A model generated the notes under the pieces. The model had not been told where the DNA came from. It was given only the letters and a program-made list of their open reading frames with translations, and made no database searches. Below are positions 1 to 64,000 of a stretch of DNA of 64,000 bases, in pieces. The position numbers and the translations under genes were made by a program. Source of the stretch: Candidatus Nezhaarchaeota archaeon (GTDB taxonomy: Archaea > Thermoproteota > Methanomethylicia > Nezhaarchaeales > WYZ-LMO8); NCBI GenBank assembly GCA_025059375.1, contig JANXDO010000001.1, positions 350,097 to 414,096 on the forward strand, given 5' to 3'. Positions within the stretch are counted from its first letter, which is position 1, and each line of letters begins with the position of its first letter.

Positions 1-411
1 TCCATTGGAGGAGCCTTAGGTTACTTCCACCTAGCTCAACGATTTAATCAACCTGTTGAGAGGGTCGCATTAGTTAAGGTGGCCCTCTTAAGGAGCCTAC
101 TAGCTTTCCTCATAGTATTTACATTACAGCTCTCAACCCTTAGCACGATAGTGATCATGATATTATTGGCATTATTAGGCTACCTCTACGCACTATTCAA
201 CACCTACACCTTGACCTTGTCAATGGAGCTCCTCCCGAGAAAGAGAATTGGACTTTTTGATGCACTTGTAAGCTTAGGCTCCGTCTGCGGCTCCTTCATT
301 GGCCCTCTTATTGCCGAGAAAGCTGGCTTTACGTGCGCATTCTTAATGAGCAGCGTGACCTTCCTCATTTCATCCATAATCTTCAAGGTATTCAGTAGAG
401 GTGCAATGTGA
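1..411 (+). CDS. MFS-type transporter, C-terminal part (5' truncated by window edge)
   Basis: The reading frame is open from base 1, so only the C-terminal part of the gene is present. The translated part has at least three long hydrophobic segments separated by short charged loops. A loop containing LLPRKRIGLFDALVSLGSV and a following GPLIAEKAG stretch resemble the cytoplasmic loop and entry to TM11 of major facilitator superfamily transporters. The protein ends just after the last helix with a short basic tail. The substrate cannot be judged. An internal GTG at 79 is unlikely to be the start, because the frame reads as membrane protein upstream of it. No neighbour suggests a partner. Confidence 0.6.
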   Translation, partial: SIGGALGYFHLAQRFNQPVERVALVKVALLRSLLAFLIVFTLQLSTLSTIVIMILLALLGYLYALFNTYTLTLSMELLPRKRIGLFDALVSLGSVCGSFIGPLIAEKAGFTCAFLMSSVTFLISSIIFKVFSRGAM

Positions 412-631
412 CATGGCATCGTAGGGTGTAGCCTTCAAAATGTGCATCAGCCTCTTCAAAGTCCAGCTCCCATACCATCAAACATCAGAGAGAAGACCAA
501 ATAACAATAGATGCTCGTAAAAATTCTCTATTTGATGTCAAATGCAAGGCCATTTGGTCAATTTTTAATCGAAGTCATGCAGGAGTAAGCGCCATATGAT
601 TATGGCTTAAATGTAGTCGTTATCTTCATCA

Positions 632-1657
632 TCAACGTTTAAGCACGTTCCTCATCTCCTTAATCCACTGCGGCTCAATAAATCTTGTATGGCAAGTCTC
701 GCAGATTTGACCTTTAGGCGTCTCACCCTTCAGGATTTTATTTATGGTACATAATGTCCTAAGGAATAGTGCTGAATTAAGCATGATGAAGTGACTCTTA
801 TCCTTATGCAAACAGTGGTTTAAAGTCCCTCTAGCCTTTCCGCGAACCTCGTCCTTCAATATGCCTTTTATCACCTTCTCTCTTGGGTGGGAGGCGAGCT
901 TAAACATAAATTGTGGATTCTTACCCTCAATTCTTGCTACTCCGATTTTTGCAAACCCTCCGATGTCCGGAGAATAATTTAGTTTTAACCTCAACTTTTT
1001 GATAATTTCAACATCTCCTATCTCATTCGCTAAGTAATCGACTATTTGATCGAAGCAGCCCATACAGAAGCTAAAATTCTCAACCGGAATGCCTTTCTTT
1101 TTCTCCAATTCGCAGAAGTAGGTTTCTTCTCTACCGCTTTGCTGAACCTCTCTACTAATGAGCATTCTCCTCTCACAGAGATCTTGAGGTAACCCTACTT
1201 TGCTTATGAGCTTCTCAGTTAAATCAAGCACGTCTCTTATGTTTAAGTAAAACATGACCCAATTGGACCATCTTTCAGGGCCTACTCGACGGACAGATGT
1301 TCTTTCAATGTGATAATTTTCTGGCTTGATGACTAAACATACGTTCCTCTTCTCTCCACATAACTCAACCTCAAGTAAACTCTTTTCATCAGGGATAACA
1401 TAGGCTTCCTTTCCACCCTTAATGATTCTCTCCCAACCTAAGTCTGATGGACTTCTTCCGTAGCGAGAGGGGTGGATGAGCCTTTCGATGGTTACTGGAG
1501 GCTTTTTGGAAACCCAGCCTCGAAAATTAGCGTATACTATCGGGAGCGGGGTCGGCTTGGGAACCTTAAAGCCAGCATTTATAAGCTCCTCCTGAAGTTC
1601 AAGTGATGCTGGGAAATAAATCTGGAGCGACTCAATATGGTACGTTCCAATATGCAT
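632..1657 (-). CDS. Unknown Cys-rich protein next to DNA methyltransferase; possible restriction partner
   Basis: I do not recognise this 341-residue protein. It has no signal peptide or membrane helix. It carries two CxxC pairs, one in the middle (CMGC) and one near the C-terminus (CETC, just before the last 20 residues), which could together bind zinc. An acidic-basic stretch around residues 90-110 (LLEVELCG followed by VCLVIKPE) loosely resembles the core of a PD-(D/E)XK nuclease, but the spacing is not convincing. It lies 58 bases downstream of the DNA methyltransferase on the same strand, so the pair is probably co-transcribed. Position suggests a type II restriction endonuclease or specificity partner. 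That role is inferred from context only. Confidence 0.55.
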   Translation of the reverse strand: MHIGTYHIESLQIYFPASLELQEELINAGFKVPKPTPLPIVYANFRGWVSKKPPVTIERLIHPSRYGRSPSDLGWERIIKGGKEAYVIPDEKSLLEVELCGEKRNVCLVIKPENYHIERTSVRRVGPERWSNWVMFYLNIRDVLDLTEKLISKVGLPQDLCERRMLISREVQQSGREETYFCELEKKKGIPVENFSFCMGCFDQIVDYLANEIGDVEIIKKLRLKLNYSPDIGGFAKIGVARIEGKNPQFMFKLASHPREKVIKGILKDEVRGKARGTLNHCLHKDKSHFIMLNSALFLRTLCTINKILKGETPKGQICETCHTRFIEPQWIKEMRNVLKR

Positions 1658-1715
1658 GTGCTATTATCCCTTGGAAGTAGAGTTAAGGTTAAAGTTTCCC
1701 GCTTTCTCCATCTTT

Positions 1716-2609
1716 CTATTTACCTATAACACTTTTCTGGGATTTGATTCTCTCTTGGAGAAATGTCCTTAATCTCTTAGCGTCATCCCTAACCACGTAC
1801 TCGATGACGTCCCCGGTGAGGGTTACTTGCTTGTAGCCAACTTTTTCCAGGATTATGTCCATTAGCTCCAAGTCCACCTCGTACCCGTAGCTGTTCCTGC
1901 CGAGCTCCTTGGCGACCTTCATCGTTGTCCCGGAGCCCAAGAAGGGGTCCAGCACCACCTCGCCTCTAAAGCTGAATAACTTAATCAAGCGCCTAGGGAT
2001 CTCTTCTGGGAAAGCTGCTATCCCCTCCTCAAGCCTACCTCTAAGTGGCAGTACGTTGACGATGTCCCACACTGTCAAGTACCACTTCTCCTTGTTGAAG
2101 ACCTCTATGTTTATCCTGGATGCCTCTAAGACCTTGTTGTCGAGCCTCTTCAGGTACGAGTAGTCGAAGCTGCCGTTCTGGAATATCAGTATCTCCTCGT
2201 AGATGTTGTCGGGATGATAGTACATTGGGTATGGGTGCTGCACCACAACACCACTCCTCCTACTTATGCGGATGTAGCCCTCAGGCTTCCTCCAAATGAT
2301 CTTGTCCCTGTACTCAAAGCCTTCGTCGATCATTATCTTGGTCATGTCGGCACATATTGGGTACAGCTTGCCCTCGATCCTGACATCCTGGGTCACGAAG
2401 CATGCGACCCTACCAGGAGCCAAGACCCTCTTTAGCTCCTTGGCGACGGCTCGAATCAAGTCGAGGTACTCATCGTAGCTCTTAAAGAGGCCCGGATAAT
2501 CGAAGGGAGCGTTGTAGTAAGGTGGGGATGTGACCACTAGGTGAACCGACCTATCGGGAACCTCCTTCATGTTCCTACAATCGCCAAAGATTATCTTGTG
2601 CCAGGTCAT
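1716..2609 (-). CDS. DNA methyltransferase, beta-class (N4-cytosine or N6-adenine)
   Basis: S-adenosylmethionine-dependent DNA amino-methyltransferase. Catalytic motif IV, TSPPYYNAPFDYPG, lies near residue 28. The SAM-binding motif I, DPFLGSGTT, lies near residue 220. Catalytic motif before SAM motif is the order of the beta class. The SPPY form favours N4-cytosine methylation but does not exclude N6-adenine. At 297 residues it is a normal stand-alone type II enzyme. The start is an ATG at 2609. A gene of unknown function follows closely on the same strand, which would fit a restriction-modification pair. The target sequence cannot be predicted. Confidence 0.85.
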   Translation of the reverse strand: MTWHKIIFGDCRNMKEVPDRSVHLVVTSPPYYNAPFDYPGLFKSYDEYLDLIRAVAKELKRVLAPGRVACFVTQDVRIEGKLYPICADMTKIMIDEGFEYRDKIIWRKPEGYIRISRRSGVVVQHPYPMYYHPDNIYEEILIFQNGSFDYSYLKRLDNKVLEASRINIEVFNKEKWYLTVWDIVNVLPLRGRLEEGIAAFPEEIPRRLIKLFSFRGEVVLDPFLGSGTTMKVAKELGRNSYGYEVDLELMDIILEKVGYKQVTLTGDVIEYVVRDDAKRLRTFLQERIKSQKSVIGK

Positions 2610-2982
2610 TTACACTCATCCATCCTAGATACACATCATTTAACCCATCCTTAATGGGTCTATGATGGTTCGGCTAAGGCTGGACATTTGTTCCTTAACC
2701 TCTCTCTGTTTATTCGACCATTTTGTAAAGGCCATCTTAAAATTCAACACTCTTTTAAATTACTTAGTCATAGAGAAGTTTTTCTATCATGAATTTAAAC
2801 CTTTTCTATATTTTAAGGGCTTTAAAGATTTTCTAAAACATGAAATTATGAGTAAAACATCTCTCATGGAACTCTCACAGACTACTACTTCTACCCCTTA
2901 TCAGTTCAGCCTTTCCTCTCAGGTCCACGAAGGAGGGCTATTACTTTAATGGTATCCGTCTTCTTGCTTAGCGTCATTAACA
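2610..2982. other. 373-base AT-rich gap without a supported gene
   Basis: The gap lies upstream of the methyltransferase (minus strand) and downstream of the asparagine-synthetase-like gene (minus strand). It is rich in A/T runs. A 95-codon frame on the plus strand at 2662-2949 is low-complexity, full of Phe, Leu, Ser and Thr, has no ribosome binding site and shows no family resemblance. I see no tRNA, clear inverted repeat or other RNA signature. It probably holds the methyltransferase promoter and otherwise nothing I can name. Confidence 0.5.
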
Positions 2983-3939
2983 CTAATCATCCATGTAGTG
3001 GAGCACTGTACCATTAAGGTTGGTGTAGGCGCCGCAAAACCTACAATAATCTTTAACCATCAGTCTTCCACACACTGAGCAGGCTGTTGAACCCTCAACT
3101 TTACCCGGAGCCTCTAAGCCCAATTCTATGAACCTGTAAGCCAGCCATGCATGGACTTTACTGGGGGGCTTAAAGCCCATCTCCCTCTCAACTAGTCTTA
3201 CCATATTATCGCTCACTTTGGAAGCTAACATTTTAAGCATAGCTTGGGATCCAGACCCAATGTTAACTGGAGTCTTAGGTCTACTAGCCACTTCCACGAG
3301 TCCATACATTCTAAGCGCCTCCCTAAGCAACGCCTTCCCAACCCCCTCATCGACTAGACATTTCAAGGGCAATTTCAATACAATCTCCTTGACCGCATCG
3401 GTATAAAGAGGGGTTTGAACTCTTATTCCTAGAGCTTGACCTATATAGACTGTTGGCAGCCAAGAACTGATCGCCCTCTCCTCAATCCAGCTTCTTACAT
3501 AGCTCTCAGGCTTATTGCACAGGAAGGTGTAACCAACGAAAAGCTCATCTCCACCATCACCCGACAGTATGCTAGAGCACCCCATGCTCTTAGCCCTGCT
3601 CATGGCTATGTAGTGAACAACGTCAGCCGAGACTTCTACTGGATCTATGACCCTAATGTTCTCTAGGACCCAATCCACAGCCTTTAAGTACTCCTTCACA
3701 TTGGGCCTAACAATCGTGTGGCTCTTAATCTTGAGCTTGCGTGCTACCATTGAAGCGTACCATACATCTGGACCGCCTAAGTCAACTGTTAATGCTTTAA
3801 GCTCCTCTCTTCTCGGGTGTACCAGCACTATGAAACTTGTATCAACTCCTCCAGAGAGGAGTGTCCATTCACATTTAGAAGCTTCTCTAGCAACTATCTC
3901 AACAATGACGTTGATGTACTTTGAACACTCAAAGTTCAA
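2983..3939 (-). CDS. Asparagine-synthetase-like PP-loop amidotransferase domain with C-terminal zinc ribbon
   Basis: An ATP-pyrophosphatase (PP-loop) enzyme related to the synthetase domain of AsnB. The PP-loop SGGVDTSF lies at about residue 29, and the AsnB signature SGDGGDELFVGY near residue 125. The N-terminal glutaminase domain of AsnB is absent, so a free-ammonia or partner-supplied reaction is possible. The last 35 residues hold two CxxC pairs (CSVCG and CRFCG), an added zinc ribbon. The first codon is TTG. Family knowledge supports adenylation of a carboxylate followed by amide transfer, but the substrate is unknown. It stands alone. Asparagine synthetase, a beta-lactam-synthetase-like enzyme or a modifier of another small molecule or tRNA all remain possible. 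Confidence 0.75.
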   Translation of the reverse strand: MNFECSKYINVIVEIVAREASKCEWTLLSGGVDTSFIVLVHPRREELKALTVDLGGPDVWYASMVARKLKIKSHTIVRPNVKEYLKAVDWVLENIRVIDPVEVSADVVHYIAMSRAKSMGCSSILSGDGGDELFVGYTFLCNKPESYVRSWIEERAISSWLPTVYIGQALGIRVQTPLYTDAVKEIVLKLPLKCLVDEGVGKALLREALRMYGLVEVASRPKTPVNIGSGSQAMLKMLASKVSDNMVRLVEREMGFKPPSKVHAWLAYRFIELGLEAPGKVEGSTACSVCGRLMVKDYCRFCGAYTNLNGTVLHYMDD

Positions 3940-3978
3940 GACTAAACCCCACGAACTCTACTGTTTAGCCCAGCCCAT

Positions 3979-3990
3979 TAGTTAAAAGGC
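3979..3990 (-). promoter_or_regulatory. TATA box of the PP-loop amidotransferase gene
   Basis: Read on the minus strand this is GCCTTTTAACTA. It is centred about 45 bases upstream of the TTG start at 3939, which would place transcription initiation near 3958 with a short leader. Assigned by position and A/T composition only. Confidence 0.4.
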
Positions 3991-4197
3991 TTCCTGAAAA
4001 GACTTAATGAAAGTAGCATGCATTAAAAGCTCTACAAGCTCTAATTTAGGCTCTAACACTAGTAAGGTGGTCAACAGATCTACGCTAAAATAATCTTAAA
4101 ACTTTAACCTTCAGCATAAACCTTTAACACAGATATGAACCAGCTCAAAGTGAACTCGTCACGATAGCATGAGGGCAGCTTAGAGGGGTGGTAGTAC

Positions 4198-4659
4198 GTG
4201 TACGTATGGTATTTTGCTTACGGTAGGAATGTGGATATAAGCACCTTCACAAACAGGGTTGGTAGGCCAATAATCATGTTCAGAGGCATACTGCCAGGTT
4301 ACAAAATAAGCTTCCACAAACATCCTGGTCCAAAGGTAGGCGTGGGCTATGCCACAATACATCCAGCAGTTAAGGAGTGGGTTGAGGGCGTCCTCTACTT
4401 GATTACCGTTGACCAACTCATAAGGCTGGACGAGATAGAGGGCGTTCCGGCAAACCACTATAAGCATGAGGATGTGGATGTGTGGTGTATCGAGCAGGCT
4501 AGATGGATTAAAGCGGTAACATACGTGGCCGTTAAGGTAGATGAGACATTGAGGCCCGATAAGAGGTACTTAACCCAAATAATTGAGGGAGCAAAAGCAG
4601 TAGGACTAAGCAGAGAATGGATTGGTAAGCTCGAAGAGCTTATGAAAGAGGCCACTTAA
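4198..4659 (+). CDS. Gamma-glutamylcyclotransferase-like (GGCT/AIG2 fold) protein
   Basis: A 153-residue single-domain protein. It opens with YVWYFAYGRNVD, matching the YGxN phosphate-binding-like loop at the start of the gamma-glutamylcyclotransferase fold. The central VEGVLYLITVDQLIRLDEIEG segment matches the conserved strand and helix of the family, including the acidic residues. Family members cleave gamma-glutamyl or related amide linkages with cyclisation; the archaeal substrate is unknown. The start is GTG at 4198, chosen because a strong Shine-Dalgarno sequence, GAGGGGTGG (4183-4191), lies six bases upstream. It is followed by about 220 bases without a clear gene. Confidence 0.75.
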   Translation: MYVWYFAYGRNVDISTFTNRVGRPIIMFRGILPGYKISFHKHPGPKVGVGYATIHPAVKEWVEGVLYLITVDQLIRLDEIEGVPANHYKHEDVDVWCIEQARWIKAVTYVAVKVDETLRPDKRYLTQIIEGAKAVGLSREWIGKLEELMKEAT

Positions 4660-4880
4660 ATTCTTAAGATCTCGACTGGAGTACTTTAATGAGACACCAC
4701 AGGGCTAGATGTCGAGGTCTTTGAGCTGCTTACTATGCTCCACGATCTAAGCAATTTAGAAGTGCGTGAAAGGTTTTCTAGGCATCGTAGACACTTCAAA
4801 GACTGCTTCAATTAATTCAAGAAGCATGGGCGAGTAAGATTTTTCAACATTATGCGCCAACCATTGAAGTGTAAGCCTTA

Positions 4881-5336
4881 ATGTCAGGTGAGGCCTTGAT
4901 TAAGGTATTCATTTCAGGCCCCATACAAGGCATGGAGCACAACCAGGAGTATAGAGCTAGGATTAGGAGGCTTCTTGAATCTAGAGGTTACGAGGTAATA
5001 GATCCGTGGGAAAGAGAGAAGGTGTTCTATAGAGCATCTAGAGAGGACTGGTGGAAGAACGTACCTCCTAGAGAGTTCATAGAGAGGGACTTAAGGGATG
5101 TAGAGAGATGTGACGCGCTCATAGCTTATCTTCCTAGGCTATCAGCCGGGACATGCATGGAGCTATTCTATGCTAAGCTTAAGGGGAAGAAGGTCGTGTC
5201 AATTATAGAGTTTGACAACCCAAGCCCATGGATAACACTGCACTCAGACGTGATATTGAGGAGTTTAGATGAGCTTGAAATGTATGTTGAGAGGAGAGGT
5301 TTAGAAGAGCTGTTAAGTGAGCGTACGCGGTGTTGA
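4881..5336 (+). CDS. Nucleoside 2-deoxyribosyltransferase-like protein
   Basis: A 151-residue Rossmann-like protein beginning with IKVFISGPIQGM. This glycine-rich first strand and loop is typical of the nucleoside 2-deoxyribosyltransferase/nucleotide N-hydrolase family. The later IERDLRDVERCDALIAYL and AGTCMELFYAKLKGKKV segments match the conserved D-x-x-x-CDxLIA strand and the GTxxE helix carrying the catalytic glutamate. The family transfers or hydrolyses N-glycosidic bonds of nucleosides or nucleoside monophosphates. Its stop overlaps the start of the next gene, so the two are probably translated together. Nucleotide salvage or house-cleaning of damaged nucleotides is the likeliest role, by family only. 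Confidence 0.7.
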   Translation: MSGEALIKVFISGPIQGMEHNQEYRARIRRLLESRGYEVIDPWEREKVFYRASREDWWKNVPPREFIERDLRDVERCDALIAYLPRLSAGTCMELFYAKLKGKKVVSIIEFDNPSPWITLHSDVILRSLDELEMYVERRGLEELLSERTRC

Positions 5337-5713
5337 GCTTGACTCCTAGGGTTGAGGACGTAGTGGAGGAGGTTGTTAAGGCGATCATCGAAACCGTAAA
5401 GCTTAAGGATAGGGGGTTCAAGCCAGCAGCTATACAAGATGTCTTAAAAAGTGGACCCTGGAAATACGTTGAACCGATAAGTGTTGGCGATGACTATTCA
5501 ATAGTGTTAAAGGTTCCCCATTTAAGGCCCTGTGATAAGGATTATGTGCAAGCAGAGGGACTAGGTGAGGTGGTAGAGCCCATTAGGAACTTCTCGTTAG
5601 TCATAAGGTTTAATGGAAGCTACGTGGCGATTGGAAGTTCAGCCATGCGAGTATCCCTGAATGTTCCTGGCGAGGCCTTGGAGAGGATTATTAAGTTGTG
5701 CTTTAAGCATTAA
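5330..5713 (+). CDS. Conserved-looking hypothetical protein, 127 residues
   Basis: Not recognised. The protein is soluble and mixed alpha/beta, with a helical N-terminus (about residues 6-30) followed by strand-rich segments such as SIVLKVPHLR and NFSLVIRFNGSYVAIG. No cysteine cluster or nucleotide-binding motif is visible. The GTG start at 5330 overlaps the last codons of the upstream deoxyribosyltransferase-like gene by seven bases. This implies translational coupling, so it may act with that enzyme. Codon use looks like that of neighbouring genes. Confidence 0.6.
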   Translation: MLSLTPRVEDVVEEVVKAIIETVKLKDRGFKPAAIQDVLKSGPWKYVEPISVGDDYSIVLKVPHLRPCDKDYVQAEGLGEVVEPIRNFSLVIRFNGSYVAIGSSAMRVSLNVPGEALERIIKLCFKH

Positions 5714-5745
5714 ACGAGAATCAAGTCGATTCGAAGCGTTTACTA

Positions 5746-6174
5746 TCATAGTACTTTGGCCTCCTTTAAGCTTCTCTCAATTAAGCTCACGTACCTCTTC
5801 ACGGACTGAAGAATTCTCTCAGCATAATCTCTTGTGAACGCTCTTGATGCTGGTATCCCCTCCCTCTCATAGCCGTAAAGGGCCACCCCCCTTATGGAGG
5901 CTAGCTGAGAGACGAGCATAGCTAGCTCACTAACCTCGAGCTTAACGCCTTCCGGTAGAGAGTCGCTATGCTCCACGAGTACGTCACTCACGTCATGGCT
6001 TCGTGGGTACTCTATTCCAATAGCTCTCAACAAGGCCTTAACAGCCATTTCGAGAGCTTCCTGAGACCTCCTAATCGAAGTTGCATTATCACCGTCCTCT
6101 AAGGCCATGTCTGCTTCCTTCAGAAAACGCTTGGATCTAAAGATGTAGTCCCTAGCCATCTCTATGTTTATCAT
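5746..6174 (-). CDS. HEPN-domain protein (partner of MNT nucleotidyltransferase)
   Basis: A 142-residue all-helical HEPN domain. The segment RRSQEALEMAVKALLRAIG followed by PRSHDVSDVL is the typical core of the family, and a long C-terminal helix follows. HEPN proteins paired with minimal nucleotidyltransferases act as toxin-like RNases, with the nucleotidyltransferase as antitoxin or modifier. It overlaps the upstream nucleotidyltransferase gene by four bases (5' end at 6174, partner stop at 6171), the standard arrangement for these pairs. Toxicity is inferred from the family and not visible in the sequence. Confidence 0.8.
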   Translation of the reverse strand: MINIEMARDYIFRSKRFLKEADMALEDGDNATSIRRSQEALEMAVKALLRAIGIEYPRSHDVSDVLVEHSDSLPEGVKLEVSELAMLVSQLASIRGVALYGYEREGIPASRAFTRDYAERILQSVKRYVSLIERSLKEAKVL

Positions 6175-6683
6175 ACCTTAATCACTTCACCTAATCTTGC
6201 TCCCGGCTTTAGAACCCAGTACCATCCATGCTTGCCTCTAACCCTAGTGGCACCTAGCTCCCTAAGCCTTTCTCTAAGCTTTTTAAGCTCATTATCTAGA
6301 AAATCACCCTTATCGATTAATGGTATCCCATCGACGGTCAGGTCTAAGAGTATTGGTGGGTGCTTCTGAACCTCCTCAGGTGTTAATATGACTTCAGATA
6401 TCGTTGTAGGTAGACCCTTATCTCTTAATATCTTCCTCAAGCTCAAGGTCCTCTGTCTAAACACTCTCTTGACTTGGAACGCTATCTCAAGCCTCTCATC
6501 CACCTCCTCACTAAGGCCTCTAGCAACTACAAGCAAGTCTATGTCACTGCCCTCAGAGAATTCACCTCTAGCCACACTGCCGAAAATGTACACCGAAATG
6601 AGATTGTCGCGAAGGAACTCCATGAGTACATCGAGGTAAACGTTAAGGTACTCCTTAAGCGCATCACTCAAAGCATCACTCAT
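6171..6683 (-). CDS. MNT-type minimal nucleotidyltransferase
   Basis: A 170-residue DNA-polymerase-beta-superfamily nucleotidyltransferase. The signature YIFGSVARGEFSEGSDIDLLV lies at about residues 33-52, with the GS loop and the DxD metal ligands intact. A longer than usual C-terminal extension (about residues 100-170), rich in basic residues, contains GKHGWYWVLKPGARLG, possibly a small wing-like nucleic-acid-binding element. It is the first gene of the MNT/HEPN pair. Known antitoxins of this class AMPylate the HEPN toxin; that reaction is inferred here. Its start is ATG at 6683, close to a repeated SDAL motif. Confidence 0.8.
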   Translation of the reverse strand: MSDALSDALKEYLNVYLDVLMEFLRDNLISVYIFGSVARGEFSEGSDIDLLVVARGLSEEVDERLEIAFQVKRVFRQRTLSLRKILRDKGLPTTISEVILTPEEVQKHPPILLDLTVDGIPLIDKGDFLDNELKKLRERLRELGATRVRGKHGWYWVLKPGARLGEVIKV

Positions 6684-6910
6684 TTATAGGGATCCACCGA
6701 GAGAAGGTTCGCTCAGCATTAATTAAACATTACTATCACACTAATCCATCACCATCGCTCACACTTTGAGGGGGTCAACTCTCATCACCTAAAGCTATCA
6801 CAGTATTGCAAGAGGCCCCTCATTATCTTAATTAAGGCTGTTGTCGAACCCAAAGTTGATCATCCCTAGCAGCTCATCAACATTAAAAAGTTAACTCTAC
6901 GTAGACGTCC

Positions 6911-7957
6911 CTACAATGCGTACTCTCTCTTCCTCTTCCTTAAGAGGTATATGAAGAATGGCCCTCCGGCTAAGGCTGTTACTATCCCCACGGGTATTTG
7001 AGCTGGTGCTAGGGCCACCCTCGCAATGCTATCGCACGTCACTAAGAAGATCGCTCCAAAGAGCATTGAGCAGGGCAGCAGTACCCTATGGTCTGGGCCA
7101 ACGATAAGCCTGACGATGTGTGGCACCATGAGGCCCACGAAAGCAATCATCCCTATAAAGGAAACGGCTATTGCTGTTGCCAAGGAGCTCACAACTATCA
7201 GTATAAGCTTTAATACCTCTATATTCACTCCAAGGGTCAAGGCAGTCTCCTCACCCATCAACATTATGTTAAGGTCCCTAGCATATAGCATGGCTACAAT
7301 GCAGCAAACTATTAGGATGGGCATTGATATGGTCACGTAGTCCCACCGAGCCATAGCTAAGTTCCCTAGAAGCCAGAAATATAGACCATGAAGCTTCTCA
7401 CCAGCCATCATTGAGAGAAAGGAGGTTATGGCTGAGAGTAGCATGCCAACAGCTATGCCAGATAGAAGAAGGGTCATGACTGGAACCCTACCACCAACCC
7501 TACTAAGGTTATAAACTGCCACTAGCGCTATCATGGCGAACATGAAGGCCATAGTTGGAATAGCTGCTATACCTAAGACTGCAAATCCAAAACCTAAAAC
7601 AATCGCTAAAGCAGCCCCAAGCGCAGCTCCAGCTGAGACCCCTACGACATACGGATCAGCCATTGGATTCCTAAACATCCCTTGAAGAAGAGCTCCAGCA
7701 AGTGATAGTGCTGCTCCGACTACGCAACCCATTAGGACTCTAGGAACTCTAATTGTCAATATTATCTTCTCGTAGACTACATCAACATCAACTAATGGAT
7801 TCAATGGCTTAAGAAGAGCTTTCAAGACATCTGTGGGAGGTATGAAGAAGGAGCCTATACAGGTGGAAAGAATTATCGTGATAAATAAGGCAATCACTAA
7901 GAGTGTAGTGTACAGTTTCCACCTTCGCCTTCTAGCTGCGATCGCTGTTGGTATCAA
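6911..7957 (-). CDS. btuC: BtuC/FecCD-type ABC transporter permease
   Basis: Inner-membrane permease for cobamide or iron-chelate uptake. At 348 residues with about nine or ten hydrophobic segments, it has the family hallmarks. These are RVPRVLMGCVVGAALSLAG, FRNPMADPYVVGVSAGA, GEETALTLGVN (coupling to the ATPase) and FVGLMVPHIVRLIVGPDHR. It starts with TTG at 7957 inside the stop of the binding-protein gene (TTGA overlap), so it is translationally coupled to it. The location next to cobalamin genes favours corrinoid rather than iron transport. No ATP-binding subunit gene is adjacent, which is unusual. Confidence 0.85.
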   Translation of the reverse strand: MIPTAIAARRRRWKLYTTLLVIALFITIILSTCIGSFFIPPTDVLKALLKPLNPLVDVDVVYEKIILTIRVPRVLMGCVVGAALSLAGALLQGMFRNPMADPYVVGVSAGAALGAALAIVLGFGFAVLGIAAIPTMAFMFAMIALVAVYNLSRVGGRVPVMTLLLSGIAVGMLLSAITSFLSMMAGEKLHGLYFWLLGNLAMARWDYVTISMPILIVCCIVAMLYARDLNIMLMGEETALTLGVNIEVLKLILIVVSSLATAIAVSFIGMIAFVGLMVPHIVRLIVGPDHRVLLPCSMLFGAIFLVTCDSIARVALAPAQIPVGIVTALAGGPFFIYLLRKRKREYAL

Positions 7958-8985
7958 CCTCTAAACGCCTCTGGATGTAGGTATCGAGCAATTATTTCTA
8001 AGGCTTCTACTAGCCTCGGTCCAGGTCTTACGATGATGTCCTCCTCTATGAAGTACACCCTATTGTTCTTGATTGCACTAATAACTGACCAGCCAGGCCT
8101 TGCTTTAATGCTGTCAATTGACACGTTGTAGTCGCTCATATAGGTGTCTGGCAGTATTATCACATCGGGGTTCCTTGCAATAACATCCTCATCGCTTACT
8201 ACCGGCCAAGGTACCTTAGCGTCATGGAATATGTTCTTGCCGCCAGCATAGAATATTAGCTGGTCTATGAAGGTCCCTGGACCAGCCGAGAATAATGGAC
8301 TGAACCACAACTCATAGTACACCTTCGCTCTCGGGAGATTTGCAACCTTTTGAACAACAACCTTAATCCTAGCTTCTAACTTAGCGACGAGCTCTTGCGC
8401 CTCTCTAAATCTTCCAGTTGCCTTCCCTATTAGATTGATGTCGTAGAACACATCCTCTATTAGCTTAGAACCCGTAAGTAGCACAGTTATATTCAAGGTT
8501 CGAAGCCTTTCAGCTACATCAAGGTGAGATGGGACTAGAGAGTCACCTATCACTAGGTCAGGATTTAGTGCCACTATTGCCTCCAGGTTGGGGTCCCAGT
8601 AACCACCTATCACGGAGAGCCTCTTACCCTTCTTCATCTCCTCAACATCCAGTGGATAATTGCAATACGCCGTAACACCTACAACCCTATCACCCAATCC
8701 TAGAGCAAACAGTATCTCCGTTATTGCTGGGCTTAACGACACTATTCTCCTGGGCTCTGAGGCAATGACCACAATCTTCCCTGACCTGTCGGTCAAGGTT
8801 ATTGGGAACTCTCTCACTGTTAGCATGTGGTACTTCTCAAGTAGCTTTTGATACTCGCCTTGAACTTCGCTTAGCTTATCAGCAAGCTGGCTATTGACAA
8901 GGACCATGTAGCCTAGAGCTATAGCCTCGATGACCACAAGAGCGATTAGGATTGCCAATACCTGTCTCGAGTTCATACGCATCAT
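7954..8985 (-). CDS. btuF: BtuF/FecB-type substrate-binding protein, membrane anchored
   Basis: Extracytoplasmic binding protein of a corrinoid/iron-chelate ABC transporter. The N-terminus has an uncleaved-looking membrane anchor (VLAILIALVVIEAIALGYMV), then a short coiled coil (about residues 38-60), then the binding domain with ASEPRRIVSLSPAITEILFA and LNPDLVIGDS, both typical of the family. The frame extends to a TTG at 9003, but the TATA-like element GCTTAAAAAC (about 9008-9017) would put transcription start near 8984. I therefore prefer the first ATG, at 8985. It is the first gene of the btuF-btuC pair. Corrinoid binding is inferred from the cobalamin gene context. Confidence 0.8.
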   Translation of the reverse strand: MMRMNSRQVLAILIALVVIEAIALGYMVLVNSQLADKLSEVQGEYQKLLEKYHMLTVREFPITLTDRSGKIVVIASEPRRIVSLSPAITEILFALGLGDRVVGVTAYCNYPLDVEEMKKGKRLSVIGGYWDPNLEAIVALNPDLVIGDSLVPSHLDVAERLRTLNITVLLTGSKLIEDVFYDINLIGKATGRFREAQELVAKLEARIKVVVQKVANLPRAKVYYELWFSPLFSAGPGTFIDQLIFYAGGKNIFHDAKVPWPVVSDEDVIARNPDVIILPDTYMSDYNVSIDSIKARPGWSVISAIKNNRVYFIEEDIIVRPGPRLVEALEIIARYLHPEAFRG

Positions 8986-9335
8986 TTTGGTAGGATTATC
9001 CAACCAAGTTTTTAAGCTTTACTTTCACTGAGCCATGCGCTTCCACTAGGGCCAGCTTGAGCAACTTTAGCGACCCTGGGCTTACTGGGTCATAGCAATC
9101 TTCCATGAGACGACAATCGTGGGTCATGCAAGACCTACGGTTACGGGTGATGAAGTCGTGGTTCTCACATTAGTTGAAGCAGAGATGTTGCTGGCTTAGG
9201 TGCCTTCAAGCGTTGGGGTTTAGCGTTGCATTTAACGTCATCACCTAGCGCCTAGGCTTACATCACGTTGCCTTCAATCTCCTCGCGATATAGCAATACC
9301 TATAAAGCTCCAAGTCCTTAAGCTAGTCACGCACT
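8986..9335. other. 350-base gap between divergent btuF and cobD
   Basis: The gap holds the likely btuF promoter (minus strand, near 9010) and a TATA box for the cobD operon (CTATAAAG, about 9300-9307, some 30 bases before the GTG at 9336). I see no sequence I can identify as a cobalamin riboswitch. A coding-looking fragment of about 40 codons on the plus strand (about 9072-9197) reads ETTIVGHARPTV and VVVLTLVEAEMLLA. It has stop codons upstream in the same frame and no start, and may be the remnant of a decayed gene. Confidence 0.45.
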
Positions 9336-10421
9336 GTGATGGTTATGCTTTCATCAGCCCATGGTGGCGATGTATGGCTTGTCGAAAAGCTTCTTGGTAT
9401 TAGCGCTTTGAGGATCCTGGATTTCAGCTCCAATGTGAATCCATATGGACCGTCACCAAGAGCTGTTAGAGCCATAATCGATATGTTGTGGATGGTCAAC
9501 TCCTACCCTGACGATGAGTCTTTAAGGTTAAAGGAGAAGCTTGCTGAACGATATGATTTGAAACCATTGAACTTAATCATAGGTAATGGGTCAACTGAGA
9601 TCATATACATGTTTTCATTGCTATTTGCTAGTAACAACCTTGTAGGCATTCACATCCCTACCTTCTCCGAATATGAGAGGTCTGTTCAAGTTTATGGTGG
9701 CAAGTGTATCTTTACGAGACCCCACATATACGATCAGCCGAGCGTAAACGAGTTCGTTGAGCTTATGGATAGGGGGGCCAGGGCTATCTTCATCTGCAAC
9801 CCTAATAACCCCAATGGTATGGTGATGAAGTCGAGCGAGGTTGAAGAGCTTCTGCATGAAGCTGAGAAGAGGGGTATCTACGTTCTCCTGGATGAAGACT
9901 TCATCGAGTTGGCCGATGAGGGCTGCAGGAGCTTTATAGGTGAGGTTGAGAGATTTCGTAACCTCGTGGTTTTGAGGTCCTTCACCAAGAGTCATGGGTT
10001 GGCCGGTCTTAGGATTGGTTATGCTGCATCCAACTCTGAGATCATTGAAAAGTTTGAGAGAATTAGGGTTAGGTGGAACGTTAACTTGCTTGCTCAGCAA
10101 GCAGCTCTAGCAGCTATTGACGATGAAGAGCACGTAGAGGCAGCTAGGAGACTTGTGAAGTTGGAGAAGCCTAGGCTCTTGCACGAACTTGAAAGGTTGG
10201 GTTGGCTTAAACCAGTTTATAGTCACACGAACTTCCTCTTAGTGGAGGTGAGTAAGGCAACATCAGCTCAGCTTAAGGTTGAACTAGCGCGTAGAGGGAT
10301 ACTAATAAGGGACTGTAGCAATTTCAGAGGACTAAGTAATAGATACGTGAGGGTGGCGGTAAGGAGGCCTTGGGAAAACAAAATCCTAATACGTGAATTA
10401 GAGCATCTAGAGCCTCCTTGA
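9336..10421 (+). CDS. cobD: CobD-type L-threonine-O-3-phosphate decarboxylase (HisC-like PLP enzyme)
   Basis: A fold-type I PLP enzyme, 361 residues, of the HisC/CobD family. LDFSSNVNPYGPSPRAV near residue 28, FICNPNNPNGMVM near 150 and the Schiff-base lysine motif RSFTKSHGLAGLRIGY near 215 are all present. Salmonella-type CobD makes (R)-1-amino-2-propanol phosphate, the linker for the cobalamin nucleotide loop. The SSNVNPYG motif and the downstream cbiB-cbiS-cobS-cobY genes favour this over histidinol-phosphate aminotransferase. It begins at GTG 9336 (or ATG 9339), about 30 bases after a TATA box at about 9300-9307, so the transcript is nearly leaderless. A TTGA overlap links it to the next gene. 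Confidence 0.8.
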   Translation: MMVMLSSAHGGDVWLVEKLLGISALRILDFSSNVNPYGPSPRAVRAIIDMLWMVNSYPDDESLRLKEKLAERYDLKPLNLIIGNGSTEIIYMFSLLFASNNLVGIHIPTFSEYERSVQVYGGKCIFTRPHIYDQPSVNEFVELMDRGARAIFICNPNNPNGMVMKSSEVEELLHEAEKRGIYVLLDEDFIELADEGCRSFIGEVERFRNLVVLRSFTKSHGLAGLRIGYAASNSEIIEKFERIRVRWNVNLLAQQAALAAIDDEEHVEAARRLVKLEKPRLLHELERLGWLKPVYSHTNFLLVEVSKATSAQLKVELARRGILIRDCSNFRGLSNRYVRVAVRRPWENKILIRELEHLEPP

Positions 10422-10840
10422 AGGGCTGCTGCCCCAAAGTTATTTTCTCAGCACCTCCTATAGAGGGTAGAAAGACCTTGGAAGAGGTGGATGCTAGGAA
10501 CATAATACTTAGAGCTCTACGTGAAGGATTGAAGGGTCCCAACAGGGATTGTAGATACTACCCGTGCCACTTTGATGGTCAAGACTGCACTTGGTGTTAC
10601 TGTCCATTCTATCCATGCATGGATAAGAGGATGGGGGGCTTCATGACAGTTAGCGAAGTTATGGGCGAGACTGTCTGGAGTTGCATGCACTGCACGTGGA
10701 TCCATAAACCTAAAGCTGCTCAACTGATCTTAGATGAGTTAAAGAGAGTGTCGAGCGAGATCACGCGAAACGGGTTACAAATCTTGAGGTTCAATGTGTG
10801 GATGAAGATTGCAAGCTGTATAAACGACTTGATGAACTGA
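10418..10840 (+). CDS. Cysteine-rich small-domain protein associated with cobamide genes
   Basis: A 140-residue protein with a cysteine-rich core: CRYYPCHF, CTWCYCPFYPC and CMHCTWIH within about residues 45-92. This matches the Cys-rich small domain family (PF04071-like), often encoded among cobalamin genes. The many Cys and His residues suggest zinc or iron-sulfur binding; no enzymatic activity is established that I know of. It starts with TTG at 10418, overlapping the cobD stop (TTGA), so it is translationally coupled. A role in cobalt handling or cobamide assembly is inferred from this coupling only. Confidence 0.75.
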   Translation: MKGCCPKVIFSAPPIEGRKTLEEVDARNIILRALREGLKGPNRDCRYYPCHFDGQDCTWCYCPFYPCMDKRMGGFMTVSEVMGETVWSCMHCTWIHKPKAAQLILDELKRVSSEITRNGLQILRFNVWMKIASCINDLMN

Positions 10841-10857
10841 CAACGCCGCTACGTTCT

Positions 10858-10986
10858 CTAGAAGTAGCACGCACAGTTCCACTCATCAAACCAGCGTAAT
10901 GCATTGACCTTCCTAAGTGGACAATCTACCAGGTGTTTCGTTAACCTCTCTTCATCAAACTCCTCAAGGCAAAATGGACACTTCAT
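10858..10986 (-). CDS. Tiny C2HC zinc-finger protein, 42 residues
   Basis: A short minus-strand frame starting at ATG 10986 and ending at TAG 10858. It opens with MKCPFCLEEFDEERLTKHLV followed by DC. This gives a Cys-x2-Cys-x11-His-x3-Cys pattern, close to classic C2H2/C2HC zinc fingers. Two further cysteines occur near the C-terminus (NCAC). The remainder is polar and helical. Such metal-ligand spacing in a 42-codon frame is unlikely by chance. An A/T element (GATATAGG on the minus strand, near 11018) about 35 bases upstream could be a promoter for a near-leaderless transcript. It lies convergent to the Cys-rich gene and divergent from cbiB. The likely role is DNA or RNA binding. Confidence 0.55.
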   Translation of the reverse strand: MKCPFCLEEFDEERLTKHLVDCPLRKVNALRWFDEWNCACYF

Positions 10987-11082
10987 CTAAGTCACAAGAG
11001 AAAGGTAGCAGCATGCCTATATCTCTTATCGCAGTCAAACATTAAGTAGTTTTAAAGAAAGGACCTAATAAAGGAGTTTCAC

Positions 11083-12072
11083 GTGGAGGTTAACATGTTT
11101 CACGAAGGCTTAACTCACACTCTCATCACGAACCTGTTAATACTCATGATAGCCTTCATTTTCGACCTGATTTTAGGTGATCCTCCAAGTAAGCTTCACC
11201 CTGTCGTCTGGATGGGCTTCGTTATAGGTAGAGCTAAGCGGCTTAATAGGGGGTCAAGAACTGCTAGGAGTATTCTAGGCTCACTTGTTGCTATCAGCAC
11301 GATCCTCCTCTTCTCCATACCCATCTATTTAATCCTCTACGTCGCTAGCAACTTTAGTTACGTGATTTACGTACTAGCTTCGGGGGTAATGCTAAAGTTC
11401 TCATTCGCTTTCAGATCGCTTGCTGACTACACTAAGCCAATAGCTGATAAGCTCGTGGTCGGCGACATTGATGGTGCTAGGCGCTACATACCGTACATAG
11501 CTAGAAGAGATCCTAGTAAACTTAATGGGGAGCTCATCACTTCCACAACAGTTGAGTCCATAGCCGAGAGTACTGTTGATGGTATTACATCACCCCTATT
11601 CTACTTTGCCCTCCTTGGGGTGCCTGGAGCCATAGCCTACAGGGTCGCTAACACCCTCGACTCCATGCTCGGCTACAAGACCCAGGATCTTAAGGACTTT
11701 GGATGGTTTTCAGCTAGGCTAGACACAATCCTGAACTTTATCCCTGCTAGGTTAACGGCCTTAATAATGGTGTTCTCAGCATTACTTCTCAAGCTCAACT
11801 GGAGGAATAGCCTAAGGATTTCTTTGAGGGATCACACGAAGACTGAAAGCTTGAACGCAGGCTGGCCCATGTCAGCTATGGCTGGAGCACTTAACGTCAG
11901 ACTCGTCAAGGTAGGTTTCTATGAGCTTGGAGATCCTATTGAGAAGTTAGAGCCAAGGCACATCATCCAGGCGATTAAAGTCATGAGGATGACGGTGTTG
12001 CTCTACATAATTATTATATGCCTAACATTGCTAGCTCTAAGATGTACCATCCTAATTCCGTGGGTGATGTAA
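11083..12072 (+). CDS. cbiB: Adenosylcobinamide-phosphate synthase CbiB
   Basis: Integral membrane enzyme that joins aminopropanol phosphate to adenosylcobyric acid. The family hallmarks are visible: LILGDPPSKLHPVVWMG near residue 27, RRYIPYIARRDPSKL near 145, and the SPLFYFALLGVPGAIAYR and TLDSMLGYK motifs of the C-terminal half. Several hydrophobic segments are present and the length (329) is normal. The start is either GTG 11083, preceded by AAGGAG at 11071-11076, or ATG 11095, preceded by GGAGGT. I keep the former. It is followed without any gap by cbiS. Together with CobD, CobS and CobY it makes up the nucleotide-loop assembly branch. Confidence 0.9.
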   Translation: MEVNMFHEGLTHTLITNLLILMIAFIFDLILGDPPSKLHPVVWMGFVIGRAKRLNRGSRTARSILGSLVAISTILLFSIPIYLILYVASNFSYVIYVLASGVMLKFSFAFRSLADYTKPIADKLVVGDIDGARRYIPYIARRDPSKLNGELITSTTVESIAESTVDGITSPLFYFALLGVPGAIAYRVANTLDSMLGYKTQDLKDFGWFSARLDTILNFIPARLTALIMVFSALLLKLNWRNSLRISLRDHTKTESLNAGWPMSAMAGALNVRLVKVGFYELGDPIEKLEPRHIIQAIKVMRMTVLLYIIIICLTLLALRCTILIPWVM

Positions 12073-13230
12073 TTGAACAGCCCATTAAGGGGGGCTCAGA
12101 TAAGAGTTCATCACGGCAACTTAATGGTGCTTCTAGATGAGCCTCGAAGAGTCATAAGCTCAGCTGTAGTGAATGGTGGGATGGTAAACGCAAGAGTCAT
12201 ATTGAATCACCAGGTTGATAAAGATTTTAACCATAAAGACCCTGAAGGCTACCTAATGGGTGTGATAGAGAGACTTGGACTTAAAGGAGTAGTTGTCGGC
12301 TTAATGACTGCAGCTTGTGTGGAGAAGTACGGATTTTCCTATCATGAGGGGGATGGTATAGCGGTCTCAGCCATAGTGACAGCTGGAATCTCAAATGCTT
12401 CAACGTGCGGTGAACCTCTTGCTACTCAAGGTCTAAGCACCATAAACACCATAGTGCTAGTCGAAGCATCTATGAGTGACTCCTGTATGGTGGAAGCAGT
12501 CAAGACGGCAACTGAAGCTAAGTGTAGAGCGCTCGCTCACTTAGATGTTAGAAGCATTAGTAGTAAGGAGTTAGCTACGGGAACTACAACAGACTCAATA
12601 GCCATAGCTGAGCTTGGAGGTAAAGTCAAGTTTAAGTACGCTGGACCTGGAACCAAGCTTGGGGAGCTAATAGGAAGAGCAGTCTTTGAAGCTTCAGTTC
12701 AAGCATTAGAGAAGAATGAGGGAATAAGAGCTGGTCGAAGCCTTCTAGATAGGCTTAGGGAGAGGGGTATAACCCTTGAAGACATGGTGACTACAGGGCT
12801 TGAGCTCTTTGTCCCACATCCCGGTGTTGAGACTAAGGAGAGAGCTTCTGAACTACTTAGAGAGGAACTCATTGAATTGATGAGTGATGTGAACGTGGCC
12901 TCCTTAGTTCTAGCTGGACTGAGACTCGATGAGGATGCTAAGAGGAGCCTCATACCCGGTTTAAGTTCACTAAGCTACTTCAAGGATCCCACATTCTTAG
13001 TTGCCGATGAAGTCCTAGGCATGTCGATAGCGAACTATTGTGCTGGAACGCTAGGACAATTTGAGTACACTAGGTTCGATAGAGCTAAGCCAGGTATACT
13101 GAGTAGGCTAAGCCCCTTCGTTGACGACGTTATAGGAGCATTAGTAGCGAGCGCCTCATCAAGGATGTACAGTAGAGCCTTAAGGAGCTTGAAGGAGAGG
13201 GAGCAGCATGCCAATTCTCAGAATGCTTAA
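12073..13230 (+). CDS. cbiS: CbiS: fused adenosylcobinamide amidohydrolase (CbiZ) and alpha-ribazole phosphatase (CobZ)
   Basis: A 385-residue two-domain protein. Residues 1 to about 220 match the CbiZ amidohydrolase: VNGGMVNARVILNHQVDKDF, VGLMTAACVEKYGF, AGISNASTCGEP and GTTTDSIAIA. This domain removes the aminopropanol arm of salvaged cobinamide to give cobyric acid. Residues from about 240 to the end resemble the PgpA-like fold of CobZ, with FVPHPGVETKERA and SYFKDPTFLVADEVLGMSI. CobZ dephosphorylates alpha-ribazole phosphate. The same fusion, CbiS, is known from Methanopyrus. It starts with TTG immediately after the cbiB stop and overlaps cobS by 23 bases. It points to salvage of incomplete corrinoids, consistent with the btuFC genes nearby. 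Confidence 0.8.
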   Translation: MNSPLRGAQIRVHHGNLMVLLDEPRRVISSAVVNGGMVNARVILNHQVDKDFNHKDPEGYLMGVIERLGLKGVVVGLMTAACVEKYGFSYHEGDGIAVSAIVTAGISNASTCGEPLATQGLSTINTIVLVEASMSDSCMVEAVKTATEAKCRALAHLDVRSISSKELATGTTTDSIAIAELGGKVKFKYAGPGTKLGELIGRAVFEASVQALEKNEGIRAGRSLLDRLRERGITLEDMVTTGLELFVPHPGVETKERASELLREELIELMSDVNVASLVLAGLRLDEDAKRSLIPGLSSLSYFKDPTFLVADEVLGMSIANYCAGTLGQFEYTRFDRAKPGILSRLSPFVDDVIGALVASASSRMYSRALRSLKEREQHANSQNA

Positions 13231-13963
13231 GAACACCTTAGCCTTCCTAACCGTTATACCTGTGGGCATGGATGAGCGCGTTTTCAATGATGCAGCGAGA
13301 TTAATGTGGACCTTCCCACTATACGGCGCCTTAATAGGCTTCATAGCTGGTTGTGTTGGATTAACTCTCCATTTAACGGGAATACCACTCCTTGCTGTAG
13401 CTGCGATCACTTATGCCTCAATCTTGAGTTTGACGGGCTTCAATCACATGGACGGCCTTCTAGACTTTGCAGACGCCATAGCAGCCCCAGTTTCAAGAGA
13501 GAAGAGACTTCAAATAATGAAAGACCAGTACACTGGAGCTGCGGCAATGACGACAAGCTTAACTCTAGCCATAGCTACGATCGCCTTCATAAGTGCGGTG
13601 CCCTCAAGCTCAATAATTCATGTACTGATTGTCTCAGAAGCATCAGCTAAGCTAGGGATGGTCGTATCGGCCTTCATGGGGCCAGCAGCTAGGAAAGGGC
13701 TTGGAGAGATTTTTGTGATGAAGTTCAGGGAGGGCCGTAGGTACGCTAAGTTAGCGGCGTCCATAATGCTCTGCTTGACCACATCATTACTAATGCTCGG
13801 TATGGCCGGTGTGACCTCGTGTCTAGCCAGTGTACTTACCGGGATCATAGTTACTGAAGCTGCTCGAAGAAGTTTTGGTGGGATTACGGGTGATGTATTG
13901 GGGGCAATAAACGAAATCTCGAGGGCAACGTCATTGGCTGTATGCGTGGTGAGCTTGAATTGA
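13208..13963 (+). CDS. cobS: Cobalamin synthase CobS (adenosylcobinamide-GDP ribazoletransferase)
   Basis: A polytopic membrane enzyme of 251 residues that joins AdoCbi-GDP to alpha-ribazole (or its phosphate), the final step of nucleotide-loop assembly. It begins with the family motif FLTVIPVG, followed by GFNHMDGLLDFADAI and MKDQYTGAAA, which hold the conserved Asp residues for metal and substrate binding. Six or seven hydrophobic segments follow. It overlaps cbiS by 23 bases upstream and cobY by 22 bases downstream, so the genes form one translationally coupled unit. Confidence 0.9.
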   Translation: MPILRMLKNTLAFLTVIPVGMDERVFNDAARLMWTFPLYGALIGFIAGCVGLTLHLTGIPLLAVAAITYASILSLTGFNHMDGLLDFADAIAAPVSREKRLQIMKDQYTGAAAMTTSLTLAIATIAFISAVPSSSIIHVLIVSEASAKLGMVVSAFMGPAARKGLGEIFVMKFREGRRYAKLAASIMLCLTTSLLMLGMAGVTSCLASVLTGIIVTEAARRSFGGITGDVLGAINEISRATSLAVCVVSLN

Positions 13964-14607
13964 AGTTTGCAGGATTAGTCATGGCTGGCGGCAAAGGGTC
14001 AAGGCTTGAAATAAACATTGAGAAACCACTTCTATCCATATGCGGTGTCTCAATGCTTGAAAGAGTTGTAGGGGCTCTTAGGAACTCAAAGTACATAACA
14101 TCAATCTTCGTGACTGTCACCCAGTGGACCCCCAACACTAAGCGGAGAGCAGAGGAGTTAGGTCTCAACGTCATTGAGACGAGGGGTCTCGGTTATGTAG
14201 ATGACCTGAGAGAGGCGTTGAAGATTCTGTGGAGAAGATACTATTACAGGGAGGTAGTAGTCGTTAACTCAGACATACCCTTATTGAATGGCTCAGTTGT
14301 AGATGAGGTCATAACGTTTTACATCAATAGTGGGGCTGAGGCATTGACGGTAGTAATTGAAGTTGATAGCTACACTAAGCTGGGCTTCAAGGCCGATTAC
14401 CAATTTGAGCATCAAGGAATAGTTGTGGCGCCTGTTGGACTTAATGTAGTGAGAGCAGACCTCGTAAAAAATGAGGAGCTTCTTAGAGAAGTCGTATATG
14501 TGCATCCTATGACGGAGCTTTTAGTGAACGTGAATACGATTAGCGAGGCCAAGAAGGCGGAGGAGCTTCTAATGAAGCGTAGATCTTGCTATAACTCAAT
14601 CACTTAA
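13942..14607 (+). CDS. cobY: Adenosylcobinamide-phosphate guanylyltransferase CobY
   Basis: The archaeal replacement for CobU: a nucleotidyltransferase of the MobA-like fold (221 residues) that activates adenosylcobinamide phosphate with GTP. The N-terminus has the nucleotide-binding loop LVMAGGKGSRLEINIEKPLL at about residues 12-31. A metal-binding acidic motif, VVNSDIPLLNG, follows near residue 110, and the C-terminal segment has HPMTELLVNVNT. The start ATG overlaps cobS. It is the last gene of the cobD-to-cobY set. Another MobA-like substrate is possible on sequence alone, but context makes CobY by far the best call. Confidence 0.85.
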   Translation: MRGELELKFAGLVMAGGKGSRLEINIEKPLLSICGVSMLERVVGALRNSKYITSIFVTVTQWTPNTKRRAEELGLNVIETRGLGYVDDLREALKILWRRYYYREVVVVNSDIPLLNGSVVDEVITFYINSGAEALTVVIEVDSYTKLGFKADYQFEHQGIVVAPVGLNVVRADLVKNEELLREVVYVHPMTELLVNVNTISEAKKAEELLMKRRSCYNSIT

Positions 14608-14695
14608 TCTTATGATGACTTCTTTGCATCGAACACTAACATGAGGACCCCTCACTACTTTGAAACTCAGTTAGGCTGCACCTCATAGCTTAAAG

Positions 14696-15790
14696 CTAAA
14701 GGTTTATAGCGTCGTCTACGTCGCGCACCTTCATGACGTAAATCGCATACGCCTCGCCTTTCCTTACCGTAGGTCTCTTGTCGATAATTGTTGATAACAG
14801 CTTAGCTCCGCCAGGTACTTTAAGGCTGAATGGCTTCACGATCATGTCGTTGTCTGCCACCATTTTCTTGACCACAGCTGTGCCAATTAGCTGTGGCTGC
14901 TCTAAGCTAGCCTCATTAAAGCATGCTCTAATCAGCATATCTAGTATGTTTAATGAGGATATCTCCCTTAATGCCAGGTAACTTGTTGTTAGGCGAGGAT
15001 TCACTTCCACAGCATAGGCTTCTTCACCCTTCAAAACCATGTCCACACCAAAGAAGCCCCTTGTCCAGCCAAGGCACCTTACAACCCTCAATGCAGTTGA
15101 TGTTAACAGCTCATTCTTTTCTCTGTATGGGACAAGACCTTTAATGTAGCTAGAGTTCTCAAAGGGACCCCTCAGAGAGACCTCCTGTAAGTTGACAGAT
15201 AGTGGCACTACATGATCTCCCGCTGATAGTAAGTTCACGCTTACATTGACGCCATCTATGAATTCTTGAACAAGAAAGTATGGGAGCCTGGTGCTCTGCT
15301 TGACCTTCTTTAAGGCTGCTGAAACTTCATGTGGACTTGCAACTATACTAAGCCCCATACATCCATCGCCATCAGCTGGCTTAACCACCACCTTCCTATG
15401 CATTTGAAGAGCCCTCTCTATGATATCCAACCCATCATCAAAACTAGATACCACCGTCCAGGGGGTCTTAATGCCGTTAAGCTGGAGGTTTCTCAGCAAA
15501 AGTGCTTTGTCAGAGGCTAGGAAGACAGCACTTGAAGGTGAGTTAAGGACGTCGAGGCCCTCGTCCTCACATGCTTTAATGAGGGAGTATATGGTCCTGC
15601 TCGATGATGGCGCTATCACTACTACTAGGTCCACGGGCTTCTTTGGCGGTATTGAGTCTAGCGCATAGACTTCGTATCCTGCAGAGCTTAAGTCTTCAAT
15701 GGATGCCTTTAGCATGGCCTCTCCTTCAACCCATATCGGGCTGTAGATGTTCTTTGAGGCTGTTAGGTGCTCGTAGACGCCTACCTTCAA
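14696..15790 (-). CDS. mfnD: ATP-grasp ligase, probably tyramine-glutamate ligase MfnD (methanofuran synthesis)
   Basis: A 364-residue ATP-grasp enzyme. The N-terminal pre-ATP-grasp domain starts MKVGVYEHLTASKNI. SDKALLLRNLQLNGIKTP and VVVKPADGDGCMG mark the ATP-binding subdomains, and FFGVDMVLKGEEAYAVEVNPR carries the metal-binding Glu and Asn. This layout matches the archaeal ATP-grasp group that includes MfnD, which adds glutamate to tyramine in methanofuran synthesis. mfnA, the tyramine-producing decarboxylase, lies 2.5 kb away, which supports the assignment. The start is TTG at 15790, four bases after the stop of the CBS-domain gene, so the two are co-transcribed. Another carboxylate-amine ligase of the same fold remains possible. 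Confidence 0.65.
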   Translation of the reverse strand: MKVGVYEHLTASKNIYSPIWVEGEAMLKASIEDLSSAGYEVYALDSIPPKKPVDLVVVIAPSSSRTIYSLIKACEDEGLDVLNSPSSAVFLASDKALLLRNLQLNGIKTPWTVVSSFDDGLDIIERALQMHRKVVVKPADGDGCMGLSIVASPHEVSAALKKVKQSTRLPYFLVQEFIDGVNVSVNLLSAGDHVVPLSVNLQEVSLRGPFENSSYIKGLVPYREKNELLTSTALRVVRCLGWTRGFFGVDMVLKGEEAYAVEVNPRLTTSYLALREISSLNILDMLIRACFNEASLEQPQLIGTAVVKKMVADNDMIVKPFSLKVPGGAKLLSTIIDKRPTVRKGEAYAIYVMKVRDVDDAINL

Positions 15791-15793
15791 GCT

Positions 15794-16693
15794 TCAAACA
15801 CCTTCTTCAGGAGAAGGTGATCTACATTGTGTGAGGCCCTTGACACCAGCAATGCCCATGACTATGTCGGTCTTCGTTATTATCCCAACAAGCCTCTCTC
15901 CATCCACGACGGGCAGCCCGCCAGAGCCGTGTCTCATCATGAGCTCAGCCGCCTTAGTTGCATCCTCATCTGCCCCTACGACCACAGGGTTTGGCGTCAT
16001 AATGTCCTCTGCTACTGGCACCATATAGATTCTTACGGTCACCTCTCTATCTTTGTACTGCCTAACTCTTTGCTTAACGAACCTATCCCTAGTAGGAGTG
16101 TGTGTAGTAAACACAACGTCGGTTTCCGTTACTACACCCACTGGCCTATCATCGTCAACGACAATAACCCTAGAGATGTTATATTTGGCGAGAAGTTCCT
16201 GAATCCTAAATACACTATGAGTCCTTCTAACAACGATTGGATGCTTCGTCATTAGATCGCGCACAAGGTACATTCCTCGATAACCATCGACGAATGCCCT
16301 CAGCATGTCGGTCTTCGTTATTATCCCAACAAGCCCGCCAGTTATTGGTGTCACAACAGGAAGTCCACTTATTAAGTTCCTCACCATTATATTGGCAGCT
16401 CTCTTAATGCTCATGCGTGGGGTTGCTAGCTTAAGTTCCATAGGCCCCTTAACGTCACCCACGTAAACGGATTCTAGAGGTCTATCCCTCCACTCCTTTG
16501 ACATCATTATCCTAACCAAGTCACTCTTCGTTATTATGCTTATGGGCTTGAAGCCCTCGTCGACTATAACGATTCTGCCCACCCCATGCTTTAACATTAA
16601 ATTCCTAATGTAGGCTAAGTTGTCATTGAGCCTTGCCGTTATAACAGGAGAGGTCATGTACCTGGAAACCCTCAACTTAAACACCAACTCCAA
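15794..16693 (-). CDS. Protein with four CBS domains
   Basis: A 299-residue protein made almost entirely of four CBS repeats (about residues 5-65, 75-135, 140-200 and 220-285). Each starts with a V-x-x-x-MT-type motif (RYMTSPVITA, DLMTKHPIVV, DIMTPNPVVV) and ends with GIITKTDI-like strands. CBS pairs bind adenosyl ligands such as AMP, ATP or SAM and act as energy or ligand sensors. No catalytic domain is fused. The start is TTG at 16693. It is sandwiched between the beta-CASP nuclease and the MfnD-like ligase on the minus strand, so it could regulate either, or C1-carrier synthesis. That is inference from position. Confidence 0.85.
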   Translation of the reverse strand: MELVFKLRVSRYMTSPVITARLNDNLAYIRNLMLKHGVGRIVIVDEGFKPISIITKSDLVRIMMSKEWRDRPLESVYVGDVKGPMELKLATPRMSIKRAANIMVRNLISGLPVVTPITGGLVGIITKTDMLRAFVDGYRGMYLVRDLMTKHPIVVRRTHSVFRIQELLAKYNISRVIVVDDDRPVGVVTETDVVFTTHTPTRDRFVKQRVRQYKDREVTVRIYMVPVAEDIMTPNPVVVGADEDATKAAELMMRHGSGGLPVVDGERLVGIITKTDIVMGIAGVKGLTQCRSPSPEEGV

Positions 16694-16721
16694 ATCAATG
16701 TAAACAATAAATGCTTTAAAT

Positions 16722-18080
16722 TTAGTCTCTTACCCTAATCACTGAACCATTCATTGGGGTCTCTATCCTCTCGGCATAGCTGCCTATTGAGTCAATGAGC
16801 TTCTTGATATTTTGCTCCTCACCATGCACCAGTATGAGGACTTTGGGCTTAACAGTAGCTATGAATCTACAGAGTTCAGAGTGCATTGCATGCCTCGAAA
16901 TCTCAATGTGGTAGGTTCTACAGTTTATTGGAACCTTTACTCTCTCGCCAGCTACGAAGTCTAGGACCTCAACCTCCTTCGCTCCTGCAACTATATCACT
17001 CGCTGGTGTTTGTGGATCGGTGTATCCACATACTATGACAGCATTTCGAGGATCCGGTGCAAGCTTTGCTAGATACCATTGGCTCCACCCACCTTTAAGC
17101 ATGCCAGATGGCGCTATGAATATGCATGGATCTCCACCCTCAACGAGCTTGCGCCTCTTACCTAGAGAAGTTGGTTGAACAAGCCTATCCCATGCTAATG
17201 GATCCTCACCGTTTACTATGAATGCTCTTTTCACTCTATCACTCATGTACATTATGAATTGGGAGTACACTTTCGTGGCCCTATAAGCCATGCCATCTAA
17301 TACCACCAGCGCATCAGGTAATTTAGCCTCATGCCTCTTAAGTGCTAACAGTATCTCTTGGGCCTTCCCGACAGACATTGCCGGTATAAGTACCTTGCCT
17401 CCTCCTTCAAGGGTCGATTTAACCGCATTAACGAGCTCTCTTTCAAGAGCTTCCCTGCCCTTTCTCTCAACACCACCATACGTCGACTCACAGATTAGAA
17501 CGTCGACACCCCTTATACTTGAAGCATTCCAGTACTGTAAGTGGTTAGAGGATGTACCCAGATCGCCTGAATAGCCTATTCTTAAATTGTCAACTTCAAG
17601 CTCCACAATCGAAGAACCTAAAATGTGGCCCGCATCATGAAGAATTACCTTTATGTTATTGGGTAGCTGCACTATCTCCTCGTACGCTACGTAGTGGAGG
17701 TGTCTTGCAAGCATCCTATTCATATCATTAGTATCCCAAAGCCTAGACTCCTCAGTCCATTCCTTCATCATTATGCTTAGCTGGTCCCTCCACATCATAC
17801 CAACGAGTGCAGCTGTCGGTAAGGTAGCTAGGACTTTACCTTTAAAGCCAAGCCTTAAAAGCCTAGGTATTGCACCACTATGATCGAGATGTGCGTGTGT
17901 TAAGACCAAGCTTGAAATAGACGAAGCATCAGTTAAATTAAGTTTTGGAATTGCTTCTAGACCTGATGCCGTTGGATGAATGCCGCAATCAAGCATCACT
18001 GTACCATTTTCTCCTCTGACAACTACGCACGCTCTTCCAACTTCTTTTCCAGAACCTAAGACTGAAATCTCTACAGTCAT
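16722..18080 (-). CDS. Beta-CASP metallo-beta-lactamase-fold ribonuclease (aCPSF-like)
   Basis: A 452-residue archaeal beta-CASP nuclease. The metallo-beta-lactamase motif LTHAHLDHSGAIPRL (near residue 60), GHILGSSIVEL, and YSGDLGTSSNHL supply the zinc ligands. The beta-CASP motifs follow: CESTYGG (A), HIEISRHAMHSEL (B) and VLILVHGEEQNI (C). The protein lacks the KH domains of the longer aCPSF1 type, so the aCPSF2-like or RNase J-like subgroup is more likely. It processes or degrades RNA in the cytoplasm. A TATA-like element at about 18109-18119 (minus strand AGCTTTTTAAG) would start transcription just before the ATG at 18080. It is divergent from mfnA. Confidence 0.85.
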   Translation of the reverse strand: MTVEISVLGSGKEVGRACVVVRGENGTVMLDCGIHPTASGLEAIPKLNLTDASSISSLVLTHAHLDHSGAIPRLLRLGFKGKVLATLPTAALVGMMWRDQLSIMMKEWTEESRLWDTNDMNRMLARHLHYVAYEEIVQLPNNIKVILHDAGHILGSSIVELEVDNLRIGYSGDLGTSSNHLQYWNASSIRGVDVLICESTYGGVERKGREALERELVNAVKSTLEGGGKVLIPAMSVGKAQEILLALKRHEAKLPDALVVLDGMAYRATKVYSQFIMYMSDRVKRAFIVNGEDPLAWDRLVQPTSLGKRRKLVEGGDPCIFIAPSGMLKGGWSQWYLAKLAPDPRNAVIVCGYTDPQTPASDIVAGAKEVEVLDFVAGERVKVPINCRTYHIEISRHAMHSELCRFIATVKPKVLILVHGEEQNIKKLIDSIGSYAERIETPMNGSVIRVRD

Positions 18081-18175
18081 GCTGAAGTCTAGTACGATTA
18101 CCTTAATCTAACTTAAAAAGCTGATCATGCTTGGGGTAGCTGTAGTTCATAGCACTACATATAAGCTCAAACCAG

Positions 18176-18189
18176 ATATAGATCTATAT
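18176..18189. repeat. Perfect 14-base palindrome upstream of mfnA
   Basis: ATATAGATCTATAT is its own reverse complement. It sits about 82 bases before the preferred mfnA start and about 40 bases upstream of the mfnA TATA element, between the divergent mfnA and beta-CASP promoters. It could be a binding site for a dimeric regulator. Chance in an A/T-rich promoter region is not excluded. Confidence 0.4.
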
Positions 18190-18215
18190 ATGGAATCATC
18201 GAGTACCTACATAAG

Positions 18216-18263
18216 TTATTTAAAAGAAGTTGAATTACGTCAAAAATTTGTCACCCATGAGGT
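18216..18263 (+). promoter_or_regulatory. mfnA promoter and Shine-Dalgarno that decide its start
   Basis: A TATA element TTATTTAAAAG (18216-18226) predicts transcription start near 18247. GAGGT at 18259-18263 is then seven bases upstream of ATG 18271. Together they argue against the longer frame that begins at ATG 18127. Confidence 0.55.
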
Positions 18264-18270
18264 AACTGAA

Positions 18271-19476
18271 ATGCTTGAGATTGGAGAGGACCCACAAAAG
18301 GTGTTAGAGGAGCTTGTTAGAAAACTTAGTGTTGACATCAATAGATTTAGCTCCAGGGCTTTAGGATCCATGTGCCCCAAGCCCCCATTAATAGCGAAGA
18401 TAGCCTACTTCATCGGCATGGATGCTAATGTAGGTGATAGAGGAGTATGGAGGACTGTAGCTGAGCTTGAGGAGGAGGTTATTAGGGGTTTGGGGGGCCT
18501 TCTTTCAAATCCCAATGCTTGTGGTGCAATAGTTTCATGTGGCAGTGAAGCTAACATAGTGGCTTTATGGGCTGCAAGAAATTTAAGTAAAAAGCGTGAG
18601 GTCATAGTGCCAGCTTCATGCCACGTATCATTTCATAAGGCTGCAGATCTATTAAAACTGAAGCTCATTAAGGCTCCTTTAAATAGTGACTACACAGTCG
18701 ATGTTAACTACATTAAACATAAGGTAACCAGCAAGACAGCCGCGATAGTTGGCATAGCTGGGACAACAGCTCTAGGTGTAGTCGACCCAATAGAGGAATT
18801 AAGTGAAATAGCCTTAAAGAAGGGGGTTTACCTACACGTTGATGCAGCGTTTGGAGGTATGATACTCCCATTCTTAAAAGAGCTTGGCTACAAGGTTCCC
18901 GACTTCGACTTTAAGCTTGATGGTGTTTGCTCAATAACTGTTGATCCGCATAAGATGGGCTTAGCTCCAATACCCGCTGGAGGGATACTATTTAAAGATC
19001 AAGAGCTCGTTGAAGTGATAACTCATGAAACCCCTTACTTAGCTGGAGGAAACGTTAGGAGCTTCACAATAGCTGGCAGTAGACCGGGGGGCTCTGTGGC
19101 AGCTGTTTGGGCGCTAATGAAAATCTTGGGTAAAAGCGGCTATAGGGAGATCGTTAGAAGGTGTATGAAGTTAACGGAGAGGCTGGTTCTAGGCATTGAG
19201 CATGATGAAGCCTTAGAGCTTGTGACTAAACCGGTCATGAACATAGTTGGTGTTAGATCTAGGTTCATAAACTTAAAGGTCTTCTCGAAAGCGATGAGGC
19301 ACCTTGGATGGCTTCTATCAGAGTTTCCAACACACTTGAGGATAGTCCTAATGCCTCATCATACCGACGAGCTTATCGATGAGCTTCTTCAAGACCTTAA
19401 AAGGGCAGCTACACGTAACCTCAAGAGCAACTTTAATAAATTAGACATTAGAGTTAAAGGTGATGGAGCGCTCTGA
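18271..19476 (+). CDS. mfnA: L-tyrosine (or L-aspartate) decarboxylase MfnA
   Basis: A PLP-dependent group II decarboxylase. SVDINRFSSRALGSMCPKP, LGDRG-like VGDRGVWRT, IVSCGSEANIVALWAARN, VDAAFGGMILPF and the Schiff-base lysine motif SITVDPHKMGLAPIPAGG are all present. MfnA makes tyramine for methanofuran; archaeal homologues can also make beta-alanine for coenzyme A. I start at ATG 18271 (401 residues), because a Shine-Dalgarno GAGGT and a TATA box lie just upstream, and because the extra 48 residues of the longer frame (from 18127) do not look like the family's N-terminus. It overlaps mptD downstream by 17 bases, tying methanofuran and tetrahydromethanopterin synthesis together. Confidence 0.85.
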   Translation: MLEIGEDPQKVLEELVRKLSVDINRFSSRALGSMCPKPPLIAKIAYFIGMDANVGDRGVWRTVAELEEEVIRGLGGLLSNPNACGAIVSCGSEANIVALWAARNLSKKREVIVPASCHVSFHKAADLLKLKLIKAPLNSDYTVDVNYIKHKVTSKTAAIVGIAGTTALGVVDPIEELSEIALKKGVYLHVDAAFGGMILPFLKELGYKVPDFDFKLDGVCSITVDPHKMGLAPIPAGGILFKDQELVEVITHETPYLAGGNVRSFTIAGSRPGGSVAAVWALMKILGKSGYREIVRRCMKLTERLVLGIEHDEALELVTKPVMNIVGVRSRFINLKVFSKAMRHLGWLLSEFPTHLRIVLMPHHTDELIDELLQDLKRAATRNLKSNFNKLDIRVKGDGAL

Positions 19477-19876
19477 AGATCCCGCTCGAAAACTATTTCA
19501 CCCATCAATAACTGATAGGGAGAGAGCTATATTTGAAGCTGGAATAGCACTTGGAGCACTATACCATCAATTCGTAGGCATTCCAATAGCAAGGAGGGAA
19601 GAGGTTCTCAAAGCAATTAAGGACGCCATTGAGAAGGTCATGGCTCTTCAACCATTTAGGGAGAAAGTCGAGGTTAACTTTAACTTGGATGCGATTAAGG
19701 GTCAGCTTCAAGGTCCCTACGACTACTCATTACTTAGAGGCGAAGCCATTGATGTGAAGGTGACGGTGAGGTACGGCTCTGCGAAGGTAAGGGCAAGGAT
19801 GCGCTTTGTGGAGGAGCTCGGCTTTAACTTAATGTACATAGAGGATGTGGAGGGGTATGGTGCTAAGCAAGGTTAA
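19460..19876 (+). CDS. mptD: Archaeal dihydroneopterin aldolase MptD
   Basis: A small (138-residue) enzyme of the archaeal-only dihydroneopterin aldolase family. The signature is TDRERAIFEAGIALGALYHQFVG at the N-terminus followed by a predicted alpha/beta core. It converts 7,8-dihydroneopterin to 6-hydroxymethyl-7,8-dihydropterin and glycolaldehyde in tetrahydromethanopterin synthesis. Together with MptA and MptE (about 62-63 kb) it completes the early pterin branch within this window. The start is GTG 19460 or ATG 19463, inside the end of mfnA, implying co-translation with it. I am confident in the family because of the near-invariant DRERAIFE-x-G-x-x-LG-x-x-HQF pattern. Confidence 0.85.
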   Translation: MMERSEDPARKLFHPSITDRERAIFEAGIALGALYHQFVGIPIARREEVLKAIKDAIEKVMALQPFREKVEVNFNLDAIKGQLQGPYDYSLLRGEAIDVKVTVRYGSAKVRARMRFVEELGFNLMYIEDVEGYGAKQG

Positions 19877-19911
19877 AATAATTCCTTTTATTTTTTAAAG
19901 GTTCTGAGCAA

Positions 19912-22900
19912 ATGATGCACGCTATATTCAGCAAGCTGTGCCCAAACTGCTCTGGAGATATAACTGATGATAGGCTCCTTAATGGTTTACCGTGCAAGGA
20001 GTGTCTTCCTGACACCTATGAGATTAATGATTTAATTAAGCTAGCTAGCACTTCATCACTAGATTTTAAGTTAAAGATTGGAGAAATTCTTAAAGCTCAT
20101 GGTAGGCTCCTAGGGTATAAGGAGCATGTTGAGCTCGCTCATAAGCTTAAGGACTTTGAGGATTTCTTCACTGAAGTTACTGGTAAGAGAATGTGGAGCG
20201 CTCAGAGGGCATGGGCTAAGAGAGCACTTTCAGGGCTAAGCTTTGCGATTATAGCTCCCACAGGCGTAGGCAAAACATTGTTTGCAGTCACACTAACGCT
20301 ATACTATGCTAAGCATGGTAAGAAGACCCTCTTCGTACTACCCACTGTAGTCTTAGCAAATCAAGTCTATGAATGGCTTAAAAAGTATTCAGAGAAGGCC
20401 TTCATCAACTTAAAGATAGCTCTGCTTTTCGGCGGCCACGTCAAGGACAAGGAGGAGGCATTCAAAGCAGTGAGGGACGGTCAGTTTGACGTTGTGGTCA
20501 TGACGCCAATGTCCCTCGCGAAAAACTTTGAACATATGAAGGGCTTAAGATTTGACCTAATTGCTGTAGATGATGTTGATGCACTTTTGAGAAGATCCAA
20601 GAATATAGATCGAGTCCTCCAATTGATGGGGTTTCCAGCGGAGGTAATAGATTTAGCGTTAAGGGCATTGAAGGAGAGGGCCAAGATGGCTGGGCTACTA
20701 AGAACTGGACGTAATGAGAGGATTGAGGAGGTGAGAGCTAAAATTAACGAGATGGTGGAGCAACTAAATGCGCTGAAATTAAAGGAAGGCTTCGGTCAGC
20801 TCATCATTCTAAGTGCGACGGGTAGAGCTAGAGGTCTTAGAGTTAGGTTGTTCCGTGAGTTATTGGGGTTTGAAGCTGGTACAATAATGGAGTACATGAG
20901 GAATATTCAGGATTGCTACTGCATGGTTGATGGAAGGGGGCCTGAGGACTTAATGAAGGCCACTCTCGAACTAGTAAGGAAACTTGGTAGTGGGGGGCTG
21001 ATATACGTATCATTCGATCTTGGATCTAAATACGCTAAAGCCCTAACAGATTACTTAATTTCGAACGGCATCAAGGCAGCTTTCGCTAAGTCAGGACTTA
21101 GAGGTGTAGGGAAGCTCATAGATAGTTTTGCTTCGGGTGAGCTTGATGTACTAGTTGGAGTAGCAAGCTACTACGGAGTCATAGTTAGAGGGCTCGATTT
21201 ACCCGAGAGAGTTAGATACGCGATTTTCATCTCCGTGCCCAAGTTCAAGTTCACGTTAGAGGCTGAGGAGAACCAGCCTATAAGGCTCCTTCAAATAATG
21301 TCAGTTATTCAAACAATTGTTGAGGGTGAGGGGGTCTTCCAAATAGCAAAGATGATAGCTGAGATGAGGAGGCATGCTCTAAGGCTTGGATATGAAGAGG
21401 CGAGGCTAGTATCAAGAGCGTTACATGAAGGAGTAGAACTAGAAGGCTATCTTGAGGAGGTTAGGAAGCTTTTCGCAAAAGCGAAGCTTATGATAAATGA
21501 GCTGTTAAAGAGAGAGGAGATTAAGAGGAAGTTCTTATCAAGTCCACTTATAGACGCTAGAGAGATTGAAGGAACACTATTCATCTTTGTACCCGACGTC
21601 ATGACGTACATACAAGCAAGTGGTAGAACGTCAAGGATGTACACTGGAGGCCTCACGAAGGGCCTCTCTATAGTGCTCTATCTACCCGATGACCAGAACT
21701 CCCTCAATAACCTAATAAAGCAGACCAAGATATACATCGATGACATCCAGTGGAGACCGCTCACAGAAGTCGATTTAGATAAGCTTCTTGAGGAAATAGA
21801 CGAGGACAGGGTTAAAGCCAAGAAGGCCTCAGCGGGCGAAGTGGAGGAGGTTAAAGACCCGGTCAAGAGTGCGTTAATAGTAGTTGAAAGTCCTACAAAG
21901 GCTAAAACGATAGCTAACTTCTTTGGCAAGCCATCGAGAAGAATCATAGGCTCACTTAAAGTGCTTGAAACATTTACAGGCAACTTTTTGCTAAGCATAA
22001 TCGCAACTAGGGGGCACATCTTCGACTTAATAACAGAGAACATGGGCAAGCATGGCATCCTTCAAATTGGTGACCTCCACATTCCAATTTATAACACAAT
22101 AAAGAAGTGCAGGAAGTGTGGCTATCAGTTCACTACAGACTCGGGCTCATGCCCTAGATGCGGCTCGAGCTTAATCGTTAAGTCAGATGACGTAGTTAAC
22201 TTGTTGAGAAGATTGGCAAGCGAGGTCGACTTAGCTCTGATAGCTACCGACCCTGATGTTGAGGGTGAGAAAATAGGCTGGGACGTGGCCTGCACCATAG
22301 CTCCATATGTGAGTGAGATAAAGAGGTGTGAATTTCACGAAGTCACTAGGAGAGCAATCTATGAGGCTATCAATAACCCTAGGGAGATAAGCATACCAAT
22401 GGTCGAAGCTCAAATTGTTAGGAGGATAGAGGATAGATGGATAGGCTTTAGCTTAAGTGAGCAACTGTGGAAAGCTTTCGGGAAGAAGTGGCTTGCAGCA
22501 GGTAGAGTTCAGACACCAGTTCTTGGATGGATAATTGAAAGATGTAAAGAGTGGAAGCAAAACGTAACGAACTTCCTGATAGTTAGCGTTGAGGACGGTC
22601 TTAAGCTCTACTTCGACGTCCCCCTACCCTACAAGGAAATTAGGGACTCTCTGCTCAAGATTAAGGAGTCCTTCGTCGTAGTTGAGGGGGTTGATCTTAA
22701 AGAGGTTGAAATCAATCCTCCACCACCATTTACAACAGACGAGCTTCTCTACGTAGCATCGACGAAAGGCTTTAGCTCAGCAGATACCATGAGGATAGCA
22801 CAGGAACTATTCGAGATGGGCTTCATAACGTATCATAGGACAGATAGCACTAGGGTCTCGGACGTGGGCAAGTCAATAGCTCGAGATTATCTCTATGAGA

Positions 22901-23652
22901 AGTATAAAGACGAGTATAGAAACTGGTTTGTACCAAGAGATTGGTTTAAGGAGGGCGCACATGAGTGCATAAGACCAACTAGATCCATTGATGCACTGAC
23001 ACTCAACCGTTTAGTAATGGATGGCTCTATAACCACAATAATCCCACTGACCATGAAGCACTATAGGCTCTACGACCTCATATTCCGTAGGTTTATAGCA
23101 AGCCAGATGCGAAGAGCTGTAGCAGTAAAAGTGAAATACAAATTTAAGCTTGAAATAAATGGTAAGTATTACACGACGGATCACGAGGGCATAATCGACA
23201 TTAAGGATCCGGGATTCCTGGATGTACTTGGTTATAGAAAGCTGAAGAATTTTAAGATTGGTGACAAATTAAAGATTGAAGAGGTTGAGTTAAGAAGGAC
23301 ATCAAGAACATCATTCTTTAAGGAGGGAGACATCATAAAGTTAATGAAGGAGAGGGGCATAGGTAGACCATCAACCTACTCAAAGATAGTTGAGGGTCTA
23401 ATACGGCATGGGTACGTTATAAAGAATAAGTGGGGCGGTCTCATAGCAACTGGTCTCGGTATTAACGTCTACGACTATCTAATTAGAAGGTTTAAAGAGC
23501 TCGTATCAGAAGCTACGACTAAAGAGCTAGAGGAGAAGATGGCTCTAGTGGAGGAGGGCCGCATAGAGTATCAAAGCGTCTTGAGATTAATAGCTAATCA
23601 ACTTGATGAGCTGCTTAAAGGTGCTGAGAGTGTTGAGCTTACCACTAGATAA
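19912..23652 (+). CDS. rgy: Reverse gyrase
   Basis: A 1246-residue full-length reverse gyrase that introduces positive supercoils into DNA with ATP. An N-terminal zinc finger (CPNC and CKEC, residues 10-40) is followed by an SF2 helicase-like domain with Walker A APTGVGKT near residue 116 and a DDVD Walker B motif near 219. A topoisomerase IA domain then begins at VVESPTKAKTIANFFG (about residue 657) and contains a second zinc finger (CRKCG...CPRCG). The active-site tyrosine is Y974 in ITYHRTDSTR. No frameshift or intein is seen. This gene is the hallmark of hyperthermophiles and many thermophiles. A likely TATA box lies at about 19871-19883. Confidence 0.95.
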   Translation: MMHAIFSKLCPNCSGDITDDRLLNGLPCKECLPDTYEINDLIKLASTSSLDFKLKIGEILKAHGRLLGYKEHVELAHKLKDFEDFFTEVTGKRMWSAQRAWAKRALSGLSFAIIAPTGVGKTLFAVTLTLYYAKHGKKTLFVLPTVVLANQVYEWLKKYSEKAFINLKIALLFGGHVKDKEEAFKAVRDGQFDVVVMTPMSLAKNFEHMKGLRFDLIAVDDVDALLRRSKNIDRVLQLMGFPAEVIDLALRALKERAKMAGLLRTGRNERIEEVRAKINEMVEQLNALKLKEGFGQLIILSATGRARGLRVRLFRELLGFEAGTIMEYMRNIQDCYCMVDGRGPEDLMKATLELVRKLGSGGLIYVSFDLGSKYAKALTDYLISNGIKAAFAKSGLRGVGKLIDSFASGELDVLVGVASYYGVIVRGLDLPERVRYAIFISVPKFKFTLEAEENQPIRLLQIMSVIQTIVEGEGVFQIAKMIAEMRRHALRLGYEEARLVSRALHEGVELEGYLEEVRKLFAKAKLMINELLKREEIKRKFLSSPLIDAREIEGTLFIFVPDVMTYIQASGRTSRMYTGGLTKGLSIVLYLPDDQNSLNNLIKQTKIYIDDIQWRPLTEVDLDKLLEEIDEDRVKAKKASAGEVEEVKDPVKSALIVVESPTKAKTIANFFGKPSRRIIGSLKVLETFTGNFLLSIIATRGHIFDLITENMGKHGILQIGDLHIPIYNTIKKCRKCGYQFTTDSGSCPRCGSSLIVKSDDVVNLLRRLASEVDLALIATDPDVEGEKIGWDVACTIAPYVSEIKRCEFHEVTRRAIYEAINNPREISIPMVEAQIVRRIEDRWIGFSLSEQLWKAFGKKWLAAGRVQTPVLGWIIERCKEWKQNVTNFLIVSVEDGLKLYFDVPLPYKEIRDSLLKIKESFVVVEGVDLKEVEINPPPPFTTDELLYVASTKGFSSADTMRIAQELFEMGFITYHRTDSTRVSDVGKSIARDYLYEKYKDEYRNWFVPRDWFKEGAHECIRPTRSIDALTLNRLVMDGSITTIIPLTMKHYRLYDLIFRRFIASQMRRAVAVKVKYKFKLEINGKYYTTDHEGIIDIKDPGFLDVLGYRKLKNFKIGDKLKIEEVELRRTSRTSFFKEGDIIKLMKERGIGRPSTYSKIVEGLIRHGYVIKNKWGGLIATGLGINVYDYLIRRFKELVSEATTKELEEKMALVEEGRIEYQSVLRLIANQLDELLKGAESVELTTR

Positions 23653-24355
23653 GTTAGCATGGTGCATAACTGGAGCGGGCCACTACATTCTCGAAAGCAT
23701 AGAGGTCATGGAGACGCTCTTAGCCAGGGGCTTCAAGATAACAGTGTTCATATCTCAAGCGGGCCTTGAGGTCGTTAGGATTTATGGTTTAGAGAACAGG
23801 TTGAGAGCCATAGCTAATGGTAGCTATTATAGGGAGCTTGTGGGTCCAAGTGATGGAGCTAGCTGCGCTAAAGCTGGTAGGCTCCTAATGAAGATGTACC
23901 GAGCTTTGATAGTCTCGCCGGCTACAGCCAACACTGTAGCCAAGATAGTTAGAGGGATAGCTGACACACCACCGACAATAGCCGTAGCGCAGGCACTCAA
24001 GGGTGGCGTGAAGGTGGTGATTGTCCCTACAGATATCGAGTTAGAGTACGAGACTGAGACTCCACACATGGTTGATAGAGCAATTTGTGAGGAGTTTAAG
24101 TGTCAAACTTGTAGACCCATATTCTCGTGCCCAGTGAGAGCCTTTGACCTCGTTGACGGGCTAGGTCACATAGACCTCTCTAAGTGTATTGGTTGTTCTA
24201 GTTGCATCAAAGCCTGCCCATTCGGGGCAGTTAAGTTTAGGGTTAAGGTAAAAGCTAGAAGTAGTCCTATAGACTTAGAGAACGTCAAGAAACTCATGTC
24301 GATGAAGAACGTTGTGGTTCTCAAGAGACCGGCTGATATACTATGTGAGATATGA
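23606..24355 (+). CDS. Iron-sulfur flavoprotein, DmrX-like archaeal dihydromethanopterin reductase / archaeoflavoprotein
   Basis: An N-terminal flavoprotein domain begins at WCITGAGHYILESIEVM and includes VSPATANTVAKIVRGIADT, a typical FMN-binding segment. A ferredoxin domain with CIGCSSCIKACPFGAV (about residues 190-206) follows, plus a separate cysteine group CQTCRPIFSC. This order is that of the MJ0208-type archaeoflavoproteins and of DmrX, which reduces dihydromethanopterin to tetrahydromethanopterin. The neighbouring mfnA-mptD genes make DmrX function plausible. The frame overlaps the end of reverse gyrase by almost 50 bases. Possible starts are TTG 23603, ATG 23606, GTG 23621 or GTG 23630, and the homologous N-termini favour one of the later ones. 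Confidence 0.7.
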   Translation: MSCLKVLRVLSLPLDKLAWCITGAGHYILESIEVMETLLARGFKITVFISQAGLEVVRIYGLENRLRAIANGSYYRELVGPSDGASCAKAGRLLMKMYRALIVSPATANTVAKIVRGIADTPPTIAVAQALKGGVKVVIVPTDIELEYETETPHMVDRAICEEFKCQTCRPIFSCPVRAFDLVDGLGHIDLSKCIGCSSCIKACPFGAVKFRVKVKARSSPIDLENVKKLMSMKNVVVLKRPADILCEI

Positions 24356-24471
24356 CCTTTTCTATGATTCAAGGGCCACCATATCAATGTGCTCGTAAAT
24401 TTAGGCTCAGGTTTTAGTAGAGCATTCATAGCTTCATGAGGATAATTTTACTCAACCTAGATTTCCCGCAA

Positions 24472-24507
24472 GCTTTAAAATGTCTCTAATAATTAATCTA
24501 TGAGGCG
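24472..24507 (+). promoter_or_regulatory. Promoter and ribosome binding site of the hdr-ech operon
   Basis: A TATA element GCTTTAAAAT (24472-24481) lies about 34 bases before the hdrC ATG at 24510. A GAGGCG Shine-Dalgarno at 24502-24507 is right before the start, so the predicted leader is very short. I see no comparable promoter between the following thirteen genes, whose gaps are at most 27 bases. Confidence 0.5.
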
Positions 24508-24509
24508 TA

Positions 24510-25058
24510 ATGACTTTGACAGCATTGGCAGAACGTCCAAGCCCAAGGAAACCAATAACAGCAGATCAACTTGATCTAAAGCTACCAGACGAGCTCATAG
24601 TAGCAGGCGTTGAGAGGATAAGAGAGTGTATCCAGTGTGGTACATGTACGGCATCATGTCCGTCAGGTAGAAGAACTGCTTACAGAACTAGACTCCTAAT
24701 GAGAAAGACGCTCCTAGGATTAAAGGATGACCTACTTAAGAGCCTTGATCTATGGCTGTGCACAACATGCTATACCTGTTATGAGAGGTGTCCAAGAAAA
24801 ATAAGTACAGTAGACACTATAATAACCCTAAGAAACATGGCCTCAGCCAAGGGCTTCATGATACCCAGACACAAGGAGATATCAAAGCAATTGATAGAGA
24901 AAGGGCACTTAGTGCCAATAAATGAAGCTAACATTAAGCGTAGAGCTGAGCTCGGGCTATCAGAGTTACCGCCTACAGTTCACTCTCACCCTGAAGCACT
25001 TAATGAAGTTAAGAAACTACTTCAATTAACTGGATTCACTAAACTGGTGGAGGGTTAA
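24510..25058 (+). CDS. hdrC: Heterodisulfide reductase subunit C (HdrC)
   Basis: A 182-residue iron-sulfur protein with two [4Fe-4S] ferredoxin motifs, CIQCGTCTASCPSG (about residues 37-50) and CTTCYTCYERCPR (about 88-100), as in HdrC. It relays electrons between HdrA and HdrB. The N-terminal 30 residues are an uncharacterised extension. First gene of a thirteen-gene cluster running to 38262; hdrB follows after four bases. In methanogens HdrABC reduces CoM-S-S-CoB. Here the natural disulfide or other acceptor cannot be read from sequence. Confidence 0.9.
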   Translation: MTLTALAERPSPRKPITADQLDLKLPDELIVAGVERIRECIQCGTCTASCPSGRRTAYRTRLLMRKTLLGLKDDLLKSLDLWLCTTCYTCYERCPRKISTVDTIITLRNMASAKGFMIPRHKEISKQLIEKGHLVPINEANIKRRAELGLSELPPTVHSHPEALNEVKKLLQLTGFTKLVEG

Positions 25059-25062
25059 CAGC

Positions 25063-25959
25063 ATGTCCACATTAAGATATGCCTTCTTCTTAGGCTGCAT
25101 CATGCCGAATAGGTATCCAGGCCTTGAATCCTCAATTAGGAGGGTCTTTAAAGAACTTGGGATAGAGCTCGTAGACATGAAGGGGGCCTCTTGCTGTCCA
25201 GCCCCCGGAGTGGCAAGGTCTTTTAGCTTTGATGCATGGCTTACACTTGCGGCTCGAAATTTATCAATAGCTGAAGAGATGGGTCTAGATGTTGTGACTG
25301 GTTGTAATGGTTGTTATGCCACGCTCAGAGAAGTAAGTCATGAATATCATGCTAAGGAGCGAATTAGGGAAAAAGTGAATAGCTACCTCTCTCAGATTGG
25401 GAGATCATTCAATGGCAAGATTCAGGCCAAGCACGTCCTTGAAGTGCTCTACTTTGATATTGGAGTTGAGAACCTCAAGAAATTTATAAAGAAACAATTA
25501 AACCTCCGAGCCGTAGTTCATTACGGTTGCCATCTAATAAAGCCTAGCAATAAGAGACCATGGATGGAAAGTGTTGAGAGGCCTAGATTCTTTGATGAGC
25601 TTGTGGAAGTAACAGGGGCTAAAAGTGTTGATGTGAAGGATAAATACATGTGTTGTGGTGCTGGTGGAGGTGTTAGGTCAGGGGTTATTGATGTCGCCCT
25701 CGACATAACGAGGGAGAAGATTGAGAATGCATATGCAAGTAAAGCTGATTGCATCGTGAACGCCTGTTCCTTCTGCCATCTACAGTTCGACTTAGGCCAA
25801 GTTGAAATAAATAAGGCTCGTAACACTTCATACAGTATGCCCATAATCTATTACACGCAACTATTGGGCCTGGCCATGGGCTTTAGCCCTAAGGAACTTG
25901 GCTTGCATCAGAACTTCATAAGCGTCGAACCCCTCCTAAAGAAGATAGGTACTGCATGA
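25063..25959 (+). CDS. hdrB: Heterodisulfide reductase subunit B (HdrB)
   Basis: A 298-residue CCG-domain protein with two complete cysteine-rich (CCG) motifs. The first includes FLGCIMPN, ASCCPAPG and TGCNGCYATL. The second includes HYGCHLIKP, YMCCGAGGG and NACSFCHLQFD. These coordinate the noncubane [4Fe-4S] clusters that cleave heterodisulfides in methanogen HdrB. Both motifs are intact, so true disulfide reductase activity is plausible. The stop overlaps the next gene by four bases (ATGA). A role in another HdrB-type redox complex is possible. Confidence 0.9.
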   Translation: MSTLRYAFFLGCIMPNRYPGLESSIRRVFKELGIELVDMKGASCCPAPGVARSFSFDAWLTLAARNLSIAEEMGLDVVTGCNGCYATLREVSHEYHAKERIREKVNSYLSQIGRSFNGKIQAKHVLEVLYFDIGVENLKKFIKKQLNLRAVVHYGCHLIKPSNKRPWMESVERPRFFDELVEVTGAKSVDVKDKYMCCGAGGGVRSGVIDVALDITREKIENAYASKADCIVNACSFCHLQFDLGQVEINKARNTSYSMPIIYYTQLLGLAMGFSPKELGLHQNFISVEPLLKKIGTA

Positions 25960-26492
25960 TAGTAGCTAAGGAGGTTACTGAAGTGGTTGAGGTTGAGCCT
26001 AGAGAGAAACCGTTTATTGAGAGGTTTGTGTCTTATAGATCCTTAACTAGAAGAGTCTTCTACATTGATATTGAGAGGTGCATAGGTTGTAAATCGTGCG
26101 AAGCTGCTTGCGCTAGAGTCCATGGTGGATCACCAAGAATGTACATACAGACACTTTCAGAGTTTAATGTGCCGATGCACTGTCAACACTGCGAGGTTCC
26201 TGCGTGTGTTGAATCTTGCCCTGAAAAAGCCATAGACGTCACAAACGAGGGGTTCACCATAATAAATGAAGCTAAGTGTGTAGCGTGTAAGGCTTGTGTG
26301 GTAGCTTGTCCCTTCGGCATTCCAAGGCTCGAAGAAGAGAGGAAAGTAGTTGTTAAGTGTGATATGTGCATTGATAGGATAAGACAAGGGTTAGAGCCTG
26401 CCTGCGTGGCTACATGCACTTCAGAGGCCTTGAAGTTCATAAACTGCATAGGCTGTAACATATGCGTCATCTCATGTCCATTTGCTAAATGA
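25956..26492 (+). CDS. Polyferredoxin, DmsB/HycB-type electron-transfer subunit
   Basis: A 178-residue protein with four [4Fe-4S] cluster motifs arranged as in HycB/DmsB-type subunits of molybdopterin enzymes: CIGCKSCEAACARVHGG, CQHCEVPACVESCP, CVACKACVVACPFG and CDMCIDRI...CVATC. It also ends with an extra incomplete ferredoxin motif, CIGCNICVISCP, at the very C-terminus. It would carry electrons between the molybdopterin protein encoded two genes downstream and the Hdr module. It overlaps hdrB (ATGA). The 27-base gap to the next gene is the largest in the operon. Confidence 0.85.
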   Translation: MIVAKEVTEVVEVEPREKPFIERFVSYRSLTRRVFYIDIERCIGCKSCEAACARVHGGSPRMYIQTLSEFNVPMHCQHCEVPACVESCPEKAIDVTNEGFTIINEAKCVACKACVVACPFGIPRLEEERKVVVKCDMCIDRIRQGLEPACVATCTSEALKFINCIGCNICVISCPFAK

Positions 26493-26519
26493 GTAAGTAC
26501 CGGAGGGTAGCAAACCACC

Positions 26520-27080
26520 ATGAGCCCAGATTCCCAAGTAAAGCTAGAGGAGTTTAGGAAGCTATTACTCGAGTTTGCGAGAAAGAAGGGCATCATCCCA
26601 GCTGAAGTTGCAATCGAAGTTCCCGAACTAGTGAAGGGCTTTGGCAAACCGATATTTGACTCAGATAAGTGTTGGGGGTGCGCTGCCTGCTCTGTTCAGT
26701 GTCTAGGCAATGCATTAAGGCTTATCGAAACTCAGAATAGAAGAAGGATATATATGGACTATTGGAAGTGCGTAGCTTGCGAAGAATGCTCTATTAAGTG
26801 CCCCAAAGAAGCAGTTAAAGTTGAGAGGATTTTTGACCTCTCAAGCTTCTTAAGTGATGAGCCCGCTCTTGTGGTTGATGTCGAACTTCGTAGATGCACA
26901 CTTTGTGGAAGCTCCATATCATCAGTTAAGCAAGTCGAGGAGGTGTGTGACTTAATAAAGGCGTTGCCCATATCTCAAATCCACCTTGACAGGATAAGAT
27001 CCCTATGTGAGGAATGCAAGAAGATTGTTACGGCCAAGATCCTGCTCATGAGTAGAGGTGTAAGTATTGAAAAAGGTTAG
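26520..27080 (+). CDS. HycF/NuoI-like ferredoxin with C-terminal Cys pairs
   Basis: A 186-residue protein. After a helical N-terminus it has two [4Fe-4S] motifs, CWGCAACSVQCLG and CVACEECSIKCPKEAV. A C-terminal region with two CxxC pairs (CTLCG and CEECK) follows. This is the arrangement of HycF-type connecting subunits of formate hydrogenlyase-like complexes, and it parallels the protein encoded at 37672-38262, so the operon has two such connectors. It probably links the molybdopterin subunit to the polyferredoxin. Its end overlaps the molybdopterin gene by 14 bases, implying coupled translation. Confidence 0.8.
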   Translation: MSPDSQVKLEEFRKLLLEFARKKGIIPAEVAIEVPELVKGFGKPIFDSDKCWGCAACSVQCLGNALRLIETQNRRRIYMDYWKCVACEECSIKCPKEAVKVERIFDLSSFLSDEPALVVDVELRRCTLCGSSISSVKQVEEVCDLIKALPISQIHLDRIRSLCEECKKIVTAKILLMSRGVSIEKG

Positions 27081-28983
27081 GTCAATATGCCCTTTTTGTT
27101 GTCTTGGTTGTGGTCTAGAACTGCTGGTGGATGATGGGAGGATCGTAGGTGTAGAGTACCTCCCAGATCATCCAAATGAGGGCTCTTTATGCAGTCGAGG
27201 CAACACTAGCTACGAGATCATACAACACCCTGAAAGGCTTGCAACTCCACTAGTTAGAGAGGGCGATGAATTTAAGAGTACTAGCTGGGACTATGCTCTT
27301 AAGTTTCTGTCCAACAAGTTGATAGAGATAAGGTCTAAGCATGGTCCGCATTCGATAGGCGTCATAGCCTCAGCTAGAATGTCAAATGAAGATTGCTACG
27401 TAACTCAAAAATTTGCTAGAATAGTCTTAGGGACAGCAAACATAGATAGCCCGGCTAGATTAACTCATGCAGCTACTCTAAAGGTTCTGGTTGATAGTCT
27501 AGGATACCCGTGGGCTACATGCAGCTTGGACTTAATAGAGTCCTCCGACATAATATTCATGATCGGAGCAAACCCATTTGAAGTGAATCCAGTCTTGGCT
27601 AGAAGAATTTTAAGAGCTAGAGATAGAGGAGCAATAATAATTGTTGTAGATCCTAGACGCACAAAAACTAGTTGGAAGTCAGATCTACATCTCCAAGTTA
27701 AGCCTGGACGAGACTTAGAGCTTCTTCTATCAATACTAAACGTGATAGTGTCATCAAAGATGGTTAAGGAGGAAGCTTGGAGCGTTAAGGGCTTCGAGGA
27801 GATAGCTAAACTGTCTGAGAGCTACGCCCCCGAGGTCGTCGAGAGCGACGTTGGGGTGAGCTCTAAGATGATAAGGGAGGCTGCTCTCAGGCTAGCGCTT
27901 TCCAAGAAGCCCATAGTTATGTATTCTCACGGTATAACCCAACAGCTGAGAGCCTTGGACACTTTGAGAGCACTGATCGCCTTAAGCACGGCTATAGGGG
28001 TATTCTTCAGCGGGGGTCTCATTCCACTTACTGATCGAAGCAACATGCAGGGGGCAAGCGACGTAGGCTGCTTAGCTGAGTATGGCCCCGGCTATGAGCC
28101 AACATCTAGGGGGTTAACTATAGCCGAGATGGTTAAAGCTGCCGAGAGGGGTGATCTTAAGGCCCTCGTAGTAATAGGATTTGACTTAGCCTCATCATTA
28201 CCAAGTTTTGAGTACGTTAGAAACGTTCTGAGGAACCTTGACCTCCTAGTAGTAATTGATATCTTTCCAAACGAGACAGCCAAGCTAGCTCACGTAATTT
28301 TGCCGGCATGCTCTTGGGCTGAGTATGATGGGACCTATACGAACATTGAGGGTAGGGTTCAGAGAGCATTTAAGGCTATAGAGCCGTTTAACGATGCTAG
28401 GCCGACGTGGCTCATTCTATCCGAGCTTGCCACGATCATGGGGTCCAAGGCCCTCCACTACATCTCCTGGGTTGATGTGTTCAAGGAAATGACTCTAGCT
28501 GTTAAGCAATATTCAGAACTTAGTATTGATGAGGTCTCTAGGGTTGGAGGTCAACTCGTAAAGAAGAACTTCAAAGCTGAGTTGAAGCTAGAACCACTCA
28601 AGCTGAAATTGGAGCCACCCAAGAGTCGCCCTGATAAATTCACGTTAATAGCTGGTAGAGCCACTCACCATCTCGACAACGGTGATTTAACTCGCAAACT
28701 TAGCTTCGCGATGAAGCAACTACCGGGACCCTACATAGAAGTCTCTCAGGAGGACGCCTCGAAGCTAGGCTTAAGTGAGGGGGATGAAGTTGAGGTTAGA
28801 GGAGCTAGGGAATCCCTGAAGGTCAAGGTAAAGCTAGCCCCTAAAGGGTTAAGCAGCACCCTGTTCATGCCCATACATTTCCACCCATGCAGTCCCGTTT
28901 CGCTCATGGACTTAGAAATTGACGAGGAGACTAAAGCCCCTCAGTTAAAGCATGTAAACGTTGAATTAGTAAAGTCGGGTTAA
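27067..28983 (+). CDS. Formate-dehydrogenase-like molybdopterin oxidoreductase without catalytic Cys/Sec
   Basis: A 638-residue member of the FdhA/FdhF branch of molybdopterin oxidoreductases. The N-terminal [4Fe-4S] motif is intact (C8, C11, C15, C42 in ICPFCCLGCG and SLCSRG). MIGANPFEVNPVLARRI, DPRRTKT, and the C-terminal molybdopterin dinucleotide-binding domain (ASKLGLSEGDEVEVRG) are present. In formate dehydrogenases a Cys or selenocysteine precedes the conserved His in an AR-x-C/U-H motif. Here the segment reads DSPARLTHAATL, with Thr133 (codon 27463-27465) in that place. It may therefore be an electron-transfer subunit or act on another substrate. No FdhB gene is present. It starts at TTG 27067. 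Confidence 0.8.
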   Translation: MKKVRSICPFCCLGCGLELLVDDGRIVGVEYLPDHPNEGSLCSRGNTSYEIIQHPERLATPLVREGDEFKSTSWDYALKFLSNKLIEIRSKHGPHSIGVIASARMSNEDCYVTQKFARIVLGTANIDSPARLTHAATLKVLVDSLGYPWATCSLDLIESSDIIFMIGANPFEVNPVLARRILRARDRGAIIIVVDPRRTKTSWKSDLHLQVKPGRDLELLLSILNVIVSSKMVKEEAWSVKGFEEIAKLSESYAPEVVESDVGVSSKMIREAALRLALSKKPIVMYSHGITQQLRALDTLRALIALSTAIGVFFSGGLIPLTDRSNMQGASDVGCLAEYGPGYEPTSRGLTIAEMVKAAERGDLKALVVIGFDLASSLPSFEYVRNVLRNLDLLVVIDIFPNETAKLAHVILPACSWAEYDGTYTNIEGRVQRAFKAIEPFNDARPTWLILSELATIMGSKALHYISWVDVFKEMTLAVKQYSELSIDEVSRVGGQLVKKNFKAELKLEPLKLKLEPPKSRPDKFTLIAGRATHHLDNGDLTRKLSFAMKQLPGPYIEVSQEDASKLGLSEGDEVEVRGARESLKVKVKLAPKGLSSTLFMPIHFHPCSPVSLMDLEIDEETKAPQLKHVNVELVKSG

Positions 28984-28992
28984 TGGGAGGCT

Positions 28993-31900
28993 ATGAGCTT
29001 GGCCAGAAACCCTAAGAATGGGAGGAGAATTGGAGTATTCATATGTCATTGCGGCAAGAATATAGCTGGAACGGTTGACGTAGAGGAGGTTAGAAAATAT
29101 TGTGAGAAGATTCCAGACGTCATTGTAGCTAAAGATTACGTCTTCATGTGCTCTGAAGCTGGTCAAAACCTCATAAAGGACGCCATAAGGGAACATAAGC
29201 TTAATAGGATAGTTGTAGCGGCATGTTCCCCCAAACTTCATGAAGCAACCTTTAGGCGATGCCTGGAGGAGGTCGGCCTAAACAAGTTTTACCTTGAAAT
29301 GGCAAATATAAGGGAGCAATGCTCATGGGTACATTTGAATGAGCCCAAGAAGGCGACCGAAAAAGCGAAGGCTTTGATCAGTGCAGCCGTAGCTAAAGTT
29401 AAGGAGCATGAAGAAATTGGCACTCTAAGAGAGGATGTGACTAAGAAGTCTATGGTCATAGGCGGCGGGGTTGCTGGCATTGAGGCAGCTCTAAGTCTAG
29501 CTTCACAACGTAAGGGTAAGCTAAAGTCAGTCTTAGTAATAGGTGGAGGTATAGCGGGCATTCAGGCATCACTCGATTTAGCTGACATGGGCTACAAGGT
29601 CTACTTAGTTGAGAGGAAGCCAGTCATAGGAGGAAACATGGCTAAGACCTATAAGACCTTCCCAACAGACGATTGTGCTATGTGCATCCTATCACCGAAG
29701 ATGAACGATGTTGCAGCGAATCCAAATATAAAGCTGATAACGAATGCTGAAGTGACTTCCGTTGATGGAGAGCCGGGCTACTTTAAGGTCAGGATAAAGG
29801 TGCACCCAAGGTACGTTGACATCTCAAAGTGCACTGGATGTGGAGCTTGCAGTGAGAAGTGTCCTGGATTAGCTCCAGATGATTGGAACGTGTTTGGTAC
29901 GAGGAAGGCAATATACATCCCATATCCGCAAGGCGTGCCCAGGAAGTATGTCATAGACCCAAAATACTGCTTGTACCTCACTAAAGGAATATGTAGAGTA
30001 TGTGAGAAGATATGCTACGCTAAAGCCATAAACTTTGAAGATAGGGGCGAGGAGCTTGAAATTGAAGTTGGAGCCATTATAGTTGCAACTGGATGGGAGG
30101 AGTTTAACCCAGAACCTTTGGCTCAATATGGTTATGGTAAGTACAAGAATGTCGTCACAGTAGTACAACTTACTAGAATGTTTGACGTCACTGGCCCAAC
30201 GGGGGGCAAGGTTATTAGGCTCAACGATAAGAAGCCAGTTAACAGGTTGCTAATAGTAAACTGCGTAGGAGCTAGAGATGAGAGGTATGTGCCCTACTGT
30301 TCAACTGTGTGCTGCATGGCTGCTTTGAGAAATGCCCAGTTGCTGAAGTTTGAGCAGAATCCAAACGCTGAAGTTTACATATGCTACATAGACATGAGGA
30401 CTGCAGGCAAAGGCTACGAAGAGTACTACAAGCGAGCTCAAAACATGGGCATAAATTTCATCAGGGGCAAGGTAGCCGAGGTCTATGAGGATGAAGGGAC
30501 AGGTAACATGATTGCTAGGGTTGAAGACACTGTGAGCGGTGAAATCCTAGAATTAGAGGTCGATCTCGTCGCGCTTGCATGCCCCATGATTCCATCTCAG
30601 GGGACGAGACAAATAGCTAAGCTCCTCAAGCTTGAAACTGATGAGTTCGGCTTCATAAAGCCAAGGCACTATAAGCTAGCTCCAGTCGAAACATCAAAAC
30701 CCGGCATTTTTGCTTGTGGTTGTGCTACTGGCCCTAAGGACATACCCGACACGGTTGCATCAGCAAGTGCGGCTGCTATGAGGGCTACTGAGTTCCTCGA
30801 AGGAAGACCGTTTGAAGTGTACTTAATTGAGAAGAGCCCATACTTGGGAGGATTAACCTTTAAGCTTGCCAGGACATTCCTCGTCGAAGAACCGCTTCCA
30901 GACATGATAACCCCACTATTCAAGGAGATCTCTGATAACCGGAATGTGCACTTACTATTGAACTCTGAGATACTTGAGGTTAAAGGTCACGCAGGGAACT
31001 TCACGGTTAAGGTTAGGCAGAATCCTCGATATGTGGATCCTGCTAAGTGTACTGAGTGTGGATTGTGCATGAGAGTTTGTCCAGTCACTACTGACGACGA
31101 GTGGAATCTTGGTCTAACCAAGAGGACTGCGATATATAGACCTCATCCAGACGCCTACCCACGAGGGTACGTCATAGACCCAAAGTCATGTAAGTTTGCA
31201 TCTTGTGCTAAATGCGTAGAGGTTTGCCCGCATAAGGCGATAAACCTCGATGAGAAACCAAAGGAGTTCGAGATTAGGGTTGGAACCATAATTACATCTT
31301 CGGGCATGAGCGAGTTCAAGCCAACGATCCTGGAGCAATACGGTTACGGTGTCTACAGTGATGTGATAACGCAGCTTCAATTAGCGAGGTTGCTTGATCC
31401 TAAGGGGCCCACACATGGCAAGCTAGTTAGGTTGTCGAACGGCGAAGTACCGAAGAGCGTGGTCATGGTCCAATGTACGGGTTCGAGAGATGAAAACGTA
31501 TACCCCTACTGTTCTAGGATCTGCTGTGCAGTTGCGCTAAAGGCGGCCAAGATGATTAAAGAGCAGATACCAGACTGCATGGTCTACATATGCTACATAG
31601 ACATGAGGGCCATCGGGATGCTAGAGCTGTACTATAAGCAAGTTCAATCAATGGGCGTCAACTTTGTGAGGGGGAAAGTTGCTGAAATAGTCAAAGAAGC
31701 TGGTAGGTTAAAGGTTAAGGTTGAGGAAACATTACTTGATGTACCATTAGAGATTCCGGCAGACTTGGTGGTCTTATCGGCTGCCCTCATACCAGCTGAA
31801 GGTACAAGCGACTTAGCTAAGGTCCTTGGCATCGACGTGGGATCCGACGGCTTCCTAAGAGAGTTGCATCCTAAGTTAAGACCCGTAGACTCTAAAACCA

Positions 31901-32277
31901 TGGGCATATTTATTGCTGGTGGCAGTCAAGGACCCAAAGACATAACTGACACCGTATCTCAGGCTCTAGCTGCTTCAGCTAAAGCCTCAATTCCATTATC
32001 GAGGGGCTTCATAGAGATTGAATTGACTAAGGCTCATGTGGATGAACTGCTATGCATAGGTTGTGGACAATGCAGGGATGTGTGCCCCTACAGGGCCATA
32101 GAGATTGTGGAAATGTCCCCCGGTAAGAGGGTGGCAAGAGTCCGCGAGCTTGAGTGCGAAGGTTGTGGTGCATGTGCCGCTACATGTAGGACGGGTGCCA
32201 TGCAGCTAAGGCACTTCAAGGACAGCCAACTATTAGCTCAGTTAGTGGGCTTACTTGGGGGCTCAACGAGTGAGTAG
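28993..32277 (+). CDS. hdrA: Double HdrA: one HdrA nested inside another (1094 residues)
   Basis: A flavin and iron-sulfur protein, the site of electron bifurcation in Hdr complexes, about 1.6 times the usual size. The N-terminal HdrA domain is residues 1-150. GGGxAG flavin-binding motifs occur twice close together (157-162 and 184-189). Ferredoxin-like clusters occur at 280-290, 326-341, 686-696 and 733-745, PYCSxxCC motifs at 434-441 and 838-845, and two C-terminal ferredoxin motifs at 1021-1070. The second half resumes at FEVYLIEKSPYLGG (607-620) without its own GGGxAG motif. The simplest reading is an inner HdrA core (about 176-604) inserted after the first Rossmann helix of an outer HdrA. 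All cysteine motifs are intact. It overlaps mvhD by 23 bases. Confidence 0.9.
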   Translation: MSLARNPKNGRRIGVFICHCGKNIAGTVDVEEVRKYCEKIPDVIVAKDYVFMCSEAGQNLIKDAIREHKLNRIVVAACSPKLHEATFRRCLEEVGLNKFYLEMANIREQCSWVHLNEPKKATEKAKALISAAVAKVKEHEEIGTLREDVTKKSMVIGGGVAGIEAALSLASQRKGKLKSVLVIGGGIAGIQASLDLADMGYKVYLVERKPVIGGNMAKTYKTFPTDDCAMCILSPKMNDVAANPNIKLITNAEVTSVDGEPGYFKVRIKVHPRYVDISKCTGCGACSEKCPGLAPDDWNVFGTRKAIYIPYPQGVPRKYVIDPKYCLYLTKGICRVCEKICYAKAINFEDRGEELEIEVGAIIVATGWEEFNPEPLAQYGYGKYKNVVTVVQLTRMFDVTGPTGGKVIRLNDKKPVNRLLIVNCVGARDERYVPYCSTVCCMAALRNAQLLKFEQNPNAEVYICYIDMRTAGKGYEEYYKRAQNMGINFIRGKVAEVYEDEGTGNMIARVEDTVSGEILELEVDLVALACPMIPSQGTRQIAKLLKLETDEFGFIKPRHYKLAPVETSKPGIFACGCATGPKDIPDTVASASAAAMRATEFLEGRPFEVYLIEKSPYLGGLTFKLARTFLVEEPLPDMITPLFKEISDNRNVHLLLNSEILEVKGHAGNFTVKVRQNPRYVDPAKCTECGLCMRVCPVTTDDEWNLGLTKRTAIYRPHPDAYPRGYVIDPKSCKFASCAKCVEVCPHKAINLDEKPKEFEIRVGTIITSSGMSEFKPTILEQYGYGVYSDVITQLQLARLLDPKGPTHGKLVRLSNGEVPKSVVMVQCTGSRDENVYPYCSRICCAVALKAAKMIKEQIPDCMVYICYIDMRAIGMLELYYKQVQSMGVNFVRGKVAEIVKEAGRLKVKVEETLLDVPLEIPADLVVLSAALIPAEGTSDLAKVLGIDVGSDGFLRELHPKLRPVDSKTMGIFIAGGSQGPKDITDTVSQALAASAKASIPLSRGFIEIELTKAHVDELLCIGCGQCRDVCPYRAIEIVEMSPGKRVARVRELECEGCGACAATCRTGAMQLRHFKDSQLLAQLVGLLGGSTSE

Positions 32278-32713
32278 CGAGTTAAGCGAAGCATTTGAGC
32301 CTCTAATAGTCGCCTTCTGCTGTGAACATTGTGCTTATGCTGCAGCAGACTTAGCTGGGACGTCTAGAATGCAGTATCCCCCCAACGTTAGGATTGTGAA
32401 GGTTCCTTGTACGGGGAGAGTGGATATGCTCTACATACTCAAAGCATTCCAGCTAGGAGCCGATGGAGTCTTTGTCGCTGGTTGTTTAAAGGGGGGCTGT
32501 CACTTTATTGATGGTAATTTAAAAGCTGAAGCTAGGGTTCAATTCTTAAAGAGGATACTGGATTCACTAGGTTTTGGCGGTGATAGATTAGACATGTTCT
32601 TCATGTCATCGTCTATGGCCAATGAATTCGTTAAGGTGGCTCGTGAGTTTACTGAGAAGATCAGGAAGCTTGGACCAAATCCTTGCTTTAAAAGGCAGGG
32701 AGGTTGGAGGTAG
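32255..32713 (+). CDS. mvhD: MvhD-like iron-sulfur subunit (hydrogenase delta subunit)
   Basis: A 152-residue [2Fe-2S] adaptor protein. IVAFCCEHCAYAAADLAG, VPCTGRVD and FVAGCLKGGCHFIDGN are the conserved cysteine motifs of MvhD. In methanogens MvhD bridges the electron donor (hydrogenase or formate dehydrogenase) to HdrA. Here MvhGA genes are absent from the window. It sits directly between hdrA and the six Ech-type hydrogenase genes, and a molybdopterin protein is encoded upstream, so either could be its donor. The start is TTG 32255 within hdrA, or GTG 32270. Confidence 0.9.
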   Translation: MGAQRVSSELSEAFEPLIVAFCCEHCAYAAADLAGTSRMQYPPNVRIVKVPCTGRVDMLYILKAFQLGADGVFVAGCLKGGCHFIDGNLKAEARVQFLKRILDSLGFGGDRLDMFFMSSSMANEFVKVAREFTEKIRKLGPNPCFKRQGGWR

Positions 32714-32719
32714 TGAACG

Positions 32720-33175
32720 GTGAGCTTTAAAGTACCTTCAAGTCTTGAAGAGCTCTTAGACTTAATCAAAGAGGAGCTAAAACCTTCAAGAATTGAAGTT
32801 AGAAACAGTAGGAGGGTATACGTCGAGATAAAGAAGGAAGATATTAGGAATGCAGCTAAACTACTCTTAGATCTATTTGAGCCTCTTAGAGGTAGGCTCT
32901 CAACGGCATCAGCTCTTGATTGTAAAGATCACTTTGAAATACTGTACCATTTCACCTTCAGTCAGCTCGGTTTAGTATTGACGTTGAGATGTAGGCTACC
33001 AAGATACAAGCCTGAGATAGACTCCATAGCTGATATAATTTATGGAGCTGACTTCATTGAGAGGGAGATGCACGACCTTATGGGCATATCATTTAAAGGC
33101 CATCCAAACCTCAAGAGATTGTTGCTGCCAGACGATTGGCCTGAGGGTGTCTATCCACTTAGGAGGTATGGTTGA
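32720..33175 (+). CDS. Group 4 [NiFe] hydrogenase 30-kDa-like subunit (EchD/NuoC-like)
   Basis: A 151-residue homologue of the NuoC/30-kDa complex I subunit. The C-terminal signature YGADFIEREMHDLMGISFKG followed by HPNLKRLLLPDDWP and YPLRR is diagnostic. This peripheral subunit stabilises the catalytic module of Ech- and complex I-type enzymes. It starts with GTG at 32720, six bases after mvhD, and overlaps the large-subunit gene by four bases. It is the first of six consecutive Ech-type genes. Confidence 0.85.
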   Translation: MSFKVPSSLEELLDLIKEELKPSRIEVRNSRRVYVEIKKEDIRNAAKLLLDLFEPLRGRLSTASALDCKDHFEILYHFTFSQLGLVLTLRCRLPRYKPEIDSIADIIYGADFIEREMHDLMGISFKGHPNLKRLLLPDDWPEGVYPLRRYG

Positions 33176-34368
33176 TGTCTAAGCTAGAGCGAGGAGTCAT
33201 GATACCTCTGGGTCCATACCACCCAACATTCAAAGAGCCTGAGCTATTCAAGCTGTATGTTGATGGAGAGGATATAGTAGACGTAGACATTAGGCTAGGC
33301 TTCATGCATAGAGGGGTTGAGTATTTAGCTCAGAAAATGACGGTTCAACAAGTAGTCTTCTTGGTGGAAAGGATATGTGGCATATGTTCCACATCACATC
33401 CCATAAGCTTCTGTCAAGCCGTTGAGGAGGCTATGGGGCTCGAGGTCCCCGATAGGGCTAGGTACATTAGGACTCTAATAGGAGAACTAGAGAGGATCCA
33501 CAGCCACATGCTCTGGGCTGGAGTGGCACTACACCTCATAGGCTACGACACCCTCTTCATGTACTTCTGGAGATATCGTGAGCCAGTGTGTGAGTTGTTC
33601 GAAGAGCTTACAGGCAATAGGCAGCACTACGCCATGCTATGCCCTGGAGGTGTCAGAAGAGACGTAGACTTAAAGAAGATGAAGCCCAAGATACTTAAGG
33701 TTATGAAGGAGGTCAAGGAAGCCATGACCAGGCTAGCCGATGCTGTGGCTAGAGACAAGCTCGTGAAGATGAGGATGGAGGGGGTTGGCGTCTTAACTAA
33801 GCAAGATGCTATAAAGTACTGTGTTGTGGGTCCAACTGCTAGGGGGTCAGGACTTAAGATCGATGTTAGGGTTGACGAGCCTTACGCGGCATACAAGGAT
33901 TTAGGTGTTGACGTGAAGGTTATGAGCGAGGGTGATGTGCTCGCCAGAACCCTTGTCAGGGCTCTGGAGACTATAGAGTCCACAGAAATAGTAGAGAGAT
34001 GTGTTGACGCCATGCCGAACGGACCAATAAAGGCGGAGTTCGACAAGTATCCCATAGCTGAAGGGATAGGAAAGCATGAAGCTCCTAGAGGTGAGGTAAT
34101 CCACTATGTAAAGCTCAATGGCACGCCAGTACCTGAAAGAGTTAAAATCAGGGCTCCAACGTACGCAAATCTACCATCACTGATCCCTCAACTCATAGGT
34201 TACTCGATAGCAGATGCACCGATAATAATAGGGGGAATAGATCCATGCTTCTGTTGCACAGAGAGGGTTTCAATAGTTGATGTTAAGGAGGGTAAGACCA
34301 TGACCCTAACTATGGATAAGTTCAATGAGTTCTGCAGGAAGAGGAAGAATCCCTTGAAGGTTGGTTGA
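33172..34368 (+). CDS. Group 4 [NiFe] hydrogenase large subunit (EchE/NuoD-like)
   Basis: A 398-residue catalytic subunit. Unlike NuoD of complex I it retains all four nickel-iron ligands: RICGICSTSH with C69 and C72, and DPCFCCTER with C359 and C362. It should therefore be an active hydrogenase. The start GPYHP and the DVDIRLGFMHRGVEYLAQ segment are typical of the group 4 family. It probably oxidises or evolves H2 at the cytoplasmic face, coupled to ferredoxin. Maturation would need hyp genes, which are not in the window. The protein continues about 37 residues past the last Cys ligand, so no cleavable C-terminal tail of the group 1 type is obvious. Confidence 0.9.
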   Translation: MMSKLERGVMIPLGPYHPTFKEPELFKLYVDGEDIVDVDIRLGFMHRGVEYLAQKMTVQQVVFLVERICGICSTSHPISFCQAVEEAMGLEVPDRARYIRTLIGELERIHSHMLWAGVALHLIGYDTLFMYFWRYREPVCELFEELTGNRQHYAMLCPGGVRRDVDLKKMKPKILKVMKEVKEAMTRLADAVARDKLVKMRMEGVGVLTKQDAIKYCVVGPTARGSGLKIDVRVDEPYAAYKDLGVDVKVMSEGDVLARTLVRALETIESTEIVERCVDAMPNGPIKAEFDKYPIAEGIGKHEAPRGEVIHYVKLNGTPVPERVKIRAPTYANLPSLIPQLIGYSIADAPIIIGGIDPCFCCTERVSIVDVKEGKTMTLTMDKFNEFCRKRKNPLKVG

Positions 34369-34372
34369 GCTA

Positions 34373-35341
34373 ATGGACGTCCACGTTATTGGGCTACTAA
34401 TTGCTCACATAGTCCTCGTAGGCCTCATAGCAGCACCTAACATAGGCTTACTCCTAACATGGCTCCATAGGAAGCTCGGAGCTAGAATGCAGTGGCGTAT
34501 TGGTCCTCCAGCATACCAGCCATGGGCTGACATCATGAAGTTGCTCTCGAAGGAGATGATAATCCCTGGCACGGCGCATAAATCAACATTCCTATTGGCA
34601 CCTCCATTAGCCCTCTCCTCAGCAATACTCAGCCTCTTAATAATGCCATTCGTTGCGCCCTCACCATTCGGGTTTGTTGGCGACGTGATAGTGGTCTTGT
34701 ACTTGATGACAATGCCGGCCATAGCTGCAATGGTTGGTGGATCAGCTTCAGGTAATCCTTATGCTGCAATTGGAGTCCAAAGAGAAATGACCTTACTGTT
34801 CTCCTACGAGCTTCCATTTATAGCAGCAGCTTTAGTACCCATACTTAAAGCTGGCAGCTTAAAGTTTAGCGACATAGTTACGTATCAGCTCAATAGCGGC
34901 CCGCTAATCTTTACCCTCTCAGGCTTCTTAGCGTTAATCGTCATGATAGCAGTCATGCAGGCTAAGCTAGCCCTCCCACCATTCGATGTACCTGAAGCTA
35001 AGACAGAGATAGTCACTGGTCCCTATGTAGAGTACTCAGGACCATTACTCGCAATGTTCAAGCTCGCACACGCCATCATGCTGCTCGTCGTGCCCTGCTT
35101 CATAGCCAACATGTTCCTTGGCGGTCTGATAGTTAGGAGTTTGAGTGACCCAGCTATACTCGCAATAGACTCCACGCTAATAGTGGTTAAGATAGTAGCG
35201 CTGGTAACCATAGCTGCTATTATAAGGTTCTACAACCCTAGGTTGAGGCCAGATCAAGCTTTCGGCATGTTCTGGAAGACCATAACCTTAATAGCCATGA
35301 TAGCCCTAGTCTCAAGCTTCATTCCATTACCGTACTTCTAG
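34373..35341 (+). CDS. Group 4 hydrogenase membrane subunit (EchB/NuoH-like)
   Basis: About 322 residues with eight or so transmembrane helices, the NuoH/HyfC-type membrane anchor that meets the peripheral arm. RKLGARMQWRIGPPAYQPWAD matches the conserved cytoplasmic loop of NuoH, and PFDVPEAKTEIVTGPYVEYSG matches its conserved acidic loop. I prefer ATG 34373 over TTG 34361, because the latter lies within the large-subunit gene and adds four residues without support. One copy only, as in six-subunit Ech. Confidence 0.9.
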   Translation: MDVHVIGLLIAHIVLVGLIAAPNIGLLLTWLHRKLGARMQWRIGPPAYQPWADIMKLLSKEMIIPGTAHKSTFLLAPPLALSSAILSLLIMPFVAPSPFGFVGDVIVVLYLMTMPAIAAMVGGSASGNPYAAIGVQREMTLLFSYELPFIAAALVPILKAGSLKFSDIVTYQLNSGPLIFTLSGFLALIVMIAVMQAKLALPPFDVPEAKTEIVTGPYVEYSGPLLAMFKLAHAIMLLVVPCFIANMFLGGLIVRSLSDPAILAIDSTLIVVKIVALVTIAAIIRFYNPRLRPDQAFGMFWKTITLIAMIALVSSFIPLPYF

Positions 35342-35788
35342 GTGGTGATGTGGATGTTAAAACTGGCTACATGGGCCCGTGTGAAGAGCCCATGGCTATT
35401 CCACTTCAATGCAGGGTCCTGCAATAACTGTGATATAGAGCTCTTGGACGTCCTAACGCCTAGGTTTGACGTTGAGAGATTTGGAGTACTTTTAGAGGGG
35501 AGTCCAAGGCATGCCGATATATTAGTCATAACCGGAGTCGTTAATAGACAAACTCTACCAAGACTTAAGAGAATTTACGACCAGATGCCCAACCCCAAGA
35601 TAGTCGTAGCCCTCGGCACGTGCGCGACATCAGGAGGCATATTCTCTGAGAGTTACAATATGGCTGGCCCCCCTGACAGAGTCGTGCCGATTGACGTCTA
35701 CATACCAGGTTGCCCCCCCAGACCTCAAGCCATCATCGATGGCATCGTAAAGGCGCTGGCGAAGCTTCAAGCCCTTAAAGGTAGGTGA
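35342..35788 (+). CDS. Group 4 hydrogenase small subunit (EchC/NuoB-like)
   Basis: A 148-residue protein with the proximal [4Fe-4S] cluster motif of NuoB-type subunits: AGSCNNCDIELLDVL, then LGTCATSGG and IPGCPPRPQAII, the four ligand cysteines all present. It passes electrons between the nickel-iron site and the ferredoxin subunit. Candidate starts are GTG 35342, ATG 35348 and ATG 35354, all just downstream of the NuoH-like stop. It lacks the other clusters of standard hydrogenase small subunits, as usual for group 4. Confidence 0.9.
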   Translation: MVMWMLKLATWARVKSPWLFHFNAGSCNNCDIELLDVLTPRFDVERFGVLLEGSPRHADILVITGVVNRQTLPRLKRIYDQMPNPKIVVALGTCATSGGIFSESYNMAGPPDRVVPIDVYIPGCPPRPQAIIDGIVKALAKLQALKGR

Positions 35789-35794
35789 AGAGAT

Positions 35795-37675
35795 GTGGAC
35801 CTTCCAGTCATAATGCTAGTCATGGTAATGGTGCCGGTCATAGCCGGCCTCATAACTCTTGGGCTGAGTAAGGCTAGGGTCATTGCCGGTATCATCTCTT
35901 CGATTGCAGGCTTAATAGCACTGAGCATGGCTGGATTGTTACTATACAAGCTAAACATTGAGGACATAACTTACAAGGTGGTTTGGCACCTCAGCATAGC
36001 TGGGATGACTTGGAAGTTTGAGGTCACTAGACTTAACGCTATTAGCACACTCTTCACGGCTTTGCTGGGCCTCCTAATAGCACTGTACTCGACGAGCTAC
36101 ATGACTAAGTACAATGGTAGGGGCTACTACCATACACTGATACTCTGGAGCATAAGCGCATCCATTGTCGCTATGATGTCAATTAATTGGATATCGTTCT
36201 TAATATTCTGGGAGCTCTGCACATTAGCTTTGTTCTTCTTAATCAGGGCTGGAGGTAGTGAAGCTAGGGCTCCAGCATATAGAGCGCTCCTCTTGCTGGC
36301 ATCGTGTGACCTACTGATGGCTGTTGGAGTTGTCTTAGCTGTAGCTAAAATGCAGAGCCTCGAAATCTCTAGACTCGTAGGTTTAGATCATTTCAGCATG
36401 GGCTTAGTGTTCACGTTAATGCTTGTAAGCGCTTTAGCTAAAGCTGGAGGCATACCATTCCACACTTGGATCCCAGATATAGCTCCAAGCTCCCCTGCAA
36501 GCACATTAGCCCTCTATCCAGCTGCTTACGATAAGCTTCTAGGGATATTCAAGCTCGTAGTCGTATGCCACTACATCATAGTCTTCGCTCCATCAATTAG
36601 CACGGTAGTCACAATAATTGGAATGCTCACAATGCTCTTAGCGGTCCTCATGGCCATGGTTCAGCACGATATAAAGAAATTGCTTAGCTTTCATGCTGTC
36701 AGCCAGGTGGGCTACATGATAACTGGCATAGGCATTGGGACGTCACTGGCCATAGCGGGAGGCCTCTTCCACATGATTAACCACGTGATTTACAAAAGTT
36801 GCCTCTTCATGACAGCTGGAGCAGTCTTCTACGTTACTGGAGCTAAGGATGTTGAGAGACTGGGCGGGCTAGCTAGGAGGATGCCAGTCACCTTCATGTG
36901 TGCATTGGTAGCAGCTCTCGCCATATCGGGGGTTCCACCATTAAATGGTTTCGCAAGCAAATGGATGATATATCAGGCCTCCTTTGAAGCAACGACAATA
37001 AGCCCAGTTAATGCAGCTGCTGGTGTAGTTGCCGTTCTAGCTAGTGCACTAACACTGGCCTCATTCATAAAGTACCTTCACAGCGTGTTTCTAGGCCCCC
37101 TACCAAGGGAGTACGAGAGGGTTGAGGAGGGTCCTCTGAGCATGAGGATCCCCATGCTGGTGCTCGCAGCTCTATGCGTAGTCTTTGGGTTGCTCCCTCA
37201 AGCCCCCCTCAACTACATGGTCATACCGGCTTTGAGGAACATAGAGATAACGTATGGACCACTCGCTCTACCACCATTAGAGTGGGTGTACTTGGCCCCA
37301 TCAGCTTGGGCCTCTTGGAGCCCGATGGTAGCTACAACGCTAATCGCTCTCTTAGCGCTGGTGCTTGGGTTGGTCATATACATTGCGGGCAAGAGGGTTC
37401 AACCATTCACCTTCAGAACTGAGGCACTCAAACCATTTATTTCAGGGGAGGACATCATTGTTCATTACCATGGCGGGCACTTCTATAGTCCAGTTAAGCA
37501 CTCGCTTGGAAAGTTCTATTACATAGCCGATAGAGGAGGCTTCTCAATAGCGTGGAGGGCCATAGCGTCAGTCTTTAAGCCATTATTAAAAAGCTCGAGA
37601 AATGGCGTCCTATTCGTATACTCTCTATGGGCTCTAATGATAATATTCATAATGCTTGTTGGTGGTGGCATATGA
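35795..37675 (+). CDS. Group 4 hydrogenase antiporter-like subunit (EchA/NuoL-like)
   Basis: A 626-residue polytopic protein of the NuoL/MrpA/EchA family, the presumed ion-translocating subunit. Conserved elements include SISWELCTL-type FLIFWELCTLALFFLIRA, a helix with LAKAGGIPFHTWIPDIAPSSPA, and the VQHDIKKLLSFHAVSQVGYM segment with conserved Lys and His. About 14 hydrophobic segments are followed by a C-terminal amphipathic region with a last helix. Whether protons or sodium ions are pumped cannot be told. It starts at GTG 35795, seven bases after the small subunit, and overlaps the ferredoxin gene by four bases. Confidence 0.9.
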   Translation: MDLPVIMLVMVMVPVIAGLITLGLSKARVIAGIISSIAGLIALSMAGLLLYKLNIEDITYKVVWHLSIAGMTWKFEVTRLNAISTLFTALLGLLIALYSTSYMTKYNGRGYYHTLILWSISASIVAMMSINWISFLIFWELCTLALFFLIRAGGSEARAPAYRALLLLASCDLLMAVGVVLAVAKMQSLEISRLVGLDHFSMGLVFTLMLVSALAKAGGIPFHTWIPDIAPSSPASTLALYPAAYDKLLGIFKLVVVCHYIIVFAPSISTVVTIIGMLTMLLAVLMAMVQHDIKKLLSFHAVSQVGYMITGIGIGTSLAIAGGLFHMINHVIYKSCLFMTAGAVFYVTGAKDVERLGGLARRMPVTFMCALVAALAISGVPPLNGFASKWMIYQASFEATTISPVNAAAGVVAVLASALTLASFIKYLHSVFLGPLPREYERVEEGPLSMRIPMLVLAALCVVFGLLPQAPLNYMVIPALRNIEITYGPLALPPLEWVYLAPSAWASWSPMVATTLIALLALVLGLVIYIAGKRVQPFTFRTEALKPFISGEDIIVHYHGGHFYSPVKHSLGKFYYIADRGGFSIAWRAIASVFKPLLKSSRNGVLFVYSLWALMIIFIMLVGGGI

Positions 37676-38262
37676 CTAAGTGGAAGGCCATAACCGAAGG
37701 ATTTAGAGCCCTGTTTAAGGGGCCATTTACTGTAAGATATCCCCTCGAGCCCTCACCACCACCTGAGGCGTTTAGAGGGGCTCCCAAGCGAGACTCTGAG
37801 AAGTGTACTGCTTGTGGTGCGTGTGTTCAGAACTGTCCAACAGGTGCAATCTCGATCTTAGATTTAGGTAGAGATGTGGCTGTGAATGTTTGGTATGGTA
37901 AGTGCATATTTTGTGCCAGGTGTACTGAAGTATGCCCCGAAGAAGCTGTTAAGATGAGCTTGAAGTATGACTTAAGCACCTACAACAAGAATGAGGTGCA
38001 AGAGCAAGTCTCAATGGCAGCTTACAGGTGCCAAGAATGTGGTAAACTAGTTACCAGTGAGAGGCACGTTGACATCGTGATTGATAGGGTGAAGGTTCTA
38101 CCACTACCCCTAAACTATGTCACCACCATATCGCTATGTTCTGATTGTAGGAGGAGATATCAAGCATCACAACTACTAGGTTTAAGAGTTAAAGTAAGAC
38201 CGACGCTACCTGCCCCGGCAACAGTGAAAGCTGAAACTGTAAAAGCTGAGAAGAAACAATGA
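37672..38262 (+). CDS. Group 4 hydrogenase ferredoxin subunit (EchF/HycF/NuoI-like)
   Basis: 196 residues starting at ATG 37672, which overlaps the antiporter-like stop (ATGA). A longer frame from 37627 lies inside that gene. It has two [4Fe-4S] motifs, CTACGACVQNCPTGAI and CIFCARCTEVCPEEAV. A HycF-type C-terminal region with CxxC pairs (CQECG and CSDCR) and a flexible Ala/Val/Lys tail follow. It is the sixth and last Ech-type subunit. The same architecture occurs in the protein at 26520-27080, so the operon carries two related connectors. Confidence 0.9.
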   Translation: MTKWKAITEGFRALFKGPFTVRYPLEPSPPPEAFRGAPKRDSEKCTACGACVQNCPTGAISILDLGRDVAVNVWYGKCIFCARCTEVCPEEAVKMSLKYDLSTYNKNEVQEQVSMAAYRCQECGKLVTSERHVDIVIDRVKVLPLPLNYVTTISLCSDCRRRYQASQLLGLRVKVRPTLPAPATVKAETVKAEKKQ

Positions 38263-38333
38263 CAGCAAGCACATCATTCTTTTGGTTGAGATGTGCTCCT
38301 CCACTTAACTGTTCATTTAAGCGTTGTAGTAGT

Positions 38334-38343
38334 CAATATAAAC
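38334..38343 (+). promoter_or_regulatory. TATA box of the tldE-like gene
   Basis: CAATATAAAC is centred about 30 bases before the ATG at 38369, so the transcript would be leaderless or nearly so. It marks the end of the hydrogenase operon about 70 bases upstream. Confidence 0.5.
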
Positions 38344-38368
38344 TTGAGGTGAATGTGAATCTCTGAGT

Positions 38369-39676
38369 ATGCGTGTAGGAAGGCTAATAGATGAGTGTAT
38401 TAGTCATGGTGCTAAATACGCTGATTGCATGTTCATTGTAGCTAGGAAGCTGCGAGTTGACTACCTCAACAACAACTTTGTTACAGCTAAGTCTAGTAGC
38501 AAGGTCTACATACTCAGAGCTCTTGTTAATGGTAGTTGGGGCATAAGTGTAGCTTTAGAGCCCGAGAACCGCATGATCAACGAAGCCATTGACCAAGCGC
38601 TTAGTAAAGGTCCAGGTAGCATTAAGCTAGCTGACAGGAGGCCGATTCAAGGAGGTTATGTGATCTGTCAGAGGAAGCCTGTAATAGATGGTGATGGAAG
38701 TGAGATCTCCAATTACGTGAGGAATGTAACCTCAATCATAGAGAAGGGACCTCTCGACATTAAAATAGTAGAAGGGTTTGTGGAGGCTTCGCTAGTAACT
38801 AAGACTATGATGTCGAGTGATGGAGTGAATGCCTACGAGGTAAAGCCCTCATTGGCAGCAATCTTCACGGCTAAAAGTGCCAGCGGAGGGGCAGTGTCAA
38901 CTGAAGTTCATGGCTCAGGCGGCTTTGAGATTTTAGAGGACATGGATCCTCAAAGCGTAGCGGATGAGATCCTCTCCAAATTAAGTTATATCTCGAAGTC
39001 AAAGCCACTTAACCCGTACTATAGGGGCTCAAGATTTGAAGTCATCCTCTCGCCTTATACAGCAGCTTCAGTGATTCAGGTGGTCGTAGAGAGTACGCTG
39101 AATGCGAAGAGCTACAAGCGACACTTTAAACAAGGTTGTGAGAGCTTAAACATCGTGGATGACCCCACGCTCAATGGGGGCTATGGAAGCTTCTTCTTCG
39201 ATGATGAGGGGGTCAAAGCTAGGAGGAAGAAGCTATTGGAGGCTGGCAAACTAATCTCGCTACTACATAGTAGAGAAACTGCTTACACTTATGGGGTGGA
39301 GCCTACTGGTAATGGTAGAGGGTTAGCTGAACCCCCTCAGCCCAGGCACAGCAATATAGTTGTTGAGCCGTGCGATTGGAGCTTCGAGGAAATGGTGGAA
39401 GAGACTAGGATGGGCCTACTTATTGACGGGGTCAAGAGTATACAGATAATTGATGATCTAATTGTCGTAGAGCCTGAAGTGTCTTTGCTCATTAATAGAG
39501 GTGAGATCACCGAGGCCGTTAAGGTAGGCTGCTTTGTTATAGGTTTGTATGAGTTCTACTCAAGCATAAAGGCTATAGGCTCAGGCCCCATGAGATCAGC
39601 AGCCAGTTCAATAAGTGAGTGTAAAATGGCTTCTTACAGTCCCCCCATGAAGGTCGAAGTGCGAGTTTTCGTCTAA
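38369..39676 (+). CDS. TldE/PmbA-like protein (TldD/PmbA family, no HExxxH)
   Basis: A 435-residue member of the TldD/PmbA family. The N-terminal region has the INEAIDQA-type helix, and the central part has a SDGVNAYE motif. The C-terminal half has EPTGNGRGL and a FEEMVEETRMGLLIDG segment typical of the family. TldD subunits carry an HExxxH zinc site in a helix near the middle. The corresponding helix here reads VVVESTLNAKS, so this is the non-catalytic TldE/PmbA type. It normally forms a heterodimer with TldD, which degrades unfolded peptides or trims ribosomal peptides. No TldD gene is in the window. A leaderless promoter precedes it. Confidence 0.8.
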   Translation: MRVGRLIDECISHGAKYADCMFIVARKLRVDYLNNNFVTAKSSSKVYILRALVNGSWGISVALEPENRMINEAIDQALSKGPGSIKLADRRPIQGGYVICQRKPVIDGDGSEISNYVRNVTSIIEKGPLDIKIVEGFVEASLVTKTMMSSDGVNAYEVKPSLAAIFTAKSASGGAVSTEVHGSGGFEILEDMDPQSVADEILSKLSYISKSKPLNPYYRGSRFEVILSPYTAASVIQVVVESTLNAKSYKRHFKQGCESLNIVDDPTLNGGYGSFFFDDEGVKARRKKLLEAGKLISLLHSRETAYTYGVEPTGNGRGLAEPPQPRHSNIVVEPCDWSFEEMVEETRMGLLIDGVKSIQIIDDLIVVEPEVSLLINRGEITEAVKVGCFVIGLYEFYSSIKAIGSGPMRSAASSISECKMASYSPPMKVEVRVFV

Positions 39677-39695
39677 AAATATTATTCGACAATTT

Positions 39696-40934
39696 CTATT
39701 CATATCTTAGAGCTGCTACTGGCGGTATCTTTGAAGCCATGTAGGCTGGAAGTAGACCTCCAACAACACCAACCAGTATTGTGAGCCCAAGGGTCATTAT
39801 GAAGAGGCCTGGAGATAAGGCTGGCTCCGCAACTATTACTATTGATGCTCCCTCTGCTCCACCCATTATCCTGAGTCCTTGCGATGATAGTGCATAAGCT
39901 CCAAGAACTCCAAGTATCATCCCCAGAGAGCCACCTACTAGGCTCATGGTCAGAGACTCTGCAAGTATCATAATGATGACCTGCGTGTTCGTAAAGCCAA
40001 CAGCCTTCATTACTCCTATCTCTCTAGTTCTCTCAATTACCGCGGTTACCATTGTGGCAGTTATACCTGCAATTGCAACAGCCAATGCTGATAGCGATGT
40101 TGTAAAGTTTATGAACGTCACGGCTTCAGCTATGCTTGAAGCCGTCCTAGCTATTGCCCCGAAAGCTATTATCGTTAACTTTCCACCATACAGTTCACTA
40201 AGCTGCTTAGTGAAGTCGCTAACGTAGATCGGGTCCTTTAAGAGGACAAAGATGCCTGACCAGTCGTTTAGACCTAACAAGCGCCTTCCAGCCTCATAGC
40301 TTAAGAATATTGCTCGATCAGGACTAAACATCAATGCCCCTCCATACTCCCCAAGCACCCCAGAGACAACAAGGTTTACGTTCTTAATCTTGACGTTCCC
40401 CCCTCCTTGAACTTCTCTAACTGTCACAATCATTATGTCACCAGCACCGTACTGCTTATTACCTTGATCGTCGAAGGCGACTTTATAGCCCACTAAGGCC
40501 CCTAACACATCACTACTCGATGGAATCGAGCCCTCTATGACTTCAAGGCCGCCAATAGCCCTCAAGACTAATGGCAGCTTCAAGGCGTAAATGTAAACTT
40601 GAACTCTATCAGATCCCCTCTTTACTGCTCCCTGAGTAGCGTAGAAGGGCTCAGCTTCATCGACATACCTAAACGATTTAATGAAGTTTAAGTCCTCGTG
40701 AGTCAGCTTGTAATTCGATGAGGGATATATGACGACCGCATTTTGACCAAGCGACGATATTTGATTCACTATGTAGTTTGAATACCCAGCGACAACCGAG
40801 CCCATCATGACCATTACGAGTGGACCTATCATGATCCCAAGAATGGTCAGAGAAGACCTGAGTCTCCTCTCCCTTATAGCCTTGAGAGCAAACTTCAAAG
40901 CGTCAATGATAAAGGTCATAAAGTCAAGCCTCAT
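39696..40934 (-). CDS. MacB/FtsX-type ABC transporter permease
   Basis: A 412-residue permease. An N-terminal helix (preceded by ERRLRSSLTILGIMIGPLVMV) is followed by a roughly 200-residue extracytoplasmic domain, then three C-terminal helices with the FtsX signature ERTREIGVMKAVGFTNTQVI. It is the partner class of LolD/MacB ATPases; one such ATPase is encoded at 45932-46657, separated by a divergent cassette. It overlaps the surface-protein gene by four bases (ATGA), so the two are made together. MacB-type permeases use mechanotransmission to move or release envelope substrates; the substrate is unknown. Confidence 0.85.
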   Translation of the reverse strand: MRLDFMTFIIDALKFALKAIRERRLRSSLTILGIMIGPLVMVMMGSVVAGYSNYIVNQISSLGQNAVVIYPSSNYKLTHEDLNFIKSFRYVDEAEPFYATQGAVKRGSDRVQVYIYALKLPLVLRAIGGLEVIEGSIPSSSDVLGALVGYKVAFDDQGNKQYGAGDIMIVTVREVQGGGNVKIKNVNLVVSGVLGEYGGALMFSPDRAIFLSYEAGRRLLGLNDWSGIFVLLKDPIYVSDFTKQLSELYGGKLTIIAFGAIARTASSIAEAVTFINFTTSLSALAVAIAGITATMVTAVIERTREIGVMKAVGFTNTQVIIMILAESLTMSLVGGSLGMILGVLGAYALSSQGLRIMGGAEGASIVIVAEPALSPGLFIMTLGLTILVGVVGGLLPAYMASKIPPVAALRYE

Positions 40935-43783
40935 TGAGTAGCAACCCCACCATGAAGCCTGCGCATGTGAGACCTGTAAAGCCTATACACAAATAACCCT
41001 ACAACTGCCAAGAGGACGGTGACTGCAACGATGACCACTATACTTAGAGTAGGTATTGGGGATCCTTGAACGGTTACTTCAGTCTCCCGTTGAATTCTAG
41101 TCATGCTGATATTAAGCTCCCTAAGCTCGTACTCATTGAATATGTTGTAGTAGCCTATGATTACATTGACTATGTTGCTAGTTGCTTTCACCCCATTGAG
41201 ATCAACTCTAAAAGCTACCTGACCTCCAGGCTCTAAGTCGCCAATAAATGAGCTCGAGGATACATTCCCACTCACGACCTTAACCTCAATCCTGTAGGCG
41301 ATTGCCGACCCATAATTTATGAGAACCCCACTAACCCTAGCGGATCCATCGTATAATTCAGCCCTTAAGTCCCTCGCTACTACATCTATGAATGGCTCTA
41401 AGGCTATAGTTATTGAGGTATCGTAGCTATGTAGGTAACCACTTGCATCCTTATACGATATGGATATCGTGAAGGGGACGACACCGTAATTCACAATTGT
41501 CGTTGCCCCCATGACCGTTTGATAGCCTAGCGGGTTAAAGGCGAAAGTAATGGGGATTCCTATCTCTGAATTAGCTTCAAGAGCATCAAGGTATACCGTT
41601 GATGGCGTCGCGATGAGTATGGGGGTTCCTTGAGCGGGCCTAATAGTCAAATACACATTGTGTGCTGAGGCGCTCCCAACGTTACGTAGTGTTAGAGTCA
41701 TATTGGTGTACTTGCTCTTTACGTTAAATGATCCTACAAGCCTAACGTCTATGTATTTTGTGGACCCAAGTACATATAGAGGAACATTAACTGAGTACTC
41801 TCTCCTGCATCCCCAGGAGTCTATGTAGCTGATCTTGCCTGGAGACCAGTAGACGCCAGTTGAGTTTACCAACACGTTTAGGGGAACCACGAAGGTGATC
41901 ATGTCTCCTCGCGAGTACCTCTGCTGAGCTGGTGAGGTCGCCATTGACCTGAGCATAGAAATGAGTGCCTGGATGTTCTGAGGAGTTAACTGTTGTGTCA
42001 TCTGAATTAGCTCAGGAGAAGCTGAAGCTATCTTAATCCTTGAAGTATTGTCGAGGGGGCTCAGGAAGCCTTTAGGTAAGTTTAGCTCTAGGACTACACC
42101 ATCCATTGAGTCTATGAAGTTATTGCGCACATCAACCCTCAAAATCATGCCGTAGGTGTTGGGCTCAGCAGACGATCCAAGCCAGCTTGTGCTTATTAGC
42201 TCCACAGCATTTGAATCGTTAACCACTACCATCGTTACCTTGTGTACTTCGTTCCTCCTAATTCCAGGACCACCAGAGTGAGCTATGTAGTCAAGCTCTA
42301 GGACAACTTCATAGCTACCAGGCATAACGTTACCAACAGAGATTCTGAAGGATAGGGTGGCACTTGAGTAGCTCGGAATAGGGCCATCCAAATACGAAGT
42401 TGCCTTTCCCTCTTCATCACCATAGAAGCCACTTGGAAGCTTAAGAGAAGCCCTTACTCCACTCACTTGGAATGGTAGCCTATTAGCTATGACCACTTGG
42501 TAAGTAGCGTTTTCAGTGTTGGGGAAAACGTTGTAATTGTTAAGCCACCCCTCTGAGACCACGTAGATACCGTAATCTCGAGCCCCGACGTACTCTTCGA
42601 TGAAGACTGGTGAGCTGTGGTTTGATCGCACCTTAACTAGAGTCCCTCCGCCCAAGTCAACCCAATATTCTAAGCTCATGACTATGCTGAAGGTTGCAGG
42701 GGCATTAACTGCTATGTCGAAGTAGAGAGTTAAGCTACATGAGCCCCCCGCTGGTATCCTTGCTGAGTACACGTCAACTGACTTTATCGGTCTCAGATGG
42801 GGTGATGAGGCGTTCAACTTCAAGCTTACCGCATCGTACTCCCCAATGTTCAGTATAGTCACCGTGAGGGGTATGTAGCGTGAGCCTTGATATGATGGTT
42901 GAGGTCTAGCTTCACCCCACTGAATAGTTATAGGGTTAAGCACGAAGAGATCACTAGTTAAGCTATCAACCTTGACTCGAACCACTAACGTCGATGATGC
43001 GCTGTAAGCGACACCATCAGGAGTCTCAGCTGCACCATCGATTGTCAAAGTTGCACTGTAGTATCCTGCCGCTAAACTTTCATCTATATCTATGTCACTA
43101 AACTGAAGGGTAACTTGGTTGCCAACCGCCACATAGCCCATCTGAGCCTGAACTTGGCTTGGCCTCATGCCACTTGGAAGGCTGACCCTCACTATGGCAC
43201 TTCTTAAGTTGCACTCACCATTATTCCTCAAAGTCACCCTAAGTGCCGTATCTATGGTTCCAGGATATGCTCCTGGAGCCCATGAAGAGTCGACGACATC
43301 AAACCTCAGCTCTGGGTATTGAGATATCGCTATTCGAACTGGAATACTCTCATTGTGGAGACCCGTACTATTCCTATAGCTTACAACTAGATTCACCATA
43401 TAAGTTCTGGGGATCACACTCCTGTTCACGTCAAGGTAGAAGTTGAAGTAAACTACATCACCCCCCTTAACTTCAATTACTGTTGACCCGTTGAGATCCC
43501 TTGCAGGTGAACACAAGCTAGAGCCGAGACTTGGAGTTACACCATTAGGTAAATTCTCGAGACAGCCAACAACGGCATATATCGGCGTGGCGCCTCTGTA
43601 GCGCACGTCCACCCTTAACTGTGCCCCCCTACTTCCTGGATAGACATCTGTGCTCGCTGATGACTTGAACGTCGTGGATAAGGTTTCGAAAGACTGGTTA
43701 TCTGCATGAACCTGAGTAAATGAATTAACTAAGCTCAAGACAATCAAGATGATTATAGCAACACAGAGCGTTCTACTCTTCAT
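40931..43783 (-). CDS. Large secreted, membrane-anchored surface protein with COG1361/NEW3-like repeats
   Basis: A 950-residue protein. It has an N-terminal signal sequence (VAIIILIVLSLVNSFTQVHA), many beta-sandwich repeats and a C-terminal transmembrane helix (TLSIVVIVAVTVLLAVVGLF) with a basic cytoplasmic tail. The repeats carry phrases such as NNGECNLRSAIVRVSLPSGM, LRNVGSASAHNVYLTI and NYGSAIAYRIEVKV, typical of the CARDB/NEW3-like COG1361 S-layer-associated domains. Many N-x-S/T sequons suggest N-glycosylation. Coupled translation with a MacB-type permease is a common archaeal arrangement and suggests a surface-bound partner of the ABC system. Confidence 0.8.
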   Translation of the reverse strand: MKSRTLCVAIIILIVLSLVNSFTQVHADNQSFETLSTTFKSSASTDVYPGSRGAQLRVDVRYRGATPIYAVVGCLENLPNGVTPSLGSSLCSPARDLNGSTVIEVKGGDVVYFNFYLDVNRSVIPRTYMVNLVVSYRNSTGLHNESIPVRIAISQYPELRFDVVDSSWAPGAYPGTIDTALRVTLRNNGECNLRSAIVRVSLPSGMRPSQVQAQMGYVAVGNQVTLQFSDIDIDESLAAGYYSATLTIDGAAETPDGVAYSASSTLVVRVKVDSLTSDLFVLNPITIQWGEARPQPSYQGSRYIPLTVTILNIGEYDAVSLKLNASSPHLRPIKSVDVYSARIPAGGSCSLTLYFDIAVNAPATFSIVMSLEYWVDLGGGTLVKVRSNHSSPVFIEEYVGARDYGIYVVSEGWLNNYNVFPNTENATYQVVIANRLPFQVSGVRASLKLPSGFYGDEEGKATSYLDGPIPSYSSATLSFRISVGNVMPGSYEVVLELDYIAHSGGPGIRRNEVHKVTMVVVNDSNAVELISTSWLGSSAEPNTYGMILRVDVRNNFIDSMDGVVLELNLPKGFLSPLDNTSRIKIASASPELIQMTQQLTPQNIQALISMLRSMATSPAQQRYSRGDMITFVVPLNVLVNSTGVYWSPGKISYIDSWGCRREYSVNVPLYVLGSTKYIDVRLVGSFNVKSKYTNMTLTLRNVGSASAHNVYLTIRPAQGTPILIATPSTVYLDALEANSEIGIPITFAFNPLGYQTVMGATTIVNYGVVPFTISISYKDASGYLHSYDTSITIALEPFIDVVARDLRAELYDGSARVSGVLINYGSAIAYRIEVKVVSGNVSSSSFIGDLEPGGQVAFRVDLNGVKATSNIVNVIIGYYNIFNEYELRELNISMTRIQRETEVTVQGSPIPTLSIVVIVAVTVLLAVVGLFVYRLYRSHMRRLHGGVATQ

Positions 43784-43924
43784 GGCCGCTACCTAACCGT
43801 CCAGCTTTTTTCTTCCTCCATCCTCTTCATAAATATGTCGCTAAGCAATGGCTTTAGCTCAGTTGGCATGCCGGTTTTCAAGTTTAATGATGCTCGAGAA
43901 GATCAGATTGCAGGGTCATAACTT

Positions 43925-43955
43925 CTTAAAAATTTGATACTCTCGTTTTGAGAGT
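43925..43955 (+). promoter_or_regulatory. TATA element followed by a 6-base inverted repeat, candidate operator
   Basis: CTTAAAAATTT (43925-43935) is followed at 43939-43955 by ACTCTCGTTTTGAGAGT, perfect 6-base arms with a 5-base spacer, at or just before the expected transcription start. It lies between the divergent surface-protein gene and the membrane cassette whose last gene is a winged-helix regulator, so it may be that regulator's site. Inference from position. Confidence 0.45.
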
Positions 43956-44001
43956 CTCCCTTAATAGTAAGGCTAACCTTCCTCTCTATGAGGCTGGGAT
44001 A

Positions 44002-44505
44002 ATGAAGAAAGGTAAGATAGTGCTGGTAGCCCTGCTAACAGCTATGATGGTTGTCCTAATAAGCTACTTAGCTTATGCGGAGACCACTAATGTCAATGCT
44101 AACACTAGGAACAACAGTGCTATGCCCATCCCCCCCGGCGTTTGGAAGCCATTAAGTGTAAAGGGTCCACGATTAGCATGGAAATTCATTGAAGTTAGCC
44201 CAGAATACAATTCCACTGTGATCAAGATACTGCAATCGAGTGAGGATGTTTCTAGGTTATTGGGTGAGGGCTATCGTATAGCTTCAATTCGGCCGTTGAT
44301 AAAGGCTTACGTTAGTGGTAATGGTGACGTTACACTGAAGGCCACGGAGGCTTTAGCTGTACTGACGAACAATTCTTCAGTATACGTCTATAAGGTAGAT
44401 ATATCAAATGAGACAGTCACGCTACTCTTCTACATTAACAAGGCTGCTATCCAGGGTAGTGGGTGGAGCATGCCGCTAGGAAAGTGTCGATGTAGATCGT
44501 CATAG
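44002..44505 (+). CDS. Secreted or membrane-anchored hypothetical protein
   Basis: Not recognised. From ATG 44002 the protein has 167 residues. Its basic N-terminus and hydrophobic helix (KIVLVALLTAMMVVLISYLAYA) form a signal peptide or anchor. A Thr/Asn-rich linker and a small mixed domain with several glycosylation sequons follow. It ends shortly after a cysteine pair, GKCRC. The frame extends up to TTG 43948, but that lies within the inverted repeat and adds no signal-like sequence. It is the first of four plus-strand genes ending with a winged-helix regulator, placed inside an ABC export locus. Confidence 0.6.
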   Translation: MKKGKIVLVALLTAMMVVLISYLAYAETTNVNANTRNNSAMPIPPGVWKPLSVKGPRLAWKFIEVSPEYNSTVIKILQSSEDVSRLLGEGYRIASIRPLIKAYVSGNGDVTLKATEALAVLTNNSSVYVYKVDISNETVTLLFYINKAAIQGSGWSMPLGKCRCRSS

Positions 44506-44568
44506 CAATATGGCATCCCCATAACTTTTTTAGTTTTAAAGACATAACCTAAGTCGTGAGGGACCTCC

Positions 44569-45042
44569 TTGAAGGCAAGGTACTTAACCCTACTGTTTGG
44601 GGTGATAGCGCTCCTGCTAGTCGCTCCAGCCTACATCTACCTTACCTATCCAAACGCGGACGAAGGTGATGAGGCTCTAGAGACCATGCTACCAGACGTC
44701 CCGATTAAGCCCCCTCCATTCCTTAAAGGATTCATGAGGTACGGGCTGTCTAAGGGCAAGAGCATTGTTAGCGAATTTTCAATTAAAGCTATTAACTATG
44801 AAGTGTATGCTCATAGGTTAGACACTAACGAGAGGATATTACTGCTACTGACACCTCACTACCTAGAGAGGTCGACAAGTAAGGTCTTGAGTAGAGATGA
44901 GCTGAGAACACTGATCATGGAGAAGTCGCCTAATTTAATGGTCCTTGAACTATTCGATACTCATAGAGGTAAGGTTGGAGTAGTCCTAATGGTAAAGCTG
45001 AATAGCGAAGAATACCTTACTTTGAGGCTTTCGAGGCGATGA
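44569..45042 (+). CDS. Membrane-anchored hypothetical protein
   Basis: Not recognised. 157 residues: a hydrophobic N-terminal anchor (LTLLFGVIALLLVAPAYIYL) followed by a Pro-rich linker and a small soluble domain of alternating strands and helices. A TATA-like element TTTTAAAG (about 44535-44542) lies some 30 bases before the TTG start at 44569, so it may have its own leaderless transcript. It overlaps the following membrane protein gene by four bases. The general plan (anchor plus small exported domain) resembles that of the preceding gene, without visible sequence similarity. Confidence 0.6.
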   Translation: MKARYLTLLFGVIALLLVAPAYIYLTYPNADEGDEALETMLPDVPIKPPPFLKGFMRYGLSKGKSIVSEFSIKAINYEVYAHRLDTNERILLLLTPHYLERSTSKVLSRDELRTLIMEKSPNLMVLELFDTHRGKVGVVLMVKLNSEEYLTLRLSRR

Positions 45043-45611
45043 ATTTGGATCCCTATCAAGTGACCCTCATAATTTTGGGCACTCTATGTTCTGCACTATT
45101 CTTTCTTGTCTTCACCATGCTCTTAAGAGTGTACTTAAGGGTTAGAGTGGAGCTCTTAGTTTTCTTCTCCTTCTCGTTCTTGTTATTGGCTTTAGGTCAA
45201 GTAGCGTCAGCACTATCAATCATAATTGATCAGCCAAGACTCTCGCTCACATTGTTTACGTCATCGTCATCCATAACCTCCATAGGCTTCTTACTAATGT
45301 TATTTTCTTTACTAAGGCGTGGCAAGGAGGAGGCTTTAGCCGTAACCGTCCCCTTGCTATTAATCGCTGCACCTGATGTCGCGGCCTTTGCTCTATCTCT
45401 GGCTGCCTCCATGATCATTCGTGGAAAGCACTTAAAGATGTACGTCATGGCACTATCAGCATCATACCTAATTAGAGGCTTCGGATCAATACTACTGCCA
45501 ATGGGGGTTGGGGCTTACGTCCTCATAACGTCCGAACTCCTAAAAGCGATAGCTACATCGTTGTTTGCGATGTACCACTTGGGCAAGGTAACAATCCATG
45601 AGGAAGCGTAG
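45039..45611 (+). CDS. Polytopic membrane protein, six or so helices
   Basis: Not recognised. A 190-residue integral membrane protein with about six hydrophobic segments and short basic loops (RVYLRVRVE, LLRRGKEEA, IIRGKHLKMYV). No transport or enzyme signature is visible. It overlaps the upstream anchored protein by four bases (ATGA) and the downstream winged-helix gene by 14 bases. The three are therefore translated as one unit. The layout resembles archaeal sensor-like membrane proteins encoded with small DNA-binding regulators, which is a guess from context. Confidence 0.6.
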   Translation: MNLDPYQVTLIILGTLCSALFFLVFTMLLRVYLRVRVELLVFFSFSFLLLALGQVASALSIIIDQPRLSLTLFTSSSSITSIGFLLMLFSLLRRGKEEALAVTVPLLLIAAPDVAAFALSLAASMIIRGKHLKMYVMALSASYLIRGFGSILLPMGVGAYVLITSELLKAIATSLFAMYHLGKVTIHEEA

Positions 45612-45873
45612 CAGGCTAGACATAGTCTTTGAAATATTAGAGGCAATACATGATGAGGGGGAATTAGGTCCCACTAAACTCTCTATCATGATTAATCTGT
45701 CCTACGATAGGGTGAAGAAGATCCTCGATGACATGCTTAAGAAGAAGCTAATTGAGGTATCTCCCAACCAACGCCAAGGCTCAACAGCATTTAGGTTAAC
45801 ATCAAGAGGTTTAACGCTTCTATCCGAGTTGAGGAGAGTGAGGAAGCTTTTAGAGGATTATGGTTTAGTGTAA
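45598..45873 (+). CDS. Winged-helix transcriptional regulator
   Basis: A 91-residue single-domain protein. The helix-turn-helix is LGPTKLSIMINLSYDRVKKIL (about residues 22-42), followed by the wing region EVSPNQRQGSTAFRLTSRG and a C-terminal helix for dimerisation. This is the pattern of small archaeal winged-helix regulators (COG3432-like). It ends the four-gene membrane cassette and overlaps the membrane protein gene. Autoregulation through the inverted repeat at 43939-43955 is plausible but untested. Confidence 0.8.
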   Translation: MRKRSRLDIVFEILEAIHDEGELGPTKLSIMINLSYDRVKKILDDMLKKKLIEVSPNQRQGSTAFRLTSRGLTLLSELRRVRKLLEDYGLV

Positions 45874-45931
45874 TGGTTTGTAATTGAAAATTCCAAGGTA
45901 TCGAGACCTTCACGTACTAATGGGCTTCCTT

Positions 45932-46657
45932 CTACATTTTCACTATACTCTTACCTCTATCGGGCTCCTTAACGTCAACTATGACCCCATCTCTTATGAC
46001 GTATATTCTGTTCGTACAGTTAGCTACCTCGGGGTTATGAGTGACTATGATTATTGTTTGCCCCATCCTGTTTAGCTCAAGAAACGTATTCATAACAACT
46101 TTTGCCGATGTCATGTCTAAGTTTCCTGTGGGTTCGTCAGCGAGTATTATTGAGGGGGACGTGACAATAGCTCTAGCAATGGCAACCCTCTGCTGCTGTC
46201 CCCCTGATAGCTGGGTTGGCCTTTTAATAAGCCAACTTTCATCGCCACCCACCTTGTGTAGAGCATCTAAAACAATCTTTTGCCTAACGTTCCTCGATAA
46301 CCCTCTAGCTATTAATGGTAGCTCTATGTTCTCGAGGACTGTGAGCCTACCTACTAAGTTGAACTGTTGGAATACGAAGCCCACCTTATAGTTCCTGAAC
46401 ATAGCGAGCTCTCTATCACTTAAGGTAGCTGTGTCCACACCGTCGATGTACACCTTCCCTTTAGTCGGTCTATCAAGCGAACCTATTATGTTGAGGAGGG
46501 TCGTCTTGCCTGAACCAGATGGACCCATTATGGCTATGATGTCTCCCCTCTTAACTCTAAGATTTACTCCACGTAGTGCCCAAGTAACTACCTCACCAGT
46601 TCTGTAACACTTGTAGACGTTCTCAACCACAACAACATCGTCATTCATGCCCATCAT
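45932..46657 (-). CDS. LolD/MacB-type ABC transporter ATPase
   Basis: An ATP-binding subunit with Walker [14 protein letters not shown]-loop [13 protein letters not shown], signature [14 protein letters not shown], Walker [13 protein letters not shown] and H-loop VTHNPEV, all intact. The family is the LolD/MacB exporter or mechanotransmission type, matching the FtsX-like permease at 39696-40934. I prefer ATG 46657. A longer frame to GTG 46708 overlaps the eL13 gene and adds residues (SRNTNCLAPQPW) unlike the family. It follows eL13 closely on the minus strand, so it may be co-transcribed with a ribosomal protein gene. Confidence 0.9.
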
Positions 46658-46704
46658 CCAGGGTTGTGGAGCTAAACAGTTTGTGTTTCGAGATCTATGT
46701 ACAC

Positions 46705-46941
46705 TCACAAAGTGTACTGAATGCTCTTTAAGAACTCTTTCAGCGCGTTGACGTTAACCTCATGACTTGTCCTCCTCCTAACATCAATTTTCAAGCCAAG
46801 CCTCTTAGCTCTCTTAACATCTAGCCCCACAGCTTTAAGCTCTGATATGCTGAAGCCTCTTCCAATCCTGGTTTTAGCGGGCAACCCTCCACGCGAATGA
46901 GCTTGAACGAGAGGCTTTGGGGCTCTGCTGCTAAGGCTCAT
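46705..46941 (-). CDS. rpl13e: Ribosomal protein eL13 (L13e), archaeal short form
   Basis: A 78-residue basic protein with the L13e pattern: AHSRGGLPAKTRIGRGFSI, ELKAVGLDVKRAKRLGLKI and VDVRRRTSHEVNVNALKEFL. Archaeal eL13 is found mainly in TACK and related lineages and is missing from most Euryarchaeota, so it helps place the organism. The ATG at 46941 is preceded by a good Shine-Dalgarno, GAGGTG, five bases upstream on the minus strand. It is upstream of the ABC ATPase gene. Confidence 0.85.
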   Translation of the reverse strand: MSLSSRAPKPLVQAHSRGGLPAKTRIGRGFSISELKAVGLDVKRAKRLGLKIDVRRRTSHEVNVNALKEFLKSIQYTL

Positions 46942-47087
46942 GTACTCACCTCAAATCACGACTATGACAAACCTCTTAAAGTTATCGCTATGTTCATAAG
47001 CACAATGAGCCATAAGCGTCAGCGAGCTTAGGTTGGACCTCACGACGCCAGGAGATGACGCCTATACATGTTTGTCCCTCTAAAAGT

Positions 47088-47123
47088 CCTTATATAGCAT
47101 GGCCATAGTATCTCGTTGAGAGT
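47088..47123 (+). promoter_or_regulatory. Promoter of the DHPS-like gene with small inverted repeat
   Basis: TATA element CCTTATATAGC (47088-47098) lies about 30 bases before ATG 47124, giving a leaderless transcript. TCTCGTTGAGA (47111-47121) is a short inverted repeat right at the expected start. It shares CTCGTT and GAGAGT with the element at 43939-43955. Confidence 0.45.
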
Positions 47124-48677
47124 ATGAGAGTGCTACTGGTAACTGGTAAGGCGGCGTTCAAGATCGTTGAGGAGCATGCCTCAAAATCGGGTGTCGACTT
47201 TGAGGTCTACGTGATGCCTCACGAGGTCGCAGCCCTCATACCAATTCGCGAGATAGCTAAGAAGCTTAAAGCAGACAACGTTAAGGGCTTCGACTTCATA
47301 TTACTGCCGGGACTTGTTAGTGGTGATGCCTCAATAGTAGAGAAGGAAGTTGGGATACCAACATTTAAGGGCCCCATTCATGCGGCTGACCTGCCTTATG
47401 TCCTATCTATTCTAGGTAAAGTAGGGCTCTCTAAGATTGAGCCAGCTTGTAAACTTTTGAGTTTAAACAGGAAGGTTGATGATGAAGCTGAGCTTAAAGC
47501 TATTGAGGATGAGCTTAGGAAGAGAGCACTCTTCAATGTAGCTGATATACCGATAGCCAGGGGATCGTTGAGGGTTGTAGCTGAGATAACCTTCGCTCCA
47601 AGCAAGGGAGTTGAGGGAACTGTAGCTGAAGCTAGCGAATTTAAGATGGCTGGGGCGGACATCATAGACATAGGTATGATAGCTGGTGAGAGCAAGCCCG
47701 ACTTAGCTTATAAACTGACTAAGGCTGTCAAGAGCAAGATTGGTGGAGCTGTAAGCATAGATTCGCTGACTCCAAATGAAATTGTAGCTGCCGTCAATGC
47801 TGGGGCTGACTTAGTAATAAGCGTTGATGCAGGGATAATCGATGATCTCGAGGGCTTAAACCGTGATGTAGCTCTCGTCGTGACACCAACTAACGTCAAG
47901 AAGGGCTACTACCCAAGCACGATAAGTGAGAAAATTAGAGGGCTTGAAGGTGTAATAGAAGCTGCTAGGAGCATGGGCTTTAGGAAGATCATCGCAGACC
48001 CAATACTAAGCCCACCATTACAACCAAGCCTCCTCGAGTCATTAGTAACGTACTACGAGTTCGGTAGAAAGCATCCAGACATTCCACTAATGATTGGCGT
48101 CGGGAACGTTACAGAGCTCATGGACGTCGATAGCATCGGAGTCAATGGGTTAATGGCGGCCATAGCCGCTGAACTGGACGCCTCATTAATCTTAACTACT
48201 GAAGCAAGCAATAAGACTAGAGGTTGCGTTAGAGAGCTCTGCATAGCGGTTAAGATGGCTAAGCTCTCAAGAAGAAGATCTAAGCCTATGAAGGACCTAA
48301 GCTTAAACCTCTTATCAATCAAGGAAAAGAGGGAACTAACCATACCGTTAGAGGCTATAGGGGCTAAAGAAGCAATAAAAGCTTCTCCAAGAATCTCCAG
48401 AGCCTTAGATCCAGGCGGCTACATCAAGATAACTATCGATAGGAAGCGAGGAGCCATACTAGCTTCACACTTCAAGAATGGAAAAGTCACGTGCACCATA
48501 GAGGGATTGAAGGCGCACGACATATATAGTGAGCTCATTTGGAGAGGGCTCATAACCACCCTAGATCATGCAGCATACGTGGGTAAGGAGCTCTACAAAG
48601 CTGAGCTAGCACTTAAACTTGGTAAGAGTTACATTCAAGATGACGAACTAAACTTTGGCTTTAAAGGTGCAAATTAG
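47124..48677 (+). CDS. Dihydropteroate-synthase-like protein of tetrahydromethanopterin synthesis
   Basis: A 517-residue archaeal protein. An N-terminal domain of about 160 residues (starting MRVLLVTGKAAFKIV) is followed by a dihydropteroate-synthase-like TIM barrel. EGTVAEASEFKMAGADIIDIG, SIDSLTPNEIVAAVNAGADLVISVD, IADPILSPPLQPSLLES and GVGNVTELMD match its phosphate- and pterin-binding loops. A C-terminal domain follows. The long three-part architecture is that of the archaeal DHPS-related family linked to methanopterin synthesis rather than folate. It probably joins the pterin to the ribofuranosylaminobenzene moiety or acts near that step, but I cannot settle the exact reaction. It has its own leaderless promoter and no close partner gene. 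Confidence 0.75.
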   Translation: MRVLLVTGKAAFKIVEEHASKSGVDFEVYVMPHEVAALIPIREIAKKLKADNVKGFDFILLPGLVSGDASIVEKEVGIPTFKGPIHAADLPYVLSILGKVGLSKIEPACKLLSLNRKVDDEAELKAIEDELRKRALFNVADIPIARGSLRVVAEITFAPSKGVEGTVAEASEFKMAGADIIDIGMIAGESKPDLAYKLTKAVKSKIGGAVSIDSLTPNEIVAAVNAGADLVISVDAGIIDDLEGLNRDVALVVTPTNVKKGYYPSTISEKIRGLEGVIEAARSMGFRKIIADPILSPPLQPSLLESLVTYYEFGRKHPDIPLMIGVGNVTELMDVDSIGVNGLMAAIAAELDASLILTTEASNKTRGCVRELCIAVKMAKLSRRRSKPMKDLSLNLLSIKEKRELTIPLEAIGAKEAIKASPRISRALDPGGYIKITIDRKRGAILASHFKNGKVTCTIEGLKAHDIYSELIWRGLITTLDHAAYVGKELYKAELALKLGKSYIQDDELNFGFKGAN

Positions 48678-48725
48678 GACAAGGCTGAAGACGAACTTTC
48701 TGTTTAAATGACTTTAAGAGTAATC

Positions 48726-48758
48726 TTTTTAACGAAATTCTCGTTAATATCATGGAGG
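48726..48758 (+). promoter_or_regulatory. TATA, 7-base inverted repeat operator candidate and Shine-Dalgarno of the aksA-like operon
   Basis: TTTTTAA (48726-48732) is the TATA-like core. It overlaps a perfect inverted repeat at 48729-48747, TTAACGA-AATTC-TCGTTAA, with 7-base arms. GGAGG (48754-48758) precedes ATG 48763 by four bases. A repressor bound here would block the TATA box and the transcription start. Confidence 0.5.
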
Positions 48759-48762
48759 CCTA

Positions 48763-49977
48763 ATGATTGACCAGCCACGACAATTAAGTGAGCTATTTAG
48801 AGACATCAAGGATAAGGGTGTAGCGACGAGTATCTATAATCCTAGGATTAATAGGAAACCGGTGTTATACGACACGACGCTAAGGGATGGTGAGCAAACT
48901 TCCGGAGTTGCCTTCACTATTGGGGAGAAGGTTGAGATAGCTCTCTTACTTGAGAGGTGCGGATTGAAGGAGATTGAAGCTGGCTTTCCAGCCATCTCTA
49001 ATGATGAGAGAGAAGCGGTAAAAGCAGTCTGTAGAGAGGTATCTAAATCAAAGGTTTTGTGCTTGTGTAGAGCCTTAAAGTCTGACGTTGACTTAGCGCT
49101 AAGCTGTGATGTCGACGGCGTCATAGTCTTCATACCTTCATCCGACATTCACCTAAAGTGGAAGCTTAAGATGCCGGATCACGAAGCCTTAAAGTGTGCG
49201 TTGGAGACCATAGAGTATGCTAAATCGCATGGCCTCTTCGTTCAATTCACTTGTGAAGATGCTACTAGAACATCGCTCGACAGGCTGCTTACATTCTACA
49301 GTAACGCCATAGACCATGGAGCTGATAGGATTGGTATCGCAGATACGACAGGCTGTATAACTCCAGCCGGAATGAAACTCCTCGTAGGTGAGCTCTCGAA
49401 AGTGTTGAGCAAGCCCATAGCAGTTCACTGTCACAACGACTTCGGGCTAGCGACTGCCAACACGCTGGCAGCTTATGAGGCGGGCGCAACCGCCCTATCC
49501 GTATCGGTCAATGGCTTAGGTGAGAGGTGCGGCAATGCTCCGCTAGAGGAGGTAGCCTTATCGCTGTACTGCCTCTACGGAGTCGATGTGGAGTTAGACC
49601 TCAAAGCCCTGCTTGAAGTCTCGAGGAGGGTTTCCGAGATATCAGGTTTAAGGCCGTGGCCTCTTAAGCCGATAGTTGGATCAAATGCGTTTACTCACGA
49701 ATCTGGAATCCATGTTGCAGCAGTTCTCGAGAACCCATTCACCTACGAACCTTATAGTCCAGAGCTCATAGGTGCTGAGAGGAAGATAAGGTTTGGAAAG
49801 CATAGTGGGACAAAGGCGATACAGTATGCACTAAGGTCTATAGGTATGAACCCATCGAGAGAGGAGGTGGAGAGGGTCCTAGAAGAGGTTAAGAGGCTGG
49901 GGCTTGAGAAGAAGAGCTTGAGCCTAGAGGACGTTAAGAACGTAGCCATTAAGGTCCTCGGGGTCAAGGAGCTTTGA
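48763..49977 (+). CDS. Homocitrate/isopropylmalate-synthase family enzyme, AksA-like
   Basis: A 404-residue HMGL-type Claisen condensation enzyme. YDTTLRDGEQTSGVAF (metal and catalytic Arg), EIEAGFPAISNDE, AVHCHNDFGLATANTLAAYEAG (metal-binding HxH) and NGLGERCGNAPLEE are all intact. HESGIHVAAVLENPFTYEPYSPELIG lies in the C-terminal part. It lacks the roughly 120-residue LeuA regulatory domain of classic isopropylmalate and citramalate synthases. This favours the AksA/NifV-type homocitrate synthases. AksA starts the 2-oxosuberate route to coenzyme B. Coupling to an acetolactate-synthase-like gene (TTGA overlap) would instead fit branched-chain amino acid synthesis, so the substrate is open. 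Confidence 0.75.
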   Translation: MIDQPRQLSELFRDIKDKGVATSIYNPRINRKPVLYDTTLRDGEQTSGVAFTIGEKVEIALLLERCGLKEIEAGFPAISNDEREAVKAVCREVSKSKVLCLCRALKSDVDLALSCDVDGVIVFIPSSDIHLKWKLKMPDHEALKCALETIEYAKSHGLFVQFTCEDATRTSLDRLLTFYSNAIDHGADRIGIADTTGCITPAGMKLLVGELSKVLSKPIAVHCHNDFGLATANTLAAYEAGATALSVSVNGLGERCGNAPLEEVALSLYCLYGVDVELDLKALLEVSRRVSEISGLRPWPLKPIVGSNAFTHESGIHVAAVLENPFTYEPYSPELIGAERKIRFGKHSGTKAIQYALRSIGMNPSREEVERVLEEVKRLGLEKKSLSLEDVKNVAIKVLGVKEL

Positions 49978-51533
49978 TTGGCGCTGAAGTCCTGCTCAGG
50001 TTCTTGAACCTAGACTTATACTTCACGGTCCCCGGCAGATTCACCATACCTATCAACGTCTCACTCAAGAGGATTAATGGGAGGAGCGTGATGGTGCCTG
50101 ATGAGAGGTGCGCTGGCCATGCGGCTGACGGCTACGCCAGGGCCTCAAATAAACCTGCTGGATTAATCGTCTCAGCCGGTCCCGGGGCCCTCAACGCGAC
50201 CCTCTCAGTCGCTACCGCGTACAGAGACTACGTGCCCATGGTTGTGATCGCGGGCGACGTCCCTTCATACTCCAAGGGCTCTCTAGCAGTCGAGGAGGTT
50301 GATTTAGAGGGGATATTCAGCTCCATCTCCAAAGACTTGGTCTACATAGGGGGTCCTCGAGATCTAGCTCTAGCCAAGACCTTAGCTGAGAGTGTTGCAA
50401 GGCCTCCACGCCAACCAGTGTTCATAGACTTCCCCCTCGACCAGCAGGAGGCTGAGGTCAAGGCCTTAATTGGAGAAGGGGACCAGTACGTGGACTACGA
50501 GAGATCTGAGGACATTGTTGTCCAGGCCCGCGAAGTAGCCAAGCTCTTGGAGGCCTCGAAGAGGCCCCTCATACTCATCGGCAACGGTTGCATAGAGGTG
50601 CACAACGCCGTGGCTCGCTTTGCAGAACAAAACCAAATACCGGTTGCCTACACCTTAATGGGCTGGTGTAGGGTGAAGTCGAGGTCTAAAGTGAGCTTAG
50701 GCTTCTGCGGCATTAGGGGCTTTAAGAGTGCCAACCAGGCATTGGAGGAGTGTGACCTACTAATAGCGCTAGGAGCTCGACTATCTGAGGCTACGACAGC
50801 TCACGGCTTAAGCGACGATGCAACAATAGTTCAAGTCCTTGTCGAAAACCACTTCCACAGTAAAGCCTACTTAAAGGTCATGGACACATGTGAAAGGTTC
50901 CTGGAGGCACTGGTAAGAGAGTATCGTGGTGGCAAGAAGAGTCTATGGATAAAGCAGGTCGGTGAAGAGGATCATGGGTCCAAGACCTTCAACATCATAA
51001 GAAGGTTGCTGAGAGCAACAAAATGCACCATACTTTCACTGGATATGGGCGACTCAAGCATGTGGGCTCTTGAGGCAGTGAAGCACGAGCAGCAAGGGTT
51101 GATACTATACCCAGGGGGTCTGGCAACCATGGGCTTCTCAGTACCAGCAGCCTTGGGGGCACAGCTAGCGAGGCCTGATGAGATCGTTTTATCCATAACT
51201 GGTGATGGTGGTGCGCTAATAAGTCTGCCAGCGCTGCACGCGATATCGAGGTTGAAGTTGCCGATAGCTGTGACGGTATTTAACAATAGGGTCTACGGGA
51301 TGGTTCGAGGCAAGCAGCTTAGGGACTATGGAGTAACAGTTGATGTGGAGCTGGATCTCGAATCATTTGAAGGGATAGCCAAAGCCCTGAAGATCAACTA
51401 TATTAAGATTGAGGGTGTAGAGGATGTCAAAGTTCTTGCTGGTAAGCCATTAAGAGAGCCGATACTAATTGAAGTCCACGTCGAAGCTGATGATAGGCCG
51501 CCAACACCGATAAGACTCTTCCCTAGAACTTGA
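49974..51533 (+). CDS. Thiamine-diphosphate enzyme, acetolactate-synthase-like
   Basis: A 519-residue ThDP enzyme of the acetolactate synthase/benzoylformate decarboxylase type. The pyrimidine-binding domain has VPDERCAGHAADGYARAS (activating Glu). A central domain carries RPLILIGNGCIEVHNAVARF. The diphosphate-binding domain has ITGDGGALISLPALHA followed by FNNRVYGMV, the GDG-x(~25)-NN motif. It is shorter than typical IlvB (about 560-600), and no IlvN regulatory subunit gene is adjacent. It starts with TTG in the stop of the AksA-like gene. Acetolactate synthase or a 2-oxoacid decarboxylase acting on a product of the upstream enzyme are both possible. Confidence 0.75.
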   Translation: MIGAEVLLRFLNLDLYFTVPGRFTIPINVSLKRINGRSVMVPDERCAGHAADGYARASNKPAGLIVSAGPGALNATLSVATAYRDYVPMVVIAGDVPSYSKGSLAVEEVDLEGIFSSISKDLVYIGGPRDLALAKTLAESVARPPRQPVFIDFPLDQQEAEVKALIGEGDQYVDYERSEDIVVQAREVAKLLEASKRPLILIGNGCIEVHNAVARFAEQNQIPVAYTLMGWCRVKSRSKVSLGFCGIRGFKSANQALEECDLLIALGARLSEATTAHGLSDDATIVQVLVENHFHSKAYLKVMDTCERFLEALVREYRGGKKSLWIKQVGEEDHGSKTFNIIRRLLRATKCTILSLDMGDSSMWALEAVKHEQQGLILYPGGLATMGFSVPAALGAQLARPDEIVLSITGDGGALISLPALHAISRLKLPIAVTVFNNRVYGMVRGKQLRDYGVTVDVELDLESFEGIAKALKINYIKIEGVEDVKVLAGKPLREPILIEVHVEADDRPPTPIRLFPRT

Positions 51534-51584
51534 ATGTGGAGGGTTAGATACACTTAGAGGTGCAACCTCAAGTGATTGGGAGAA

Positions 51585-52640
51585 CTACGTCACCTCCCGC
51601 GTTGGGCGCTCACTGCAACACTTGATTATGTACTCTGACAACTCATCAACACTTAAGCCATGTATGAAGCCCTTCACCCTACTTAGCTCCTCCTTCACGT
51701 CCTTCACGCGCGTCCACTTAAGTCTTGATTCTATCTCGCTAACTAAGTTGTTGGGGTAGGTGAAGAAGTCCCCAGTTATCATTATGTTCTCAATTATTCC
51801 ATTAAAGACCTTGACGTGAACCCTTATAAGGCCAGCAGGAGTTTTATAGGTGCAGACGTTCATGAAGCCGCTTCCTCTCCTAGATTCGTATATCCACTCG
51901 TGGCTCCTATACTTCTCAATCCTCTCATTAAGCAAACTTAACTCAAAATCATTTAAATCACCATCGACCAACTCTACCTTCATTACTTCCCTCACGGCCC
52001 TCTTAAATGAATCTATGACCTCCTCCATCGTAGGCTTATAGCCCAGAACCCTCTTAATTGTTGTTATTCTCTCCTCGAAGCTCTTGACCTCCTTATCGCT
52101 CAGCTTCTCGATGGGCAGCTTCAGGACCTTAAGCATAAGCTCCACGTCAAAGTCCAACAGTATCGTCCCACAGAACAAGACCCCATCTGAGTCCACGTAA
52201 ATTCCGGTGCCCGATATCTTACGACCCTCGACCTCAATGTCATTCTTGGGCCTGAACTTGGCGTTTGTAACCCCAAGATTGTGAAAGGCCTTTAGGGGGA
52301 CCCTAATTAAGTGTTCATACATCTCGCTCACGGTTAGGTTGCTCACCATAGCTTTAGGTATCCATAGCTCCCATCCAGGCGCGTCCTCGTACATCAAGAT
52401 GGCGCCCCCACCACTAGGCCTCCTATTAATCCTAAGGCCCAGCTGCCTGGCTACCTCAATGTTAACCTCTTCATGGACGTCTTGGTTAAAGCCGATCAAT
52501 ACGGCAGGTGGATCGAATATGTTTATGCGAGCTGTGGGTGGGGCTTTGCCCAGACCTACAGCTTCAGTTACAACCTCTTCAGTCGCTAGTAGAAAGTCGT
52601 CGGGAGCTCTATGGAGTAGGAAGCGCCATACCCTCGCCAT
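51585..52640 (-). CDS. lplA: Lipoate-protein ligase, LplA with fused LplB-like C-terminal domain
   Basis: A biotin/lipoate ligase-fold protein. RRPSGGGAILMYEDAPGWEL is the lipoate-binding loop, and PKNDIEVEGRKISGTGIYVD the catalytic Lys region. The last roughly 90 residues (VHVKVFNGIIENIMITGDFF, then SEIESRLKWTRVKDVKEEL) match the small LplB-type accessory domain, which in several archaea is a separate protein. I start at ATG 52640; a TTG at 52649 adds three residues. It attaches lipoate or octanoate to E2 or GcvH proteins. The lipS1-lipS2 genes are divergent from it, about 70 bases away, making a complete lipoylation module. Confidence 0.85.
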   Translation of the reverse strand: MARVWRFLLHRAPDDFLLATEEVVTEAVGLGKAPPTARINIFDPPAVLIGFNQDVHEEVNIEVARQLGLRINRRPSGGGAILMYEDAPGWELWIPKAMVSNLTVSEMYEHLIRVPLKAFHNLGVTNAKFRPKNDIEVEGRKISGTGIYVDSDGVLFCGTILLDFDVELMLKVLKLPIEKLSDKEVKSFEERITTIKRVLGYKPTMEEVIDSFKRAVREVMKVELVDGDLNDFELSLLNERIEKYRSHEWIYESRRGSGFMNVCTYKTPAGLIRVHVKVFNGIIENIMITGDFFTYPNNLVSEIESRLKWTRVKDVKEELSRVKGFIHGLSVDELSEYIIKCCSERPTREVT

Positions 52641-52667
52641 ACGTCTCAATTAAGAGCTACTCTCAGA

Positions 52668-52695
52668 AATTAAGCTTTTTAACCTCGACAGAGGT
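52668..52695 (+). promoter_or_regulatory. lipS1 promoter with small inverted repeat
   Basis: A TATA element within AAATTAAGCTTTTTAA (52668-52682 region) lies about 32 bases before ATG 52709, consistent with a leaderless lipS1 transcript. ACCTCGACAGAGGT (52682-52695), 5-base arms with a 4-base spacer, follows it directly and may be an operator between lplA and lipS1. Confidence 0.4.
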
Positions 52696-52708
52696 CTGGA
52701 GTACCTCG

Positions 52709-53596
52709 ATGCTATTCGTGTTCGCCACTTCGAGCATGCACTATGAAGTCCCCGATTTGGGCATTCGAGGCGTGGACTTCCCTTGCGTAAGCATTACTGG
52801 TCGCCAGTGCAAGCTAATGTGCTTGCACTGTTATGGCAAGCTACTCAACAACATGATCCCCGTGAGCGACCCTAATGACTTGAAGAGCTTGGCTGATGAC
52901 CTGAAGAAGATTGGAGGCAATGGTGTCCTGATAAGTGGTGGTTGTGATGAGGAGGGCAGGGTGCCCTTCGAGGGGTACTTAGACGCCATCAAGCACTTGA
53001 AGGAACTCGGGCTTAAGGTCTTCATACACACTGGCGTAGTCGACGACTTTAGAGCTAAGCTGCTTGAGCAGGTCGGGGTAGATGCTGTGCTGGTGGACTG
53101 CGTAGTCAGTGAGGCCGCGATCAGGGGCGTCATAGGCCTAAACGATGTCGAGGCCTACGTGAGGAGCTTGAGGATCTTGACCAAGCACAAATTGAACGTG
53201 GTGCCTCACGTGGTCATAGGCATTAACAGGGGGATGCCGTCTGATGAGTTTAAGGCCATAGACTTATTGAGCGAGCTAAGGCCTAAGGCCGTGGTCTTCG
53301 TGATCTTCACACCATACCCCGACACCCCTCTCGAGCTCGCGAGTCCACCTCAACCCAACTACGTGATTGAGGTGCTTAAGTATAGTAGGTTCAAGTTGGC
53401 TGACGTCCCAGTGACCCTAGGCTGCATGAGGCCCAGGAGTCCCGAGTACCTTCAAGTCGAGATAATGGCTATAGAGCTTGGCTTTAATGGCGTGGCCTTC
53501 CCATCAATTGAGGCTCTCGACTACATCGTTAGGAACGGGTTGAAGTTCAAGGTGGTCAATGAGTGCTGTGCATCAATATTCAGCTACGTTAACTAG
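52709..53596 (+). CDS. lipS1: Radical SAM protein, LipS1-like lipoyl synthase component
   Basis: A radical SAM enzyme with the cluster motif CKLMCLHCYG (C-x3-C-x2-C) about 30 residues from the start. A GISGG-like LISGGCDEEGRVPF SAM-binding segment and a TIM-barrel core (HVVIGINRGMP, FVIFTPYPDTPLE) follow, with further cysteines toward the end (GCMRPR, ECCAS). It resembles LipS1, one of the two radical SAM proteins that replace LipA in archaeal lipoate synthesis. Its neighbours are lplA, divergent, and a second radical SAM protein just downstream, the expected partners. I start at ATG 52709 because a TATA element is 30 bases upstream; an upstream frame to 52508 runs into lplA. Confidence 0.75.
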   Translation: MLFVFATSSMHYEVPDLGIRGVDFPCVSITGRQCKLMCLHCYGKLLNNMIPVSDPNDLKSLADDLKKIGGNGVLISGGCDEEGRVPFEGYLDAIKHLKELGLKVFIHTGVVDDFRAKLLEQVGVDAVLVDCVVSEAAIRGVIGLNDVEAYVRSLRILTKHKLNVVPHVVIGINRGMPSDEFKAIDLLSELRPKAVVFVIFTPYPDTPLELASPPQPNYVIEVLKYSRFKLADVPVTLGCMRPRSPEYLQVEIMAIELGFNGVAFPSIEALDYIVRNGLKFKVVNECCASIFSYVN

Positions 53597-53642
53597 CTAG
53601 AAAATTAATTAGCCTCGCGCCCAGCATATCGAGGGAGCTAAA

Positions 53643-54755
53643 TTGAGTCGAGAATCGCCAGACTACGTAAGGATTAGCACTGCAGCCGACATAGTGCTGG
53701 GATTTAGCGCCGGCAGATTCTTCAAGAACGCATATCCTTACTGCATAAACCTGCTCCTCCATTTTAACGATGGGTGCAAGGCCAATTGTCTTTACTGTGG
53801 CCAAGCTAGGGAGGTAGGCTCCTCACCTGAGTGCAGGTCATTGATACGAGTCGAGTGGCAGCTTAGAAACTTAGAGGAAATCATTAAGTCGATTAACAGG
53901 TTCAACCTTAATGGCTGCTCAATGAGGCCGTACAGGGTCTGCGTTGCCTCCATAACCAACTCTAAGGCGGTTGACGCGGAAATAGAGGTCGTTAAGCGAG
54001 TACATAATGCCACCAAGCTGCCAATATCGGCACTAATAACTCCAACAATCTTCAATAAGGATGACGTGAAGAAGTTGAGGGATGCAGGTGCCGAACGCAT
54101 AGGTATTGCCATAGACTGTGCCAACGACGAGCTCTTTGACCTGCTTCGAGGAAATCGTGCTAGGGGGCCGCATAGGTGGGGCAGGTACCTGGAGGGGGTA
54201 ATCGAGGCTGTCGAGGTCATGGGCAAGGGTAGGGTCGGCATACACCTGATCGTGGGCTTAGGTGAGGAGGAAGAGGAGGCAATTAGGTTGATTCAGTGGG
54301 CCCACGACGTGGGCGCTGAAACACACTTGTTTTCGTTTTACCCTGAGCTCGGTTCCATCCTTGAGGGCTGGACTAGACCGCCAATAGGCCAGTATAGGAG
54401 GGTGCAGCTAGCCAGATACTTAATAAACTCAGGCATCAGCAGGTACGAGTGGATGAATTTTAATGAGCGAGGCCAGGTCGTGAACTTCGGAGTGCTTAGG
54501 TCTACCCTCGAGGAGGTTATTGAGAGTGGGCTACCGTTTGTGACATCTGGTTGTCCAGGCTGTAATAGACCTTATGCAAATGAAAGGCCAAGCGAGAGGC
54601 CGAGAAACTACCCCTACGTGCCCACGAGCGGGGCGGAGATAGAGGCAATTAAGAGGGAGTTAAGCGACTACAAGCCCTTTAGAAACGACATCCATGCACT
54701 GATCGGCTACTTAAAGTTTGGATCAATGCTCACACCCCAAATCAAGGCGTACTGA
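53643..54755 (+). CDS. lipS2: Radical SAM protein, LipS2-like lipoyl synthase component
   Basis: A 370-residue radical SAM enzyme with CKANCLYCGQA (C-x3-C-x2-C) near residue 43. SMRPYRVCVASITNSKAVDAE, HLIVGLGEEEEEAIRLI and a C-terminal cysteine motif, TSGCPGCNRPYANERPSERP, follow; the last probably binds an auxiliary iron-sulfur cluster that donates sulfur. It is distinct from LipA, whose auxiliary cluster motif is N-terminal. With LipS1 it should insert two sulfurs into protein-bound octanoate. TTG start at 53643 after a strong Shine-Dalgarno GAGGGAG (53631-53637). It is followed by uppP, only 9 bases away. Confidence 0.75.
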   Translation: MSRESPDYVRISTAADIVLGFSAGRFFKNAYPYCINLLLHFNDGCKANCLYCGQAREVGSSPECRSLIRVEWQLRNLEEIIKSINRFNLNGCSMRPYRVCVASITNSKAVDAEIEVVKRVHNATKLPISALITPTIFNKDDVKKLRDAGAERIGIAIDCANDELFDLLRGNRARGPHRWGRYLEGVIEAVEVMGKGRVGIHLIVGLGEEEEEAIRLIQWAHDVGAETHLFSFYPELGSILEGWTRPPIGQYRRVQLARYLINSGISRYEWMNFNERGQVVNFGVLRSTLEEVIESGLPFVTSGCPGCNRPYANERPSERPRNYPYVPTSGAEIEAIKRELSDYKPFRNDIHALIGYLKFGSMLTPQIKAY

Positions 54756-54764
54756 GGGTCGAGA

Positions 54765-55577
54765 TTGGACTGGCTAATCTTAGCACTAGTAGGCGTGATA
54801 CAGGGAGTGACCGAGTGGATTCCAGTATCAAGTCAGGGGATCAACTCCTTGGTGTTATCTCTTCTGGGCGTAAGCCCAGAGCTGATACTGCCATCAACAA
54901 TATGGCTGCACCTCGGAACTCTGGCGGCTGCAATGACTTACTTCAGGAGGGACTTGAATAAACTTGTAAGGAGCCTAGCATCAGCTTCAAGGTTCGATGA
55001 AGACTTCAAGCTGCTCATCTTCATAACGATAGCAACGCTCATGACCTGCATCATAGGCTTCCCCCTGTATCAAGTTGTTAAGGGCCTCAGCAGCATGAGC
55101 GGGGCCTCGATAATGGCCATCATCGGCGCCTGCATGATATTATCGGGTCTAATTCAGAAGCTTGCAACAAAGGCTAGGGGGTTTAAAGGGATCAATGTTA
55201 GGGACTCAATCCTGATAGGCTCAATTCAATCATTATCAGTCATACCTGGTCTTAGCAGGAGCGGATTAACTATAGCCGCTCTACTGCTGCTCGGTTATGA
55301 TTCAAAGATGGCATTGAGGATAAGCTTCATAATGAGCATACCCATCATAATCCTTGCTAACGCCTACTTAGCATTAACCGGTGAAATCTCCTACTTCGCA
55401 GCTCAATCAGTGATTGGGCTGGTCTTGGCATTGGTCATTGGTTACATCACGATAAGTGCTTTGATGAGGCTTGCAGTAAAGCTCAAATTCTGGTCGTTCT
55501 GCTTAATCGTGGGCTTCTTGAGCTTCATACCACTAATCACGGAACTCCTAATGTTCTTTTGGCTATGGCCTCCTTGA
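54765..55577 (+). CDS. uppP: Undecaprenyl-diphosphatase-like membrane phosphatase UppP (BacA)
   Basis: A 270-residue polytopic protein with the two UppP signature motifs. GVIQGVTEWIPVSSQG near the N-terminus holds the conserved Glu and Ser residues. SVIPGLSRSGLTIAALLLLG in the second half holds the catalytic Arg. About eight hydrophobic helices are present. In archaea it should dephosphorylate polyprenyl (dolichyl) diphosphate, recycling the glycan carrier. TTG start at 54765 after GAGGGT (54754-54759). It probably shares a transcript with lipS2, though the functions are unrelated. Confidence 0.9.
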   Translation: MDWLILALVGVIQGVTEWIPVSSQGINSLVLSLLGVSPELILPSTIWLHLGTLAAAMTYFRRDLNKLVRSLASASRFDEDFKLLIFITIATLMTCIIGFPLYQVVKGLSSMSGASIMAIIGACMILSGLIQKLATKARGFKGINVRDSILIGSIQSLSVIPGLSRSGLTIAALLLLGYDSKMALRISFIMSIPIIILANAYLALTGEISYFAAQSVIGLVLALVIGYITISALMRLAVKLKFWSFCLIVGFLSFIPLITELLMFFWLWPP

Positions 55578-55583
55578 GGTATC

Positions 55584-55593
55584 GTTTATATCG
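55584..55593 (+). promoter_or_regulatory. TATA box of the methanogenesis marker 11 gene
   Basis: GTTTATATCG lies about 43 bases before ATG 55632. GGGAG (55621-55625) serves as the ribosome binding site. The palindrome CGATATCG (55613-55620) falls at the expected transcription start. Confidence 0.4.
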
Positions 55594-55631
55594 AGCTTAA
55601 TCCCATTATTCTTCGATATCGGGAGATTGTG

Positions 55632-56558
55632 ATGAAGCTGACTAGGGAGGAACTCAAGGAGCTCGTTAAGAATAAGCCGTGGATAACGCCATTTAAGAAG
55701 ATGCTAGCAATGAGCGATCCAACGGGGGCTTATCTCGAGATACACGAGATCTATAGTGGACCCTGCTTTGGTTGTGCTGCTTGGACAACCCTAAATGTTG
55801 CTAGAAACAGCCCTATAGTGGTTAAAGCCAGGAGAGATGGTAATAGGAACATCTACATAGTGAGGTTGGGGGACCACCAAAAAGTTGAGGGTACTGCATG
55901 TATAGAAGTTGCTTCAATTGAGGGCTCTAAGGTGAAGCTCGTCTGTAGTGGTGTGGCTGGTGCAGGTGTTGGTTTCACTTTATGTAGAGGACTTGCAGAT
56001 GGTGTTGAGGAAGTAGAGATACTAGAGATGGGTGGGGGGGCGAAGGTTGGTAGGAGTATCTTAACACTACCATTAAAATACAAGCTTTGCGTTGGCATCG
56101 ATGACACAGATAACAAGGAGGAGGGGGCGACATGGTGTCTAGCCAACAACATAGCTGTAGAGTTAGAGGACAAGGGTCTCGCAGACTACGTCTTCTTAAC
56201 CTTAACTCAACTGTACAAAAAGAATCCTCATAGAACCTCAAATTGCGTTGCGTCAGGCATAGTCCTAGCCGTAGAACCTCAAAAAGTGGATATCGCGGTG
56301 AAGTACCTTGAGGAGGCATTAAGGGAGAGAACCCTATCAGGACACACGGGCATGGCTTACAGAGTTGGAGTTCGAGTACCGCCCAAGCTTAGAGGCTTCA
56401 CTAGGAGGGCTAAGAGGGGCATGGTCACGTTCGACGATGCTGTCTCAGTTGCTCGTGAAGTGAATGCGTCATTAAAGCCAATTACAGGTGAGAGAGGTTG
56501 TATAGGAGCCTTGGCTAGCCTTGGCTTCATAGATAATCCGGACAAAGCTGCTAAGTGA
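55632..56558 (+). CDS. Methanogenesis marker protein 11
   Basis: A 308-residue protein whose two parts match methanogenesis marker 11. The N-terminal half has KPWITPFKKMLAMSDPTGAY, PCFGCAAW and GAGVGFTLCRGLADGVEEVE. The C-terminal half has LCVGIDDTDNKEEGATWCLA and LYKKNPHRTSNCVASG, related to the TiaS-type nucleotide-binding domain. The family is nearly restricted to methanogens and their Mcr-bearing relatives, and its function is not known to me. Its presence is one of the strongest metabolic clues in the window. I prefer ATG 55632 over GTG 55629 because GGGAG lies six bases upstream. A promoter element precedes it, so it begins its own transcript. Confidence 0.8.
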   Translation: MKLTREELKELVKNKPWITPFKKMLAMSDPTGAYLEIHEIYSGPCFGCAAWTTLNVARNSPIVVKARRDGNRNIYIVRLGDHQKVEGTACIEVASIEGSKVKLVCSGVAGAGVGFTLCRGLADGVEEVEILEMGGGAKVGRSILTLPLKYKLCVGIDDTDNKEEGATWCLANNIAVELEDKGLADYVFLTLTQLYKKNPHRTSNCVASGIVLAVEPQKVDIAVKYLEEALRERTLSGHTGMAYRVGVRVPPKLRGFTRRAKRGMVTFDDAVSVAREVNASLKPITGERGCIGALASLGFIDNPDKAAK

Positions 56559-56590
56559 TGCGGCCCTCCTTTTAAGGATTTTAAAGATTA

Positions 56591-57511
56591 ATGGTGAAAG
56601 CTAACCTTCGAGGTGTAACCCTCTTGAGTGCATTAAAGCTTAATGCCGACAGAGCAAGTGAAATAGGCTCGCTGCTGACGAGAATTGGACTCGATGGAGC
56701 TTTAAAGATCGAGGAGTTTGACCCTCAATTTCAAGCAATTAAGCTACTCACCGGCAAAATGAATCTTGGACCTGCCCTGACGCTGGTGGTGTTAAATAGC
56801 CTCGTGAGCTACAAGCTCAGTGGTAGAGGAGAGGATTACTGGAGTGAATTTGCAATCTACATGTCAAGGATGGGCGAGCCCAAAAGCTTGAAGGAAGCGA
56901 TCAAGTTCATGGTCGGCTTCTTATCGAGTTCGAAGACTAATATGGTCAAGAGGGGGGAGAAGATAGCCAGGCTGCTTAAATTGCTAGCTAATGAGTCCTT
57001 AGAACCATGGAACATAGCAAGACATGCGAGGAGCCCGCGTAACATGGCCAAGATTATAGCTTCAAACTTAAGGACCAGTTGGACTTCGAAGACCATAGTC
57101 TTCGCTGTGAAGATGTTTTACTACGCGTACAGGGCCTACACGGGTAAGGAGCTTGTAATGCCATTTAACGTGCCTATACCAATCGATTCAAGAGTCGCTA
57201 AAATATCCTGGACCTCGGGTATCCTGGACGTCATGGACATCAACTCATTAAGTTGGGGTAACATTGTACGAGTTATTATGAGTAAACCTAGAGTGGCTCA
57301 GAGAGCTTGGAACATGGTGGCAAAGGCTAGTAGAATACCACCACTACACCTAGACTCCATTGTTTGGATTGTTGGAGGGTTCGTAGGGAGGAGCTATACG
57401 AGAGATGAAGCAATTAAGCTTGCATCCAATACTCTCTCTAGAATGGCCTTAAAGAGTGGCAATGAAGTGTTTGAGGTTGTGAGTAGGTTAATTACTAGGT
57501 ACCTACCGTAG
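56591..57511 (+). CDS. Archaeal 8-oxoguanine DNA glycosylase/lyase (AGOG)
   Basis: A 306-residue all-helical HhH-GPD-like repair enzyme of the AGOG family. The core TSKTIVFAVKMFYYAYRA (catalytic Lys), MPFNVPIPIDSRVAKIS (catalytic Asp in VPIPID-x-R) and IPPLHLDSIVWIVGG are characteristic. It excises 8-oxoguanine and cleaves the abasic site, important in thermophiles. The N-terminal about 100 residues are less conserved-looking. It starts at ATG 56591, 32 bases after the marker 11 gene, and may be co-transcribed with it. Confidence 0.8.
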   Translation: MVKANLRGVTLLSALKLNADRASEIGSLLTRIGLDGALKIEEFDPQFQAIKLLTGKMNLGPALTLVVLNSLVSYKLSGRGEDYWSEFAIYMSRMGEPKSLKEAIKFMVGFLSSSKTNMVKRGEKIARLLKLLANESLEPWNIARHARSPRNMAKIIASNLRTSWTSKTIVFAVKMFYYAYRAYTGKELVMPFNVPIPIDSRVAKISWTSGILDVMDINSLSWGNIVRVIMSKPRVAQRAWNMVAKASRIPPLHLDSIVWIVGGFVGRSYTRDEAIKLASNTLSRMALKSGNEVFEVVSRLITRYLP

Positions 57512-57525
57512 CAAGGAGTGTTAAC

Positions 57526-57535
57526 GTTTATATGA
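57526..57535 (+). promoter_or_regulatory. TATA box of elp3
   Basis: GTTTATATGA is centred about 27 bases before the GTG at 57558, so elp3 should be transcribed leaderless from GTG 57558, or from near ATG 57564. Confidence 0.45.
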
Positions 57536-57557
57536 AGTGATAGCTCCTGAAATTTAA

Positions 57558-59165
57558 GTGAAGATGAAAGCTCAAAGCGAGCTCATGGCATTTAGAGAGG
57601 CATGCTTAGAGATCGCTAAAAGGATTCTCGAGAGCCCACCTCAAAGCATTGTAGAGTTGAATAGAATTAAGATTGAGGTAGCTAAGACGTACCGTATTAA
57701 GCCTCCCAAGAACTCAGATATCCTGAGAGCCTGCAACTACGATGAGAAGCTAAAACCAATACTCAAAGCTAAGAAGGTACGATCCATAAGCGGCATAATA
57801 CCAGTGGCCGTCATGGTCAAGCCCCATCCATGTCCCCACGGTCGGTGCATATACTGTCCGGGAGGTCTTGAGGTGGGCACTCCTGCATCCTATACGGGTC
57901 AAGAGCCAGCTGGTAGAAGAGCCAAGGAGCACAACTATGATCCATACCTTCAAGTGAAGTCAAGGATCAATCAGCTGAGAGAGATTGGACACTGTGTTGA
58001 CAAGGTCGAGATAATAATATTGGGCGGCAACTTCACGTACTTGCCCCACGACTATCAGAAGTGGTTCGTTAAGAGGTGTTTAGATGCAGTTAATGATTTT
58101 GAGGCCCGTGACCTAGAGGAAGCCAAGCTGATGGCGGAGAGAGCTAAGATTAGGATTTCATGTCTCTCAGCTGAGACAAGACCTGACTGGTTCAAGCGCG
58201 AGCACGCAAACAGCATGCTCGAGATGGGCTTCACCAGGGTGGAGCTTGGGGTCCAAACAGTTTTCGATGACATCTATGAGCTAATCAACAGGGGCCACAC
58301 TGTCAATGACGTTGTCGAAGCATTCAAGGTGGCTAAGGATTGCGGTTTCGAAGTGATAGCACACTTCATGCTTGGACTACCAGGCTCGGACCCAAAGCGA
58401 GACTTAGAGATGTTTAAGGTGGTTTTTAATGATCCCCGCTTTAAGCCCGATTGCATTAAGATATATCCAACCTTGGTGTTAAAAGGGACGAAGCTCTATG
58501 AGATGTGGCTTAAGGGGGAGTATAAGCCATACAGCTCTGAAGAAGCTGCCGAGATCATAGCTGAGATTAAAAAGATGATCCCAAGGTGGATTAGAATACA
58601 GAGAGTACAGCGCGATATTCCAGCTCACCTGATAATTGATGGAGTTAAGAGGAGCGATCTAAGATTACTTGCCCTTAAGAAACTTGAGTCGCTGGGTTTG
58701 AGGTGCAACTGCATAAGGTGTAGGGAAGCGGGCCACGTGAAGATTAAGAAAGGGGTGGAGCCGAGGATAGAGAACATCAAGTTAAGAGTTGAAAGGTATG
58801 AAGCATCTGATGGGGTTGAAGTCTTCTTGTCATTCGAAGATACTCTCAACGACATACTCGTAGGGTTGCTTAGACTTAGAATACCTTCAAGCAATGCTTT
58901 CAGACCAGAAGTTAGAGAGAGACCATCAGCAGTCGTAAGGGTTCTTCATGTCTACGGTGATGTGGTCCCAGTTGGCGAGAGGATTAGTGGCGCATGGCAA
59001 CACAAGGGGTACGGCTCCATGTTGCTTAAGGAAGCTGAGAGGATAGCTGTAGAGGAGTACGACGTCGAAAAGGTCTTGGTGTTATCGGCCATAGGTGTGA
59101 AAGAGTACTACGCGAGGCACGGATATAGGAGGGATGGAGTGTACATGGCTAAGACCATAAAGTAA
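57558..59165 (+). CDS. elp3: Elp3-type tRNA uridine(34) carboxymethyl-forming enzyme
   Basis: A 535-residue fusion of a radical SAM domain and a GNAT acetyltransferase domain. The cluster motif PHPCPHGRCIYCPGG lies near residue 92. IILGGNFTYLP, SAETRPDW and GVQTVFDDIYELINRGH define the Elp3 core. DLRLLALKKLESLGLRCNCIRCREAG supplies extra zinc-binding cysteines, and the C-terminal AWQHKGYGSMLLKEAERIA is the acetyl-CoA loop. It modifies wobble uridines with a carboxymethyl group. The start is GTG 57558 or ATG 57564. The gene stands alone. Confidence 0.95.
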   Translation: MKMKAQSELMAFREACLEIAKRILESPPQSIVELNRIKIEVAKTYRIKPPKNSDILRACNYDEKLKPILKAKKVRSISGIIPVAVMVKPHPCPHGRCIYCPGGLEVGTPASYTGQEPAGRRAKEHNYDPYLQVKSRINQLREIGHCVDKVEIIILGGNFTYLPHDYQKWFVKRCLDAVNDFEARDLEEAKLMAERAKIRISCLSAETRPDWFKREHANSMLEMGFTRVELGVQTVFDDIYELINRGHTVNDVVEAFKVAKDCGFEVIAHFMLGLPGSDPKRDLEMFKVVFNDPRFKPDCIKIYPTLVLKGTKLYEMWLKGEYKPYSSEEAAEIIAEIKKMIPRWIRIQRVQRDIPAHLIIDGVKRSDLRLLALKKLESLGLRCNCIRCREAGHVKIKKGVEPRIENIKLRVERYEASDGVEVFLSFEDTLNDILVGLLRLRIPSSNAFRPEVRERPSAVVRVLHVYGDVVPVGERISGAWQHKGYGSMLLKEAERIAVEEYDVEKVLVLSAIGVKEYYARHGYRRDGVYMAKTIK

Positions 59166-59413
59166 CCACTAAGTCGCTCTAAGCCCTTTCACCAACGGTC
59201 TAACTCTTCCTCTCAACCATCAACATGGTAGGTAGAGCCTAGCCTCAACGTTAATTGCTGACATGAACCCTCACGTTAAATGGTCCCCCTTCAACCTAAA
59301 TGATGGGCATACCATCTCGACCTTCCACCCCATAACACTTTAATAAATATTGCTAGGTGAAATCATAAAGGGGCTTACACTTAAGTCGTCTTAAGAGAAG
59401 TTGGTGAGAACGA
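59166..59413. other. 248-base gap with a TATA box and a possible decayed frame
   Basis: The gap holds a TATA-like CTTTAATAAATAT (59338-59350) that could drive pantoate kinase with a leader of about 44 bases. On the minus strand about 57 codons (about 59166-59339) read like protein in one frame (VEMVCPSFRLKGD, then SAINVEARLYLPC) but with two internal TGA codons, perhaps a gene remnant. No RNA gene is apparent. Confidence 0.35.
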
Positions 59414-60322
59414 TTGAACAATGTTAAGATTAAGGATCAAATTGAAGTGTGTGTTTGGGTTCCATGTCATGTAACCAGCTTCTTTGAAATCATAGAGCAT
59501 GAGAATGCTCTTGAAACGGGGTCTAGGGGTGCTGGACTTAACCTAGACATCGGCGTAAAGACTTATGTTAAGCTATCTCATGGGGACAGCATTGAGGTCA
59601 CCGGTGGGAATGAAGTTTCAAGAGATGTTGTAGAGCGCATACTTCAAAGCTTTGGTGTGAAGGCTAGGGTTCAAATAAATCACGAATCCATCGTGCCAAT
59701 GGGTGTAGGCTATGGTGTCAGTGGTGCAACAGCCTTGGGAGCTGCCCTAGCCATTTCCGTGGCTTTAGGTGATGTGATGACTGTTCTCCAGGCAGGTGCA
59801 CTAGCCCATGTTGTTGAAGTTGAACATTTAACTGGATTGGGGGATGTAATAGCTCAGGTTCATGGTGGAATTGAGATTAGAGTTAGAGAGGGTGCACCGG
59901 GTATTGGCCTTATCGACTGGATTCCCTACAATCAAGACTTACGCGTGGTAGTTGCCACTCTGCGATCCATGTCAACTCGAGATATGCTCGAGCTTAAGAG
60001 AGACGTCATAAATAAGTCTGGCTCCAAGGCCCTCTCAAGATTGCTTAGAAGACCGACGATCGGGGAGCTCATGGTCAACGCCAAAATATTCGCTGAGGAA
60101 GTTAACTTCATGGACGGAGACCTTAAGGAGTTGGCCGAGATGCTCATTAGTGAAGGGGCCATTGGAGCATCGGTGAAAAAGGGTGTCTTTTACGCCCTAG
60201 CTAGAAAGGACAAGGTCGATAAGTTGCACGAACTATTGAGCACACAGCTAAAGGGTAAGCAGGTCATTACATGTGGGATATCCAGCCATGGACCTAGGCT
60301 CGAACAAGTAAAGAGGCTTTAA
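59414..60322 (+). CDS. Pantoate kinase (GHMP family), archaeal CoA synthesis
   Basis: A 302-residue GHMP-superfamily kinase. The N-terminal WVPCHVTSFFEI and the ATP loop PMGVGYGVSGATALGAALA (about residues 96-114), followed by AHVVEVEHLTGLGDV and a C-terminal ITCGISSHGPRL segment, are those of archaeal pantoate kinase. It phosphorylates pantoate before condensation with beta-alanine, the reverse order to bacteria. The next enzyme, phosphopantothenate synthetase, is encoded at 63500 onward on the opposite strand. The TTG start has GGTGAG just upstream. Confidence 0.85.
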   Translation: MNNVKIKDQIEVCVWVPCHVTSFFEIIEHENALETGSRGAGLNLDIGVKTYVKLSHGDSIEVTGGNEVSRDVVERILQSFGVKARVQINHESIVPMGVGYGVSGATALGAALAISVALGDVMTVLQAGALAHVVEVEHLTGLGDVIAQVHGGIEIRVREGAPGIGLIDWIPYNQDLRVVVATLRSMSTRDMLELKRDVINKSGSKALSRLLRRPTIGELMVNAKIFAEEVNFMDGDLKELAEMLISEGAIGASVKKGVFYALARKDKVDKLHELLSTQLKGKQVITCGISSHGPRLEQVKRL

Positions 60323-60364
60323 CCTTAAGTTTCAAGTCTCTAAATCAGTAGGTGGGTGCTCTAG

Positions 60365-61000
60365 ATGGCTCTCATAGATCTATCGAGGGACATAAGTCCA
60401 AGTACCCTAGTATTCCCTTCCTACCCCTCAGTATCAATCATGGAGTGTGCTCGAAGAGATATTCATGGATTCAAGGCTGAGGTCCTAAACATTGTGACAC
60501 ACGTATCAACGCATGTAGATGCCCCCCTCCACTTCAAGGATGGCGGCGCATCAATAGACAAGCTTTCCCTAGAGCTATTCGTGGGTTATGCTGTCGTACT
60601 GGACTTGTGGGGGAAGTTCAAGATAAAGAAGAGCGACTTAGAGGCAGCGATGAAGTCTTGTAGCTACGTTGAGGGCGATGCAGTCTTCATTTACACTGGA
60701 TGGGAGGATGCATATGGGAAGCCCGAGTACGTGACGAAGGGGCCAGGCTTATTGAAGGATGCTGCAGAGTTCTTAGTTGAAGTTAAGGTTAAGCTTGTAG
60801 GAATAGACTCTCCAAGCATAGATCCTTGGGACTCAACAAGCTTCGATGCTCATCACATCTTGTTAGGTGCCGGCATACCAGTGATAGAGAACCTGTGCAA
60901 TATGGTCAGGATACTAAAGAAGAGGGTCAAGTACTATGCTTTCCCACTAAAGATTACAGGCGCCACCGCATCACCCGTAAGGGTTGTGGTTGAGGTCTAA
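60365..61000 (+). CDS. Cyclase/kynurenine-formamidase-family metal-dependent hydrolase
   Basis: A 211-residue member of the cyclase family (PF04199). Metal-binding motif HVSTHVDAPLHFKDGG lies near residue 43, with VFIYTGWED and LVGIDSPSIDPWDS in the second half. It hydrolyses amide or lactam-like bonds, such as N-formylkynurenine in bacteria. Archaeal substrates are unknown, and there is no tryptophan catabolism context here. It lies 42 bases after pantoate kinase and converges with the DUF447 gene, overlapping its end by four bases. Confidence 0.8.
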   Translation: MALIDLSRDISPSTLVFPSYPSVSIMECARRDIHGFKAEVLNIVTHVSTHVDAPLHFKDGGASIDKLSLELFVGYAVVLDLWGKFKIKKSDLEAAMKSCSYVEGDAVFIYTGWEDAYGKPEYVTKGPGLLKDAAEFLVEVKVKLVGIDSPSIDPWDSTSFDAHHILLGAGIPVIENLCNMVRILKKRVKYYAFPLKITGATASPVRVVVEV

Positions 61001-61725
61001 GTTAACTCCTTCCTAAGTGCTTTTGCCAAAGCTTTGAGTTTCGACCAGCCGGTCCTTTCAACGATGTCTAAATGGTGGAGCGCGAGACTTCTAAGCTTAG
61101 ATACAAGGTCATCGCGTCCAAGCCTCTCGTAGTGCTTGATCCGAGTGTAGTGAATTAGTGATTCAAGTAGTGAACTCTCAGCTCTGCATAGAGGCCTTGG
61201 TCTCACTCTCCTAGCGCGTACACCGAGTAGGGAGCAAGTTATTTCATAGTAGTCTTCCTTCTCTACGATCTCGACCAACTTAAAGTGAGCCCATGCTGAT
61301 GCCCCCTTAATTATTGGATAGTCCATAGACCAATCAAATGACAGCTTAGAAGGGTTAAAGAGGCAGTGGAAGAACAGCTCTACATCATTGACCACGTTTA
61401 GGAAGCCCTGACAAACAGCCCTCAAGTTGTTTAGGGTCCTCGTTTCACCGTAAGACCTCATGAAGAAGAGGTTGTCGTTTACAATCCTTATGCCCATGGG
61501 GGCAGCATGAGGCTTACGATTAGGGTCAATCGTTGTAACTATCACTTCGTAGTTAGCTCCATACTTCACGCCTAAAGCTCTAATTAAGCTCAAGCTCCTC
61601 ACCACAGAATTAGAATTAAGCTCTCCTGTAATCACTTGAGGGAAAGAGTAATTAAGTTGCTGACCTCGCAATTTACGTTCAAGTAATCCACTAACTAAAT
61701 GGTGAACTACATGGAGGACATTCAC
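60997..61725 (-). CDS. DUF447-family protein (FMN-binding split-barrel-like)
   Basis: A 242-residue protein whose core GANYEVIVTTIDPNRKPHAAPMGIRI matches DUF447, a flavin-binding split barrel with a helical C-terminal part. DUF447 genes often accompany tetrahydromethanopterin genes in archaea and in methylotrophic bacteria, and here mptA and mptE are adjacent. The biochemical role is unknown to me. The frame can be read up to 61725, overlapping the divergent mptA start by 27 bases. The family core begins only about 50 residues in, so the true start may be GTG 61605 or nearby. Confidence 0.7.
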   Translation of the reverse strand: MNVLHVVHHLVSGLLERKLRGQQLNYSFPQVITGELNSNSVVRSLSLIRALGVKYGANYEVIVTTIDPNRKPHAAPMGIRIVNDNLFFMRSYGETRTLNNLRAVCQGFLNVVNDVELFFHCLFNPSKLSFDWSMDYPIIKGASAWAHFKLVEIVEKEDYYEITCSLLGVRARRVRPRPLCRAESSLLESLIHYTRIKHYERLGRDDLVSKLRSLALHHLDIVERTGWSKLKALAKALRKELT

Positions 61726-62619
61726 GAAAGGACACCTTCATTCTCTATTCCGTTAGAGCTTGTTGGTGTTAAAGGGGTTAAGATGCCTGTTGCATGCGTT
61801 AAATTTAATGGCAGGTCTCACTATACTCTACCAACATTTGATGCGTACATAAACCTACCTTCAACCATGAAGGGCATCCATGCTTCTCGCCACTATGAGG
61901 TCATAGCTGAGACTATCTCTCAATTTGCAATGAAGGTTGGAAAGCTTGAAGACATATGTGAGAGCATAGCGGTTAAGTTGCTTGAAAAGCATGAATATGC
62001 ATCGAGATCATATGTCAGGGCTAGGGGGAGTATAGTCTTTGAGAGTAGAATTGAGAGATCTGATACCGCAAGCTTCGAGCCTTGCATCATTATAGGCAAG
62101 GCATGGGCTTTACGAGGTAAGCTTAATGGTCGCATAGAGTCGATAAAAGCTGTGGGAGCATCCGTTGAGGGCATGACTGCCTGTCCATGCGCACTGGAGT
62201 ACGTGAGGGAGAGGGTCAAGATGGCGACTTCCAGACCCTCAAATAATGAGCTTCCTCTAGCAACTCACATGCAGAGAGTTATTGGGACCATCATAATAGA
62301 GGTCCCTAGAGGAGTTGACATGGATGTAATGAGGCTTGTAAGGATAATTCAAGACTCCATGAGCTCACCCACTTACGGGCTGCTCAAGAGGAGTGATGAG
62401 GTGGAGGTCATATGCAGAGCCGTCTATAACCCTAAGTTTGCTGAGGACGTTGTAAGGTCGATGGCGAGAGGACTTATTGAAGAATTTAAAGAGTATCCCG
62501 ACTCTGCGTTCTTCACATGCTATGTTAGGAGCAAGGAGAGCATACATAAGCATGACTTAGTAGCAAAGCATAGAGGGACAATTGGTGAATTGAGAGCTTA
62601 CCTGGAGTCAAGTGGATGA
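61699..62619 (+). CDS. mptA: GTP cyclohydrolase IV, MptA (FolE2-like)
   Basis: A 306-residue FolE2/MptA-type T-fold enzyme. The N-terminal FSIPLELVGVKGVKMPV and the FDAYINLPSTMKGIHASRHYE segment, VKMAT...-adjacent SVEGMTACPCALEYVRE (metal-binding Cys in ACPC) and THMQRVIGTIIIEVP are diagnostic. It converts GTP to 7,8-dihydroneopterin 2',3'-cyclic phosphate, the first step of methanopterin synthesis, using Fe(II). The start is ATG 61699 or ATG 61711. Its stop overlaps mptE (ATGA), so the two are translated together. Confidence 0.9.
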   Translation: MVNYMEDIHERTPSFSIPLELVGVKGVKMPVACVKFNGRSHYTLPTFDAYINLPSTMKGIHASRHYEVIAETISQFAMKVGKLEDICESIAVKLLEKHEYASRSYVRARGSIVFESRIERSDTASFEPCIIIGKAWALRGKLNGRIESIKAVGASVEGMTACPCALEYVRERVKMATSRPSNNELPLATHMQRVIGTIIIEVPRGVDMDVMRLVRIIQDSMSSPTYGLLKRSDEVEVICRAVYNPKFAEDVVRSMARGLIEEFKEYPDSAFFTCYVRSKESIHKHDLVAKHRGTIGELRAYLESSG

Positions 62620-63422
62620 GGGGTTGGCCCGTGGACTGGAGCCTGTGGGAGCCATGGTACCTATGGATTGCAGGGGCACTAAACATAAGCACATCCATGG
62701 ACTATAAAGCTGCAGAAATCTTGAACTTAATACTTAAGAGTAAAGTTAGTAGCGCATCCTTAATTGAGGAGGAGACAAGAGGTAGGCCAGTGATAGTCGT
62801 TGGTGCTGGCCCCTCAATCGAGAGGAGTGTAGATCTCGTCTTGAAGGGACTAAACGCCGTAGTGTATGCTGCTGATGGATCTTGCAGTAAGCTACTTGAG
62901 GTTGGGGTGGCCCCTCACGTTGTAGTAACAGACCTAGATGGTAACATTAACGACATATATGAGTGCTGGCGTAGAGGATCCTATGTAGTTATCCACGCTC
63001 ATGGAGATAACATTCCGGCAGTCAGCGAGCATGCGCCGAAGTTCAATGCGAGAATCATAGGTACGACTCAAGTTAAGCCCATTGGGTGCCTCCACAACTT
63101 TGGAGGCTTCACTGATGGTGATAGAGCTGTATTTATGGCTTTAGAGCTTGGTTGCAAGTCTATCATTATGATAGGCATGGATCTCTCAAGCAAAGTTGGT
63201 AAATACTCAAAGCCTTGGCTTAAGAGGGACGAGGAGGCATGGTCTACTAAGCGCGCTAAGTTCACAATTGCTAGGAAGCTCTTATCGTGGGCTTCAAGAT
63301 TATACTCGAGGCGAGTCATTAGGGTGATTGTGGATGGCTATGACCACGGTCAACCAATAGATGATGTAATCGATGTGAACTTAAGAGAGATCAAAGAACA
63401 ATTAAGTTCATTAACTTGCTAA
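62616..63422 (+). CDS. mptE: 6-hydroxymethyl-7,8-dihydropterin pyrophosphokinase MptE
   Basis: A 268-residue member of the archaeal MptE (DUF115) family, unrelated to bacterial FolK. VIVVGAGPSIERSVDLVLKG (about residues 55-74), VVTDLDGNINDIYE with metal-binding acidic residues, NFGGFTDGDRAVFMALELG and MIGMDLSSKVGKYS are the conserved blocks. It activates the pterin made by MptA and MptD as its diphosphate. It is coupled to mptA by an ATGA overlap. With MptD at 19.5 kb, the pterin branch is complete in this window. Confidence 0.9.
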   Translation: MRGWPVDWSLWEPWYLWIAGALNISTSMDYKAAEILNLILKSKVSSASLIEEETRGRPVIVVGAGPSIERSVDLVLKGLNAVVYAADGSCSKLLEVGVAPHVVVTDLDGNINDIYECWRRGSYVVIHAHGDNIPAVSEHAPKFNARIIGTTQVKPIGCLHNFGGFTDGDRAVFMALELGCKSIIMIGMDLSSKVGKYSKPWLKRDEEAWSTKRAKFTIARKLLSWASRLYSRRVIRVIVDGYDHGQPIDDVIDVNLREIKEQLSSLTC

Positions 63423-63499
63423 AATTTATCTTCAAGCCTTAAGCCCCAGCAATGTTCTCAGCAATTAATAGAATTCATCATTTAAATTGGGGGCTCATC

Positions 63500-64000
63500 C
63501 TAAAGTACTATTTGAACGCCCTTATCCCTTAACTCTAAGAGTCTGTGAACTATGTGATCTAAGACTTCGCGCAACACCACGTTGTTATCATAGGACTTAA
63601 TGATGCTCTCCAGCTCCTGTCTTGGCATGCTCTTGAGCTTAGAAGCCTCCTCTACGAGCTTCGGCATTGCTCTCACGATGTTATCGACTATTGTTACTGA
63701 GGCGGTCCTAGCTGTTCGAGAGAGAGGGTTTAGATCTATGGCTATGACGGTCTTACCCATCCTCCTAAGAGCTTCAGTCCTATCACCGTCCTCCAATGGA
63801 ACAAGGACCACGTCGGCTATCAGGATGCCCCTAGAATCAACTTTCCTCCTCTCACTCATTAGTTCAGGTATCGTTGTCAAGGCACTATCATCGACCCCTA
63901 GCACCTCTCTAGCACCAAGGCTCCTCAATAGAGACTCTATGGCCTTCTCCCTCTCCTTAGTCCTATAGAACAGATTAATCTCAATCTTTGCATTCACTAA
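63500..64000 (-). CDS. Phosphopantothenate synthetase (4-phosphopantoate-beta-alanine ligase), C-terminal part
   Basis: The frame runs off the right edge, so the 5' part is missing. The visible roughly 167 residues match the C-terminal region of archaeal phosphopantothenate synthetase: [44 protein letters not shown] and [20 protein letters not shown]. It condenses 4-phosphopantoate with beta-alanine and follows pantoate kinase (59.4 kb) in archaeal CoA synthesis. A GTG at 63997 is internal and not the real start, since the family has about 90 more residues upstream. Confidence 0.85.

Follow-up and report, generated by a model that had tools for sequence, protein, structure and literature searches.

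What becomes of a formate dehydrogenase (FDH) whose metal-ligating Cys or Sec has been replaced by a Thr, and what would it do beside a heterodisulfide reductase (Hdr)? The question is raised by fdhA', a gene for an FdhA-like MopB protein in the window, by which we mean the whole stretch of 64,000 nucleotides analyzed, from a Candidatus Nezhaarchaeota assembly (G000; 1.47 Mb, 96% complete) that contains mcrA. Nezhaarchaea have been described as hydrogenotrophic methanogens outside Euryarchaeota, and we take the present host to be a methane-cycling hot-spring archaeon. FdhA' has the FDH fold and matches all three Pfam domains of TIGR01591 FdhA (Molybdop_Fe4S4, Molybdopterin and Molydop_binding), while its score against the TIGR01591 Fdh-alpha profile is 511 bits, below the 666-bit cut-off. 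The top fold matches of the AlphaFold2 model (mean pLDDT 86, pTM 0.89) are FdhH (1fdi) and the formate hydrogenlyase FdhF (7z0t), with a TM of 0.90-0.92; the former substrate loop (residues 324-330) is among the weakest stretches of the model.

Thr133, encoded by ACT within NIDSPARLTHAATL, aligns in phmmer comparisons with solved FDHs to Sec140 of E. coli FdhH, and likewise to the Sec/Cys of the F420-FDH 9t1s, the HDCR FdhF 7qv7 and M. hungatei FdhA 7bkb. MAFFT alignments anchored on E. coli FdhF and including NapA and NuoG gave the same placement, which confirms the residue and the coordinates given by the sequence-only reading. In the closest named relative, L036 (Ca. Nezhaarchaeota WYZ-LMO8; 67% identity to FdhA'), and in L007 (G121), Thr is encoded by ACG. 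Since these related Nezhaarchaeal genomes use a different codon for the same residue, Thr133 is not a base-calling error, and the local sequence error for which the earlier reading had left room is refuted. Decay into a pseudogene, the other way of dismissing the Thr, could appeal to fdhA' being the fastest-evolving gene of its cluster (67% identity against 70-87% for the neighboring genes), but the ORF is full-length in three genomes and the synteny is maintained, so that either form of this explanation is extremely improbable. An attempt at dN/dS met saturated dS for fdhA'.

The substitution is confined to one family. A survey of 300 genomes of the phylum found Cys in all the other homologues covering the site (18/18), and in bacterial relatives the residue is Cys or Sec. 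A profile search across the class (40 genomes) gave close matches in the same family only (G000, G103 and G121, with the C-terminal part alone in G216), the next match beyond it, L030, having Cys. The three Thr proteins form a clade (100/100) whose stem measures 1.19 changes per site; because the tree leaves their sister group unsettled, descent from a formate hydrogenlyase (FHL) or an Hdr-associated FDH is read from gene order only. The changed columns did not show a significantly unusual fixation within the Thr clade (15/19, p=0.14). A literature search gave no relevant report of Thr acting as metal ligand in the superfamily, and the open-access literature examined nowhere reports Thr at the ligand position of Nezhaarchaeal FdhA. 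Selenocysteine was considered for L007/L008 and rejected, the "1 TGA inside" being the terminal stop read through. Among the bacterial relatives, FdhA genes of Dehalococcoidia and Spirochaetes MAGs (L038, L039) present an unannotated in-frame TGA exactly at the active site, probably encoding Sec.

Other FDH residues have changed as well. Among 91 columns conserved at 90% or more in 18 Cys/Sec homologues, 60 are retained by all three Thr members, and those altered include K44R, C129P (the Cys of 'CAR'), C133T, G148P, H174N, R322T, G323D, T529A and N611V/L; moreover, FdhH Met297 is replaced by His, and the linker after residue 493 is shorter. Formate/CO2 is bound at the FdhH Arg333 position, at which nitrate reductases carry Thr (PMC10385643), as NapA does in our alignment. 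R322T and the loss of the ligand thus remove two formate-specific features, the active-site His adjoining the ligand position (H134) being kept. With neither the metal ligand nor the Arg that binds formate/CO2 left, and with a Thr that is fixed among the relatives, FdhA' should not be annotated as an FDH, a name that the sequence-only reading rightly considered misleading; we hold it very probable that FdhA' is not a formate dehydrogenase.

For FdhA' still to be an FDH, the ligand would have to come from another residue, such as C110, C152, C335 or D323, which are conserved in the Thr clade. The FDH-like fold would agree with this, and so would a 2025 survey (PMC12054007), in which Nezhaarchaeales sequences, named there beside Methanofastidiosales, Methanotrichales and Methanocellales, group with FdhA and are assigned formate oxidation from the tree. 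However, the substrate Arg has gone too, both Cys/Sec and Arg are present in the FDHs of every lineage compared, and no alignment tested brings a Cys into the site, which makes this possibility very unlikely. As FdhA' is the only FdhA-type MopB protein found here next to hdrA, we take it to be the sequence meant in PMC12054007, and the assignment made there from the tree alone is then probably contradicted by the FdhA' sequence. Concerning ANME, PMC9012536 states that FdhA homologues retain Cys, in disagreement with PMC12054007 on the ligand of ANME FdhA/Molybdop proteins, unless different sets are meant.

The cofactor sites have fared better. The four [4Fe-4S] ligands (C8, C11, C15 and C42) are all retained, as had been claimed; the further claim that the cofactor-binding regions are intact stands for most motifs and was too generous otherwise, given the count of conserved columns above. 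Also retained by the Thr members are R131, GxNxxExxP, DPR, D216, N326/Q328/G329, T404, E419, R531, T542 and K628, and the columns of bis-MGD type kept in FdhA' include N169, P175, V193, Q292 and R531, together with the DPR motif, which NuoG does not have. Of 73 columns without variation across eight bis-MGD enzymes, 69 are aligned in FdhA', which retains 70% of these; L036 retains 72% and E. coli NuoG 43%, NapA reaching 59% when excluded from its own reference set. With 70-72% versus 43%, FdhA' is by sequence not a NuoG-type shell, and the likeness to NuoG proposed earlier finds no support. The retained pterin-dinucleotide motifs suggest that FdhA' may still bind bis-MGD, though not in a site active on formate.

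The sequence-only reading suggested two roles, that of an electron-transfer scaffold and that of an enzyme with a different substrate, and both are still candidates. As such an enzyme, FdhA' would be a Mo/W-bis-MGD oxidoreductase that is active with Thr (or an oxo or water ligand) at the metal, and electrons from its substrate, other than formate, would pass through the four-cluster ferredoxin to MvhD-HdrABC; we regard this as possible, though not probable. Members of the superfamily with Ser, Asp or no metal ligand are known and count in its favor. So do the retained H134, GxNxxExxP, DPR, Q292, N326/Q328/G329, R531, T542 and K628, two conserved residues that are new in the pocket (H288 and D323), and the formylmethanofuran dehydrogenase B homologue encoded in the genome, from which it follows that bis-MGD is made. 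Active relatives have Arg at the Lys44 position and Thr at that of Arg333 (the Thr of NapA; PMC10385643). Against it, the literature search returned no Thr-ligated member, the local confidence of the model is lowest at the substrate loop 324-330, and the disappearance of several conserved pocket columns along with the ligand is more readily explained by an abandoned FDH reaction than by a simple exchange of ligand.

The neighborhood of fdhA' (Table 1) has the order hdrC-hdrB-HycB-like-HycF-like-fdhA'-double hdrA-mvhD, followed by a hydrogenase of nuoC/D/H/B/L/I type.

Table 1. Features of the fdhA' locus, in window coordinates
Feature	Positions	Strand	Evidence
hdrC	24510..25058	+	TIGR03290 CoB_CoM_SS_C, above cut-off
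hdrB	25063..25959	+	TIGR03288 CoB_CoM_SS_B, above cut-off
HycB/DmsB-type four-cluster ferredoxin, 20 Cys	25956..26492	+	DmsB/FDH-beta/HydN-type matches; Cys count
HycF-like protein, two 4Fe-4S and CxxC pairs	26520..27080	+	PRK12387, 68 bits, under cut-off
fdhA' (FdhA-like MopB protein)	27067..28983	+	TTG start, ORF of 638 aa
Arg44 codon, replacing FdhH Lys44	27196..27198	+	MAFFT alignment
Thr133, ACT codon, Cys/Sec metal-ligand position (FdhH Sec140)	27463..27465	+	phmmer and MAFFT alignments
Thr322-Asp323, replacing FdhH Arg333-Gly334 (substrate Arg lost)	28030..28035	+	alignments
double (type II) hdrA, 1094 aa	28993..32277	+	two TrxR-domain matches to HdrA2 in one frame
mvhD (FlpD)	32255..32713	+	PF02662, E=1.4e-51
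NuoC/EchD-like hydrogenase subunit	32720..33175	+	translation and operon position; conserved in L036
group 4 [NiFe]-hydrogenase large subunit (NuoD-like)	33172..34368	+	both Cys motifs, RICGIC and DPCFCC
NuoH-like membrane subunit	34361..35341	+	
NuoB-like small subunit	35342..35788	+	
NuoL/Mrp-like ion-translocating subunit	35795..37675	+	
NuoI/HycF-like hydrogenase FeS subunit	37627..38262	+	PRK12387, 122 bits

The cluster is complete in three genomes (the window's, L036 and L052) and partial in a fourth; a third genus (L053, G216) keeps the fdhA'-hdrA-mvhD linkage, and fdhA' and double hdrA are co-present or co-absent in the family genomes checked. Thr is indeed fixed in the close homologues that stand beside double hdrA. 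The top named match of the HycF-like protein is PRK12387, the FeS subunit of formate hydrogenlyase, and the protein is a paralogue of the hydrogenase FeS subunit (32% identity, E=1e-24). The RICGIC and DPCFCC motifs of the large subunit are as expected for a Ni-binding enzyme. No FdhB (F420) gene is present in the cluster, all PF04432 genes being on another contig. In the genome as a whole, checked by family searches and read stretches, there are four [NiFe] large subunits, one group 3b-like and three group 4-like (that of the fdhA' cluster included), and no MvhA-type hydrogenase or MvhAG was recognised. Since the other MopB proteins are of the PhsA/DMSO and FwdB types, no other candidate FDH was found.

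Several further observations concern the Hdr proteins and their surroundings. In the double HdrA, a pair of closely spaced GxGxxG motifs lies around residues 150-210 (VIGGGVAGIEAALSLA ... VIGGGIAGIQASLDLA), and the second flavin domain of the protein begins at VYLIEKSPYLGG, without GxGxxG; it looks as if one thioredoxin-reductase domain were inserted within the other. Directly upstream of the Hdr cluster (23603-24355), as also in L036 and L052, lies a gene for an MJ0208/DmrX-like flavoprotein of the dihydromethanopterin reductase type. The same genome has a second MopB-Hdr cluster (L082, G000:C2:72000-82000, 627-7247), composed of hdrB, a short hdrC-like ORF, a polyferredoxin, an HdrA-MvhD fusion and a FwdB-like protein, which scores 242 bits, below the cut-off, and has SICRVM where FwdB has Cys-His. 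A third HdrA (L083, G000:C1:64000-75000, 4850-7734), of 780 aa with a degenerate MvhD-like tail, is followed by a GcvH/lipoyl-carrier-like protein.

Our main reading, to which we give a probability of about one half, is that FdhA' is a repurposed FDH module which has ceased to oxidize formate and works within a Nezhaarchaeal Hdr complex as a subunit for electron transfer and assembly. Thr133 is fixed through independent synonymous codons, second-sphere FDH residues are also lost (K44R, R322T, G323D, M297H), the four [4Fe-4S] Cys and the synteny are conserved, there is no FdhB and no recognised MvhA-type hydrogenase, and the HycF-like gene is paralogous to the hydrogenase HycF/NuoI. In a bacterial relative with Cys (L037), fdhA-hycB-hycF precedes a group 4 hydrogenase, so that this cluster encodes a formate hydrogenlyase; hdrC-hdrB-fdhA with Cys occurs in a different family of archaea (L056). 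OmeA and the non-catalytic Molybdop proteins of type II HdrA clusters, discussed below, would be precedents. The retention of dinucleotide-binding motifs, odd for a pure scaffold, counts against this role, and, because fdhA' diverges faster than its neighbors, the role may be peripheral.

As to the mechanism, gene order alone leads us to infer a complex of FdhA', Hdr and hydrogenase. FdhA' would originate, to judge from the same gene order, from an FHL-like set FdhF-HycB-HycF, whose FDH arm would have been co-opted to connect the membrane hydrogenase with MvhD-HdrABC. The electron path would link the membrane hydrogenase (or ferredoxin) with HycF', HycB' and, perhaps, the cluster of FdhA', and continue via MvhD and the HdrA flavin to HdrB, at which CoM-S-S-CoB would be reduced; the reverse direction, in methane oxidation, is an alternative. 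More tentatively, and on balance doubtfully, the membrane [NiFe]-hydrogenase would be wired through a dead FDH module to a double-flavin heterodisulfide reductase, in one H2:heterodisulfide complex, possibly involving ferredoxin as well and coupled to an ion pump, which would replace the soluble Mvh-Hdr of other methanogens. The cluster seems to link a hydrogen-splitting enzyme to the enzyme recycling methanogenic cofactors. It bears on how Nezhaarchaea reduce heterodisulfide without the Mvh hydrogenase and offers a concrete, testable complex; if the main reading is true, it would add a further case, from a different MopB branch, of an FDH or formylmethanofuran-dehydrogenase module that lost its metal ligand yet stayed in an Hdr/hydrogenase complex.

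Known systems resemble this one in different parts. The HdrABC-associated or F420-dependent FdhA (e.g., Methanospirillum hungatei FdhA, 7bkb) has in common with FdhA' the fold, the domain set, the [4Fe-4S] site and the linkage to HdrABC-MvhD, but FdhA' is without Cys/Sec, substrate Arg and FdhB, and has the four-cluster ferredoxin and the HycF-like protein instead. The formate hydrogenlyase FdhF-HycB-HycF (7z0t; L037) likewise co-encodes FdhA, HycB-like and HycF-like proteins and a group 4 [NiFe]-hydrogenase, whereas in the FdhA' cluster the FDH catalytic residues are lost, HdrABC-MvhD is inserted and HycF is duplicated. According to PMC12054007, ANME-2/3, Methanolobus and Methanosarcina have type II HdrA clusters whose Molybdop protein has lost the Cys, so that both systems present a Cys-less MopB protein beside double HdrA, HdrBC and MvhD; that clade is FdhG/FhcB-like, with a pocket reportedly filled by Pro and Phe and with FdhB present, while FdhA' is FdhA-like, keeps more cofactor motifs and stands instead beside a hydrogenase cluster. 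NuoG of complex I shares the MopB fold, used there for electron transfer, and the [4Fe-4S] site, and differs in having lost the cofactor motifs. A closer counterpart than NuoG is OmeA/CISM (DET0187) of the Dehalococcoides organohalide-respiration complex, which has no FDH activity (PMC5736913): it is FDH-like with Ser at the Cys/Sec ligand position, and, accompanied by a four-cluster protein, it connects HupLS to RdhA (PMC5736913, PMC10772276). OmeA and FdhA' thus have in common a hydroxyl residue for Cys/Sec, a four-cluster protein, a [NiFe]-hydrogenase and a terminal reductase as output, OmeA differing by its outward-facing membrane complex, its other reductase, Ser rather than Thr and no Hdr.
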